Assembly (NCBI RefSeq): GCF_001411555.2
Contig: NC_049916.1
Location: 3,658,001 to 3,722,000, forward strand
Direction of reading: 5' to 3'
Length of the DNA stretch: 64,000 bases
Origin: Juglans regia
Lineage: Eukaryota; Streptophyta; Magnoliopsida; Fagales; Juglandaceae
Positions 1-64,000 of the stretch are shown here, piece after piece. The notes below the pieces were generated by a model, which was given only the letters and a program-made list of their open reading frames with translations, ran no database searches and had not been told where the DNA came from. Both the position numbers and the translations under genes were made by a program. How positions within the stretch are numbered: position 1 is the first letter of the stretch; the number at the start of each line of letters is the position of its first letter.

Positions 1-424
1 AAATAGACCAGAAAACAAAGATAGTATAGCTGTGTTTATGTCCTTGGAAAAGAAAAAGAAAGCTAAGTATTGTTCAATGTTGATGTTAAATAGACCAGAA
101 CTCAGTGGATGCAGGGGTTTTAATTGATCTTAAGGTTATCGTCTATAGGGATTTAGGACTTACTCAACTGCTCCTCATGGAACTATGGAGTTTGTGAAAA
201 GGTATACTTTTGCAAGTCTTCTGTTTGTTTTTTACTTCTTGAAGGCTTAATTCTCTTAACTCTTTCAGTGGTGGTGGTTTTTGGAACTGTTGTCTTATTC
301 TAACACCCTGAATTGTGATATAGTATAGCAAGGTGGTGAATAGGATCTCAAATTGCTTGGGAAGAAGTGAAAGCCCTTTATTAGCATGATTCCAAGGGGC
401 TCCAATTGAGCAACTGGTTGAAAC
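1..424. other. Unassigned AT-rich sequence
   Basis: No coding region, tRNA or clear repeat could be identified here on either strand. Short ORFs are uninformative and carry no recognisable motif. It could be intron of the PHD gene whose first exon lies at 9719-10955, if that gene continues leftward. Confidence 0.4.
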
Positions 425-500
425 TAGAAATCTTTTTTATAAGTAGGATAAGTTTTTATTGAAACAAGCAAAGAGGCATTGCCCAAGTGCACAGGCAGTG
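425..500 (-). mobile_element. LINE 3'-tail fragment
   Basis: On the minus strand this ends in the same tail seen on the larger LINEs of the window: a 'cctgtgcacttgggc' type motif, then an AATAAAA-like stretch, then the terminal 'ttataaaaaa'. Only the last ~75 bp of the element are present, as in a severely 5'-truncated insertion. The sequence beyond it (500-630) has a minus-strand ORF but matches nothing I recognise. Confidence 0.5.
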
Positions 501-629
501 GTTGAAACTTGATGTCTTTCAAATCCGGAAAAATCAAGAAGCAGCATAACCACAGCTGCTCGGGAAAGACTTTCGCCTCAGCCCAAGCATTTAACCACCT
601 TAAGATATGCATAAATTTTACAGAACTAA

Positions 630-986
630 TGGGTTCCAATCTTAAGATCTAATCTCTGGATGTCAGTAACACTTAATATCAAGGGCTGCTTCCTTCTTTA
701 GAAGATTCCAATGCATATATTCTTCTAGTTACATGTAAAACCTAAATGCTATAATGTGCAAGAGCAGCAGTTAGAGCAAACCACTTGCCCCATGTTAAAA
801 GGATTAAACTCTAGATTCTATTTTGTTCATATGCCCCATTTTCCAATCTCTTATCTTTGAATCTGACTCTATATAGAAGTAGGCCCCTCTGAGCTTTTTA
901 ATGAGATTACTTTGATCTTATTATGTATGTATGTGCAAGCATATTTTGGACTGTATAATACTGTTAGATCTTAAGATTGGAACCCA
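630..986. repeat. 23-bp perfect inverted repeat flanking ~311 bp
   Basis: The 23 bases at 630-652 are the exact reverse complement of 964-986; the core contains agatcttaagatt. The 311 bp between the arms have no recognisable coding content. The right arm runs directly into a SINE. Confidence 0.75.
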
Positions 987-997
987 CTTTGAACCCC

Positions 998-1222
998 TAT
1001 GGATTGGCTCAAGTGGTAAAGGTCTTGGTCTTGGTGGCATGCTCCCTCTAGGTCTAAAGTTTGAATCCTCTTGGGTGCAAACAATTTCTAAGGGCCATTA
1101 GACTGGGGGAACTTCCACTTGAATTACCCACGGTGCACTTGCGAGAAACTCCTTGCTGAGGGCCTATGTACCCCTGAGATTAGTAGGGACTTTGTTCTCA
1201 GGCACCCGGTGCTAATAAAAAA
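998..1222 (+). mobile_element. tRNA-derived SINE
   Basis: The head carries an RNA polymerase III box A (TGGCTCAAGTGG, 1005-1016) and box B (GTTTGAATCC, 1059-1068), spaced as in a tRNA. A tRNA-unrelated body follows, shared with other copies in the window ('gggccat', 'cacttg', 'gagattagt', 'cacccggtg'). It lacks a credible tRNA cloverleaf and is not a tRNA gene. Sister copies lie at 5264-5457, 6893-7077, 35795-35955 and, split, at 46283-47490. Confidence 0.8.
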
Positions 1223-1484
1223 ATATGGGGCAAAATCATATATATATATATGTATATATATTGCATGCTACAGTTCCCATCTAATACTAAGCACTGCAGA
1301 CTTGTAAGAAATCAGCACACACTTCCACCCATATTTGAAATATTGCATTGAACATGAGCAAATAATTGATCAATTTAACAAACAAAAAAATAAAAGGCCA
1401 ACATTCCATTTATAAAATGGCTCACACATCCTCGATGAAAACTTGCAATTATTTCACTTAGAATAGCAAGCCTACGAGAGTGAC

Positions 1485-2085
1485 TTATAATATAGAAGAT
1501 AAATTGCACCAAAATAAAATGGGTTCCGAACATGAATACGTGATGAGCTTGTAGACTATTCCAACAAGGCTAATAGGCCGCAAACCCTTGATTTCCACAT
1601 CCCCTGCTTTCTTGGGGATGAGGGCAATAAAGTGGCATTCAAACTTTAATAATCTCCTAGCACGACTAATAAAAGGCCAAAGAAAATCCATCTGGACCTT
1701 GAGCCTTTGTTGTCATTCCATTTCAATCAAACTCTCATTCCAACCACTCGGCCTCCTCCAAGCCTATAAAGTCAAAAGTAAGACCACCCCCTTTGGGCAT
1801 CCAACTCCATTGTTCGAAATAAAGGTGACTATTGAAACCTTCAATATGCTATCTAATCTCAGTAAGGTCAATAAGGACCAAACGATTGGCATCAAAGGTA
1901 TCAATGGTGTAATTTCTCTCATTCAAGTTGGCTACTCAATGGAACAATCTGGTGATTTTATCTCCATCGTGCAACCACAAAGACCTTGATTTCAATCTCC
2001 AACTCACCTCTTCCATTAGGGTGACCCTCTCCATTTCATTAATGATCTCACTCTTTCTTAACTCTTTCGCTACTAATTTCATCAA
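1485..2085 (-). pseudogene. LINE (L1-type) reverse transcriptase fragment
   Basis: Read leftward, the segment first gives the pre-RT linker (KELRKSE, EVSWRLKSRSLWLHDGD near 1936-2080). It then gives a frame-broken stretch, 'QGPDGFS', and the RT start with FIALIPKKAG and LRPISLVG (1485-1691). This order is diagnostic of plant L1-type LINE ORF2. There are stops and frame changes, and the catalytic palm is missing, so it is dead. Its 5' side is interrupted by a SINE remnant at 2092-2182. Confidence 0.8.
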
Positions 2086-2091
2086 TAAAAT

Positions 2092-2182
2092 TGGCTGGGG
2101 CCTGTGCACCATTGGGATTAATCGAGACATTGTTTTCAAACACTACAATAGATACTTGGTGTCAACAAAATATGGTGGATGA
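2092..2182 (+). mobile_element. SINE 3' fragment
   Basis: The series cctgtgcacc, gggattaatcgagac and acttggtgtca matches the 3' body of the SINE at 998-1222. It directly abuts LINE coding sequence of the opposite strand, which indicates insertion into that LINE. Confidence 0.55.
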
Positions 2183-2184
2183 TG

Positions 2185-2430
2185 AAGAAGTGCTTTTATT
2201 CTCATTCCAGAAGGAATAGAAGGGAGGGGATGGAAGAGCTTTGTTGATGCTCTTAGTGAACCTCTATTTTCGGTAGCGGAAATAGGGTGTCCTCTTTGCA
2301 TGTTGGTAGGGGGTACGCTCAAGCCACCCCTGGATCAATGGGACATTTATCAGTGCAGGGGAGGTCGTATAAGGAGGCTTTGGTAAGTTTGAAAACGATC
2401 TCAATGTCTCATACACAGAGCCAAGAGTGG
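2185..2430 (+). pseudogene. LINE ORF1-like remnant
   Basis: The plus-strand translation contains IPEGIEGRGWKSFVDAL and a following Ser/Gly-rich stretch. This resembles the 'lPEG..g.GW..f...L' region of plant LINE ORF1 proteins (DUF4283-like RNA-binding proteins). It is short and degraded. The assignment rests on one motif. Confidence 0.5.
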
Positions 2431-3355
2431 TATATCCGATTGGAGAGAATGTTCCAGTGGTAACAAGTCAGGGGTGTAGAAAAAATTGGACTGGACCAAT
2501 GCCCAACTTGACCAACTCAGGCTTCGCAGGCCAAAAACCAAGATCCTTATGAAATAGGTTTACGCTCGGTTCTCCTCACCATGCATCGATGGTTACCATT
2601 CCTCTTCCTAGGGCGTCACATATTTGTTCGTCGGTGGTAGTCGGTCCCCTCATCGGCGTCCCTCCGATGATAGTACCACCAAAAAGTGAGAATAAGGGCG
2701 TTTTATGAAACGGGTTCAGCTCCGGGTTCTCTCCTCAAGAAGACAATTGCTCTGCCCCCCACTGAGATGTCATAGACTTGTTGGCCGGTTGTCAATGTTT
2801 TCTCTACCGCCGCCTCTCCAATGGTAGTATCACCAATGAGCAAGAATGTGCGTGTCTATGAAATTGGTTCAGACTCGGTTTGTATCCTTTCCACTTCGAG
2901 GACTGCATTGCCCCCTTTAGGGTTTATAAATAGGGGTAATACCCACCTTATACGGGTGGGTAGCAACCCTCTTCTCCCCCTGCCTGGGCGGGGAGCACTT
3001 TTTGGCAACTAAACCCCAACCCCGCATCAACCACGTCCAGCCCGCATCCGTCAATAGACAGGAAAATTTGCTAAGTGTCTTGTCTTCCATAAAAGAGATC
3101 AGTGATCAAACTTAACAATAGCTAGAGGCCCATAACTGTAAGATACTATTACTGTACCTTTGCCTCAAGTAGAAAAAAATCTAGCAATTTATTAAGGTTG
3201 GATTTGGAACCATTAGTAAAAAGAAGCACGTAATCAATCTTTCCTTCAAAAAATAGTTTTAATTAATTAACCATGGCTAACTGGCAACCCTTCAATAAGT
3301 GGAATCACTTATAAAGTTAGCTAGCTCAATCTACAATAGTACTCAAATCTAATGA
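2431..3355. other. Unassigned sequence with a possible GC-rich hAT-like end
   Basis: No coherent gene was found. A short TATAAATAGGGG-containing stretch near 2925-3060 is followed by 'acccacc' and 'gggtggg' blocks and GC-rich motifs, reminiscent of the GC-rich ends of the hAT element at 7876-8442. No matching second end or target duplication was found. Confidence 0.35.
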
Positions 3356-3358
3356 AAA

Positions 3359-3538
3359 TTGGGGGACATATGGAGTGGGATCATGGAAAAATATCCGGAA
3401 ACGTTGGGTGTCCTTCTCTAGACACACAAAACTGAGGATGGGAGATGATAACAAAATTAGTTTTTGGCATGATGTTTGTATTGGAGATACAGCTCTTAAG
3501 GATGCTTATCTTTCTATTTTCATAATTGCACGGGAATA
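3359..3538 (+). pseudogene. LINE 3' ORF2 fragment
   Basis: The plus-strand frame reads YGVGSWKNIRKRWVSFSRHT, then KLRMGDDNKISFWHDVC. This is the 'G.G.kIrFW.D.W.G' region between RT and the C-terminal zinc-binding domain (zf-RVT) of plant LINEs. It is a fragment only, ending at a TAG. Confidence 0.75.
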
Positions 3539-4012
3539 GGCTGCTTTGCTGTTAAATATATATACATATATATATAATTGATGGGGATAAAAACTTGTTT
3601 CAATCAAAAAATAGATTCAGATGAAAATGTTTTCTAGTAGAACTTTTGATTTTCCAATGTTTGGTTGGCACCATGAACATGATGCAGAAAAGAATTTTCA
3701 GTGTTTGGTTGCATTGAAAATCATGGCAGATATTTTCTGATTTTCATATATTATAATTTTGATTTATCGTATTAATATACTTTTGAAATATAGAAAATAA
3801 AATAAAAAATAAAAATTAAGATCATTCACACTCACAAATTTTTGCCATAATTAATAACCCCATAAAGTATTGCATTTTTTACAGATACAATAATCCATTA
3901 AGTTTTGCATCTATCACTGTTAACGTAAAATACGTACCCAATCATAAACCACCACATGTTAATTCATTTATTTTTAAATAATTTAATTGAATATTTCTTG
4001 AGAAATAAGACA
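3539..4012. other. AT-rich intergenic sequence
   Basis: Strongly AT-rich with a (TA)n run near 3555-3575. A pair of 'tgtttggttg' motifs at 3660-3715 hints at a degraded MITE, but no terminal repeats could be paired. No gene seen. Confidence 0.35.
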
Positions 4013-4130
4013 TTTTTTTTTATAAGTAAGAAATTTATTAAAAAATCACGTAATTTAGCATAGCCCAAGTACACAGGAAGTATACATGAGAAAACACCTA
4101 ATTACAAACTAAAGCAGAAAAACAGCACGA
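4013..4130 (-). mobile_element. LINE 3'-tail fragment
   Basis: The minus-strand end 'cctgtgtacttgggctatgct', then an 'aataaa' stretch and terminal 'cttacttataaaaaaaa', is the LINE tail seen also at 6360-6415 and 9420-9486. Only ~120 bp of the 3' end is present, directly downstream of a second LINE. Confidence 0.65.
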
Positions 4131-4137
4131 AAGTCAT

Positions 4138-5230
4138 TGGAACATTTTATTGATATGAATGAAGTAGGCCAAGCTCATGTACACAGGAAGTATTCAAAAG
4201 AACACTTAAATACATTTTAGGAGCCAAAAAGAATAGAAAAGAAAATCATGAACACTAGTTATGTTAAGCAAAATGGCTGAAAACCATAGCAATAAAGTGT
4301 ATACAAAAATTTTCTAAAGTTCCTCCATTGTACGCTCCTCATCATTTCCATCCAAATACACCACATAATGCACAAAGGAATCATCCTCCACACTGCCGCC
4401 ACTTGGGAACAGCCTTGAATCTCCTTCCAACAAGCTACTAAGTCCACCACCCTTAACGGCATAACCCAAGCCATACCAATTCTTCGATCTAAAGATCTCA
4501 TCCCACAACACTCTTGTCACCTCACAATGCAGTAATAAGTGATTCACTGATTCTCCATTCGTCTTGCACAAATAACACCAATCCATAACAAGGAGATCCC
4601 ACTTCCTCAAATTGTCTGTGGGAAAATATTCCCAAGAGATGCGGTCTATACGAAAAAAGCTACGTTGGAAGGCACACGGGACCTCCAAATACCCTTCCAC
4701 AGGAAAGGAACATTTTTTTTTTAGACAACATCTTGTAGTACAATCTCACTATAAACCGCTTGCTCCCGTTGGGCCTCAATTGCATCCTATCCCTCTGTGC
4801 CGTTAGACCTCCCGCGGAATATATCAAACTGAAAAATTCTGAAACAGTATCCATTTCCCAATCATGAATATCCCTATTAAATTGAACATCCCAATGGTGA
4901 TAATCGTGGGAAAATGGCACCAGATCTGACATAGAAGCATCTCTATTGACAGCAATGCGATAAAGAGCTGGAAAAGCCCTACAAGAGAGCGCGATCTCCA
5001 CACCAAACGTCGTGCCAAAATCTTCAAACCCCTCCTAATAAATTTCCATAAGCCCACACCATACCCTCCCCTCACTTCATTAGAACACCAAGCCCCCCAA
5101 GTGCTTTCGTGTCTATGATCAATAACCTCCTTCCAAAGTGAATTCCCCTCCAAGGGGTACCTCAATAATCATTTCCCCAATAGGACTTTATTGAATGTCC
5201 TCAATCCACACATTGAGAAGTAAGAAAAAT
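4138..5230 (-). pseudogene. 5'-truncated LINE, ORF2 C-terminus
   Basis: Minus-strand pieces in several frames give, in order: STWGAWCSNEVRGGYGVGLW (about 5165-5030), a middle region with AVNRDASMSDLVPFSHDYHH (5001-4860), the zf-RVT region with [20 protein letters not shown] (4600-4510) and a C-terminal WRMIPLCIMWCIW. Cys/His residues of the zinc-binding domain are intact, but at least two frameshifts break the ORF. This is a typical 5'-truncated L1-type insertion. Confidence 0.85.
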
Positions 5231-5263
5231 ATTTTGGAGTAAAAAACAAATTTTATATTTTTT

Positions 5264-5457
5264 TTTATTAACCGGGGGTGCACATGCCCTCAGCAGAGTT
5301 TCCCACAAGTACACATCAGGTGATTCAAGGAGAAAATTCTCCAATCTGATGGCCCCTAGAGATTGTTTGCACTCAAGGAAATTTGAACCTTAGACCTGAG
5401 GGGATACCCTCAAGCCCAAGGCCTTTACCACTTGAGCCAACCCCTAGGGGTTAACCA
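5264..5457 (-). mobile_element. tRNA-derived SINE
   Basis: The reverse complement begins 'cccctaggggttggctcaag' with box A GGCTCAAGTGG, followed by box B GGTTCAAAT. The body and 3' end ('ggcatgtgcacccc') match the family at 998-1222. It sits between two oppositely oriented LINE fragments. Confidence 0.8.
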
Positions 5458-5504
5458 AATTTTATATTTTTTAAAATGTATTTAATAATAGGTGGCTGAT
5501 TTGA

Positions 5505-6208
5505 GGGAAATTACTAATGGCTCACAACAGTGGAATGTCAGTTTCATTAGGGAGGCACATGATTGGGAGGCCGGTGCCTTTACTGAATTTTTTTAAATTG
5601 CTATACATCTTTGGAACTGGTGATACAATGGTGGATAAGTTTGTTTGGACTCCATCTGGTCAAGGAAACTTTTTTGTACACTCTTTCTATGAGCTCCTTA
5701 CTACTCAAGCTAGTAATCACTATCCTTGGAAGACCATTTGGAGGAGTCAAGCTCCTCTTAAGGCTGCATTTTTTGTTTGGACTGCATCCTTAGGGAAGAT
5801 CCTAACAGTTGACAACCTATAGAATCGTGGGTTTATCGTTATTGACTAGCATTGGATGTGTAAAGATAGTGGTGATACAGTGGATCATTTACTTCTATAT
5901 TGTGAGTTTGCTAGGGCCTCGTGGAATTACTTTTTCAGCAAAGTGGGATTAGCATGGGTGATTAGTTGGAGAGGGATTAAGGGGATACCCCAATTTGCAG
6001 CTATGTGGAAGATAGCTCCTATTCGTCTACTTTGTTGCATTTGGAGGAAAATGAATGACCAAAATTTTGAGGATCGGGAGCGCTCTTTGGAAGAATTTAA
6101 GAGCTTTTTCTCGAAGACCTTATTTATGTAGGCCGTTATTATAGATTTAATGGTCTCAACTTTCATGATTTCCTCGTATCCGTTTCTAGATCTTAACTAG
6201 GTGTAATC
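5505..6208 (+). pseudogene. 5'-truncated LINE, zf-RVT domain
   Basis: The plus-strand reading WNVSFIREAHDWE, then SFYELLTT, WKTIWRSQAPLKAAFFVWTA, then WMCKDSGDTVDHLLLYCEFA matches the C-terminal region of plant L1-type LINEs. A TAG at ~5821 and a second near 5848 interrupt it. The 3' tail contains 'acttgtatacttctt' and is split by a SINE, resuming at 6342-6415 with the usual 'ttacttatcaaaaaa' end. Confidence 0.85.
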
Positions 6209-6228
6209 ACTTGTATACTTCTTATGTA

Positions 6229-6341
6229 GTTCGAGTCCCCTTAGGGCCACTGGAGGTTTACCTGGTCGTTCAGGGCCCCATGGGATTAGTCGAGATGTGC
6301 GCAAGCTGGCCTGGACACTCACGATTATATAAAAAAAAAAA
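6229..6341 (+). mobile_element. 5'-truncated SINE inserted in LINE tail
   Basis: This starts inside box B (GTTCGAGTCC) and continues 'gggccactggaggttta', 'gggccccatgggattag', 'gcgcaagctggcctggacac', ending in an A-run. It is flanked by a 20-bp near-perfect target duplication, 6209-6228 and 6342-6361 (one mismatch). The duplicated target is the LINE tail itself, so the SINE arrived after the LINE. Confidence 0.85.
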
Positions 6342-6429
6342 ACTTGTATACTTCTTGTGTACTTGGACTATGCTATTTCAATATCAATAAAATATCTTCT
6401 TACTTATCAAAAAAACAAAAGCTCTTCCA

Positions 6430-6790
6430 CTACTAATAGAAGACGTTTCTTCTAATAACACATCAATGCCTGGAACTCATTTGAAAGGAGATGTTTCTTT
6501 TTCTAAACATGACCAAAAACCTCTTCGTTCCATAACTTTTAAGGCTTTCTTTAAGTCCTTTTGCTTGTTGGCCAAAACAAAGCTTGGGGACCCTTTGAAA
6601 CTGTAGGGTGACCAACAATATTTCACCTTGTCCACAAAACCATCAGCCTTTAACCACTTATTTTCAAACTTGAAATAGGGTTTAGCCCCTAATAGTCCCC
6701 GCAATCTAGTAGTATAGGAAAAAGATCTAAACAACGTCAAGCCAACCATGAACTTTCCAATTTGAAGAAATAACTATTTTTGTCTAGTCT
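6430..6790 (-). pseudogene. LINE pre-RT linker fragment
   Basis: Minus-strand translation gives KPYFKFENKWLKADGFVDKV, then YSFKGSPSFVLANKQKDLKKAL. This is the conserved 'F.FEnmWl...gF...v..WW.s....G.ps..l..KlK.LK..L' linker between endonuclease and RT in plant LINEs. It is open over 90 codons but isolated from other LINE domains. Confidence 0.8.
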
Positions 6791-6892
6791 AGACCATGCA
6801 CATATGCCAAAACTATCTAAGAATTACTCGAATGTGAGACTTACTTTCTTTCATTGGCACCAAGTGTCTGATAACAGCGTCCCGACTAACAC

Positions 6893-7077
6893 AAGGGTGC
6901 ACAGGCCTTAGGCAAAGAGTTTCAAGCAAGTGCACCTCAGGTAATTCAAGGAAAAAATCTCTCAGTCCGATGGCCCCTAGAGATTATTTGCACCCAAGAA
7001 GATTCAAACCTTAGACCTTGGGGGAAGCATTCCACCAAGGCCTTTAACACTTGAGCCAACCCTTGGGGGTTAACTAC
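6893..7077 (-). mobile_element. tRNA-derived SINE
   Basis: The reverse complement reads 'cccaagggttggctcaagtg' at its head with box A, then a box B-like GGTTTGAATC, and the shared body ('gggccatcgg', 'gaattacctgaggtgcactt'). Same family as 5264-5457. Confidence 0.8.
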
Positions 7078-7334
7078 TGATTTGGTGCTTAAACAACAAT
7101 AAAGTTGGAATGGAAGTATTGATTGAAAATCCAAGCATAAGCAATTGGAGCACATGGACGAGTAAGGAGTAAAACAGTGAGATGAAAATCATGCCCGAGT
7201 AGATTGCGTTATTGACGCTGGGCCAGCAACCAAAAAAGGTAAAGGAACTACCTAGTTTACTCCAGAATTGATAAATATAATGGTCATAATTAATTTTTTT
7301 AGACTTTTTTGGCACATTTGGTAGTGTCTTCTGA

Positions 7335-7415
7335 TGATAGTTTTTTTTTTTATCGGTACACAAAATTTTATTGAGAACAAGAATAGGCAAGAGCCCAAGT
7401 ACACGATAAAAATCG
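7335..7415 (-). mobile_element. LINE 3'-tail fragment
   Basis: The reverse complement ends with 'gtacttgggctcttgcc', 'caataaaattttgtgtacc' and a terminal A-run after 'gataaaaaaa'. This is a short LINE 3' end with no recognisable coding part attached. Confidence 0.55.
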
Positions 7416-7867
7416 TTTTAAAAATTGTTACCATATAACAAGAGTAAGGCTTACATGATATTTTGAATGCTTTTGTTTTTCCTTAACTCGAAGCATTATT
7501 TTCTACATTCTCTGAAAAACCTTTTAGAAAGCACCATTAGCAGCACATTTTGCACTATTTTCCATTAAACAAAGCTGTAACAGCACCATATGGCATATTG
7601 ACATTGTTTTCAATTATTAATTAAGCCTCTGGTAGTTCCTTTCAGAACCCCCTAGTGTTTGCATGGTCCATAACCCAAGGAGAGGTTTCCATTTGCTTTT
7701 CTCTAAGGAACACAAGACTCCATGAGAAATGAAAGCACATTGACAACTACCCCTACCCCCCCCCCCCAACTCCATTATCTACCGTTTGACTTAAACTCAA
7801 TTTCATCAATAATACGAATACGTCATTAGACACAGAAAAGCTGTCTATGTGCTACATAGCAGGAGAG
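7416..7867. other. Unassigned sequence
   Basis: Nothing recognisable beyond a poly-C tract at about 7757-7769. No ORF of interest on either strand. Confidence 0.35.
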
Positions 7868-7875
7868 GAAGAGAC

Positions 7876-8442
7876 TAGGGGTGCTACCCGCCCCCTACGG
7901 GGCGGGGGGTGGGGTTTTCACCCCCGTCCCCCAAGATGCGGGGTGCGGAGCGGATTCCCAATCCTCCCCACCTCCATCTACTTAAAAAAAACACTACATT
8001 TTATTTGGTTTAAAAATTATTTCTAAGTCTAAAAATCATTAAAAATACATTTTTAGACCAAAATTATAAATTTAAATTTTTTAAATATAACTATAATTTA
8101 AAAACTATATAATTTTTAAATTTGCTAGTGTATATTTTGTGTAAATTGTAGTCTATTAGCTATTAAAATATTTAGTTTTTAAATTTGCCAATGCATATTT
8201 TGTGAACAAGTTTTAACAAATTGTAATATATATTTATATATACACAATTTTTAAAATATAAATATATATTTATGTTTTTATATAATATATATATATATAT
8301 AAATGTAGGCGGGGGCGGGGGAAATGCGGGGTGGGGTTGGGCCCTCCCCGCCACCCTCCCACGCTAGGGGCCCTAGATGTGGGGCGGGGAGCGGGTTTGC
8401 CCACCTCGCCATGCGGAGGCGGGGCGAACGGGGGCACCCCTA
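7876..8442. mobile_element. Non-autonomous hAT element, GC-rich ends
   Basis: The ends are TAGGGGTGCTACCCGCCCC and, on the other strand, TAGGGGTGCCCCCGTTCGCC, a clear terminal inverted repeat. The flanks carry an 8-bp target duplication with one mismatch (gaagagac 7868-7875, caagagac 8443-8450). The 567-bp element has GCGGGG-rich subterminal regions around a very AT-rich core and no transposase. TIR type and 8-bp duplication place it in the hAT superfamily. Confidence 0.85.
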
Positions 8443-8450
8443 CAAGAGAC

Positions 8451-8633
8451 AGCAGCTTGTTAATGAAAAAAGTTAATTAACTCCAAAAAAAAAAAAAAAA
8501 AAACCTTTGCATTTTGCTATAGCATAGTCAGTAAAATCAAGCACGCAGGACTATATAGCCAAAAACACATGAGAAGTGGGGTCGTTATTTCCTTTCTTTT
8601 ACATAAATTGTGCATCACCTACATGTATCATTT
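8451..8633. other. Short unassigned spacer
   Basis: Contains an A-run of about 20 at 8484-8503 and no recognisable feature. Confidence 0.3.
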
Positions 8634-9500
8634 AGAACATAGAGCATAAAGATCAAGACGCTGCAGGGGCTGATTCCTTTTTAAAATAATATCTTCAGTG
8701 GAATGTCAATTTTATTAGAGTTGTGCATGATTGGGAAGTGAATGTAGTCTCTGATTTTTTTGAAAGATAATATGATATGAAGATTGTTCTAGGAAGGGAG
8801 GATAGCCTGCGGTGGATTCATGCTGGAAATTCCAGATTTTCGGTTAGCTCCTTTTATAAGGCATTAACCTGTCATTGTGTCAATAAATACCACTGGAAAT
8901 GCATTTGGAGATCTAAGGTACCTAGTAAGGTGGCATTTTTCTGCTGGTTGGTGTCTCTTGGAAACCTTTTGACCACGGATAATTTGAGAAAATGTGGTTT
9001 ATTTGTCACGGATTGGTGCTTCATGTGCAGGAAAGATGGTGAATATGTTGACCATTTATTTATTGAATGTGAGGTGGCTAAGACTTTACGGGATGAAATT
9101 TTTGGTAGGACGGGTATTGCTTGGGTAATGCCTAAGCAAGTGGTGGATCTTTTTGCATGTTGGCAAGGTTTTAAGGGGAGACATAGTATTGTTGCCATAT
9201 GTAAGATGATCCCTTTGTGTTTGATGTGGTGCTTATGGTGGGAAAGGAATAGGCGGTGCTTTGAAGATAGAGAAAGCTTGATTGGTGAACTTAGAGGGTT
9301 TTCATTATTACTTTGTGTATTTGGGATAAGGCTCTTGTAATGAATGGAGATAATCTTCATGATTTCCTTTATCCTTTCGTAATTCCTAACTTGTATTTAC
9401 GTTCTCTCTTGTATACTGCCTATATACTTGGGATATGCCTATTTACTTGGCAATGAAATTCTCTTATTACTTATCAGATAAAAAAAAGAACATAGAACAT
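8634..9500 (+). mobile_element. 5'-truncated LINE with target duplication
   Basis: The insertion (8648-9486) is flanked by 14-bp direct repeats with one mismatch (AGAACATAGAGCAT 8634-8647; AGAACATAGAACAT 9487-9500). An ORF at 8777-9340 encodes the LINE C-terminus: [18 protein letters not shown], then the zinc-binding CFMCRKDGEYVDHLFIEC, then LMWCLWWERNRRCFEDRE. Tail and A-run are intact at 9420-9486. It lacks RT and endonuclease, so it is non-mobile. It lies in the putative first intron of the PHD gene. Confidence 0.9.
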
Positions 9501-9718
9501 GTGACCATCATTCTTCCGCTTGCCAAGAGACGTGATAAATTTCTAAGATCCACATATAGCAGCAGAATATAACACCATGTAACTTGTATAAGCCTAAATA
9601 TGACAAGAAACAGAAGTCTAACAGAGGCACAAGTAGGTCACATGTTCCAATTACTAGAGTGTTCTGCTGTGGGAATATAAAATAAAATGTTATGAAGGAA
9701 GCAAGCAACAGAACATAC

Positions 9719-10955
9719 CATGGCTACACCGAACACAAGCGCCACACTTCACCTTGCATATGTTACACACTAATTTTCTCCTAGTTTCCTTTATTCCTCC
9801 TACGTTCATGATTGGCTCCATCTTCGACAAGTCCTCTATATACACCTCAGGCATCCATTGGCAACAAAACAAGTGAGCAAACCCCGTAGAAACACCATTT
9901 TCATCACTCTTTTGAACAGGTTTTAAAGCACCACCCTGCTTCGGGCAAAGCACACAAGGCGTCGCTGAATCACTACTGCTGCGATCACACTTCTGCTTGC
10001 ACCATGCGCACAACCACGTCAAATCCACGTCCTCCTGCACTCCATAGCACTTTTGATGGACTGAAACTCCACAAGAACTGCAACCAATCAATCGGTTGGA
10101 CTCCTTGCCCGTGTCAACCATGCAGCAAAAATGGCACAAAGACGAGTTCCCATCACAAGGACGAGAAATTAAAACTTTCTCCAAACCAGCGTCACCGCCC
10201 AGAAGTTTCCTTTTCTTTGAAGGCCGCTCCGAAGTTAAAGAAACCTTATCCCTTGTTCCTAAAAGCCATTCTAAACCGGCAGACAAATAGGACTGGGAAC
10301 TACCTCTTTCATCCCGAGGCAGAGCGTCAGCTTCAACATTGTCAATTTCCATGGACTGCTGGCCCTCACTCTTTACGTCCTCTTTAAAAACTCCATTTCC
10401 GTTCCCATTCCCACCATGCACATTGACAGTCTCATTTCCACAACTACCAAAATTCACCTTCAGAGCATTCTCCGAATATGGGATCACAAAACACTCCCGA
10501 GTAGCTAAAGAACTAAACGGGGAAGAAGCCTCAAACAAGGAGTCAATATCATGCAATGTCAGGTACCTGAAATACTCCGCCGTCTCAACCCAAATGTTGG
10601 AACCCCTAGCTGGCCGAGAAGACTTCTTGTCCGCTCCCAAATGGGACTTCTTGTGCCGCCTGCGACTATCTGAGCTCCTCGACAAGAAACTCGCCAACCC
10701 GCTTGGCAAAGTGGATGAACGCAAAGCCGAAGTCTCGTCCGCAACGTCGAAAGGCGAGCGCTCGCACAGCGCTTTCCTGGCCTGCGAGTAAAAATCAATG
10801 TCTTCCGAGGCCTGCTTCTCGGTAATTTCCGGTTCGGTCGGCGGAAGTGTGGCCGGAACCCTAGAAACAGGGCAAGGCCTCTCCTCGGTGCCGCAACCTC
10901 CGTCCGCACCCCTACCCATCATCTTCTTTCGCCTGTGACATCGGCTTCCGGTCAT
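9719..10955 (-). CDS. PHD-finger chromatin protein, first exon (partial gene)
   Basis: Likely a nuclear histone reader of the plant PHD/extended-PHD (JADE/BRPF-like) group. Upstream in-frame methionines exist (ORF opens at 11009), but I favour the Met at 10955 because MTGSRCHRRKKMMGRG is the conserved N-terminus as I recall it. Residues are counted from the 11009 Met. Features: basic N-terminus, DIDFYSQARKALCERSPFDV, WVETAEYFRYLTL, a nuclear-localisation-like SKKRKLLGG, a PHD finger at 292-337 (CHFC..C..C..HQKCYG..WLCAWC) and an extended PHD from 352 (CVLC, HLFCCQWMPEVY, KVKCGACVRCSHG). The exon ends at GCCATG|GTATGT (9719), in the middle of the ePHD. The missing half was not recognised to the left, so the gene runs out of the window or is truncated. 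No stops or frameshifts are seen. I recall an Arabidopsis relative but cannot verify it. Confidence 0.85.
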
Positions 10956-11420
10956 CAGCGACAATAACAACGCCCACCAACGCCAATACCTTCGCATTCC
11001 ATCACCCAAACCCTAACCCTAGAAATAGCCCTAACCCTAACCCAAACCCCAATCCTAATCTTAATCTTGCTCTGCCTTGGGACCTCACGTCCACCTCTAC
11101 GCACATAAACCCTAACCCTAATCAAACTCTGGCTGAAATCTTCAGGTGCACAGTTAAAGAAAGAGGGGGTGGAGTGAAGGGGATAAGTCGCGGCTAGGGT
11201 TTGGGTTTTCAGTTATTCTGGTCCGCAAATTCGTTCGGATCCGTTTTCAAGACTGATTTTTTTTTCACAGTTCGATTTCGCTTTCGAGGGGAAGAGAGAG
11301 ATTCTTTTTTTTTTTCTGGCAGGCAGTCGGGGGCCTTCGTTTCGGAAGATATTTTATAGTTGGGGCTTTGTAGCGTGTTGCAAGGCCATAGATTTGCGTT
11401 GGTGTGTCAACAAAATTATG
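10956..11420 (-). promoter_or_regulatory. Leader and promoter region of PHD gene, with telo-boxes
   Basis: The + strand here carries about ten CCCTAA/CCCTAA-like units (11008-11055, 11105-11122), i.e. repeated telo-box AAACCCTAA motifs upstream of the start codon. GA/CT-rich tracts follow (11158-11180, 11290-11320). Telo-boxes are common in leaders and promoters of plant housekeeping genes. The array is too short and degenerate to be an interstitial telomere. No clear TATA box. Confidence 0.55.
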
Positions 11421-11479
11421 CAGGTGTCGTTTCACTATAAGTGAAGTGATGTCAACAAATTAAGAACTTCTGTAGATTT

Positions 11480-11675
11480 AAATGAAATATGAAAGTTTAA
11501 AAATATTATTAAAATATTATTTTTTAATATTATTATTATTATTTTGGGATTGAAAAAAATTTAGTTTAAAAAAATTAAATTATTTATTATATTTTATGAG
11601 GAAATTTAAAAAAGTTGTAATGATGATAATTGATATGAGATGAAATACTTTTCGAATCCAAACGGCTCATAAGAC
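11480..11675 (-). repeat. MITE copy ('TCATCTCATC' family)
   Basis: The reverse complement holds the family signature seen in at least five other places: 'catctcatatc', 'attacaacttttt', 'aaatataataaataattta' and an AATAATAATA stretch. It ends in 'gaatccaaacgg'. It appears degraded. Confidence 0.6.
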
Positions 11676-11799
11676 TTCGTTTGTGGGAAAATTTAAACAA
11701 ACACATTTTAATGTATAAATATGTGTGTTTAAATAGAATGATAAAAATGATAAATCACATGTTGGTGTGTGGTTTGAGAATGATGAATAGCTTTTCTCT

Positions 11800-12010
11800 T
11801 ATTACAAAGAAATAGCTTGAGTCCTTATTTGATAATAATGCTAAATAGATTTACTCTAAATTATACATTTATCATAAGAAGGAAATAGCTTGAGTTTGAG
11901 TTGACACTAATGCTAAATAGGTTTTACTTTAGAATATACAATTGAAAAAATCTTTATAGAAGTTACTATTTGGTTGCATCCATTGCACACATGACGTGTA
12001 GATCAGGTTC
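11800..12010 (+). repeat. Candidate left terminal inverted repeat of a Mutator-like element
   Basis: Two tandem, diverged copies of a unit beginning AAATAGCTTGAGT and containing AATGCTAAATAG (11811 and 11883) lead to 'tagaagttactat' and 'cattgcacacatgacgtg'. The reverse complement of 21100-21520 has the same order: a doubled unit, 'tagaaaccactat', then 'cgttgcacacagtatgtg'. Eye alignment gives good identity (14/18) at the inner end and much weaker identity further out. Diverged homologous TIRs are the simplest reading. The outer boundary and any 9-bp target duplication were not found. Confidence 0.45.
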
Positions 12011-13925
12011 ACTAAGACACTGAATTGGTTTGAGACGTTTCGTCTCTTAGCTCTCATTCCCCTCCTTCAATCATTTGCCATTTCGGCCCTAAGCTCTCAA
12101 AGCCCCCCCCCCCCCCCCCCCGGCAGCCGTCCCAAACCTTACCCATCGAAGCACTAAGGTCGTCCTCTCAGCCCTCGTTCTCGTCCTTCAGCAAGCACCA
12201 AGCACGACCTCGGCTTTACCCACCATGACCTTAGCCCTCCCGAGGACATCAATCTCGTAGCCCTCGGTCCCTCAGTCCACCAACGACAAATCCCTCGGTC
12301 TCATCTCAATCCACTGACGTGAAATTGCCCTTAGATCTGCGGGAGGTTTAGCATACATTTTTTTTTCTCTATTTCTTCTCTTTTTTCTCTCTATATTTGC
12401 TAGAAACTAATGGTACCTCCTATAGATGTTGCCTCTCATGGCTTTGTGCAAACCTCTCTCTCAGCAGCTCTAGACCAACCCTATCGATTTCTCGCATGTA
12501 CATGCTTAAAGACTAAGCCCTCCCTGTCGAGAAATATAAGATATGGAGAGCTTAACATTTGTAATTTTTTTCAAATGTTAAATATGATTTTTTCAATTGA
12601 CGAAAGTTGGTTTCCTAAAAGTGGTTTTTGACTCTGATTAATTGTTCTCACATAAGAATATAGTATGGTTTGCTTGCATTTGCTTTTCCATTTTTTGAAA
12701 ATGAGATGAATAATCGAGTTCGTGATCTTTTAATTTTTTTCATAACATGTTTATTCGATTTATTGTCTTTGAGTATAATGGTTGCTTATGAATAATCAAG
12801 GCTGACCATAGGAGGATTGTTTACTCCATAGTTTAATTTAGTTTCTTGTATGCTATAGTTGAAGGATATATTGTGTTTCATGATATCATGCTTATATAAA
12901 AAAATGTTAAATTAACATTTCCTTCCTAGTAGTCTATTTTCTCAATTTTAATAGCTCCAAAACTCCTTTCATTTGGAAGAGACTCTTCCTCTGAAATTCT
13001 TGCCCAATCATGAGTTAAATGCATTGGGATCCTTCTATAGCTATCCATATCATGTTAATAAGGGTACTGTAATGTTGAAAATCATCTCAGAGATTGAAGG
13101 CAATTGATTTTCTAGTTTGCCTCACATCTAGTGGTTTTTACTATCATTCTCATAAACATTTTTAAGTCTATAAAAATTTCTGTTTTTGAAAGTAAATGAG
13201 AGTAGTATAATATAGAGAATAGAGAACTGAGAAGGGAGAAGGGAGAATTCTCACAGGGAAATGAGTTTGTTATTGAAAGGAAAATCAGGTTCAAAAAGAG
13301 AAACTGCCTGCTTTCTTTCCATGAGGAATGAGTTGTGTTTGAGTGGATTGCATTCATGTGAAATTGTATATGCTTTGTTAGCTTTATTGGTACATGTCTT
13401 GTTATATATTGAAGAGTCATCCAATATTCTCTACGTAGTTATCTTAGATTTATTTTAAATAATTATTAATATGAGATGAGACCCAAAATTAGATATTCTT
13501 ACTACTAGTAGTTGTTAACAAAGAATGAAATTCCAAAATGCAGTGTATCATATTAGTCTTAGGTGATTATCAGTGCCGGGAACAATTGTGATTTAAGTGC
13601 TTAAACACACTTGAAAGATAGAGAAAATTAAGAAAGTTGAATTTTGAGCTTCTGAGATGCAGGGATGCATTATGGTCTCCACAACTATGTTGGCTTGTGT
13701 TATTTTTCTATTGCGTATGCCATCAGATTGTTTCATGGATATTGTTGATTTCTTCTATCATAGCATTTTTCATTATCACGAGATGAATGGTAGACATTGT
13801 TTTATGCATATTGTTGGGTTACCTTTTACAGCTAACAATTTGTCTTTGAATTTGTCTTTGGTTCAACAGAATCACGCATGACATCATCTCAATCATTATC
13901 TTTAGTTAATGATTTTGTGATGGAA
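12011..13925. other. Interior of putative MULE, mostly unassigned
   Basis: Directly inside the left end lies a C-rich, leader-like stretch (12040-12330) with an 18-C tract at about 12104-12121 and repeated 'ccctcg' motifs. Plus-strand ORFs such as 12410-12631 show no family motif. Further right the sequence is AT-rich and unrecognised. The C-rich stretch could be the leader of a transcript starting in the left end. Confidence 0.35.
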
Positions 13926-13929
13926 TCAC

Positions 13930-14020
13930 CAAGTTGTTGATGTGGTTTGAAAACACCACTAAAGACATCCCATACTGCAAAAAATCCTGGAATGAGATTT
14001 TTTGTCTGCCCAAACTATAA
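13930..14020 (+). pseudogene. GRF-type zinc-finger fragment
   Basis: The plus-strand translation has C-stop-CG, then LKTPLKTSHTAKNPGMRFFV and CPNY. It matches the GRF zinc-finger pattern 'C.CG.p..l.TS.T.kNPGRrF..Cp.y', with a TGA falling between the first two cysteines. GRF fingers occur in DNA-repair proteins (topoisomerase III, NEIL3, APE2) and in many plant TE-linked genes. Only this ~30-residue motif is recognisable. Confidence 0.6.
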
Positions 14021-14767
14021 TACAATAAAGCAAATTTATATTTATCATATTTGCATATCAATTTGTTGCTTGCAGGGTGTATTTTATCATGTTAATTGGG
14101 AGTTCACATTGTGTGCAAGGAGATGTGAGGTGTGAATTCTTCCTATGAGCGGATATACTTCATCTGCTAAAGGAGAATTTTCTTGTAAGAGATAATAAAG
14201 TTTTGAAAACGAGGGATGATGTACTACGGCGAAAATGGAGAGAGAGAGTGAAGAATTTGAAAAAGGAAAAGTGAAAATTGTTATGTTAGTACTAGGTTCT
14301 CATATTTGTAACAGTGTTTGCTTGGTTCGGATAAATTCTATGTAAAAAGTACGTTGTATGAATTATATGAGTTTTGAATGAAAACAACTTGTTAACACTA
14401 TATTTGCATACTAATAGCACTTTTAAGTATGAATGAGAGGATGCAATTACCACATTGAAATGGAAGAGCACAAACACACTTTTCTGCATAAAAAACAAGC
14501 AGAACATATCTTGTGAAAATGAAAATTCCTCAAGTGTTATAGTTTGATTAGACTGCAGAAAACTCTACACGGCACCATTACAATGTGTCAGATTGGTAAA
14601 AACAGAACATCTCTTTCCTTTGCACTCGTGTTAGTGATTACAATGTGCCAAATTGGTGAAAATAGAACTACACGACACCATTACAATGTGTCAGTAATTC
14701 AATAGATTGATATCTGCAGATTTGTGGAGCCTTCAAACTTCATGTAGTCAATAGTAGCAAGCAAACT
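14021..14767. other. Unassigned, with short local repeats
   Basis: No coding region recognised. A local repeat (ttacaatgtg[t/c]c[a]) occurs three times between 14575 and 14695, two of them preceded by 'acacgacacca'-like sequence. Confidence 0.35.
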
Positions 14768-16172
14768 TCATGTCTTGTTATTGCACTTGGAAATGGTCCC
14801 CTGTTTCTTTGAACCTTTTTTCTTCAAAACAAAGGATAGTCATTCAGATGCAATTTTTTGGAGGACCACTTTGTCTCCAACTGATTTAACAATCTGGCAA
14901 GCTGACTCCTAAGCACAATGAAATTTTAGCACGACAGAATAAGCGTTCATTTCAACTCTAAAGGTGATCTGATGGGAGAATAAAGAAGAATGCAACCCAA
15001 TAAAAAGAATGAATGAGTTTATAACTTACAGGACCCAGGCCATAAACGCCTTGAGAGTAGTCACTGCCAAGCAATAGGGCAAGGGTTATCTGAAGATTAC
15101 AAGTATGGAATCACCACACTTGTTACAACTTACTAGAGGGGGAATCAGTCCCATTTTATATATACAAACAGAATTTTAGATAAATCGGATATACTAGCAA
15201 GCTTTAACATACATGCATGCATGCACAATTACATATGCGTAGCTTCATGAAGAACACTTCCTAAATAGAAAATTTAAGTCTTTCGTGTCTTGTAATGCAT
15301 TAAAACACGAATTATTAGCAGGACATAAAAAGAGCTTCCAACCATATCTTAAAGACAAGCCATTACTGTTTTTCTGCAGCATAATGCCATCCTTTTGACC
15401 TTCACTCAAGGTTGCCCATTAAGATGGCATCACTTAAAAAATAAACTTAAAGATACCACTACACATTATAGGCACATCTTACTAAATTGCAGATTGGAAA
15501 GAATTATCATAAAGAGGCTTTATTAGAAATACTCACATCTACAGGAAAACTCAACATGTACCAATGAGTTCCTTCTGTATCCAAGTTGCCTATCTACATC
15601 TGCCATTTCATAACAAATGACATAGCCGTCATCTCCTAATTTATTAGCAAAATGAATTCAAAATTAGTATACAAAAATAACTTACTCCAAAGAGATCAAG
15701 AGGCAAGCATGTGTGTATCTACTCACCAAGGCAGATATCTATATACACTGTCCTTGCACCAAATAGGAAGATATCCGAATCCGAAGTGAAACATCCATCC
15801 TAATGGTCATTATGATAATTTTAATGATAATAATGCTCATGAGGTTATATGACAGAGAATATGGAAGACGATATGAATCTCCAATGTACATCAGATACTC
15901 CAAATGAAACTGAGTGCAAAATTTCTACTCACGCATAATGATTCTGAGTTTAATAATGCGCATTGTGCTTCAGCTTCCTCAATCCTAAATTTATAAAAAC
16001 ATAAATATATATAAATATAATATTTAGTCCAGATATTTGACTATAATTATGAACAACAAGATTCTTACAATCAAAAGAATTATCCAACTCACACTTTGGC
16101 ATCTATTAAACTTTTCCTGTACTCCAAGAACTCATAACTTTTCCTGCCTGTGAAGCCTTTAATATCTACCAC
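14768..16172 (-). pseudogene. GEN1-like XPG/Rad2 nuclease, captured exon series
   Basis: Exons are found only by splice-aware reading. 15933-15984 gives IEEAEAQCALLNSESLC (XPG-I acidic motif). 15727-15799 gives DGCFTSDSDIFLFGARTVY. 15562-15635 gives GYVICYEMADVDRQLGYRRN. 15030-15089 gives ITLALLLGSDYSQGVYGLGP (helix-hairpin-helix side). 14908 leftward gives ESACQIVKSVGD. All have AG/GT borders and compatible phases. The order and motifs are those of plant GEN1-type Holliday-junction/flap nucleases. In the last exon a TGA (14842-14840) stands where glycine is expected; beyond it the frame stays open with LSFVLKKKGSKKQGT to a TGA at 14770-14768. The N-terminal nuclease domain and C-terminal part are absent. 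Exon 16093-16172 is in phase but its peptide (DIKGFTGRKSYEFLEYRK) is not GEN1-like. Introns are retained, so this is DNA-level duplication, not retroposition. Confidence 0.75.
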
Positions 16173-16569
16173 CTTAAAATAAAATGGAGATTATTTGTAA
16201 GATAACTCCAAGCAAAAAAAAAAAAAAGTAAGTAACTAACAACACATGTGCTTACATGATGCCTAGAGAGAAACACACAGATCATATATACCTGAAGTTG
16301 TTCTACGAGTTTATGAAGAAGATTACCGACAACTTAATCAACTTCCTGGTGTAGAGAACCATATCAAAACAATACTTCCTGGTGTAATCATATGCCGAAG
16401 ATGCAACCCAAGAGTTTCACCAAAACAGTGCAAACCAAACCCACTCTAAAAACTTCAAAAAATGTTTCTTCTCATCACCATGGAGTTACAAGTGTGCATC
16501 AAGATGGTCACACATATGAAAGATATAATTAAAACAAGGATTGAAGCACGCTTTTTCTTTAACCAAATT
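16173..16569. other. Spacer between GEN1-like and FAR1-like pseudogenes
   Basis: No convincing exon. The minus strand contains GNLLHKLVEQLQ near 16290-16330, unassigned. A duplicated 'acttcctggtgtag/aat' occurs at ~16342 and ~16374. Confidence 0.3.
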
Positions 16570-19539
16570 GTTTACATCATGATATCATACATGATATTTA
16601 TTTATTGAAAAGACACAGTTAACCTCATTTCCTGGTGGAGTTGATCGTGTAAGAATGTTGTTTTGTGTTCCTACACCAACCCCATCATCAAATTGGTGTT
16701 GTTGAGATCCCGGGGTGTCACCCAATTGTGTTTCATCTACCAAGATTTTCTTGCAAGTCTAAGTTCCAAAAAAAAAAAAAAAAGACATATATTAGAATCA
16801 GAATACTAACTATTAACCCCCCGTATATTTACACAATTATTACCGGTTTCTTTCTCTTTGTTACCATCTTTTCCACGGATGGAACCTTTCTCTTACTTGG
16901 GGGTCTCCCTTTCCCTCGGACCACATTGAGGTTTAATATCTTCTTACTCTTATCCAATCCATATTTGGTTTGGCATTCGTTTGTTCAAATGTCGACTCTA
17001 GTGTTGAACCTTCACATTTTGCCTCAAACTCATCAACAACACGCAGGAATGCACAGACTTTTTCATTATCTGAGGATATTTTGGTTGCTAATTTTGAACC
17101 TTTTTAACCACAAACTCATAATTTTGGGCGTCTAATCTGTCCCACTGGTCATCGTAACTACTTCTGAGTAATGTGTATCTCTTTTTTAAGTCATTTCTCC
17201 AGCGATCCAAGACATATACATCTGGCAGCACATAATCTTTCTCAACTGACAAACTCTAAGTACATGCCTACATAGAATCCTCCTCATCTCAAACAATGCA
17301 CATATGCATTTTACCTCCACCTCTCTTTTGTTATAGTAAACTGAGACATGGACTATTTTGATGTGGTCATCATTAGATATTTCATCCAACACATTGTATT
17401 TTAAAATGCACCATTGTGTGCTTACCAACCAACAATTACAACACATTAGGCCCAACAACTCCCTTTGGACCTCTTTGAACTTTGCATTTGTATACAAGTA
17501 TTGAAACTGCTTCTCAATGTTGAAATGAGACACATAGAGAATAGTTTGGTTGTTAGAATTGAAATTAATAGTTGTCTCTACCTAAACTTTTTTTCTAAAA
17601 GCATTATCAAATTAGTCGAAAAATTCTTTCAATATTGTACCGGAATGGACATATCCGTTGAAAAATGCATTCATGCTTTCCGACCTTTGTGTCGTGCTCA
17701 TACTATCCCAAAATACACTTTTCAAGTAAGCTGGAACCCAAAAATACATTTCCTCATATAAGGATCAAAGTCATTTATTGTTGACTAGATCATATTTCAC
17801 AAGTAGTTGATCCCAACTCTCCTCAAATTCTGTGGTAATCTGTGAGTCATATAATGCAGTCTAAATGTCAGTCTTCAACCCCGAAGAGAATTTGGTGTGA
17901 GATCCTAACTTCTCTGGAAGTTTGCGCATTATATGCCATAAACAATATCTATGATGAGTTTCAGGGAATACAATGGCAATATCACTCTTCAATGCCCGAT
18001 CTTGGTCCGTTATCATGGCTTTGGGCACTCGACTATTCATGCAATCTAACCACATTCAGAACAACCACACAAAACTGTGCGTGTCCTCTCTTGAAAGCAA
18101 TCATGCCCCTAATAAAATGGACTGCCCATGATGGTTAACACCAACGAATGGAGCAAAAGGCATCTCGTACCTATTTGTTAGGTACGTTGTATCGAAGGCT
18201 ACAATGTCTCCGAAATACTCATAGGCTGCTCAACTTCGAGCATCAGCCCAAAACACATTCCGTAACCTTCTCTCATCATCCACTTCCATGTTAGAAACGA
18301 AGCTATCACTCTGATCTCTCATTCTTTGGAAATATTGATTAAATGTTTCGCCACCTCCTTTACCCAACCTTAAATGTCTAGTCTTGTCAATGAAATTTCA
18401 ACAATCTTTCTCTTGAAACTGAAGACTCTCAAAACCCCCCACATCTACAATAAGAGAATAAAAATTCTTGTTCATCCGTATACCGGCTCGATCATTCAGG
18501 TCGATGATCCTTTGATTGTATTCATTTAGACACTTGTGAGATCTCAACAGTCATGTCTTCTTAGGGCTCACAGTTATGTGGTTGTGCATATTTTCAACAG
18601 TGGTGAAAACCCACTTATCATTCTTGCTCAACGTTGCATTTACTCTCGCCTTACAATTCGTTCTAGTTGTTGGTCGTGACTTCGAGATATCAAATTCTTA
18701 GGTTGATATTTTTCACCACGGGCACAACCAACGGTCACATACACAGGCCTCCCATCATCATCTTTCCTGGTCCTCTGTGTTCGTACACCAAAACCCTATT
18801 GCTTGGCATATTGTTTGTAGTAGGCCGTAAGCTTTTTCACACTGTCAAATTCCATACCGAATCTTGGTGCTGCTTCAACTTGTATCTCATCATTCTGGAC
18901 AACAGTGGTACCCTCTAAATGTTCATTTATGTTGAAGATCATTTCTAAAAATGGAAACATAGGGATGGATTAGCATCAAAACAAGATTACAGTCATTATA
19001 ATCAAGGTAGACAAAACTGTAATACCATTGGCGTCATGAAAACTTTCATCAATCATCCGTGATGTACTTCCTGAATTTTGTTCAAATTCTGCAGCAGTTA
19101 GCACAGTTGACATCGGGGGGGACCCTTCTTGCCTCAGGTCCTCTAGATTACTTGGCGGAGGGTAAGGCATATAAGGTGACATTTGCTCAAACAGACACGT
19201 TGTTAGGTAAAATTGAATGACTATAAAGAAATTAAAATGTTAATTTCTAGAATTTAAAAATTCAAATAAATATACCTGAAATAAATCATCAAATGGGCTA
19301 AAGTCTATCAGATTACTCAGCGAAAGGTAGGGCATATTTACATCAAAAGTATGCTGCAAGTATGCAATTAGTTGAATTCATGAGCACGTCAAACAAACTT
19401 TATTAAAAAGTAAAAATCAATCAACTTGTCTACTCACATGGTAGACGTTTGGATTTCCTCCTCTATTTGGGAGCATCATTAATGACTGTGAAGTCGACGT
19501 CGAAGGTCTATGTGGCATTCTATCTTCCTCTTCCCCCAT
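16570..19539 (-). pseudogene. FAR1/MURA-like (Mutator-derived) pseudogene
   Basis: FAR1 proteins are transcription factors descended from MULE transposases. Reading leftward: start MGEEEDRMPHRPSTSTSQS (exon 19438-19539, GTGAGT donor); a further exon with MPYLSLSNLIDFSPFDDLFQ; the FAR1 DNA-binding domain (about 18900-18560) with YYKQYAKQ, stop, GFGVRTQRTRKDDDG; the MULE transposase domain (about 18420-17860) with [52 protein letters not shown]; a SWIM-like C.C..CRH near 17290-17220; and a Gln/Asp-rich C-terminus near 16760-16620. Several in-frame stops, one inside the DNA-binding domain and others in the transposase domain, show it is dead. It runs from the putative right MULE end inward, as transposases do. 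Confidence 0.85.
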
Positions 19540-21099
19540 CACACTAAGGCTAATAATGTCTTCCGAGACTTTATAAGTAAAGAACGTGATGGCAAAAGAA
19601 GAAAAAATGAAGATTAAACTCTCATACGTAATGCAGAATCTGAAAATGTCATTTTGTCATTATTACAAATGCTGTGATGTTGGTATAAATAGAAAAAATA
19701 AAACCAAAGCACTCTCAGTGAACATAACAAATTAAACGAAGAAAGATAAAAATAAGAAGGAAAGAAATAGATTTTCCTTCTTTTTTTTTCTTTTTTTTTT
19801 TTTTGTGATGCCATAGATACTAAGATCTTTGTCTCATGTATTTGCACCAACTACATGCTAAAAAGCACATGAAAATGAAACCAAATTCATTTTGCCTTTT
19901 TCCTTAACACAACTATGCTTCTTCCTTATTAATATACATATTTGCGTGTGCACACTTAAAATGACAAAGAATTACCATAAAAAATATCTATTAATTCTAT
20001 AGCCTTACTGTCACTTGGTTTAAAGGATTCTCTAAATCACAAGCAAAGAGTCCAATGGTGATCTACAAATAATCAATGTCCAATGATGATCAATGTGATC
20101 ATCATTAAGGCCCCAAAACACACATAAGAAATCAGCCCCTCCAAGCAATATTTAAACCCTAATTCAATCTCAATATCTCTTTCTTTCTAATGACAACAAG
20201 AAAACAAGAATGCAGGGTTAAAAAAAATGGTAAGCAGCATGTAGACTAATGCTGTTTGAGATGAGTGGTGGCTGTCAAAAGGCCTGTAAGAGTTTCCAAT
20301 GAAGCATGCCAAATGTCAAAGAATGTTTTTTTTAACAATTTAGTAGATGTACTCTTTTTCTTTTTTTGTTGTAGAAGAAACTTCATATTTGGAAGTCATG
20401 CAAGATTTATGGGGCAAAGCCACTAAAAAGCTCGCATTGAACTAAACTTCTTAAGCAAATAAAACAATCAGAGCCTTACAGATCCTATTTTTCTGGAAAG
20501 AAAAATATTTTTCTCCATGCCCTATGACATAATACCCATATCAGAAAATGCAAAAATACATCTCGATGTACACATGAAGAACATAATAGTATGAAAGGGA
20601 AAATGGTACAATATTTACCTACAAAGCTGAGCAAACCATTTGGCGAAACAGAGCTATTGGAATTTGTTGTTGGTTTGGTCCATTCAATCACAAGTTTGAG
20701 GGCAGTGGTGACGCTCGGGAGACGTAGGAGCATCGCGAGTTGGCGCTGAACAGAGAGACGTCGTCGCGAGGTGGCGCTGGGAAGAGGAAGCCGATGCGGG
20801 TTCTTGGTGAGGAAGGAGGGTGGGTTTTGCGGGATTCAAATCTAGTTTCGGGTTTGTTTCGTTCAAGGAGCTCTCTGGAAGTGGCTACGTTGGGCAGACG
20901 GAGGAGCACCGCTCGGTGGCACTGACGAGAGAGACAACGTCACCGGGAGGCGCTGGGTAGAGGAAGTTGACGCGGATTGCTGTCAAGGGAGGAGGTGTTC
21001 CACGAGATGAATTCGAATGGGGATGAAATTAGGAAACCGACTTTCAAATTGACTCAAAATGCACGTTTTGGGTTTTTTTTATTTATTATTATTAAAGAA
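19540..21099 (-). promoter_or_regulatory. Upstream/leader region of the FAR1-like pseudogene
   Basis: A GC-rich leader-like block at 20690-21010 contains an internal duplication: two copies of 'gctcgg..gcgctg..agagagac' plus 'ggcgctgg.(a)agaggaag..gacgcgg' about 185 bp apart. The remainder is AT-rich. Minus-strand ORFs here have leader-type composition and no motif. The placement fits 5' untranslated sequence of a transcript starting in the right end. Confidence 0.4.
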
Positions 21100-21530
21100 G
21101 AAGAAGAAGCAGCCACATAGTGTGTGCAACGAGTGCACTACTACAGTGGCTTCTATGTAGAAAACCTATATACAATTAATGTGACAAGGAAGTAAAATTT
21201 AATGTAAATGATAGAATTATTGTGAGTTAACTCTAATACTAAATTCTTAGGTGAAATAGCTTAACATGGGAGGAAGATGTAAGGCCACTCAACTTTTGTA
21301 AAAAATTAAAAAAAAAAGAAAAGAAGCAGAAGCCACATACTGTGTGCAACGAGTGTACTACTATAGTGGTTTCTATGTAGCGAACCTCTATACAATTACT
21401 ATGACAAGGAAGTAAATTTTAATGTAAATGATAGAATTATTGTGAGTTAACTCTAATACTAAATTATTAGGTGAAATAGCTTAACTGGGGAGGGAGATGT
21501 AAGGCCACTCAACTTTTGTATATCAATATC
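21100..21530 (-). repeat. Tandemly duplicated terminal repeat (candidate right MULE end)
   Basis: Two ~200-bp direct copies (about 21110-21300 and 21325-21520) share 'gccacata.tgtgtgcaacga', 'ctatgtag.(g/a)aacct', 'gacaaggaagtaaa', 'gatagaattattgtgagtta' and 'gtaaggccactcaactttt' with few differences. In inverted orientation the unit resembles 11880-12000. Confidence 0.8.
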
Positions 21531-21850
21531 ATCGCTACAGGTAGGATATTTGTTCCCCATAACCCATGTTACTTTATTTTTTTATTTTTTTCAATGACTG
21601 TTTATTTAAAAAAAAAAAAAAAAAACTCTATCTATATATTTTTTTCATTATATTTTTCATTTAATTTTTGTCATTATTTATTATAGGGATATTATGGACC
21701 CAGCTCCATTCTACACACAATTTATGGTTCCTCCAAATAAATACCTAAATTCATATCCCTAACCACGTGGAAGACAAGTAGATTGATTTACTTAATTTTT
21801 TCTTCATTTGCAGTATAAATCTTCTCACGCGTCTATATAATTGTAGCATC
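21531..21850. other. Unassigned AT-rich spacer
   Basis: T- and A-runs near 21570-21640. No gene or recognisable repeat end. Confidence 0.3.
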
Positions 21851-22109
21851 CGTTAATATCAGTTCTTTGACCAACATTACCATACCTTTCGTCGAGTAAT
21901 CTTGAAACACTAAGAGATTTTAAAGAGACCACACAATGCGTAAGTGCTTCATCCACTCTGCATAATGGTGTAGAAAGTGAGAAGAGCGTTGTGGGTACAT
22001 CACATGCAAATGATCGTAGCAATCATATTAATAATGGTATTACTTTTTAAAATCCATTTTTTCAAAACCAATGTCTATAACATACATGTTAATCTGAACC
22101 ATTTTGTGT

Positions 22110-22895
22110 ACTTGAATAGTGTATAAAGAAACAGCACATGACGCACAAGTTAATATCGAAGGGAATAATGACAATGAGGGGTCTGACATGGTTGATGACG
22201 AACAAGTTGATGAACCAAAATTTGGTGACTTTTACCATTGAGAAAAAGTTTTGTGCATATTACAAACAATATGCCAAACAAACGGGTTTTGGTGCAATGA
22301 CACAAAAGACAAAATGAAAGGCAGATAGGAGTGTTAAATACATCACAATTGTGTGTGCGCATGGCAGCAATCATAAACCTAGCCATAGTAATATCTCGAG
22401 GTCACGTCCAACAATTAAAATAGATTTTAAGGCTAAGGTAAATCTTCAACTGATGAATGGGTTATGGGTTTTAACCATCATTGAACTAGCTCATAATCAC
22501 ACTGTAAGCTCACGAGAGTCATGATTTTTTAAATCAAACAAGTATTTAAATGAATATAGTCAAATGATGATTGATTTGAATGACAAAACAAGTATTCAAA
22601 TGAACAAAAATTTCAATGCTCTTGTTGTTGACACAGGGGTATGAAAATCTTGAATTTGCGGAGAATGATTATTGAAATTTTATTGATAAAGTCAGACACT
22701 TAAAACTTGGTAAAGGAGTTGCCAAAGCACTCAATGATTATTTTGATAGAATGAGGGAGATGAATAATAGATTTTTATCTGATATGTATATGGATGACGA
22801 GTTTAAGGTTCGAAATGTGCTTTGGACTGATACATGCAGTCGAGCATCCTATGAATACTTTGGAAATGTTATTGCATTTGATACGACATAGAAGG
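22110..22895 (+). pseudogene. Second FAR1/MURA-like fragment, interrupted
   Basis: Plus-strand pieces give the FAR1 DNA-binding region (YYKQYAKQTGFGAMTQKTK; then CAHGSNHKPSHSNISRSRPT) and the start of the MULE domain (NDYFDRMREMNNRF, MDDEFKVRNVLWTDTCSRAS, YEYFGNVIAFDTT). The homology stops at about 22890, exactly where the same motif in the first copy would continue into YLTNRYGMPF. The sequence after it is unrelated LTR-like DNA, so an insertion or deletion broke the copy. Frame changes and stops occur upstream too. It is oriented opposite to the copy at 16570-19539. Confidence 0.75.
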
Positions 22896-24803
22896 GATAT
22901 TTGCCAGGACCCCATGTTTTGTATGGCCAAGCCACTAGCCATGTCATGACAAGACTGGACAGCCCTACAGCAGCCCCATGGGCATGCCACGAGGCTTGCC
23001 AAGACATGCCCAGGATGCCCAGTGAGGATGGTGACCAGGCCAGCACAAGCAGCATGCGTAGCCCAGCGCGCACAGCCTAGCGCCCGCGCTCACGCCCTTG
23101 CCTGGGCCATGCCAGCCCGCCCAGGCAGCAGCCCTAGCATGCAGCCTCAGTGCCCAGACCCCTACCTGGGCCATGCCAGGGCCATGTCAGCCATATGCCA
23201 ACAGCCATGCCAACTATGTCAGCCAAGCCATGAGCCAGCCTAACCCACCCATGGGCTCATGCATGCCATGGGTCAACTTGGCCCATGCCAACTATGTTAT
23301 TTTTTATTTAATTATTTATTTTCCAATGGACCTATTAGGAGTTTCCAAGTTGTAATCCTTATAAATAGGACCTTTAGTCTTTGCATTTACATATTTTGGC
23401 AAATTCCCATTGTGGGTAGACTATTATTCTTGAGATCATCTTTTCGGTGCTAGGCACTTGGGCTCTTTGGGGTGCAATATGTAAATCCGCTAAGAGAGGA
23501 TCACACCTTGCAATTTGGAATATGTGTGGTTCAATCTATCTTGTTCTTTTTATCTTTAGGGTGCAATTCGTGAATCCCTAAGGATCCATTAATCTTATGA
23601 GTATTTTTCATTCCATCTCTTGTCTTCCATTTTCTATCCTTTGATCTTATTAGTTAATGTGCATTGTTCTTCTTGTGTTCTTGAGAATTACTTATGTTGT
23701 TCTTGAGGCATTCTTGTGTTGTTCGGCCACAACCCATTCCATTCATCCATTTGATCCTTGCTACTTATAAAAGTTGACCACTTCATTGTTTGCCCTAGTC
23801 CACTTTCCATAAATTACCTTGCCTCCATCACCTCCATAAAACCCTAGCATATATCTTCCACTTACCATATTCGGCTACCCCATCACCTCCCTAAAACCCC
23901 AAGCGCCAACTCCAAGTCTCTAAAAGGTAATTATTTCCTTTTAGGAGTCTTGCCTCCATCATCTTACCCATTGACCTAGCTGAACCCATCTTGCCTCTCA
24001 TCTTCCCATCTTTGTCACTTACCATAATTAGCCCTATCATCCACATAAGCCCTAGCCGTCCACCACAAAACTCTCTAAGGTAATTCTTTCCTTTTAGGAG
24101 TCTTGAGTTCCTCAAATTCAAATTCAAATCCCAATTCAAATCCATTAATTTAAAGAATTGCAAATCTTCTTCAATTCCTTAAATCACTCTTCCTACAATC
24201 TCTCTAAGTCAACTATTGACTTGTCATCTTAATTCAAATTCAAATTCAAATTCTCCTCTTCCCTCAAAGATTCTCTCCATCTTACAAAATTTCCATATCC
24301 ATTCATAAACCCACAAAATCTAGCCAATCTTCCAAAGACCAAGTCAATCACAATCCGTCCACCTTAGCCACCAAACCCTAGCCTCACTCTTCCATCTCAT
24401 TCACAAACCCTAGCATCATCCTAAACTCTAACACTAAGCCAACTCTTTCAAATCTCGAAATACACCCTAGCCACCTCACAAAACCCTAATTACACTTCAC
24501 CATACCAACCTTAATCTCCATCCAAGTGGCCCAAAGATCAAGGACAACCCCCAAACCATCCCATTGCATCAAACACCCATAATCATCTCTTAGAACACTC
24601 TCATTCCACCATCTTGGCACCTCACTCAAGAACAAGTCTCTAGCTGCCCACATTGGTTTGCCTTCCTTAAACACTTAGCCTACCCAAGATCATCTTCATC
24701 TTCATCATTCCATCACCCAAACACCATCCCTTTGTGGAAGGACAAGCAAGTTGGTAAGGTCACTCGGTCATCATTCATACCAAGGCAAGCTTATGGTCCT
24801 TAG
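22896..24803 (+). mobile_element. Noncoding LTR-like sequence with CATGCC-rich 5' part
   Basis: 22915-23290 is dominated by irregular repeats of GGCCATGCCA and relatives. A TATA box (TATAAATAGG, 23360-23369) follows, then leader-like sequence with 'gggtgcaat(a/t)(t/c)gt(a/g)aatcc' twice. 23800-24700 is C/A-rich with a duplicated 'aaggtaatt(a/c)tttccttttaggagtcttg' block (23927, 24079). No gag/pol, PBS or closing end was identified. It looks like a long LTR or a non-autonomous retroelement inserted in the FAR1 copy. Confidence 0.5.
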
Positions 24804-25424
24804 TGTCAGGGACAAGATCGGGGTCCTTAATAATATTCTCCACCATGCCCACTAGACTGGGCTTAAGCCAGGCACTAAGGCCCCCCTTAGACTAGAGCCT
24901 ACCCTTCAAGGGCCAAGGAATCACCAAAGGGGCCCGACCCACGAGCTGTGTTAATAGAAAGGAAATGCACGACGCGGGAAACAAGTCAAAGGGGATAGAT
25001 GAGACACGCCGACCTTAATACTCGCCTGCAATAACCAGTAGTGAACGGAAAGCATGGACAACCCTCCATTCTCTAACGACAGGGACAAGAAGTGACTGCA
25101 CCGATCGCTAACCGTCGAAAAACCACCCGGGAAGCTAGGCAACATTAATGGTGCTACCTTAAAGGCCATGCCACACTAAAGGCAGTGACTAGGGTAATTA
25201 TGGGCACGCCACAAGGCCCTGACACAAGGTACAAGGATGTCCCCCCGAAACCTTGTATAAAAGCCACGCTCTAAGTACGAATGAATCTCTCTAAGTACTG
25301 ACTTTGGCATTGGAGGCTCCTCGGACCACCACTGAGCCAATCTTTGTCTTTGTAATCGCAAGTAGAAACATCTCCTCCCGGGTTGTAGGAACTTAGCCCA
25401 GGTGTACGAAACATAGCCTTAACA
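24804..25424 (+). repeat. Left LTR of Tat-type gypsy element
   Basis: It begins TGTCAGGGAC and ends CTTAACA just before the gag leader. A TATAAAAG promoter box lies at 25256-25263. It is homologous to, but strongly diverged from, the right repeat at about 34750-35473 (shared ATTAATGG, CCTTGTATAAAA, GTGTA.GAAACA and TTAACA end). The start position is inferred from the TG/CA rule. Confidence 0.6.
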
Positions 25425-25466
25425 GTGGCTACTACACTCTCACAGGCAACCCGCGAACAAGAAGCG

Positions 25467-26400
25467 ATGTCGAAATATATGGAAGGAAGTTTTGTGGAGA
25501 TGAAGGAATGTATAAGAATGATGGTAGAGGAAGTTGAGAATCTTCGCAGTGAAAATGAAGTTCTGAAACAAGTCAATACCGAACTGCAAAATGAAGGATA
25601 GCCAAATAGAAACGAACAGGGAGAATCTTAGAGTGTAGGCGGTGTAGGCGCCGACGAAGAATAAAAGGAGAAAGAAGCACCACGAGCTATGAAGCCTTAT
25701 AGACAAGTAGGAGGAGATGGCGAGGAGGATGAACGCCTCCTCATCAGTAGATCAGCTGCTCACCAACATGAATTTGTCGTACTGTACCGAGGTGATGGTT
25801 GTGTTGTTATCACCGAAGTTCAGGGTCTCTCAAATGGAAATGTACAATGGATCTAGGAACCCCATTGAGCACCTGAAAATCTTCAAAGATCACATGACCC
25901 TGCACGAGTTGCCCGAGGAGATTGCTTACAGAGCCTTCCCTCTGACTTTAAAGGGGCCCACGAGGGTGTGGTTCATGTCGTTGGTACCCGGATCAGTTGA
26001 TAGCTTTGGAGAACTAACCAATCTATTCCTCACACAGTTCATGGCTAGTAGGAGGAGAAGGCACCCAACAATGTGCCTCTTAACCATCAAACAAAGAGAG
26101 GACAAAAGCTTAAAGGCATACATGTCCAGGTTCAACAAAGAACGGATGACCAGGATGAAAAAATCACCTTGGTGACACTTCTAGGAAGCGTGTGGACAGG
26201 AAACCAGTTCATGGTGAAGTTAGCCAGAAGAACCCCCACCACGCTGCGAGAGTTCATGGATCAGGATGATGGCTTTATCAATGTCGAAGGATAAACTCCG
26301 AGCCCTAATCAAGCTCAGAAAGAAAGAGCTGGAATAGGCAAATAGGAAAGCCAAGGTGTCAGGCAAAGCTAAAGCCCTCGAGAAGGCCAAAGGGAGCTAG
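25467..26400 (+). pseudogene. gypsy gag
   Basis: It opens with MSKYMEGSFVEMKECIRMMV and a heptad-rich VENLRSENEVLKQVNTEL segment, stopping at TAG 25600. From 25717 comes the Retrotrans_gag core: MEMYNGSRNPIEHLKIF, PLTLKGPTRVWFMSL, SFGELTNLFLTQF, LLTIKQREDKSLKAYMSRF. The frame then shifts near 26140. A DKALFINVEG-like segment follows in another frame. It would form the capsid; it is non-functional as written. Confidence 0.8.
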
Positions 26401-26639
26401 TAGGACATGAGGCAGGATGAGGCACCCTTCTCGAGAGGCCTAAGACCTCGATACGACAGGGTTACATTGTCTGTACAGAAGGAGGACAGACCAACACCCC
26501 GGGAAGCCAACAACTGGAATAGGGGCAGCCATTACTTAACCTACCATCGGACGACGTCCCACCACACTACAAACTGCAACTCCTTTAGACAAGAAGGGGG
26601 AGTGCTAGAGTACCACCCCCATTAGCACCATACCGACAG

Positions 26640-27060
26640 AGAGTGCCCCCTAAGCTAGATCAGAATCATCACTTGAGGTTTGCTGGCGGTGGCTTGACCT
26701 CCTCCATTAGGAAGGCACATACCAGAAGGGCACGGTTTGAGAAAATATACTCGGCTGACCACAGCTTGACCAACCGAAGAAAAAGCGTGACCGCACCGGA
26801 CATCTCATTCGGAGAAACTGACCAAGAAGGGGTTCTCTACCCCTACGATGACGCCTTAGTGGTGACCATGCTTGTGGCCAACTTCAACACTAGAATGATC
26901 ATTGTCAATAATGGCAGCTCAGAGAACATTCTCTTCTGGGAGGCCTTCACCCAGATGGGGGATTGATCTCGCGCGCCTGCGATCCGCACCCATGCCAACA
27001 ATGCCTCTAACACAGCCTCTACCATGGCTGAGTTCATAGTGGTAAAGGGCCCCTCGTCGT
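26640..27060 (+). pseudogene. gypsy protease region
   Basis: DISFGETDQEGVLYPYDDAL is followed by VTMLVANFNTRMIIVNNGSS and ILFWEAFTQMG, the retropepsin segment of Tat elements. The catalytic DNGSS motif reads NNGSS here, so the active-site aspartate is replaced by asparagine. A TGA follows GD at ~26966. Confidence 0.75.
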
Positions 27061-27449
27061 TCCAGCTGCGTTGAAGAGTACCTATGCACTATTTCCAATT
27101 CACTGATAAGGAAGATAGAGTTGGGGGTCTACAATGTGATACTAAAATATGTCCTACTACAGGTGTCGCGACAATCTCTTTATATTTCGTATCCTGCTAC
27201 TTTGGTTGGATGCGGGGTCTACTCCACGATGGGTGATCAGACTTGTTAATTAAGATTTTTTCTATGTTGAGAATCATCTGTGAATCCCCACTTTGATTGA
27301 CCCAAGCCCAAGGGGAACACCAAACTCTGTACTGATGTTAAGTCACAGTCAGGATCAGCAACAGAATGAGACCTAATATGCTGTCGGCTATGAAGCAGCT
27401 CCTTATAGAACACCGAGATAATCCAACACCATCTGTGCATAGACCTTGA

Positions 27450-28250
27450 GGACATGCTAGGGATTGATTCCTACGTTATCCAACGCCATCTGTGTGTAGA
27501 CCCCGAGGCCAAGAAAGTCAGGCTGAAGTGCCAAAATTTCAGTGCCGAGAAATACACCGCCATCACCGAGGAGGTCAACCGCCTCTTAGCCGTCGGACAC
27601 ATTTGGGAGTCATGCTACCCGGATTGGTTATCCACATTGTGCTGGTGAAGAAGGACAACGATAAATGGAGAATGTTTCTCGACTTCACTGAACTGAACAA
27701 GACTTGCCCAAAAGACAACTTCTCTCTTCCCCGAATCAACTTAATAGTAGACTCCACCTTGGGCCACCACATGTTAAACTTCATGGATGCCTATTCAGGA
27801 TATAATCATATATGCATGAACCCCGACGATGAGGAAAAAACATTGTCTATCATTGACATGGGGCTGTATTGCTACACTGCCATGCCTTTCAGCCTGAAAA
27901 ATGTGGGCACTACTTATCAAGGACTGGCCACCGCATGTTCAAGGAACAAATAAGACGAAACATGGAAGCCTATGTAGACGACTTGCTTGTTAAGAGCAAG
28001 ACCCCTGAACAACCCTTGATCGACCTGCACGAGGCCTTCGCGGTACTACGACGCTACCAGATGAAGCTCAACTCGATAAAGTGTGCCTTCGCTGTCGAAT
28101 CTAGGAAGCTCTTACATTTAATAGTCTCTGAGCGAGGGATAGAGATCAACCCAAAGAAAGTAGAAGTCATACTTAACATGGCCCCACCAAGGAACATTAA
28201 AACGTACAAAGACTCACCGGCCGAATGGCAGCCTTTAATCACTTCATGTC
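27450..28250 (+). pseudogene. gypsy reverse transcriptase
   Basis: 27454-27648 gives KKVRLKCQNFSAEKYTAI and EVNRLLAVGHIWE. A shifted frame gives WRMFLDFTELNKTCPKDNFS, LPRINLIVDSTLGH and NFMDAYSGYNHI, then AMPFSLKNVGTTYQ. A third frame (27869-28354) gives MEAYVDDLLVKSKTPEQ with the YVDD catalytic motif intact. Two frameshifts break the domain. Confidence 0.85.
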
Positions 28251-28725
28251 TAGGTTGGCGGACAAATGCCTACCATTTTTCAAGGTCTTATAGAAGGCAC
28301 AGACTTGGAACAGTGAGTATGACCAAGCCTTCGAGTCCCTCAAGCGGTACCTAACGAGCCCACCCCTACTCAACCAAGCTGAACCAAGAGAAGCCTTGAA
28401 CCTGTATCTGTCTGTCTCCCTCCACACAGTCTCTGCGGCCTTCGTACTGAATTTGAAGGGCTCCCAAAAGCCAATTTACTATATCAACCGAGCTTTTCTA
28501 GGTGCATAGGCAAGATACCCCTACATGGACCAACTCGCCTTCACCATAGTAATTATTGCCCATTAGCTCAGACCATATTCCAGGCACACCCAATACTGGT
28601 CCTGACCGAAATCCCTCAAAAGAAGATCTTGCATCGTTCAGATGTCTTAGGCCGATTGATGAACTGAGCAATAGAGCTGAGTGAGTTTGACATCGAATAC
28701 GTCCAAGAAACACTATCAAATGGCA
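28251..28725 (+). pseudogene. gypsy RNase H
   Basis: Frame-broken residues include YDQAFESLKRYLTSPPLLNQ, then LNLYLSVSLHTVSAAFVLNL and QKPIYYINRAF. This is the usual RT-linked RNase H of gypsy elements. Stops near 28510 and 28565, plus further indels, disrupt it. Confidence 0.7.
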
Positions 28726-28764
28726 AGTGCTGGCGTCCTAAAAGAGGTTTGAGATGCACCTCCA

Positions 28765-29135
28765 GTGAAGTCCTGGCAGGTCTTTGTCGATGACCCCATC
28801 CTATCGAGCTGGAGAGGGAGTGGGAATGCATATCGTTACAAATGTCGAAAAGGAGCACAACTACGCCATCAGATTGGTGTTCAAAACCATCAACAACAAA
28901 ATAGAGTACAGAGCATTGCTAGCTGGATCAGCAATAGCCGAGTCACTGGGAGCTGATGAATGGAAGTAAAGGCCGACTCCCAAGTGGTCGTCAACCAAGT
29001 GCTGGGGGAATTAACCACTTAGGGCGAGAAATAGAATAAATATTTGATATTGGTGGGAGAAAGGCGCATTCGCTTCCGGTATTTTCAGATCCAGCAAGTG
29101 CCCAGGATGGAGAACCAGAAGGTCGGCAAGTTGGC
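28765..29135 (+). pseudogene. Second (archaeal-type) RNase H of Tat element
   Basis: WQVFVDDPILSS (normally WQVFVDGSS) shifts frame to GVGMHIVTNVEKEHNYAIRL, then YRALLAGSAIAESLGADEW. After further shifts it gives RIRFRYFQIQQVPRMENQKV. This aRNH module between RNase H and integrase is characteristic of the Tat lineage. It is degenerate. Confidence 0.75.
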
Positions 29136-29389
29136 ACAAGCCATGTCTAAACAGGAAGACACCCTTCTGCCAAAGCAGACAAAGAGGATAGGAACTCCAG
29201 AATGGGCCGCAAAGATAATTAGATACATAGAAGCCAACATACTGCCCGACGACAAGTGGGAGGCAAGGAAGATTAAGAATAAGGTAGCACGGCATCGTCC
29301 TCGTAGACGAAGTTTTGTACCAACGGGGTTACTCAGCACCTCTATTGAGATGCATTTGGTTCAAAAAAACATAGTATATCCTGGCAGAG

Positions 29390-30395
29390 ATACATGAAAG
29401 AGTGTGCGGGAAAGTTAGTGAGGGTGGGATACTACGAGCCACGTGCCGTCAAAGACAACGAATAATTTTTCTGGAAATGCCATAAGTATCAAGAGTATGC
29501 CCCAATACCTCACTGCTCACGGAGGAGCTGACGTCGATCGTGTCACCGTGGTCCTTTGCTCTGTAGGGAGTTTACATAGTTGGCCCCTACCCCAGGGTAA
29601 AGGAGGCGTGAAGTGTTTAGTCGTGGTTGTCGACTATTTCACCAAATGGGTGGAAGTTGAAGCTTTGGCGATGATAACGGTAAGCAACATCACCCGATTT
29701 TTGTGGAAGCCTAGAATATGCAGATTTGCCATTACTTGCTACATCATCTCGGATAACGGTAGGTAGTTAGACTTAGACCACTACTGCGACTGGTGTAGAG
29801 ACTTGGGAATCAAATTCTGATATTTGTCCCCAGGACACCCATAGGCCAATGAGTAAGTTGAGGTGATCAACAAAATGCTACTCACGATACTGAAGAAGAG
29901 GCTCAAATAAAGGAAAGAGGCTTTGGGTAGAGGAACTCCTTGGGGTGTGGTGGGCCCACCGAATCACTGCCAAAACTCTGACGGACGAAACTCCATTCAC
30001 CCTCACCTATGGACATGAGGCGATGGTGCCGATCAAGATGGGAATACCCACATATAAGATCCACCATTTCAACCAAGACTCCAATGACAAAAGGTTAGAA
30101 GAACAACTTGATCTACTAGAGGACAAAAGACAAGAGGTCGAGATGAGAATGACAATCAACAAAAGGAAGACCGAGCAATACTTCAACAAGAGAGTCAGGC
30201 CGAGATCTTTCAAGGTTGGTGACTTGGTGCTGAGACAGACGAGAACAACCACCAGAAAAGAGAGAAAGGTAGGGTCACGATAGGAAGGTCTATACATAGT
30301 CATCGCCAACAACCACTCGAGCTACTATCAACTCCAAGACGCCCAAGGAAAAGAGCTACCGTACCCATGAAATGCAGAACATTTACGGAAGTTCT
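29390..30395 (+). pseudogene. gypsy integrase
   Basis: The core gives VVDYFTKWVEVEALAMITV and NITRFLWK, then a frame-broken GHP.ANE region. The C-terminal part gives ETPFTLTYGHEAMVPIKMG, RRVRPRSFKVGDLVLRQ and, after stops, LQDAQGKELPYP-stop-NAEHLRKF, where the stop (TGA) replaces the expected tryptophan. The N-terminal HHCC finger is unrecognisable. Confidence 0.75.
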
Positions 30396-30484
30396 TTTGT
30401 TAGAAAATGTAAACATATATACAAATGATGAATAAAGTTATATTTTTCTTAAAACTAAGTGTTGTCTCATAGGACTAAATACCT

Positions 30485-31575
30485 TCCTGTGGAGAGTTAA
30501 CAAGCAGGTCCAGCCTCAGGCTGCCTAACCTCCCTCACGGTGAAGTGCGAGTCCAGCCCCTAGTTGCTCGACATCTTACCTCCCCGTGAGGCTCAGAGGG
30601 GTTAGTTTAGTCTCCAAGTTGCTTGACCTCTCTCACGGAGGAGCGCAGGTCCAACCCTTGGTTGCCTAAACGATTTACCTTCCCATAGAGAGTCAATAGA
30701 AGGTCCAGCCTCAAACTACCTGACCTACCTCACAGCGAAGCAAGGGTCCAGTCCCCTGGTTGAGCGACATTTTACCTTCTCGTGGAGAGTCAACAAGCGG
30801 GTCCAGCCTCTGGCTGCCTTACCTCCCTCACGGCAAAGCACGAGTCTAGCCCCCTGGCTACCCATCATCTTACCCCCCCGTTAGGCTCAAAGGGGCTAGT
30901 TTAGTCTATAGGCTGCACAACCTCTCTCACGGAGGAGTACTGGTCCAGCCCTCGACTGCTAGCTACTCGAACTATTTATCTTCCCGTGGAGAGTCAACAG
31001 GCGAATCTAGTCTCAGACTCTCTAACCTCTCTCATGGTGAAACGTGGTGGCTACCTGACATGACCTTAGCTTCTCGTGGAGAGTCAACAGGCGAGTCCAG
31101 CCTCAGGCTACTTGACCTCCCTGACGGCGAAGTGCAGGTCCAACCCTTTGGCTTCCCGACATCTTACCTCCCCATAAGGCTCAAATGGGCGAGTTTAGTT
31201 TCCAGGCTGCTCGACCTCTCTCACGGAGGAGCTTGGGTCTAGTCCTTGGCTGTCCAAATGATTTACCTTCTCATGGAGAGTCAACAAGCGAGTCCAACCT
31301 CAAACTGCCCGACCTCCCTCATGGTGAAGTGCGAGTCCAGCCCCCTGGCTACCTGACATCTTATCTTTCCCTAGAGAGTCAATAGGCTGGTCCAACCTTA
31401 GGCTACCCGACCTCCCTCAGGGAGAAGCGTGGGTCCAGCCCCCTGGTTGCCTAACATCTTACCTCCCGTGAAGCCCAAAGGGGCGAGTTTATTCTTCAGG
31501 CTACTCGACTTCTCCCAAAAAGGAGCGTGGATCCAACCCTTGACTACCTGACTACATATTTTCCCGATCACCCAG
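30485..31575 (+). repeat. Higher-order tandem array (A-B-A' of ~97-bp subunits)
   Basis: 'GAGAGTCAACAGGCGAGTCC'-type units start near 30491, 30686, 30783, 30988, 31078, 31274 and 31372, so spacings alternate ~195 and ~97 bp. The longer interval contains a second subunit starting 'ccgtgaggctcaaaggggcg'. The array is therefore A-B-A' repeated about every 294 bp, three full periods plus a final A-B. All subunits share 'ctgcc.gacct' and 'ctcacgg.g(a/g)ag.gc.ggtccagcc'. It lies between integrase and the 3' part of the Tat element. Confidence 0.85.
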
Positions 31576-31702
31576 GTTTGATTGTTTGCCATTTGGAGTT
31601 TGAATTGTTTATGGCAACTAACTCAGTATACTTTATCACAGTTACACACCCAATCCCCATTACAAGGTCGCGACAATGCACAAAGAGAAAAGGGATCCTT
31701 GC

Positions 31703-33125
31703 TAGGGGTGTAACGGGTCCAATTCGATCCAATTTTGGATATATTTTATAACCGAACCGGTATATACCGGTTTTAAGATTTGAAGAACCGATACCGTACT
31801 AGTTACACTCCTAAATCGGTACTTCCAATTTTTTCGGTCCAGTTCGGTCTGATTTTTCCTGCATATTATAATATATATATATATATAATATAGTATATAT
31901 TATAGTATATAATAATATAGTGATAACATATTGTAGTAGGAAAAGTCTTCTTGCAAGTTAGTTCGCACCAATGCTGACATGTAAGGCATCCATTTAATGA
32001 AACGGTGCGAATTGAAGACGAAAATGATTTTCATGAGATAAAGGACATTTTCTTCTTTCAAAACTTTTCTTTTTTTATTTTTATTTTCAATAAAAAAAAC
32101 CATGTCAGTGTCGATACTTGATTTGGTGCACCAAACCGCTTATACCTAGTAAGGCTCATTCTAGTATATTATAATATATATTATAGTTGTATTATAGACT
32201 ATAGTGATATATTATAATATATAATATAGTAATATATTATACTATATTATACTACATAGTGATATAGTATTAGTATAACCATTAATACAATTGTTGATAC
32301 GGTAAAAATTACTCAACAGGCCGGAAGGGGAGAAAAAGTCATTATCGACCCACTAGGGCAACTTGGGCCTCATTCGGTATTGTTTGGAGCCCCCGGCAGT
32401 GTTCCAGTACGGTTGTATGGCGGTGGTGTGTACGTCTGTAGCATTGAATGGAAAATAAGAGCAAAGAAAGTAAAGGGAGATGACACCAACATTTACGTAG
32501 TTCGGTACCAGACCTATGTCCACGGGACGTGCGCCTCCTATAGGTAAGGCCACTCCTTTGCACGTTTAGGGGCACCTTGACAACCCATGCGCCCTGGACC
32601 ACTATGACCCCCTGGCACCCTGAAACCCCTGACAGCCCCACACCCACGTTACCTCCTGACAGCCCCACACCCTCATTACCTCCTCACCCCCTTGTCCCCT
32701 TATTTCTATCCAGTGGGCTTGGCTTGGCGGTTGGGCCCGTATGGGCTTCTTTATTTTTACTCCCTCACAACAATAAACTATAGTATTAATATATAATTTT
32801 TTATATAGAATTTTAAAATTTAATATTATATTAACTAGTAATTTATCATATAATACAAATTATTTATATATAACTATATATATAAAAATTATATATGATA
32901 TAACAAATCATATAAAAAATGTTTTATACAATATAAAAATTAAAATATATATATGAACCTGTCCGGGCCGGTTCGGTTCGGTGTTAGAAAAAGAAAAATC
33001 GAAATCGGGCCGATTTCGACTGGTCTTGAGAAAAATGGAACCGATATCAGACCAGACCAAATACGGTACCGAACCAAACCCACGGGTCTAGTTTACTGGT
33101 AAACTGGTTTTTTGTTTTACCCCTA
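31703..33125. mobile_element. Non-autonomous hAT element carrying a nested solo LTR
   Basis: The ends are TAGGGGTGTAAC and, inverted, TAGGGGTAAAAC. An 8-bp target duplication with one mismatch flanks it (ATCCTTGC 31695-31702; ATCCTTAC 33126-33133). Subterminal regions are packed with AACCGG/GGTTCGG-like motifs; the interior is TA-rich with no transposase. Without the LTR and one copy of its target duplication (32292-32774) the element is ~940 bp. Confidence 0.85.
32292..32769. mobile_element. Solo LTR nested in the hAT element
   Basis: It begins TGTTGATACGG and ends CCCTCACA, giving TG...CA, flanked by perfect 5-bp target duplications ACAAT (32287-32291 and 32770-32774). It contains 'tttacgtagttcgg' and 'cctatgtccacggg', a motif pair frequent near the 3' part of plant LTRs. 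No internal retroelement sequence, so recombination left a solo LTR. Confidence 0.85.
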
Positions 33126-33133
33126 ATCCTTAC

Positions 33134-33410
33134 ACTTAACCCCAACAACCAAAATCAGAGCAGTCCACTCCTCGTCGCACCAACACCCCACCTATCCCAA
33201 CCTCTCGCACGCACCATTGAAAAGAGAAAATAAGGCATAACGACGAAAAGGAAAAGGTAGAGAGATCGCGGGAAAACAATATCATTGATATATATATATA
33301 TATATATTGTATAAGGAAAGGTTATAGCTTACACGTACAGAAAAGGAATCCATTACAAATGTCTCTTTACATGAAAGATAAACAATAAAAGTACAAAGGA
33401 ACAAAGAAGT
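33134..33410. other. Tat element 3' region with (TA)n microsatellite
   Basis: No coding region. A TA repeat of about ten units lies at 33287-33308. Confidence 0.4.
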
Positions 33411-33414
33411 GCAA

Positions 33415-34520
33415 GATTAGTCGTCGGGGTCGTCAGGAAAGGCATCCAACATCAAGTCCTTGCCTATGGTAATGTCGTGCTTCAGCGCCGCCATGTCTGG
33501 GGGAAGAGATGATAGATCAGGGACCTCAGGTCATCCTACAAGTTCTCCAACAAGTGGTCTTGCATCCTATCCAAGCCATCCAGATAATTGAAAGATCAGG
33601 CTTGATCGCGAATGACCTTGACCTGCTTCAGCTGGTCGTTTAGGCAGGGAACAATATCTTGGACCTAGGTCAAGTCTGAACTCAAGTCCTCGATAACAAC
33701 GTTGCAGGAGGCCACCTGACACTCCATCTCACCAAACTTGGCTTCCAACTCCTCCACTCGCGAATTCCATGTCTACATTGTGGCCCTAGCTAAGGCCATC
33801 TCGGCCTCTAGATCTTTTATTTGTTGGACCTTGGACTCGAGCTTAGCTGACTTACTCTTCACCGTCTTGGAGAGGGACATATACTTGTTGTTGAGCCAGT
33901 TGTATGACCAGGTGTCGGAATCATGTTGCTTCTTCAACTTTAAGTTCTCCTCCTGGAGCTCCTGAGCCACCTCCTTCAAGTCATCAAACTCCTCCGCCTA
34001 GCGGTCTAACAAACCCTATAGGTTATGTCGCACCTCCTCACAATGCGCTGCATCGAGGCGATGCTGGCCGGCCTCATCTAGTGACTTGCCAAGATCAAAC
34101 TTCAGATAGGCCTTTTGACTGCAAAACTGAGCGTTCTGACGGCAAAGCCAGTCAATCCTCTTCTGCTTTCGCCGATGGCTAGACCCCACCTTAGTAAGGG
34201 TCGTCATCACTCCTCTTTCTCCTTGCTCACATGCCCAATGTACCGCCTGGCCAAGTTAGATTGGGATCAGAGTGTTCGGTTCTCCTCCTCCAAACCTCCT
34301 CCATCGTCCACAATAATGGTCACACCTTTCTCCACCCTGTGACAAATACACAAGTCAACAATAAGGAAAAGAGAGAAAGGAGAAATAGAAGGATACACCA
34401 CAGCTTACCTTGGAGAAGAATGCATTAAGTGTGTCCACCTTCCCTCGGATGGACTTAGTACAGGCTCTCTCAAACACGAACTCAGCCCGTGGGACCTCGC
34501 TGCCATCCTTGCGAGATGAC
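33415..34520 (-). pseudogene. Antisense coiled-coil ORF of Tat element
   Basis: Minus-strand pieces are strongly heptad-rich: KEVAQELQEENLKLKKQHDS, VKSKSAKLESKVQQIKDLEA (33979-33773), RVEELEAKFGEMECQVASCN and QDIVPCLNDQLKQVKVI further left, HRRKQKRIDWLCRQNAQFCS upstream, and VFERACTKSIRGKVDTLNAF at the 5' side. Stops separate them. Antisense extra ORFs between integrase and the 3' LTR are known in several Tat-type families; their function is unknown. Not a host gene. Confidence 0.6.
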
Positions 34521-34749
34521 CCCATGCACCCCAAATGTAGGGAAGGGGAAACTCACAGACAAGAGAACTACTCTGCCCCTTGGGCGGAGGACAAACGGAA
34601 TCTTGGCATCACCTGTCACGTCACCCTAGGGCACCTCAACAACCTTCTCCCTAACGCCAATAGATGCAACTACAGGAAAATAAGAACACGAAAATAGAGG
34701 CAAGAATGAACGGAGGTATGATTAGTCTGATAGGAATTGGCGGGGTAAC

Positions 34750-35473
34750 TGTAAGAGGATTTTCCCTCCTTGTTGGTCTGTGTAGCAAGCCCGTAAGGGA
34801 CTTTGGGGGGAGGGCGAGAGAGCCCAACCAGGCACAACAACCCTACTCTAAAAGGAGTCATTGCACCTCTAAAGAGTGCTCGACCCATGAGCAAAACTAA
34901 CCTATGAAGCAACCCTCACATGGGAAAGATGGACGGTAGGGGCAGACAGGACTTGCTGCCCTGATACTCCCTAATGACACATAGCTCTCAAGAACCTGTA
35001 CAGGCAGGTAGCGAGACATGCGGGGAACCCTTGATCTCCTGACAACAAGCATGGATAGACTTAACAATGAACATTCACAGGATAAAGTGAGTCAGGGAGT
35101 CACGCTACATTAACGGTGCCGCTCCCCAGACTCTAAGCCGCATTAATGGCGCCACCACAGAAGTCACGCCCCATTAAAGGATTCTGACTAGGCAAACAAT
35201 TGAAGTGACATGAACTCCCTGAGGCAAGGTATGAGTTGTCCACACCCAAAAACCTTGTATAAAAACCGACCTCTGGTACGAAGAACTCTTTCTAACTCCT
35301 CTAAGCTCTCTCATAAATTACTAAGGAGATATATTAACTTAAGTATCGGATACTCCTCAGCCTACACCAAGGCCCCTCTCTCTCTGTGGTCTCTTAAGTG
35401 TGCATGGGGTGCGAGGACCAAGACCCGAGTTGCTAGAACCCAGTCAAAAGGTGTATGAAACACTACGTTAACA
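34750..35473 (+). repeat. Right LTR-like repeat of Tat element
   Basis: It ends CACTACGTTAACA like the left LTR and has TATAAAAA at 35258-35265 after the same CCTTGTA context. The proposed start (TGTAAGAG) is a guess by analogy. Divergence from the left LTR is large, with many indels. Confidence 0.5.
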
Positions 35474-35794
35474 AGCATATTTGCATCTTTTGCAGCTCTC
35501 ATATTCAACTGCGTTAGAAAGAGAATATTGACTATTCTCCCTACGAAGAAGGGAGGTGGAGGTCCAGAATCTCTCTTTCCTTTTTCCCATGCTTGCTTTC
35601 TTTTTATATATTTTATTTTACGTTTATTTAATTTTCTCCTTCAGAATTTTCATTGTTCTTTTAGTTCATTTCTCTTTTAACTATGTTGATATCATTACAA
35701 ATTTGTGTATCTACAATTCATTAACAAAAGTATTGCAATATTATATTACAATAGCTTGTCGCACTAGGTATTTTTTTTCCTGCAGCAAACAAAG
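35474..35794. other. Unassigned AT-rich sequence
   Basis: A plus-strand ORF (35556-35804) is hydrophobic by composition (T-rich DNA) and has no family motif. Nothing else recognised. Confidence 0.35.
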
Positions 35795-35955
35795 TCTCGA
35801 TTAATCTCGAGAGTGCACAAGTCCTCGGCAAGGAACTTGCCACAAATGCTTCTCGGGTAATTCAATGAAAAATCTTCAAGTCCAATACCTTAGACCTAGA
35901 GGGAATAGACAACCAAGACCAAGACTACCACTTGAGACAATCCCTAGGGGTTCTA
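35795..35955 (-). mobile_element. tRNA-derived SINE
   Basis: The reverse complement starts 'cccctagggattgtctcaag' (box A degenerate) and keeps the family body: 'ggtctaaggtattgg', 'gaattacccgagaagcattt' and the 'gcacttgtg'-like 3' part. Box B is damaged. Confidence 0.7.
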
Positions 35956-36629
35956 CACTGGATTAATCACGAAGTAATGAAAAATCAATATGGATCTTCT
36001 AGAATATGGTGGCTCAAAGTTGTGATCTACACTTGTTACATGACCTAGATCAATAGTTTATAAACTTGAGTGAAATGTTGACGTGTAATAAGGATTGAAT
36101 ATTATAAGCAATATATGTACGTCCTTTGAATTTCAAAGTAGTGTCTACATTTCACTCGTTGATGGAAACTTTGATTTTCCTTCAATTTTTTGTTACAAAA
36201 CATGACAAAATATGTAAGGACCAATCCTAGCTTTTGGTAATTATCTGCGATCGATAACTGAGATTTTTGTTGTTCCATGCCACTATGCTCCCAAACCTAC
36301 TCTTGCATAATACTTTTTGACTAGCTTTGGATCTTTCCTTCAAATGTGCGAATTCCATAGTCGAGTTTACATGACATGTATAAATCAATCATAAAGGTCA
36401 TGCAAGCAGGTCCACTCATCGAAATAAAATTCATTTTTTTTAATCTGGAAATCAATTTAGTTTTACTTAATTTGATATTTATGTTTTGACTATGTGTGTG
36501 ATGCATCTAAGCCAAAATGTCACCTTTTTTACCGTAGGAGGTTTTAGGAAAAAAAAGGGTCATACATTTTACAATTTGAGCTAGTGCAAGTTGTGAATTG
36601 TGTTAATGATCATCAGGTTTTGGTGCATG
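35956..36629. other. Unassigned AT-rich sequence
   Basis: No gene, tRNA or recognised repeat end on either strand. Confidence 0.35.
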
Positions 36630-36634
36630 TGGCA

Positions 36635-37217
36635 TGTTGGAATGGTAGCTTGATTTTCTGTTGAAAATTTCGATCCAAAGACTTAGCTCAATCCTGGCTC
36701 AACTGCGGCTCGACATTTTGCTCGACAGTCCACTCGAGTAAATTCCAGACAAATTGTCCACTCAACAATCAGCTCAAGCAAATCCCAGGCAGATTGTTTG
36801 CTCGACACTCGCTCGATAGTTACCTCAAATGAACTCCAAGTGGATTATTCGCTCGACGCGCCGCTTGAGAGAATGTTCATAATTAGGGTTTTCACGCCGT
36901 ACAATATAAATAAATGTTATTTTTCATTATATTGTGACTTGGATCGGCCAGAATAGAGAGAAAAGAGAGAGAAATCCTTTTGTGAGATTTTGAGAGTTCA
37001 TTGGATGTATTAGAACTTTTGGGATTGGGAAGCAATTTGTGATACCTCCCTTGTACTCTATTTTTTTTATAGTAAATTCCTTGAGACTGACTCCGCCAGT
37101 GGACGTAGACTTGTTCAAGTCGAACCACATAAATCTTTGTGTGATTGTCAAATTTTCTTTTGTTTGCTTCCACTATTATATTTTAAATTAGCCACTGATA
37201 GCTAATTAATCCCAACA
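36635..37217 (+). mobile_element. Solo LTR
   Basis: It starts TGTTGGAATGG and ends AATCCCAACA, flanked by perfect 5-bp duplications TGGCA (36630-36634 and 37218-37222). Inside are a Ser/Arg-neutral run of CTCGAC-rich motifs (36700-36870), TATAAATA (36905-36912) and 'ccgccagtggacgtagac' with 'cgaaccacataaatcttt', the R/U5-like signature of many plant Copia-type LTRs. No internal domain remains. Confidence 0.9.
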
Positions 37218-37292
37218 TGGCAAAGTTTGGTAGGTGTAATATATTTTTATCAATTTGGGGTTGTCAAAATTCTTTGAGATTAGGTTCATTTA

Positions 37293-37485
37293 GACTTGAT
37301 TTGGATAGTGAATTGAAATAAAATAAAAGTTGAATAAAATACTATTAGAATATGATTTTTTAATATTATTTTTATTTTGAGATATGAAAAAGTTGAATTA
37401 TTTATTATATTTTGTTTGGAAGTTTGAAAAGTTGTAATGATTAAATGAGTTGAAATAGTTTCACTATCCAAACCAGGCCTTATTG
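37293..37485 (-). repeat. MITE copy ('TCATCTCATC' family)
   Basis: The ends are GACTTGATTTGGATAGTGAA and, inverted, AGGCCTGGTTTGGATAGTGA, a good terminal inverted repeat. The interior holds the shared 'ttcaacttttt', 'aaatataataaataattc' and AATAATATT motifs on the minus strand. Confidence 0.75.
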
Positions 37486-37820
37486 AAGTACCCTAAGATT
37501 CTTGAGTTTGTTGTTGATGGGGCTTTTTCCCTCAATCCCTTCCTACTTTTTTTTTCCTCCCTTCTTTTTAATGTGCTTAGGCTCTAAGGGTTAGGGTTAG
37601 CTGACTTCTGTTAATTTGTTTGGTGTGCATTGATGTTACAACTACTTCTAAGGTAGTAAGGCTTATGATTGGTTGACATGAGCTAGATCTGTGTATAAAT
37701 AAATTAGAGATTTACTTCATCATTTAGGGGTTAAGAGTGTAACAAAAGGGCATCAAAAGTACCTAATTTGGACATTCAGCTTGACAATAATTTGAAGCTC
37801 TAGTGATGGTAATTAAACAA
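37486..37820. other. Unassigned sequence
   Basis: No feature recognised other than T-runs near 37545. Confidence 0.3.
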
Positions 37821-37821
37821 C

Positions 37822-37993
37822 TTGGAAAATGATTCCCTTACAACTCTCTTACATCCATTTTACAACTGTGAAATTTAGGGTAGTTTTGTAAATTTGAGAA
37901 TTTTTTTTAATGAAGTGACACGATTTTATTGGTTGATTATAAAATGAGTTGTAAAGTAGTTGTAAAAAAATTGTAGTTGTATCATTACTCTTT
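37822..37993. repeat. Small MITE-like foldback
   Basis: The left end AAAATGATTCCCTTACAACTC pairs, imperfectly, with the inverted right end AGTAATGATACAACTAC, and 'ttacaact' blocks recur in both arms. About 170 bp, noncoding. The target duplication could not be fixed. Confidence 0.45.
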
Positions 37994-40839
37994 AAGAAAA
38001 CCTTCCATTCTCCGGTCAATCTAGTAGTACTGACTTGGACAAACAAAAGAACGAACCAAGGATCTTAATACTTTGATGATTTGACCTGTGGTCACTTGAG
38101 CAAAAGTGTAGACATTTTTAAGATTTGAAAAATGATAAACACATATTATTTTTTATAATATTTTACATAATAATGTTTTAAAAAGAGAGATATTTTTGTA
38201 AAATATCTTATAAAAGTAATATCATTTTACGAAATTTTTTTTATTTTATAATATGTGTTGTATGGATATTATTACTCAATTTCAATGCATTGACATATCC
38301 ATGGTGGTGCTAGAATATACATTTTCACAATCCAACAATCTATAAAATTAGCATCTCTAGTTGATAGTTTTTGTAGATAAATAACAAAAAAAAATCAGCA
38401 ATTTCCCTATATTCCAGGACATCAACAATATTCCAGTTCACTATATTCTAGGAATTTCTCTAGTTCACAATATTTCAATATTCTTGCACATTCAAAACAT
38501 TCCAGCATATGCAGTCACCACATGACCACAAAATATAACAACAACATATAGATGAATAACAAAAAAAAAAAACCTGGAATTTCACCAATATATAGCAGCC
38601 CAAAATGAATATTCTTGGTTACCTCCTTTGTTTATAGAGTTTGCTTTCAGTTTTCTCTATAACATGTGTAGCCAGTCATGGCCTATTGCAATAGGGGAAA
38701 TCAATAGAGGAGTGGCTAATGAAAATATAGGCTAACAACAAACAAATCAAGTTTTCATTTAATTTGGTCAATTTGAATGATCGATCCAATTTTTCTATTT
38801 TGGTAATTTTTGGAAGAGATAAAAGTAATCATTTTCCTATTGAAGACATTTGGAAACCATTTTATTTTTCAAAAATTTAGACAAAAGCGTGGCTCTACTT
38901 AAATAGACTTCAATCTAACAATACCATGCACATACTGGGCACAGACCATGTATAAACTACAACTAGGAGTAAGAAGAAGCATAAACCACAGATCACAAAC
39001 ACACAACGAGTATGAAAAACCACAAATCATGACCCAGCCACAAAGCACGAACCACAAACCACAAATCACTATCCAACCACTAGTCTATCAAAATCATGGA
39101 ATCCAAACGAGTATCTGTAACACGTCCAATGGATTGATAGTGAATAAAATGAAATATCTCACTTCGAGGGTGAGAAAACCTCTAAGAAATTCATAAGGGA
39201 GAAGAATATGATGTGAAGAAGAAGTTTCTATTACTTTATGGTTAAAGAACAAAGAGAGCCCCTGGCTTATTACTTAAACATGATTACCCTTACATGGGCC
39301 CTGACTAGCTCAACACGAAAAAATAGCAATAAAAGGAAAAGTCCTCGAAATAGCTCAAGCCCATTACCGGCTACATTACAAGTCCAACTAAATAGTAAAA
39401 AACATACTATAAAATAAAATTCATGAAACAAGCTATGAAGTGGCCCATGGGCCCTACTGTCGTTGTAAACTAGGTTGGCTCTTGTAAACTGAAGTGTAAC
39501 AATATCATAAGCCAATTCGTGAGTATCAAGGAGCAAGAAATTTTACCCAAGGGTTTTTGGGTTGAAATATGCAAGATTATCGTTGGGTTCTAGGGCCAAA
39601 AAAAGCAAGTCTGTCCTTGCATTTTTCACTCTGCTAATGTCGATTCTGACGTATGGAAGATGAGAGAGTCAGCAACCAAGTGGAGTAACCGCGTGCGACA
39701 GACACCCAAAACAGAGAGAACATGCCCAAAACATAAAGAAGCAAAGAAAATGGAGAGAAAAACAACAATCATACCTGGGACGATTTAGATAAGAGTAATC
39801 CTTCAACAAGTTTCTGGACACAAAAATAGTGAAGAGGGGAGGGAGAGTAGAACGGGTGCCTGTGGAGAGAAGAAGGAAGCTCGGTTGGAAAACAGAATTT
39901 CGAGGGAAAGAGGGAGGCCAGAAGAGACGTTTATTCAATAAAAAATTATTTGGTCTTTGCACAGTAGAGAGCCCAATATGACTGCCAAGTGTAATACATT
40001 AGCTCAAAGTCATATTATTTTTCCTTTGGCTAATCCGATACAGCTAGTTTTATGTTAAATTAGGCATATTTTAGATTTTACTGACATTTAACTAGTCCAA
40101 TACCAGTGTGCTCTAATACATACCCCATGTTGGGCTACACAACTTTGAGGAGTTTCCATAGACTTCTACTTCAAAATACGAGTATTTATCGTGAACATGT
40201 ATCCATTATCTTGAATCTTGAACTGAGCTGACAAGGGCATGAAAGATTGTTTGCAACAAACTGTATTATTCGATTGTGCAATTTACCTTTGCTGGTAATA
40301 GTTTTTCTCTAACTTATGGCATATTTCCATAACTTATGGCATTTTTCGCTCTTGGTTATTTCCATTCGAACATGTACCAGTTACTATATTAAAAAAGGAT
40401 GGGTTTCTAACATTAGCGAACGTCGAGTAATCACCTTTTTTTTTTCCTTGGATAATATGAATAAACAAGCACAAAGGAGGAACTCATCCCATCTCAAAAT
40501 AATCACCGTTTTTGGTCGAAATTTTCCATTTCAGTATAGTATCAGGTACACTATACTTCCTCGCTCCGTTTCGGTCATTCCGATCAAATACCGATCATTC
40601 TCGCCGAAATTGGTATTCTAGAGCCCTATGCCATTCCAGATTGTTTTAATGGCAGTTTTGTATTTTTCTTATACTTGGATGACATTTGTATAAATTTTAA
40701 ATCTAGATGGTATTTAATTAATTATAGAATAAAAATGTACTTATATAATGTTAATTTTTTGTAACTTTAAATATGTCCCCTCATTCTCTCTTTTTAAATA
40801 TCATTATTCTTGATAATTTTTTTATTCTTTTATATTTTT
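37994..40839. other. Long AT-rich stretch without a supported gene
   Basis: 38100-38280 is A/T-rich with TTTTATAATAT/ATATTATAA inversions. 38400-38520 repeats 'atattcca' and 'ttcacaatatt' motifs. 38950-39090 is a CA-rich stretch with 'accacaaa' units. 39230-39960 has minus-strand ORFs without motifs. 40430-40620 resembles the degraded ends of the hAT-like family at 40848-41222. Confidence 0.35.
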
Positions 40840-40847
40840 TTCTCAAC

Positions 40848-41222
40848 CATAGTTTTGAATTTCGTTCCGTACCGGCTGGTACGGTTGAAATTTTTCGTAT
40901 CGGCCGTTCGGCCGGTACAGGGACTATATCCATTTCGTACTGACCGATATTTCAGCCAGTGTTTTTTTTTTTCCATTTTTTCAAACTACAAATTTATTTT
41001 TTAACCCACAATTCAGATTAGACTATTTATAATTTATATATATATATGTATTTATATATAATTTATTTATATATAGACTATTATTTTGAAATATAATTTA
41101 TTTATATATCGACTATTCCGAAATGTTATCCCGAAACGCTATCTCGAAATGGTACCGGTATCGAAATATTTCATTCCAGTACTTTGACTGGTACAGCGTC
41201 CGGTACGGTATTCAAAACATTG
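40848..41222. mobile_element. Small hAT-like element
   Basis: The left end CATAGTTTTGAATTTCG mirrors the inverted right end CAATGTTTTGAATACCG, each followed by CCGTACCGG-type sequence. Eight-base flanks match 7/8 (TTCTCAAC 40840-40847; GTCTCAAC 41223-41230). The interior repeats 'tatttatatata' and has no ORF. Confidence 0.75.
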
Positions 41223-41284
41223 GTCTCAACTCAAGTTTATAATTTTTTCAATGTATGTTCATTTTATAAATCCATAATTCTTCC

Positions 41285-41315
<31 letters not shown>

Positions 41316-42420
41316 TACATATACATGTATTTATTATATTACTTATTAGTTCATATATACATATAAATATATATATATATATATAATATAGTTAATCTCG
41401 ATACGGTAACAAGTACGCAACGGTACTAAAATATTTCATTTCAATACTTAAACTAGAATGATCAACTTGAATGAAATTTAAAAGATTGATATAGTATAAA
41501 AAATTAAAACAATAATAACCCGAGAAATTTATCAAAGAAATAGAGGAATTTAAGAATCAAATTGCTTTGAAACGTCTGTTAAAGATCCCGCAATAAGAAG
41601 ATGCTCATTGAATTTGATTCTGTTGGAATGATGGTTAAAGATCTTTAATTTGACGGTAGGTGACCAAAAGTCACATGCTGGAAGAATTATGCACCCTATT
41701 TTTTACTCAAGATCGGAGGTTTGCTCGTTAGAAAGCCATATATATAAGAAGTAAATTCCTTAAATAGAAGAGCCTCGTAAGTCGTAACCATTTTGACAAG
41801 CCTCAGCTCATGCAAACAACGCCTACCAATCAATCCATTGATTGGACTGCACATGCTACCACGATAAATAAAATTATTAACTAAACTTCTATTTCCTTCT
41901 TATTCGTGTAGGCTAGAGCTATCTACATTATAAAGCTCCACCCAAAAGTACTTCAAAAATATTTATATCAACATGAGCTAAAATAAAAACGAAGACTTTC
42001 TGATTTCCTTTTTTCCGTAAAATTTACCAAAAACAACATAAGCTTTATCTTGTGGAATTGAACCCCTATTAAAAGGAAAATGATGAAAAAAATAAAACCA
42101 AAATACCCCCCAAAAGATGCTTTTTCCAAAGCACCTTCCACTTCAGACAAAACATCCCCTAACCCTAATCCCATCCCAGCCAGCCAACCTTTGAAACCTG
42201 AAAAAAAAAAAATCAAAAAAGAATTCCCCGTTTTAGGAGGCAGGATTGGGGCACCTTCGACTTATTGCATTATGCAAAATGCAGACTTCCAACCAAAACC
42301 CAACCTCTTCTTTCATACTCATCGGCTTCTTTTAAAACCAAAGAAAAGAAAAATAGAAACCATATCTGCCATCAAAAATGGGAAGTTCTTGGCTCTCGTG
42401 GGCGAGGGAGGTGAAGGAAA
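41223..42420. other. Intergenic region downstream of the vasculin-like gene
   Basis: Microsatellites (TA)n(CA)n at 41285-41313 and (TA)n at 41367-41385. 42080-42420 is probably the 3' untranslated sequence of the minus-strand gene starting at 51298; its plus-strand ORF (42080-42487) is a shadow of that gene's last exon and 3' flank. Confidence 0.4.
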
Positions 42421-45400
42421 TCAAGCTTGGGATCCAGAGTCAGGTGGACCCAACTCAGCGGATGCTCCACCCAAACTAGTCAAATGAGATTCAGACAGCT
42501 TTGAAACAATTGGCTGCATGCCTCGGCAAACTTTAAAGGACGGCCTCCGTTTCACACACTGCACAAAAATGTGTACACAAAATCAGTGAACTGCATTGCT
42601 AAATTGTGGCACCAAACATCTTATAATAGCTTTTTCTTCTTTTCCTCGTTTCTTTTCTAATTTTCCTCATCTTATAATAGCCTTTTCAGTTTCATATCTT
42701 GGTACTGTAAGAACTCTCCACAGTTGAATTCCACGTGGTCACCAACCATTCAAACTAGTTCAATATACCCAAGAGTGCAGTAATAAACACTAATCCCCTT
42801 CCCCTTAAAAAAAATGGAAGGGACAAAATAACAATTCCAACCAATTATTTATTTGATTGGATATTTTGGTTAATTTAGGACCCAGAGTTAGCTCCTTAGC
42901 TCCAAGGCAAGAATTCTTTACCTCTTGATAAAAGGCATTAATCTCCTCCTCTGTGAGGCCTTCGTCCTCACCAGAATTTTCCTCCCAGCCAAGGGAACGA
43001 AGGAAAGCAGCCTCTTCCTCATCTGGATAAACTGTTTCACTGGAACTCATGTCATTCTCTCCAACAGCAGAACACCTCTGAATGTCATCTACACAGGTAT
43101 CACCATTGCTAGTCATCTCAGCACCATTCTCAGTTGCATGAGGACTTGCAGAGGCAGTGATAACTACCCCCATCACTTCATCAGATTTCTCCATGGTGGG
43201 AGATGTAATAATAGGGCCCGAATCTGGGAGAACCGTTGGATTATTCATTGAAGTTTTCTTTTTTAGAAGATTAAAGAAATCATTCCGGCTTTGTGATTGA
43301 GACAAGGACGGTTTTCTTTCCAATGTAGATCCAGATTTCAGATTCAGTGCAGCTACCTTGCGTTCCAGAGAAGAATTCCTATGGTTGTGGGGACTCCTCA
43401 ATGGAGTAGGGGCAACAGATGAAGTAACTGGAAGCTGGCTATCTTCTGCCTTCCCAGTGGGGTTGTTTATTGGACTAGAAACATCCTTCGGAGTATGGGA
43501 AACACCATTTTCCCATGTTGGCTTCAGTACAAGAAACTTCCCATGAGACGTCTTTAGGGCATCAGACTTTACATGCCCACCACGAGGAGATTGATTAGCA
43601 AGTTGTGAAGATGAGGACTGAAGCTGTCCACTTTTAGCAGCAACATTTGCATCAATTGTTCTGACCACTGTTTTGGAATTGAGGGACTGAAAAGAAAATT
43701 AGCATCAGACAACCTAATCAGAATCCTGATGTGCATGAATGCATAGACTGACAGATAGGTAGATAGATAACAATAGCTAACTCCAGATATAAACTACAAA
43801 TGAGTGCAATAGCTAACTCTAGATATAAGCAATAGCTAACTCCAGATATAAGCAAATGAGTGCTTGGATTACAGAATACGGGAGGGAGGTTCAGGTGTTC
43901 TGTGCAAGCTTGACATGGAGAAGGCATGTGATCATGTGAATTGGGAATTTCTTTTCTACCTGCTTGAGAGATGTGGTTTTGGGGATCGGTGGATTGCATG
44001 GATGCGTCATTGTATTTCAACTACCCGGTTCTCAGTTCTAATTAATGGCACACCTGTTGGTTTTTTTTATAGTTCAAGGGGATTGCAGCAGGGAGATCCT
44101 TTATATCCTCTTCTGGTTGTTATAGTTATGGAGGCTTTAAGTAGGATGGTGCAAGCTGATGTTGGAGGAGGGTTCTTATTGGGTTTTCAGGTGGGCAATG
44201 TTGTTGGTGGCCCTGTTAACATTTCACACCTTCTTTTTGCAAATGATACGTTAGTTTTTTTGTAAAGCAAATAGGAGCCAGATCCAAACTTCACGAGCAT
44301 TGTTACTCTGCTTTGAAGCAATGTCAGGGTTAAAGGTGAATTTGGGCAAGTCTGAGATGGCTCATGTGGGGGCGGTCTTTAATATTCTCAGTTTAGCAAG
44401 ACTTCTGGATTGTAAGGTGTCATCTTTCCCTGTGAAATATCTGGGCCTTCCGTTGGGAGCAACCTTCAAGAATAGAGCTATATGAGATGGGGTAGTGGAG
44501 AAGATAGAGAAAAGGTTGGCTGGCTAGAAACGAATGTATTTATCAAAAGGGGGCCGTCTCACTCTAATCAAGAGTACTCTCACTAACCTTCCCACTTATT
44601 TTTTATCTTTGTTTCTTATGCATGTAGGGGTGGTGAACAAAATGGAGAAACTCTTTAGGACGTTCTTATGGGAAGGTATGGGAGAGGAGAAGAAATTTTA
44701 TTTGGTTAGATGGAAGATTGTATGTGCCTCAATTGTGAACGGGGTAGGGAGTGTGTAACTTGAGAACTTTTAATAAAGCATTATTGGGAAAATGACTTTG
44801 GAGATATCATTTGGAGGGGGGTTCATTGTGGAAGAATATTATTGACGCCAGATATGGTGTCGATTGGGATGGTTGGTGTTCTATAGAAGTGAGAGGGAGG
44901 TATAGTGTGGGTTTATGGAAGTATATAAGGAAGGGATAGCCATGTTTTGCAAATCAAATTCGTTTTGTAGTTGGTGAGGGAATTCGTATTAGATTTTAGA
45001 GGGACGTGTGGTGTGGAGACCACGCTTTGGAAAAGGCTTTTCCGGCCTTATACCATATTGGAATGAATAGGGAGGCTTCAGTGGCAGACGTGCGTTTATT
45101 TTCTCATGGTGTGCACCAGTGAAATATTATTTTTAATAGGGATTTACATGATTGGGAATTACCAATTGTTTCAGAATTTTACAGCGCACTATACTCCACG
45201 GAGCTTCCTATGGCACAGGGAGATAGTTTGAAATGGAGGTCTAATAAACACAAGATATGTACTGTTAAGGTGTATTATGGCAGCTTGACAATGCAACTTG
45301 ATATTACGCCATTCCCCTGAAAGAGTATTTGAAGGTCTCGTGTGCCTTCAAAAGTAGCTTTTTTTGTTTATAGTACTGCTCTAGGAAAGATATTGACCAC

Positions 45401-48400
45401 GGACAACTTGAGAAAGAGAGGATGTGTACTGTTGGATTGGTGCTACATGTGCAAGAAGAATGGAGAATCTGTGGACCATCTCTTATTACACTGTGAGGTA
45501 ACAAGGGTGTTGTGGGATGAGATCTTTCAAAGGGTTGATGTTGCTTGGGTTATGCCTATGAGGGTGGTGGATTTGTTGGGTTGTTGGTCAAAGATACAAG
45601 ACTGCCATCAAGTAGCAGCAGTGTGGAAAATGATTACATTGTGTATTATGTGGTGCACTTGGACGAAAAGGAATGCACGTTGTTTCAAAGATAAGGAACG
45701 TACTTTGCCCGAGCTGAAGAATTTTTTTCTCCACACTCTAATGTGTTGGTTTTCCACCATTGTTTTACATGGGGATAGTGACAGTGTTCAAGATTTCTTG
45801 TCTTTAATTTATCGTTCTTAGAATGTAATTAGGAGTTCTTATGTATACTTCATGTGTACCAAGGCTATGCCTATTTCATTCATATATATAATATCTATCT
45901 TTTATTGATAAAAATAAAAAATAAATAAAATAAATAAATAAATAAATAAAAGATCTTAGACCACCAATCACAATCCATACCACCATGCTTCACACTTGGA
46001 AACAAAAAAAAAAAAAACCAATTCTTGTAATGTAAAAATCAACATCCCAATAACGATTCTAAAAAAGTTACACAAATCTCATCTTTACAACACACCTTCA
46101 CCAGTTTCAAACTCCTTTGAAAGAAAAGCTTAATAACCACCAAGGAAAATCAGTTCATATATATTTTTCTATGAAGAGGAAGCCCAGAGACTTGTAAATG
46201 CAACATGTCTCTTACCCAGTTAAACCTTGGACCCATGCAAAATGCCCACATCAAACAAATCAAGTAAATCCTTGGCTTTTCACAGATGAAACATGGACCC
46301 TAAAAATTGTTTGCACCCAAGGGTTCGAACCTTAAACCTAGGGCTGAGCACCGACTGAATCGGAGTCGGTATTCAGGAAATCTAACAACTCCGACTCCAA
46401 CTTACATAGGCTCCGATCCGACTCCGATTTATCGGCTCGGATTTGGGCTTTTTTGGCCTTCATATTTAGCCCATTTTTAAACAAGACTTTACATATAATT
46501 GATCATTTTTTGTGGGCTTTCAAGTTTACTATTTAAAAATAAATTAATTAATTATTAAAAAAAAAAAACAGATTTTAGATTTGAAAAAAATATTTCATAT
46601 GCTATGCAAACGTGAGAAATAAAAATAAAAATTTAAAGAAATTAAAAATATACACTAGGCCCTTTATACTATTCTTGATATACCATATCATTCATAACTT
46701 CATATTAGAGTCTCAGACTCCCAAACCAACTAAAAACAATAAAATGATTGTTCAACCATCTAGTCAAGGCCCAAGGCCCCAAATAACAACTAACAAGTAA
46801 GAGCAACCATGAGCTATTATGGTCCAATGGCAATGTCCATCATCCAATCATTCACTACTAAATAAATTACGAATAGGAAACACAACCAACCACTCAAATA
46901 CAAGGCAAATATTGTATTAGAATCTAGTTACATGCTACTATATTAGAATCTAGATAATAAATAAATAAATAGTCTTACAATATATATACATTATACATGG
47001 TACATGACTCACTATTAGCTAGTCAAGTTTCATCTACCCTAATATATGTAATATGTAAGATAGTGATACTATGATGTGTAGTGTGTACATGTAATTGATT
47101 ATTAGCCTATTAATATTATTCTTTAATAATTATCACATTGATTTGTAGTCTATTAATATTCTTGAACTGAACTATATAAGTTCTTAGACTTTTTATAAGT
47201 ATATAAATACTACATGTTTTTATTAAAGTCAGAGTCGGAGGTCAAAGTCGGATTCGAAGTCGGAGCGGAGTCGGTCAGACAGCAAATCCGACACCAACTT
47301 TAAATGAAAAAAAAAAAAACTCTGACTCCATTTTATCAGAGCTCCGACTCCACAGTACAAAGTCGAAGCAGAGTCCAAGTCCGAGTCCGAGTCAAATTTT
47401 CAGATTTTTGCACAGCCCCACTTAAACCGAGGAGAGCATACTACCAAGACTAAGGTCCTTACCACTTGAGCCAACTCCTCGGGATTAAGTTTGTTTTAAA
47501 AATATAGGAAGTATGCTCTCTAGGCAAAAATGTTTGTTATTCCTATCTCATCCATCTTGTACCACGCATATGATTATTATCTATGCCATTAGTTTAATCA
47601 TTATCTAGAAGGTGTTTATTCTAAGTAGCAGCTCAAAGTGAAACAGCACCAGTTTCTAGTCTTGGCATCAAGGACAAAAACAAAAATGTATATAAAAAAC
47701 TAGTTCAGCTATCAACCAAAAGCGTTCATATGATAAAAGGTCAACAAAATTATTTTTTGATAAGTAAGAAGGCCAACAAATTTAAATATCACACTGTACT
47801 CCTCTACCCTCACCATGCAAGCACCAATGCCCTGACGCGGGGTGGGGGGGAAGAGAGAGAAATAAAGGGGAGGGGATACAAGGGAGGGAGAGAAAGAAAA
47901 TCACATTTATCTCTAACTTCACTGAGCCAAAAGCTGAATTCGTTTAACAAAATAAATGAGACACGCATGAAAGAAGATGAAAATAATCTATAAATATTTA
48001 CTTCTAGTTGCACTAAACCGTAAATAAGGTTTCCTTTTATAAAACTTCGGAAAAAAATGTGATACATACTAAAAATTAAATCTACCCATGAGCAATGGTT
48101 TAATAACAAGATGATATTATGATAACAATGAGGTTAACACAAATCAAATTACCATTTAGAAATTTCTACTTTTATGTAAATAAGAACAATTCAACAAGGC
48201 CTCATACAGTCCTACCAGCATACTGAATTTTATTTATCTAATTTTGTTTTCTGAGTCAGTGTTTACAACATAAAACAATCACCAGAAACAAAATCATCTG
48301 AAGTATGTGGCAAGCATGCATAATGCATCCCAGCTTTCTGTTCAAATAAAAGTTTAAGCTACCGCAGCAACTAGTGATCGCAACGAAGAAAAAATGTAAA

Positions 48401-51298
48401 TAATTTCAGGGACATCAAGCACCGTCAATGTGCAAAAAATAAGGTGAAAAATAAACGCCACTAGCAGGCATATAATAGGTAAGATAAAGCAACATCTATT
48501 GGTTGCGAGTGTCTGTCTACCCATCTCTATCTAGTACTAGTTGTGAGCGTCTGTCTAAACAGAGTGCTAGCTCATGGTCTTCAGTTTTTTCCACTATTTT
48601 TTTCTTATGCCAAGCTACATTATAATAATGAAGTCACCACAATTTCTCCTCGTCTATGAAAACAAATGTAAAAAATTAGAAAATCAAATAAACAACTTAA
48701 AATAAAAGAAAATTGAAATTATGTACATATTATGGTAAACTACTCTCAGTTTTAAAATATAGAAAATTCATTAAACATAGGTTAAGCTTCAAGAACAAAA
48801 AATAAAATAGATGTTGAAAATTCCTAGAATATATATGCATGGATAGCCATAGTGAACTCTTTATTACTTGCAAACCCAAAGTTCTAAAAAGGCCACAAAC
48901 GCCTAAATCTTCCTCTGTTATTTTCTTTTCACTCTAAATTCAAGTGTATATTGGGCACTGGGAGCTAGCAGCAACACAAGATGGATTCACCTTCAAAACG
49001 GGATAACTATACTTCTACCCAGCTTTACAACCCAAGGAACAAATGCATACTAGAAAGAAGCCAATTATATAAACCTTTTTTTTTTTTAAATACATGGGGG
49101 AGGGGGGATTCGATCATTGGTTCTCTTAGTAAGAAACCAAGGTGTTGTCAATTGATCCAAAAGATCTTGGCACCAGTTATATAAACTTACACTATAGCAA
49201 CACACAAGTAATTATAGAAATCTACATTGTAAGTCTTTATACACACAATGTGCTATTCAGCACGCCATGACAATTTTTTCTTCTTTTGCTTCAAATGAAA
49301 AAGAAAAATAGTTCTACTACATACAGTCACTTTTGCGTTCTCCTTGCACACTACACTGATGTGATTGACCAAAACAATTATTTTATATTAAAAAAAAGTG
49401 ACGCAACCAATCACATTAGTGGAGTACGCAAAAATGACTGCACATAGAGTTTTTGAAAGAAAAATTGACAGTGCTGCATAGCAAAATTGACGTCTTTGCA
49501 GATCTCTAAGAGCACCTATCCAAGAAATTTGACTTTCAATCCCCCCCCCCTTAAAAAAAGGGATATGAAAACAAGGACAAACAAAGATACACAATCCCTT
49601 CCAAATGCCTATGAAAATCAGATGAGTACGTGATTTATTTCGAAGAGGTAAAGGCGACAATGCTTGAATAACTTATGTCAGCTACAAATCTAGCATCATT
49701 TGTTCATTATCCATCCTAAATCTTACAATTACTATACTGTTCCTGATGACCCATTTTTTGGTTTCTTCTGATACATTGAGAAGAGCTATTTAAGTTGCAG
49801 AAGATAATATGTTCCTAACTCAAACTACTGACGTTGGCTATCCTATACAATTTTAAAATTTTTTATAACTAATAGCATGATATCACATTCCAATATTCAG
49901 CAGGAGATAAGCACAAAAAGAACAGAAATTTAATTAGAAAATTACAATCTAATTTATAGGCTAACAAACATCCTAAAATCGTCTGATATATTAAAAGATT
50001 CTTCCTTCAATTAAACTAGCATCCACAAGCATCTTATGGAGATCCTCTTACCGAAGCTTTAGGCATTGAAGGTGTGACCGGTATTAATTGCCTCGACTGC
50101 TTAATAGCCAGTTCCTCCCGTCTTTGTGTATTGACAGAGACCTACAAGTAGAAGAATGGTGTCTTATTAACTCAATCACAAGAGTGAATATATAGATTCG
50201 GAGGCTCAGGCAACCTGTTCAATTACCTGAGGAGCAGTACTAACTCGTGGTGGAGCCTGAGCCAATGCTTCAGCCATATTAAGACCAGTCATCACACTCG
50301 GAGCCCCAGATCCTGAGGTGGCGGCAACAGTCTGTTGAACAGACGAGGATCCTCTACTACTGCTGCCAATAAGGGTCGGCACCTCTGCAAGAGCTGATGT
50401 CCATCCCTCCCCACCAATCAGAGCTGTACTACCAACAACTAAGCTCTGAACAGCTAAGCTCAGGCCAGGAGATGAAACTCTTCCTATATCAGGTGCTCCT
50501 TGCCTTTCTTCTGTTCCAAGTGAGGGAAAATCTTTCTCAAACACCGACTTTGGCATACTAATACCGACACCACTTCCAGGAAGCACCCCATTGCCATTGT
50601 GATTGCTACTGCTGCTGTTTTTAGAGTCCACAGCAACTCTCCGGGGCAGTGGCTCGCCCTGTTTCCTGGATACCATCGATTGAGAACGCCACAACTTGTC
50701 CTTCTCTACCCTACTGGGAAAGATGCTTCCAAGAGCATCAGGAGAATCATGGTCCCAATGATCCCTCAAGCTTGATCTCTCTTTTTCCTTCTCACGGTCC
50801 TTGTCACGGTGACTTCTATTAAAACTACTGTATGCATGCTTTGCAGAACCATTACTAGAACTCTTCCGTGAATTTGATGAAGATGCCCGTTCCAGAAAAG
50901 CAGAACGTGGGGCATCAAAATCACTCGTCCCCTTAGAAGTTCTAATTCTTGTGAGAGGAGCCAATGAAGTACCATCTGTAGCAATGATAGCACAATATTA
51001 AACATGCCTAAAGACTTAAAATGACTTTTTTAACAATACAATTGTCCAAAGCACCAGCTTACTGGGCAGCTAAAAAATATATATACATAATTACATATAC
51101 ATAGTAGCCTGGGCACATATGCATATGTCTATTTTCAAAAGCAACATAATGGTATGTACGACTTGGCAGGTTAAAAAGTACCTGGGTGAGAAGCAATTGA
51201 GGCAGAATTGGGGGCTGAACTGCCACCCCCAGTAACACTTCCAGCACTTCTCAACCATTCTGGAAATAATGTGGGTTCACTTCTTTCCATAAGGAGCA
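42421..51298 (-). CDS. Vasculin/GPBP1-like nuclear protein, 5 coding exons
   Basis: Exons (minus): 51182-51290 coding (exon begins about 51298), 50227-50975, 50052-50141, 42922-43686, 42421-42558. All borders are GT/AG and phases fit, giving 616 aa ending ..PPDSGSQA. Domains: N-terminal [10 protein letters not shown] (9-18); a Ser-rich, Arg/Glu/Asp-charged region with [23 protein letters not shown] (183-190); a Ser/Pro-rich middle; and C-terminal [21 protein letters not shown] (539-571) with a basic tail [11 protein letters not shown]. The trio 'W near the N-terminus, FPSL, LGW..LT..E...F' is what I recall of vasculin (GPBP1), a GC-rich-promoter-binding regulator in animals. The homology is by motif and inferred, and function in plants is unknown to me. 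Intron 3 is 6.4 kb and full of transposons. No stops or frameshifts seen. Confidence 0.8.
43769..43865 (+). repeat. Triplicated AATAGCTAACTC unit
   Basis: Three copies of AATAGCTAACTC(C/T)AGATATAA lie within 97 bp, two followed by 'gagtgc', immediately before the LINE insertion in intron 3. Confidence 0.8.
43866..45960 (+). pseudogene. LINE ORF2 remnant in intron 3
   Basis: RT domain from 43866: [51 protein letters not shown] and [11 protein letters not shown], where the catalytic FADD motif reads FAND. Then [42 protein letters not shown] and a C-terminal zinc-binding [20 protein letters not shown] (45342-45821). Stops and frameshifts break it. The 3' tail runs into an (AAAT)n tract at ~45915-45955. 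Orientation is opposite to the host gene. Confidence 0.9.
46283..47490 (-). mobile_element. SINE split by a hAT insertion
   Basis: The head lies at 47421-47490 (inverted: gagttggctcaagtggtaag, box A) and the body at 46283-46338 (box B GGTTCGAACC, then gggtgcaaacaatttttagg). Joining across the duplicated CTTAAACC restores a continuous SINE of the family at 998-1222. Confidence 0.85.
46339..47420. mobile_element. Non-autonomous hAT element (1082 bp)
   Basis: The ends TAGGGCTGAGCA and, inverted, TGGGGCTGTGCA are flanked by a perfect 8-bp duplication CTTAAACC (46331-46338; 47421-47428). Subterminal regions contain many copies of CGGAGTCGG and CCGACTCC in both orientations (46350-46440, 47225-47400). 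The core is AT-rich. No transposase ORF. Confidence 0.95.
47491..49311. other. Remaining intron 3 sequence of the vasculin-like gene
   Basis: A minute LINE tail 'ttttttgataagtaag' at 47753-47768 lies between near-identical AGGTCAACAAA/AGGCCAACAAA flanks. Purine-rich GGGAGAGA tract at 47840-47895. Otherwise AT-rich sequence with no exon recognised. Confidence 0.45.
49312..49452. repeat. Foldback MITE (~140 bp)
   Basis: The left arm CTACTACATACAGTCACTTT, then TTGCGTTCTCC and TGATGTGATTG, pairs with the inverted right arm CTCTATGTGCAGTCATTTTT, then GCGTACTCC and TAATGTGATTG. Nearly the whole element is an inverted repeat around an A-run. It lies in intron 3. Confidence 0.8.
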
Positions 51299-52330
51299 CT
51301 GAACATGATCAGAAATAGAAACTAAAAAAATACTTCTCACCTTCACCCGCTCAACCCTTTCCCCACAATTGTTCTGCACGGAATTACAAAGTTGTAAAAG
51401 TTATCCAAAATTTCTTTGATAAGAAAGTTACCCAAAATTTCTTTCCCCAAAACTGCTATACTTCATCTTCTCCACCAATAAAGCCGGTCAGTTCTCCAAA
51501 AACACTAACCAATATATGTATTGATTAATTCTTCAATACTTTCACAACTGCGTATGCCCTCTATATGTTAATCAAGATAATACACTTTCAGAGGAACGAC
51601 CGAGAGGGAGAAAACCACCAGCCCTCCAACAAAATCACTGAGCTGTATCCCAAACCCTAGTTTCTCCCCCCACCAAACCACCAGCCCTGCTTCACAATCA
51701 CCGCCACGTACGGAAGTAACTGCTCCAACTTCACTCACCTGTAGTTTTGTGAACTTGAGAGGTTCTTTATCAAACCCAAGTGTTATAGTCTCTATTTCTC
51801 AGTAAAAAGAACCAGGATTTTCACATGTGAAAACCAAGAGCACGGGAGCGAAGGCAAAGGCTAGATAATGGTATTCAAGAAAAAGCGTATCTTCGCCTCC
51901 ATCTTCGATTAAAGATGGATTGGGAGGTGATAAAGAATCTGCTCAGAAGACCCTCATCTCTACGGGGGTGAAAAAAAGAACCGATTCGCAAAAATATAAC
52001 TAATGCAACAATGAAGGAAGAACAATAAGTTCCGGAATTCTTAAACAGGAGTTCACTCCCATCAAACAGAGCAGAAACCCCAACGAATGAACGGAAATTA
52101 TATAGTGTGAAGGCCAAGCAAATGCCTAAAAATTAGAAACCCTAAAACCTCTGCATGCGAGTGTCTGTATGACCGCCAAGACCTAGGGTTCGAATGGAGC
52201 AAAATTCTTCCGCGAAATACAGGGAATTTCAGAGAGGCACTCACTCAGAGAGAGAGAGATGGAGAACTAACCCTAGCCTCCGCTCCGCCGCCAATGAAAT
52301 CACGCCAAAAATAAAAACGTAACCGCTTCA
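51299..52330 (-). promoter_or_regulatory. 5' untranslated exon and promoter of the vasculin-like gene
   Basis: A noncoding exon is suggested by CTACAG|GTGAGT ending at 51739, pairing with the acceptor TTCAG at 51299-51300 eight bases before the start codon. Above it lie AAACCCTAA telo-box-like motifs (52135-52145, 52265-52275) and a GA repeat on the + strand at 52244-52258. Transcript start not visible. Confidence 0.5.
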
Positions 52331-52837
52331 AAACCCGCCTCAGTCTATTCTCAACCACAACAGCAATGCGCTTTTTCCACAAAGCAAAACCAAACAGGGA
52401 GATTTCAGACTGTGGAAAGCGAAAGCAAGCAGCGGAGAAAATCGGAAGAAAAATGGAGTAGTATCCGGGTTTCGGAATAAGCTATTAGGGTTTCTGTTTT
52501 CGTGCGAGTGGGAAATATCGAGAACGAGAGCAAGGGATGGACTATGGAGATATGTAGAAGAGAATGGGGGCAAGAGTGGGTGTGAGATTTCTTGTTGGTT
52601 TTGTTTGTCCAGTGGGGGAATGAATGAACGAAAAGTACGAAGAACAACCTCTTCTTTCTCTGCTCTTCCACTAAAACCAGGATTTGTTTATTTATATTTT
52701 CTTCAAAAATAAATCCCTATTTTGCACCAATTTTAAACTTTTTACTTGATTTTCCTTTAGAGAATATCTTCTAACCAATAAAAGGGCCGAGTACAGCCGC
52801 TAATAACATTACACCACGTAGCTCACCCATTAGACTA
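52331..52837. other. Upstream intergenic region
   Basis: No gene identified. Minus-strand ORFs (52340-52671) lie in the likely promoter and have no motif. Confidence 0.3.
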
Positions 52838-53031
52838 GGACTTGTTTGGATTCGCAAGTCATTTCAGCTCATCTCAGTTCATCTCAACTCATCTCATTAC
52901 TATTCATTACTATTCAGCAACTTTAACTCACAAGTCTCACTACTATTCACAACTCATCTCATTACTATTCACAATCCATCTCAACTCATCTCAACTCATC
53001 TCAAATTATCTTCGAATCCAAACATCTCCTA
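52838..53031 (+). repeat. MITE with CATCTCA / ATTACTATTCA repeats
   Basis: The start 'gacttgtttggattcgcaag' and the inverted end 'aggagatgtttggattcgaa' form terminal repeats. The interior alternates 'caactcatctca' and 'ttactattca'. Related to, but distinct from, the TCATCTCATC family. Confidence 0.7.
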
Positions 53032-53134
53032 AGAATGGAACGCACTGCACTGCACCGAAACCCACGTCCCTCCCTCACTCTCGTGTCTCTCTCATCAAAT
53101 TCCTTGCCCCTTAACTCAACGTCGATGCCGTGAA

Positions 53135-53704
53135 TACAGGTGATAAATCGTCGATCGGATTGACCAGACCGATCGTTTCATTAGATCAAGACTTGGTCCG
53201 GTCGGTCTCAATCCACATTTTAGAAGATTAAAAAATTTCAATCCGGTCCACAGTTCAGAATTTTTTCAGACTAGACCAAATCGAATGAAAAATTAAAAAA
53301 AATATATATATTTTTTTTACAGAATAATTATACAATTAACAATATAAAATTTTAAATATATTGTTAACAATTCTATGAATTAACTAATATATAATATCAA
53401 TTAGTTAATTATATAGTAATTATATAAATTAATAATATAATTTTCATTTAATTTATTATTATTGTCCACATAAAATATTTTTTTATTGAATTTGATACTT
53501 AATCCATATTAATAAGTCACTTAATTTGATTTAGTATTTTCAATAAAAAAATTTATTAATTATTTAAAAAATAAAAAAATTAGGCCAGACCGACTAGACC
53601 GGAAGCTATCGGTCCGGTCTGGTCCCTTTGGGCGTTTGGTTCGGTCCGGTCCGGTCTGGCAATGGACCGAACCGATGGACCGAACCGGATCATCTGCAAC
53701 CCTA
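53135..53704. mobile_element. Non-autonomous hAT element with CCGGTC subterminal repeats
   Basis: The ends TACAGGTGATAAATCG and, inverted, TAGGGTTGCAGATGATCCGG are flanked by an 8-bp duplication with one mismatch (GCCGTGAA 53127-53134; GTCGTGAA 53705-53712). Both ends carry many GGTCCGGTC / ACCGGACC motifs. AT-rich core. No ORF for a transposase. Confidence 0.8.
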
Positions 53705-53832
53705 GTCGTGAACTTCATCGGCAGACGCTTGGATTGCCTCTTCTACCTCGTGTGCCATCTCCTTTGCCTCATCTTTTGCCTTGTGCGACATCTCCTTCGT
53801 CTTGTCAATAGCCTCGTGTGCCGCATTTCAAA
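53705..53832 (-). pseudogene. LEA-like scrap interrupted by the hAT element
   Basis: The minus strand reads EAIDKTKEMSHKAKDEAKE, then MAHEVEEAIQASADEVHD. This is an Ala/Lys/Glu-rich, 11-mer-like pattern typical of LEA_4 proteins. It ends precisely at the hAT target duplication, and beyond the hAT (53126 leftward) the frame stays open. It has no start and no second domain. The opposite strand also has short ORFs, so the call is tentative. Confidence 0.35.
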
Positions 53833-55186
53833 GCAAGATATATCCTACATATTTCAGCACCATGGCTGCTAGCATTGGGGCTGCTTTGGTGGGGCTCTTG
53901 TTGGGAAATACGAGTTTGTTCACGAGCAAGGCTAAAATGTTTCATGGATATTTCCTATTGGCCTCACTTTTGAGCCATCATTCCTAGCAATTGTCAAATC
54001 CTCAAAAGATGAGTTTATGCTCAAGATTTGTTTGCTAGAAATTAATCTCAGGAATTAATTTCACAGTCTAGAATTTCTAACCATGAGAGAATTAATTAGT
54101 TACCCAGTCATCGGATCCAGCAAATGAACCTTATATATAAATATTTCTTCACTTTCATTTCTTTATTATGTTGTAAATTGCAGGTCATATTTGAGAGGAT
54201 GAAGATGGAGAATGAAGAAAGTAGATGAACAGAGGAATTAATTGTTGAACCCACCGGCCCTCCCAGCTACAGCAAGATGTCGACTCTGTAGTTTCAAACA
54301 CAACTAATGCTTCTGCTGTTCCGGCAACGGCTGGTGGCGGCGACTGGTGGAGAATATCAAAGGGGCACAACCGTAGCGTCTGGTGGGTGTGAATCGTGCA
54401 TCTACTGAAGTGAAAATAGGTTTTATGATATTTTGGATAAAGAACTGATGTAGTCATTCTCATGGATTTTTTTTTCTATAATGTTGATGTGTCAGTTAGC
54501 TAATGGGTGTGGCTTTAAGCTCCAAAACAGTCGGTACCACTCCAAAGCGGAACTCCTTTCTTTTATGTTTATCATTTTTTCTTATATTTTATATTTGGTC
54601 TACGTTCTTAAAATAAAAAACAAAAAATGGTCTGCCACACGACACCTCCGGTATGGTCTACTTGGAGCCACATTATTATTATAAATTTTTGCAACAATCT
54701 AAATGTCTAGTTCTCTCTATTTCATTTATTAAAAGAAAAAACATTGTATCATGTTTTTTTTCATATTTTACCGCGCTTGATAATTGGTTGAGATAAAACA
54801 CTTTTGATTTCATAATAAGAAAAATAATATTTATAGTCTTAGAGTGTGTAAGTTCTACACAATTTTAAGATGTAATAATCTCGTATATTCTTTTTTAAAA
54901 AAATAGGTAAATATAGAATTTACATGAAATTTTTATTTTTTTAATAAGATCCTACTTTTTTTGAAGAGAATGCATAGACGGTCTAGAATTGAATGAAATA
55001 TTATTCTTATAATAATCGATATAAATTTATTTCCAAAATAGCACTTTTTTATACTCACCATACTTTGAAACTTTATCCTTGGGTTAAATATAAAAATAGT
55101 CTTTTTATTTTGCATTATAATTAAATTGTTCCAATGTTTTTCAATTAAATTTTATTCTCTTTGCAATTTTAAGAAAAATTGGCTCG
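53833..55186. other. Unassigned region with possible small gene remnants
   Basis: A plus-strand ORF beginning ATGGCTGCTAGCATTGG (53862) encodes MAASIGAALVGLLLGNTSLF, hydrophobic and signal-like. At 54183-54370 the plus strand has ERMKMENEE and, in another frame, DVDSVVSNTTNASAVPATAG. They could be exons of one small gene, but I could not join them convincingly. The rest is AT-rich. Confidence 0.3.
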
Positions 55187-55388
55187 TTTATTTTTACAAC
55201 TCCTCCCAACTCATCTCATCTCATCTAATCATTACAGTTTTCTCAAATTTTTATACAAAATAAAGTAAATAATTCAACTTTTTCAAATCCAAAAATAAAA
55301 ATGATATTAAAAATATATATTCTAACAATATTTTATTCAATTTTTAACTTTAATTTCAACTCATTTCATCTGTAAAAACAAGCGAGTT
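55187..55388 (+). repeat. MITE copy ('TCATCTCATC' family)
   Basis: The terminal repeats GCTCGTTTATTTTTACA and, inverted, CTCGCTTGTTTTTACAG enclose the family core: 'catctcatctaatcattac', 'ttcaactttttcaaatcc', 'aacaatattttattca'. Confidence 0.8.
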
Positions 55389-55414
55389 AGCATTTCCGTT
55401 AGAATTTCACTACT

Positions 55415-55765
55415 AAGGCTGCATTTAGATGTTGAGTTGGGTTAAGCTCTTTATAAATAGTAGTGAGTTGAGATGGTATAGTGAGTTTTGTGGAGTCCAC
55501 CTAAAATGAGTTTAAATGTGTTTGGATGTTAAGATGAGTTTAGATGTATTTATGAAAAGTTGGAAAAAGTTGTAGATCTCAAGTGTAAATAAGTGTTGAA
55601 TTCAAAACAAGTTGTGGGTTTCACGTGTAAGAGAGGTTTTTAGTTGAGATGAGTTTAGTAATTTGATAGTTGTGTGTTTCGTGTTTAGATGTTAGACTTA
55701 ACTTAAAATTAAATTGAATTGAGTTAAACTCAGATGAATTTAACAACTAAATGGAACCTAAACTA
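55415..55765. repeat. Related MITE with 'gagttgagatg' repeats
   Basis: The start 'ggctgcatttagatgttgag' is inverted at the end as 'aggttccatttagttgttaa'. Internal 'gatgagtttag' and 'tgagttga' motifs recur. Noncoding. Confidence 0.55.
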
Positions 55766-57850
55766 TTAAAGACATCGTGTCAACACCAATGACGATAATG
55801 CTAGTATCTTTTGATACGTCGTATTGTGTTGTAGTAGCCAATAGCTTTAGGTACCAAGCAATCTATAATTGTGGGTTCGATCCCTGAAGAGATTGTCTAA
55901 TATTTTTTAAAAACAAATGTGTATCATAATATAAAGAGCAGTTCTACTCACCTGCCGACCTACTTCACATACACCACACATGATGATGTAGCATTTATTT
56001 TTTATTTTTTTTAAACACATGCGTTACTTCCCTTTCTCCCCATGCTTCTCTCTTCTCTTCAGAAACTAACTTCCCTTTGTTCGATGAAACCCACTCCCAA
56101 AATTTATTCATTGAACCACCACAAAATTCATCAAATCTTCCAAACACAAATTTACTTTGAAAAAGGTAAAAAAATACTGAAAAAACAAAAAAAGAAGAAG
56201 AAGAAGAATAACATGGAGGTGTTGTGACCCACTGAATTCTTTCACCAAGGTCAATCTTGAACCTCATCCAAGTGATTTTTTTTCTTTCTTCTGCATTTTT
56301 TTTTTTAATTTCATTAGATTTTGTTTTTTGGTTTATTTTTTATCAACTTATGAATTATAATCTCTGTCTCCATTTTCTATTGCTTATTCATGTTTGAAAG
56401 GCTCTCAGTTTCAAACCGACAACAATGATTATGGGTTTTGAAGTTTAAAACTCCTCCTGTGATAAAAGATAACTATTCAAAGATGAAGAAAAGATTCGAA
56501 GAGTTTGCGAGGTTAGGTAGGTGGTGCTGAAGGTGGCAAAGGAGTTAGGCAAAGCGAAGCCATATCCTAGGCATATGCTAGTGGCCGTTTATCTCCATGG
56601 TTCTTGTTTCGAAGAGAGCAAAACAAATGACAGGAATTTTCTTTTTTATATCATTGAGAATCTGCAAACGAAAGAACAAGGGGGAGAGAGAGAGAATGAG
56701 AGTTGTTGTGTTTTGTAAAATGGGGGGAGAGGGAAGAAAGAGAGAACACGAGGGGGAAAAGGGATTCGACTACTGGACCAGATTTGCCATATCATTAAGT
56801 GTGTGGTGTGTGATCCCCAAACCGTCTTACGAATAGAATTTTTCTATAATAAAACATTGAAAACTTTTAAAATAACACAAAAAATAAAAAGTAATAAGTT
56901 AAAGGAAAAAATTTAAAGAAGAGTGTGTATATATATCTACTCTATTATAATAAGTGATTATCTAACTGTAAATAATAACTTTTGTTGTTTTTCTGTTAAG
57001 TCCTGTTTTATCAAAAAACCCTTAAAATCTTTGATCATTTGAAGTGTAACTCCCTTGTAGAATTTAATAAATGATCATGTTTTACCCAAAAGTCCTTAAG
57101 ACTCTTGACCATTTGACATGTAGTTCACTTGTAAAATTTAATGAATGATCATGTTTTACCAAAAGACTCTTAATAGCCTCGTGATTAGATACTTTGCTGA
57201 AGTTTAGATTTTTTTTTTTTAATTTTGATTTTTTGTCTTTATTTAACATTGTATTTTCTTTTCCTAGACAAATAAACTAATGACTTTTTCACTTTTTTTA
57301 TTTAAATCATTATATCATGTGCATCTCGAGCCTAACGCACCCAGGGCCGTTCCCGTGTGTGTGTGTGTGTGAAAGTGATGAAAATGAAATAAAACTTAAA
57401 ATATAAAATACAAAATACATCTAAAAATTATGAAGTAGAAATAAAACGCGCATGCTATATTTGGTTATGAAAAATGTTGAGAATATTTGAGAAATATTTT
57501 TAGATTGGATTTTGGGAAAATAAGATAAAAAGATTTGAATAATTTTCTTTAAAAAATTATTATATTGGAATTTGTAGAATAAATAAGTAGAGTTAAAAAG
57601 TTGTTTTAATATAAGTTTTAAGAGTATTCTCATATTGGACTTTGTAAAAATTATGCTAATTTTTATGCCTGAGGAATAATAGAATAATGACTAGACGAAA
57701 AGTTTGAAATATAATATTTCTTTTGGCATTTAAATATGCTTTATTTGATTTAAAAAAATAAAAATCCTCTCCAATCAAACATGACTATAGATAAGTTAAA
57801 GTAAAAAGTTTAAAATAAGCTATTTAAAAAACACAAAGAACGAGAATTAA
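55766..57850. other. Noncoding stretch with degenerate repeats
   Basis: 55937-56845 may be one element: 'agttctactcacc..cacaccacaca' on the left resembles the inverted right end 'aattctattcgt..cacaccacacac'. 57003-57165 holds two ~80-bp tandem copies around 'gatcatgttttacc' and 'aatttaat(a/g)aatgatca'. A (GT)n tract lies at about 57353-57371. No gene supported. Confidence 0.4.
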
Positions 57851-58062
57851 GGTCATGTTTGGATACAATAAGTGTTTTATTTAGTTTTATCTTATCATTA
57901 CAATCTTTTCAAATTCTCATACAAAATATAATAAATAATTCGACTTTTTTATATCCCAAAATAATAATATTATTAAAAAATAATATTCTAACAATATTTT
58001 ATTCAACTTTCAAATTTTATCTCAATTCATCTCATCTCAACTCAGTATCTAAACCGCACCTA
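57851..58062 (+). repeat. MITE copy ('TCATCTCATC' family)
   Basis: The start GGTCATGTTTGGATACAA is mirrored by the inverted end AGGTGCGGTTTAGATACTGA. The core shares 'aaatataataaataattcg', 'aacaatattttattcaac' and 'tcatctcatctcaactca'. Confidence 0.8.
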
Positions 58063-58404
58063 AAAAATTATATAAAAAACTGTCAAATCCAAAAGTTTTA
58101 TCCAGGGATGATCAGCGCAACCATTTCATAGACTGTGTTCGGTAAGTGAAGTGATATCATATTATTTTATTATTATTCACAAACTATTTACTATTTTTTC
58201 ACTATTATTCACAAATCATCTAAGATTATTTCAGATCCATACGTAACCATAGTCTATCGACAATGATAATGCTGGGTCGACCGTGCCGACAGTCCCATGA
58301 TCTTTGAATAATTTTATGGTTTTTAATTTGTATTTAAGCGATGTTAGTTTAATATTAAAATAATTGTATTTAAAGAATTTTACTCTACACACAATTCATG
58401 TGGT

Positions 58405-58534
58405 ATAATTTAATGTTACTTATATTCTATATCTTAAATAGTTGGTTAGTTTATTGCTTTCTAGACATCATAATTTAATGTTACTTATATTCTATATGTT
58501 AAATAGTTGGTTAGTTTATTGGTTTCTAGACATT
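58405..58534 (+). repeat. 65-bp tandem duplication
   Basis: Two consecutive copies (58405-58469, 58470-58534) of a unit starting ATAATTTAATGTTACTTA and containing AAATAGTTGGTTAGTTTATT differ at very few positions. Confidence 0.85.
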
Positions 58535-58905
58535 AATATTTAGATATATTTTGTTTTGAAGTTTTATTTTACATTTATAAGCTTTTGACCTTTTATTCTT
58601 GTTTAATATTTTAATATGTTAACTTTTAAAATTTTCTACTTTTTTATCATATTTTTATGTTATTTTAAATTTTTTTATGTTTAATAAATATAATTAATAT
58701 GCAAAATGTCAACTGAATTAACATGTTAGAGAGAGGCTAGGAGCCGGACCCGGTGTGTAGAGGAGATTTACACCCTCCAATAGTCTAATGGCCTTGTGGC
58801 ACATCAAAAAAGTGAAAGAATAGAACCGGGTACCCAAATCCCCCCCTCGTTCTCTCTGTTTCTCCCAACTCTCTCTCTCTCTCAAGCACTAGAGTTTTAC
58901 TTATC

Positions 58906-59116
58906 GGTCTCGTTTGTTTTCATAATTTCTTTCAACTCATCTCATCTTATCATTACAACTTTCTCAAATTTTCATACAAAATAAAATAAACAATTCAATT
59001 TTTTCAAATCTCAAAATAAAAATAATATTAAAAAAATATATTATAACAATATTTTATTCAACTTTTAACTTTAATATAAACTCATCTCACTTCATTTGCA
59101 AAAACAAGTGAGGCTC
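58906..59116 (+). repeat. MITE copy ('TCATCTCATC' family), next to the Copia LTR
   Basis: The start GTCTCGTTTGTTTTCATAA pairs with the inverted end GCCTCACTTGTTTTTGCAAA. The core is as in the other copies. It ends only a few bases before the target site of the Copia element. Confidence 0.8.
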
Positions 59117-59125
59117 ATCAAGAAT

Positions 59126-59387
59126 TGTTATAGAAAAATGTTTATGTATTCTCATTAATTCCAAATGTATTACAAGAGGTCTTTTATAGTGAGATGCTAA
59201 AATGAATGTACAAAGAATATTCTGTGGACTAATGGTTCATGGTTTGTTACAAATGCAGAGGTGCAACTCATGCACACAGCAGCTAATAGCTTTTGGATGA
59301 ATAACTCGTTACGAGACTATGCTTGGTTCACTTGGTTGTGAGGACTGTGATGGTGCAGTTGTTCTAGAAGAAATATTTTCCTTAACA
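59126..59387 (-). repeat. Copia 3' LTR (left end)
   Basis: A 262-bp repeat TGTTATAGAAAAATG...TTCCTTAACA matching 63663-63923 with scattered differences. For the minus-strand element this is the downstream LTR. Confidence 0.9.
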
Positions 59388-60231
59388 TTTCCTATCAAAT
59401 CAAGTGACAATGATTGAATACGAAGACTTGAACACAGATGAGTGAAACGAGCTGCCGAGAGAGGTTTGGTTAGGATGTCGGTGAGCTGATCTTTTCCAGA
59501 AATAAAGGAGACATTCAATGACTTGTTGAGGACCCGATCACGAACAAAGTGAAAGTCAATTTCGACATGCTTTGTTCTAGTATAGAAAATGGGACTTGAT
59601 GACAAATAAGTTGCTCCTACATTATCACAGTAGAGTAGAGGTGCACGGGTGAACACTACTCCAAGGTCTCTACAGAGATGTTGCAGCCAGATTACCTCAG
59701 CATTGGTATTGACTACGGCTTTAACCTCAGCTTCGGTTGATGAATGTGCTATTGTAGGTTGTTTCTTTGAAGACCATGAGATCAAGTTGTAGCCGAGGAA
59801 AATGCAGTAGCCACTAGTTGATCTTCGATTGTCGAGGCATCCAGCCCAATCGGCTTCGAAAAAGGCAATGAGACTTGAATTAGGAGATGGAGAGAGTTGA
59901 AGACCAACGTGAGAAGTATTTTTAAGGTATCAAGATGCATTTGACGGTTGCCAATGGGGAATTCGCAGGACATGCATAAATTGGCATACCTTGCTAACAA
60001 CAAATGCAAGGTCAGGTCTAATGAAGGAGAGGTACCGGAGTGAGCCAACGAAGTTGTGATATAGTGTGGGATCCTCAAATAAGTTGCCATTGAAGGCACT
60101 GAGTTTCTCGAATGTGGCCATTGGGGACTTAACTGGCTTGGCAAGTAACATGTTAGTTTTGTGCAACAAATCAATGATGTATTTCTACTGTGTGAGTAGC
60201 AGACCGTTGGAAGTGTAGGTCGCTTCGACAC
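59309..60231 (-). pseudogene. Copia RNase H region
   Basis: Minus-strand pieces give SLRYLSFIRPDLAFVVSKV and FMHVLRIPHW (60169-59930), a shifted LDASTIEDQL-type segment, then ISWSSKKQPTIAHSSTEAEV and TKHVEIDFHFVRDRVLNKSL, ending LTDILTKPLSAARFTHLCS. The order and motifs are those of the Copia RNase H. Two frame breaks. Confidence 0.85.
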
Positions 60232-60299
60232 CCAAGAAAAAATTTAACTTGTCGAGATCAGTTATGGGAAAGTTAGTGTGTAGAGTCGAGATAAGATCT

Positions 60300-60990
60300 T
60301 GAATGGCTTACTGTGAGGAACTTGTAACTAACTGATCATCAACATAAACTAAGACAAAGATAGTAATTGTTCTAGTAGTGCGTAAAAATAGTGATGGATT
60401 AGTTGTTGAAATGACAAAGCTGAGATCAGTTAGACGACAACTGAGGTGCAAATACCACGCACGAGGGGACTGGCGAAGGCCATATATGACCTTGTTCAAC
60501 CTGCAAAAATGAGAAGGAAATTGTGGGTGTGAAAAACCAAGGGGTTGGGACATGAACATTGTCTCGTGCAAGGGGCCATGCAGAAAAGTGTTTTGGACAT
60601 CATATTGTCGAGGGACCCATCCTTGAGAAATGTCCAATGCAAGTACAAGATGAATCATTGTGGCCTTGACTACTGGACTAAAAATCTCATCGAAATTGAT
60701 ACTGGATTGTTGAAGAAATCCTTTAGCAACTAAACGAGCCTTCCGTCACTCAATAGTCCCATCGGCAAGCTGTTTGGTGAGAAACACCCACTTGCATGCC
60801 ACAATATTAGATGTTTGAGCGGCTTAAACTAATGTCCAGGTGTTGTTGGCAGGCATTAAACTCTTTTGACATGGCTTCACACCATTTTACATATTGTTGT
60901 ACAGTGGAAAAGCATGAAGGGGCTTCGGGTATGGTTGTTTTGTTATTAAGAAATGCTTGGGGAGGTGGCTAGCGGATGGTCTCGTCAGTG
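60300..60990 (-). pseudogene. Copia reverse transcriptase
   Basis: LALDISQGWVPRQYDVQNTF, LHGPLHETMFMSQPLGF, LNKVIYGLRQSPRAWYLHL and FVLVYVDDQLVTSSSQ (catalytic YVDD intact) at 60658-60308. Upstream, frame-broken pieces correspond to the start of the RT domain. Stop after SSSQ. Confidence 0.85.
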
Positions 60991-60999
60991 AACTGCCGA

Positions 61000-62473
61000 G
61001 GATGACTGGAAGTAGCCTGCGATCTAGTTTCCATTGAATTTATATGATGTTGAGCAACCATGGGAGAAAAGCTTTGTGTAGGTGGTGATGAAATAGTGCA
61101 GGTGGAAGGATGGGGGCCCAAAATTGAGGGAGACGAAGATGATGTTGATGAGTGTGGGTTGAGGTTAAAAAGAGGTAATGCAACATGGGTGGGTTGAGCA
61201 GTGGGCTTGGGCTTGGGAATGTTAGCAAATGGGTAAGAATTTTTATTGAATTGTACGTCTTTGGAATATAGATACGGCCCATTGGAATGTGATAGCAAAC
61301 ATAGCTTATGTGAAGAAGACTAAGGCCCAAAAAGACACTAGAAGCAACATGTTATGCGAACTTGTGATGATTATAAGGACTTGTGAGAGGCCAACATTCT
61401 GAACCAAAGGTGCGCAAGGATTTATAGTCAGGGTGTTTTTGGTGAAAAAGGAGAAAATGAGATGAATTATTTAGAGATGAAGTAGGTAACATGTTAATTA
61501 AATAAACTACATGAAGAAAGGCATAGGACTAGAATTTCAAAAGAACTGACGCATGAGAAAGAAGAGCTAATCCCGTATCGACAATATAACGATGTTTTCT
61601 TTCAATTATACCGTTTTGATTGTGGGTATGGGGACATGACGATGGATAATACCATTAGTTGCTAGATAATTTGAGAAAGGCCGAAACTCGTCTCCCCAAT
61701 CCGATTGGAATTGTTTAATGTTAGTGTTAAATTGGAGTTCAACATGTGCTTTAAACTTAATAAAAATATCAAAAGCTTGAGATATGGATTTTAAGGGGAA
61801 AAGCCATATAAATTGAGATAAATCATCGACAAATGAATTATGGTATTGATAACTATCATTTGATACATGAGGAGATGACCCCCAAAGGTCTGAAAAAAAT
61901 TAAATCGAAAGGTGCAACAGATTTATGTGGTCGTGTGTGAGCTGGACGCTTATGTGACTTTGCTTGGGCACATGCATTACAGATGGAAGACGATTGAGAA
62001 TGATCATATGGCAAACCATGTTGTTGTAGAATAGAGCGAACAAGTTTCATGGAGGGATGGCCAAGTCGAGAATGCCATTGTGGAACCGAGGAGATGGTGC
62101 TGGTCAGTGCAGAGGGATGGACATATGATGGTGAGAAGGAGTACAGACCGTTATTTGTGATCCCACAGAGTAGAGGTTTCCCTGACTTACAATCCTTAAC
62201 ACAAAATGAATTAGAGAAAAATGCAAAAAAGACGTTATTATCAATGCAAAATTGGCAGACAAAGATAAGATTTTTCTGGAAAGAAGGAACAAAAAGCAAT
62301 TTATTGAGAAGAAATGTTGAGGTGGGAGAGGAGAGGGAGGCTGAACTAGAATTGGAGATGGGAATAACAGTTCCATCACCAACACGTAGTTGATCCTCTC
62401 CATGGTATTTGACAGATTGCAAATTCAACTTGGCCAGATCATTTGTGATGTGATTAGTGGCAGCAGTGTTCAA
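61000..62473 (-). pseudogene. Copia protease-end, pre-integrase and integrase
   Basis: 62473-61856 encodes AATNHITNDLAKLNLQS, then SNSSSASLSSPTSTFLLNKL and the GAG-pre-integrase core WHSRLGHPSMKLVRSIL with CNACAQAKSHKRPAH, i.e. the HH-CC zinc finger of integrase. The catalytic core to the left is in several frames with stops. 61298-60969 is a Pro/Ser-rich linker. Confidence 0.8.
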
Positions 62474-62479
62474 GTACTA

Positions 62480-63633
62480 GGTTGCATCTAAGGGGTAATT
62501 GGACAAGTTTTTAGTTGTAGGTGGTGCAGCAGTATATGCTTGATTAAAACGATAGAGGCAGGTAAGGGCCGAGTGACCTCGGCGATTGCAAACTTGACAT
62601 ATCAGCGGAGGGTCAGTATTAGATGAAGAACTAGGTCCGTGATTACCTGAGAAACCACCACGACCACGATTAGGAGTGTATCAGCCTCCACCACCACCAC
62701 GTCCATGATAAGGATTGCGAACAGGAAATGGGCCTCGACCATGCTCAGCAGAGGTGGGTTTAGTTGTGAAATTCGCAGAAACATCAGCAGGAAAGAGACT
62801 TGTTTCAGAGTGATGAAGCAGTCTAGCTTCATGAGCTAGCAAGTGGCCAAGTAATTCTTTAGGAGCAATATGGTCAAGACGTGTTGCAACGGATGAGACA
62901 GGAGCATCATAGTCAAGTCCTAGTCCAACAAGCAAATAAGTAACAAACTTAGTAGGTATAAAAGGTCGCCCAGCTGCTGCCATGGTGTATGCTAAATTTT
63001 TGGCACGACGAAAATAGATGGAAATGGAATCAGCTCCTTTCTTTAGCGAAGCAAGCTAGAGCTGAGTTTGAATTAATCGTGCTTAGGAAACAAAGGCATA
63101 GGTGGATTCAAGAGAAATCCATACGACATGAGCAGAAGTGTAACTGATAACTTTGGCAATCAAAGGTTCCGAGAGAGAGGAAATTATTGCAGGGGCAGGT
63201 TGGTTTGGGGCACAAGACAAAATATAAAATTCTCATCTCATCTCATTTCATCATTACATATTTTTCAAATCTCTATATAAAATATAATAAACAATTCAAC
63301 TTTTTCAAATCCCAAAATAATAATAATATTAAAATATAATATTTTAAACTTTCAAATAAAACACAAAATTCTCATCTCACCTCCCAAACCTGTCTCGTTG
63401 GTCTTGTTGGATCTAGAGATCATATTATGGATTTGGACAAGAATCATCAAGAAGAGGTTTAGGTTCTGGGCAAGAGCCATCTACATATTTGTAGAGTTAT
63501 TAGCCACATAGATAGGGAACAAGCTAGACCTTCCATAGGAGATAGTTCTTGGATGTGAGTTTTACAGAGATGGTGTGGGAAAGATCTGGGATGGATAGGG
63601 TGGGAGAAGAATGAGTTGGAGAAGAAGCCATGG
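62480..63633 (-). pseudogene. Copia gag, interrupted by a MITE
   Basis: It starts at the ATG near 63633 (MASSPTHSSPTLSIPDLSHT, then VKLTSKNYLLWKV-stop). The MITE at 63222-63390 follows. The distal part (62983-62540) has IPTKFVTYLLVGLGLDYD, LAHEARLLHHSETSL, a Gly/Arg-rich stretch and the zinc knuckle CQVCNRRGHSALTC. Several stops. Confidence 0.8.
63222..63390 (+). repeat. MITE copy inserted in Copia gag
   Basis: The core ('tctcatctcatttcatcattac', 'ttcaactttttcaaatccc', AATAATAATATT) matches the family at 58906-59116. Gag homology breaks at both borders, so insertion followed the Copia. The ends are less clear than in other copies. Confidence 0.75.
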
Positions 63634-63662
63634 ATGCTAGTCCTGTGTGGCACTAGATACCA

Positions 63663-63923
63663 TGTTATAGAAAAATGTTTCTATATTCCCATTAATTCCC
63701 AATGTATTACATAGGTATTTTATAGTGAGATGCTAAAACGAAAGTACAAAGAATATTCTATGGACTAATGGTTTTTGGTTTGTTACAAATTCAAAGGTGC
63801 AGCTCATGCATCTAGCAGCTGGCAACTTTTGGAAGAATAATTTGTTATGGAACTGTGCTTGGTTCACTTGACTGTGAGGATTGTGATAGTGCAGTTGTTC
63901 TAAAAGGAATATTTTCCTTAACA
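63663..63923 (-). repeat. Copia 5' LTR (right end)
   Basis: A 261-bp repeat with the same ends (TGTTATAG...CTTAACA) as 59126-59387. Adjacent to the primer-binding site, so upstream LTR of the minus-strand element. Confidence 0.9.
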
Positions 63924-64000
63924 ATAATAACTTCAAACATGATGGGGTGTGAATAGGAGATTTACACCCTTCACTGAACTTGTGACACATCATGATTTGA

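Follow-up and report, generated by a model that had tools for sequence, protein, structure and literature searches.

Genes and ends of the element

The window, the whole stretch of 64,000 nucleotides that was analyzed, contains a walnut (Juglans regia) Mutator-like element (MULE) with its own two genes and pieces of two host genes. In the genome its site is C16:3669935-3679397. The features are, with coordinates in the window:

11944..21168 (to 21388 with the outer unit included), no strand: whole Mutator-like element, 9,225 bp, defined by its ends and by other copies
11935..11943, no strand: left 9-bp target site duplication TATACAATT, 9/9 match
11944..11998, plus: left terminal inverted repeat, 55 bp, imperfect, 33/55 against right unit 1
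12030..12330, plus: C-rich block just inside the left end, a possible leader, as read from the sequence
13878..14330, plus: GRF zinc-finger gene (PF06839), decayed, convergent to the transposase gene
14774..16038, minus: captured SEND1 genomic fragment, five exons and four introns, one in-frame stop
16033..16137, minus: captured piece of a Cas1/RWA-like acyltransferase gene, 105 bp, 93% to C7:16908327-16908431
16147..16247, no strand: element segment following the cargo; in the C13 copy a similar segment also precedes the cargo
16603..19539, minus: full-length gene for a FAR1-type MULE transposase, disrupted by stops and frame changes
20660..21020, minus: G-rich block with two 119-bp repeats, inside the right end
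21094..21520, no strand: 220-bp tandem duplication of element end, target duplication and flank
21114..21168, minus: right terminal inverted repeat, unit 1, pairing with the left end
21169..21177, no strand: right 9-bp target site duplication TATACAATT after unit 1, 9/9 match
21334..21388, minus: right terminal inverted repeat, unit 2 (tandem duplicate), 32/55 against the left end
21389..21397, no strand: target site duplication repeated after unit 2

The first-pass annotation had proposed one MULE, spanning 11800-21530, that combined a transposase with a captured nuclease fragment. This reading was borne out by the target duplication, the end-anchored repeats, the other copies, the intact SEND1 parent elsewhere and the joint found on C13, while the bounds had to be moved to 11944-21168. 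The 9-bp duplication that had been expected outside the ends is perfect. When the ends were anchored, none of 10000 shuffles matched as well as the inverted 55-bp repeats. In contrast, a blind alignment of both element ends, which had been suggested as a check, was no better than chance, and the longest words shared between the ends were at chance level. The two 18-mers quoted earlier as similar termini agree at 14 of 18 positions, which on its own is a chance match (81% of 300 shuffles were equal, and the 9-bp exact core was reached in 355 of 500). Since other genome copies fix the ends, the 55-bp terminal repeat could nevertheless be recognized, and these 18-mers lie within it. The left end is common to L009-L012, L036 and L037, and to L013 from 11967 on. 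On the right, similarity stops at 21167 in L009, L010, L012, C13, L036, L037 and L039, at 21160 in L013 and at 21181 in L038. The element thus has the features of a MULE: MULE/FAR1 transposase domains, a duplication of ~9 bp, inverted repeats and copies sharing both ends.

The doubled unit reported at 21.1-21.5 kb is present, with 87% identity over 220 bp ungapped and 92% over 207 bp. We infer that this tandem duplication came after insertion. A second doubled unit, at 11.8-12.0 kb with a spacing of 72-73 bp, is also real (0 of 1000 shuffles) but lies outside the element, of which it had been considered a part. C/G-rich blocks were observed inside both ends, as described before; the 119-bp repeats of the G-rich block (20701-20819 and 20877-20995) are 74% alike.

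The transposase gene had been described as a leftward FAR1/MURA pseudogene, and this was confirmed. Its pieces span residues 1-863 of the 872 residues of the Carya protein P0121 on the minus strand (from 19539 to ~16603). P0121, a relative of the transposase, has FAR1, MULE and SWIM domains, and the window pieces match PF10551 (MULE) at 2.6e-12 and SWIM at 6.1e-5. No relatives of P0121 were found in IMG/VR. With 10 stops in 486 codons and several frame changes, the window copy is not autonomous today.

On the opposite strand, the GRF match (PF06839) has an E value of 5e-5 and 23.7 bits, which is under the curated cut-off of 25.9. The zinc finger had been called a scrap; its strand and identity stand, but the gene is also found in the C13 copy and in L012, and the region 14108-14380 is similar, in whole or in part, in L036, L037, L038 and L039. 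Judging from these sequences, the GRF gene is a recurrent component of the element family. Among open-licence papers, no literature pairing mutator-like elements with a GRF zinc finger was found.

The captured host DNA and the other copies

Intron-containing exons of an XPG/GEN1-like nuclease had been noted on the same strand as the transposase. Such exons do lie there, between 15984 and 14774, but they derive from SEND1 and not from GEN1. SEND1 (single-strand DNA endonuclease 1, or GEN-like 2) is the second plant GEN1 homologue and a paralogue of GEN1. The search for an intact nuclease locus, likewise proposed for GEN1, revealed an intact SEND1 parent on C10, whose exons cover P0241 residues 1-593. 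The captured fragment (1,265 bp, introns kept) is 94% colinear with C10:6311543-6312816, introns included, and has an XPG_I domain (4.8e-17). It covers residues 141-271 of these 593 with one in-frame stop, and XPG_N, which corresponds to residues 1-92 of P0241, is outside the captured piece. Having neither an XPG_N nor a chromo domain, and interrupted by the stop, the cargo as sequenced makes no working nuclease. Any effect of the cargo would run via putative chimeric transcripts or small RNAs. We regard it as very unlikely that a two-gene walnut MULE lineage (FAR1-type transposase and GRF partner) took a sense-strand piece of a junction resolvase while autonomous, and that host SEND1 was affected by putative transcripts or small RNAs of this piece.

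The second host piece comes from C7, where PF07779 exons were found ~1.6 kb downstream of the 105-bp source. A supposed exon at 16175-16092 was rejected; it fuses element sequence with the C7 piece and had no PDB or Pfam match.

A search of the genome for copies spanning both ends, as suggested earlier, detected six others by blastn (L009, L010, L012, L013, L036 and L037). Copy numbers are lower bounds, with 40 of 636 candidates scored and L036 and L037 not among them. Target duplications were scored in five copies, with 9/9 for L009, 8/9 for L010, 1/9 for L012 and, taking the best of 11 end positions, 9/9 for both L036 and L037. L009 and L010 are 98.6% identical and L036 and L037 98.8%, each pair at different sites. 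Ten of 67 ORFs from L009, L012 and L013 were compared with Pfam, and none exceeded the curated cut-off.

The C13 copy, at about C13:25061684-25070857, has the same SEND1-C7 joint and return point, together with the transposase and the GRF gene. It holds 12259 to 21167 of the window in the same order, barring cargo differences and small gaps. As the same cargo joint is found in both copies, the cargo arose once. The left end of the C13 copy is lost, so that its target duplication is uncheckable; no similarity was detected between the window flanks and the C13 flanks. The stretch 8426-8553 of C13, beside the cargo, had no source among the sequences compared. In the relatives L035 and L039 the flanking element blocks are 151-152 bp apart, without cargo. 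The sibling L012 has other DNA at the cargo position, and this filler (~2804-4242) shared one 23-bp word and nothing more with 10 other sequences.

Acquisition and spread of the cargo

The locus is very probably an old insertion of a two-gene FAR1-type walnut MULE carrying chimeric host DNA that was acquired once. The ends, the target duplication, both genes, the two host sources, the C13 joint and the cargo-free relatives are observed, and from these we infer the remaining steps. Within the element, a break or a stalled fork would have been followed by repair synthesis through element sequence. Synthesis would then have switched into SEND1 on C10 and copied ~1.7 kb antisense through five exons. 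At a common ATATTT it may have switched again, to the 105 bp of the Cas1/RWA-like gene on C7, before returning to the element, of which ~100 bp would have been copied a second time. The return joint has no clean microhomology. Subsequently, the cargo carrier would have come to occupy two sites. The window copy would have lost part of its cargo by a deletion at a common CTTGT and undergone tandem duplication of its right end, and the transposases of the two copies would have decayed independently.

We doubt, while giving the idea some weight, that the cargo-bearing element was never autonomous and was moved in trans by other FAR1 MULEs. Walnut has annotated FAR1 relatives with lengths of 703-894 residues (P0123-P0125), and both carriers are now broken. 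Moreover, eight other loci searched with P0121 (L009, L012, L013 and L035-L039) hold the first transposase exon at most and thus moved in trans. However, the 17 stops counted over 486 transposase codons (10 window-only, 7 C13-only) include none common to both carriers, so that the transposase of their ancestor was probably open over those codons. In addition, the C13 transposase aligns in one frame over residues 148-863, whereas the window copy shifts frame there. This argument weakens if the block was spread by gene conversion.

In such a case the block would have arisen in one element and entered the other, already separate one by ectopic gene conversion, so that transposition was not the carrier. 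We consider this unlikely. The lower divergence of the block between the copies makes it possible: the captured block differs at 29 of 651 sites between the carriers, against 261 of 2906 in the transposase gene (SEND1 versus transposase gene, p 7e-5 at all sites and 5e-4 at non-CpG sites). Moreover, divergence between the carriers is 4-5% in the captured block and in 16108-16707 but 6-18% in most other bins. However, some uncaptured AT-rich bins are equally similar (12859-13158, 2.0%; 19708-20007, 4.6%), divergence tracks GC content (rho 0.62, 28 bins), and the captured bins lie 0.3 to 1.4 standard deviations below the GC fit. Transversions alone are alike in SEND1 and the transposase gene (p 0.44). 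When the parent is included, the site patterns (19 window-only, 10 C13-only, 15 parent-only) fit conversion and transposition alike.

The walnut lineage had a whole-genome duplication, and the SEND1 exons could be the relic of a host gene duplicated in this or another way beside an unrelated transposon. Introns and colinearity are indeed kept. Such an origin is highly improbable, as both ends of the piece lie inside the element, it is joined to part of a second gene and it differs from its parent at only 66 of 1263 sites; the same joint on C13 contradicts it, and the reading was dropped on this finding. Hardly any credence is left for a dead transposase gene next to separately inserted scraps without any single element, which would agree with the blind end alignment and the chance-level 18-mers but is contradicted by the copies holding both ends, the 9/9 duplication and the conserved order on C13.

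Comparison with known transposons

Gene capture by such transposons is already known, and the first-pass annotation overrated how unusual it is for captured sequence to sit next to a transposase. PMC2528002 describes ULP sequence located downstream of the transposase in MULE families of grapevine, Jittery-like ones among them. These families and the walnut element both keep the transposase with host sequence downstream of it and have 9-bp target duplications (in grapevine where found). One grapevine Mutator family contains intronic and exonic host sequence, as the walnut element does (PMC2528002). The cargo differs, with ULP and a cellulose synthase in grapevine and SEND1 plus a Cas1/RWA-like scrap in walnut, and the walnut element has one joint common to two copies (PMC2528002).

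As in Pack-MULEs, host-gene fragments lie inside the MULE ends (PMC6446971, PMC3310237). In contrast to Pack-MULEs as outlined in PMC6446971, which have lost the transposase gene, the walnut element keeps a full-length, broken one, and it thus shares the captured fragment with this class but not the loss. Pack-MULEs are the most familiar carriers of host fragments, but where the gene is absent, the timing and manner of capture are hard to read. The walnut element resembles maize MuDR, as portrayed in PMC3310237, in that a transposase and a second gene converge from the two ends. It differs from MuDR in its FAR1-type transposase, its short imperfect ends and its GRF zinc-finger second gene (PMC3310237). 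Typical MULEs have long terminal repeats, in contrast to the 55-bp ends found here.

Pack-TIRs, which are animal elements, form by gap filling or fork switching according to the account in PMC8277862. They share with the walnut element a filler inside a TIR element, interior breakpoints and microhomology at one joint, whereas in walnut two unlinked templates occur in one plant-MULE filler (PMC8277862). The walnut case is unusually well resolved, since the same genome contains another carrier and the intact source genes, and its joints reveal the steps of a two-template capture. Capture evidently need not await loss of the transposase gene, and the GRF gene, which runs towards the FAR1-type transposase gene, provides a lead on a putative accessory gene.

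Borders and family of the Mutator-like element

The element, its genes and its closest relative were located as follows.

C16:3658001-3722000 (571-Mb genome): the window
19539 to ~16603, minus strand: FAR1-type transposase gene, with pieces in several frames matching residues 1-863 of the Carya transposase P0121
from ~13878, plus strand: GRF zinc-finger gene (Pfam E 5e-5, under the curated cut-off)
~C13:25061684-25070857: second carrier of the captured DNA; apart from small gaps it has counterparts of 12259-14778, SEND1 parts, the C7 piece and 15808-21167

In a plain local alignment, 11700-12050 showed no significant match to the reverse complement of 21050-21560, the score being reached by 130 of 500 shuffles. 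The terminal 18-mers proposed in the first-pass annotation were identical at 14/18 positions, yet 81% of 300 shuffles did equally well, and self-comparison of the window revealed no inverted repeat linking both ends. Judged solely by these comparisons, the finding looked weak. The termini were instead read off other genome copies (loci L009, L010, L012 and L013). When the genome was searched with the left end as query (40/636 candidates scored), 11946-12050 or part of it turned up at five further places. In L009 and L010 the right end (20510-21167) follows the left end, similarly oriented, at a distance of at most 4.8 kb; both ends are also present in L012 and L013, and L011 has the left end only. 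Copies spanning both ends, as sought by the annotation, were therefore found. A single Mutator-like element (MULE) was confirmed, but these copies fix its termini at 11944-21168 rather than at 11800..21530.

With the termini anchored by the other copies, the element ends were alike at 33/55 positions, a value reached by 0/10000 shuffles. The outside 9-bp duplication that had been suggested was present as TATACAATT at 11935-11943 and 21169-21177 (9/9). The same 9-mer occurs again at 21389, past the outer (second) copy of the doubled right end; two more occurrences, at 49844 and 53329, are due to chance. Five other copies were scored for target duplications, L013 being left out because its terminal bases differ. 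The duplications matched at 9/9, 8/9 and 1/9 positions in L009, L010 and L012, and at 9/9 each in L036 and L037 (best of 11 end positions). L009 and L010 are 98.6% identical across 4.8 kb and L036 and L037 98.8% across 5.4 kb, each pair at separate sites; movement of the family has therefore been recent.

The annotated doubled unit at the right was borne out (87% across 220 bp gap-free; 92% across 207 bp). It repeats the element end, the target duplication and flank, and is therefore read as a tandem duplication after insertion. Tandem-TIR MULEs have been described, their inner TIRs apparently lacking flanking target duplications (PMC3310237). The 72-73-bp doubling on the left is likewise genuine (0/1000 shuffles), but sits outside the element instead of belonging to it. 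Sequence 11700-11815 is a member of a widespread genome repeat, frequently found in inverted pairs.

Further features were observed around the element. In the self-comparison, the neighbouring repeat 11476-11664 had relatives at 37312, 55211, 57857, 58911 and 63233. On the left, 11897-11918 resembles 21223-21244 in the right doubled unit (22 bp, direct orientation, 19/22; score reached by 19/500 shuffles). A second FAR1-type transposase copy (21694-22888, plus strand) begins just right of the doubled unit, runs in the opposite direction and is cut off at ~22888. To the left of the element, at a distance of about 0.9 kb, an open frame with PHD-finger domains (9690-11012, minus strand) is probably a host gene. 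Coding remains at 25711-28354 and 59309-62476 were named Gypsy-like and Copia-like retrotransposons from the look of their translations.

Element genes and captured host DNA

P0121 has FAR1, MULE and SWIM domains; among the best 120 of 1665 matches, the transposases closest to that of the window come from Carya and Juglans. The transposase and GRF genes are both directed inward. The GRF sequence lies on the plus strand as annotated, but is not a scrap: it is retained in the C13 carrier and L012, with one own stop in each, and L036-L039 show 71-80% similarity to region 14108-14380 or part of it. Among the open-licence papers searched, none joined Mutator-like elements with a GRF zinc finger.

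Five minus-strand nuclease exons were confirmed inside the element, their source being SEND1 and not GEN1 as first named. The joined piece is 93.9% identical to the walnut SEND1 protein P0241 over 131 residues; the next nine relatives reach 82-87% (eight Fagales by name, one unnamed), and further ones ~77-84%. The closest solved structure is GEN1 (entry 5t9j). PMC9071465 describes SEND1 as the second plant GEN1 homologue and a Holliday junction resolvase. An intact nuclease locus, which the annotation had proposed to look for, was found on contig C10; it is SEND1, and its exons span P0241 residues 1-593. Sequence 14774-16038 aligns to it colinearly at 94%, introns included. This block was matched at length only in the window, the C13 carrier and the C10 parent (38/38 candidates scored). 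Sequence 16033-16137 matches contig C7 (93%, 105 bp), ~1.6 kb upstream of exons encoding the Cas1 acyltransferase domain PF07779; we take this gene to be RWA-like.

The captured piece covers residues 141-271 out of 593; XPG_N (1-92) is absent, as is the chromo domain (382-435). Five of eight differences from P0241, one of them a stop, affect residues conserved in 146 or more of 171 orthologues; at two others the window holds the commoner residue among orthologues. The captured piece is not a working nuclease.

Separately, C16:22324682-22324751 holds 40 bp and 32 bp from the final SEND1 exon in the cargo (97-98%). Among the 120 SEND1 relatives listed, at least 13 gene models are from Vicia faba, and several of these have unrelated extra domains, as if SEND1 fragments had multiplied there too.

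Origin of the cargo and comparison with known elements

The C13 carrier has the transposase and GRF genes and lacks the left end. It shares with the window the SEND1|C7 joint, which lies within a common ATATTT, and the return to the element at AACTTTTCCTG|CCTGTGAAGCC, where clean microhomology is absent. Ahead of the return joint the window carrier has 27 bp extra, with AACTTTTCCTG duplicated; at its GRF-side joint SEND1 and element sequence overlap by CTTGT (14774-14778). The C13 SEND1 extends further (6213-4544 of the parent locus L033, with two internal deletions, versus 5817-4544 in the window), and a segment resembling 16147-16247 flanks the C13 cargo on both sides. In L039 and L035 the blocks 14688-14733 and 16147 onwards are separated by 151 and 152 bp, with neither SEND1 nor C7 piece between them. 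From the common joints, the doubled segment and these cargo-free relatives we infer a single origin of the cargo, by an insertion that would have involved re-copying of element sequence.

L012 holds ~1.4 kb of other DNA at the cargo position (about 2804-4242), including a stretch resembling the left element end (~4211-4236). In the C13 locus, 128 bp between element and captured SEND1 (L031:8426-8553) could be traced neither to the window nor to any of 11 loci compared.

Within 486 transposase codons there are 10 stops in the window and 7 in C13, none in common, each being a sense codon in the other carrier. Their common ancestor was therefore probably stop-free in those codons; both genes are now broken. 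Captured SEND1 differs from its parent at 66/1263 sites (window) and 46/1048 (C13). Between the carriers, 29/651 SEND1 sites differ, against 261/2906 in the transposase gene, 196/2481 on the GRF side, 116/1057 in the right part and only 21/448 in 16147-16600. The difference between SEND1 and transposase holds for all sites (p 7e-5) and non-CpG sites (p 5e-4) and is lost for transversions (p 0.44); for the GRF side the values are 0.009 (non-CpG) and 0.15 (transversions). Transfer of the captured block by gene conversion would be one explanation, and the stop argument would then tell less about the carrier at capture. Divergence climbs with GC content, however (rho 0.62, 28 bins), and certain uncaptured AT-rich bins are as low as the captured block, so that unequal rates may suffice to account for its low divergence. 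Along the element, divergence spans 2% to 18% (12859-13158, 20706-21005).

Among the open-licence papers listed, none evidently connected GEN-like nucleases or SEND1 with transposons. PMC2528002 reports grapevine MULEs, Jittery-like families included, with host sequence next to a transposase; host DNA in this position is therefore already known, and the walnut case is unusually well resolved. For the single insertion favoured here, template switching in the course of repair fits as a mechanism that could have produced it, and PMC8277862 argues for template switching during repair in Pack-TIRs as well.
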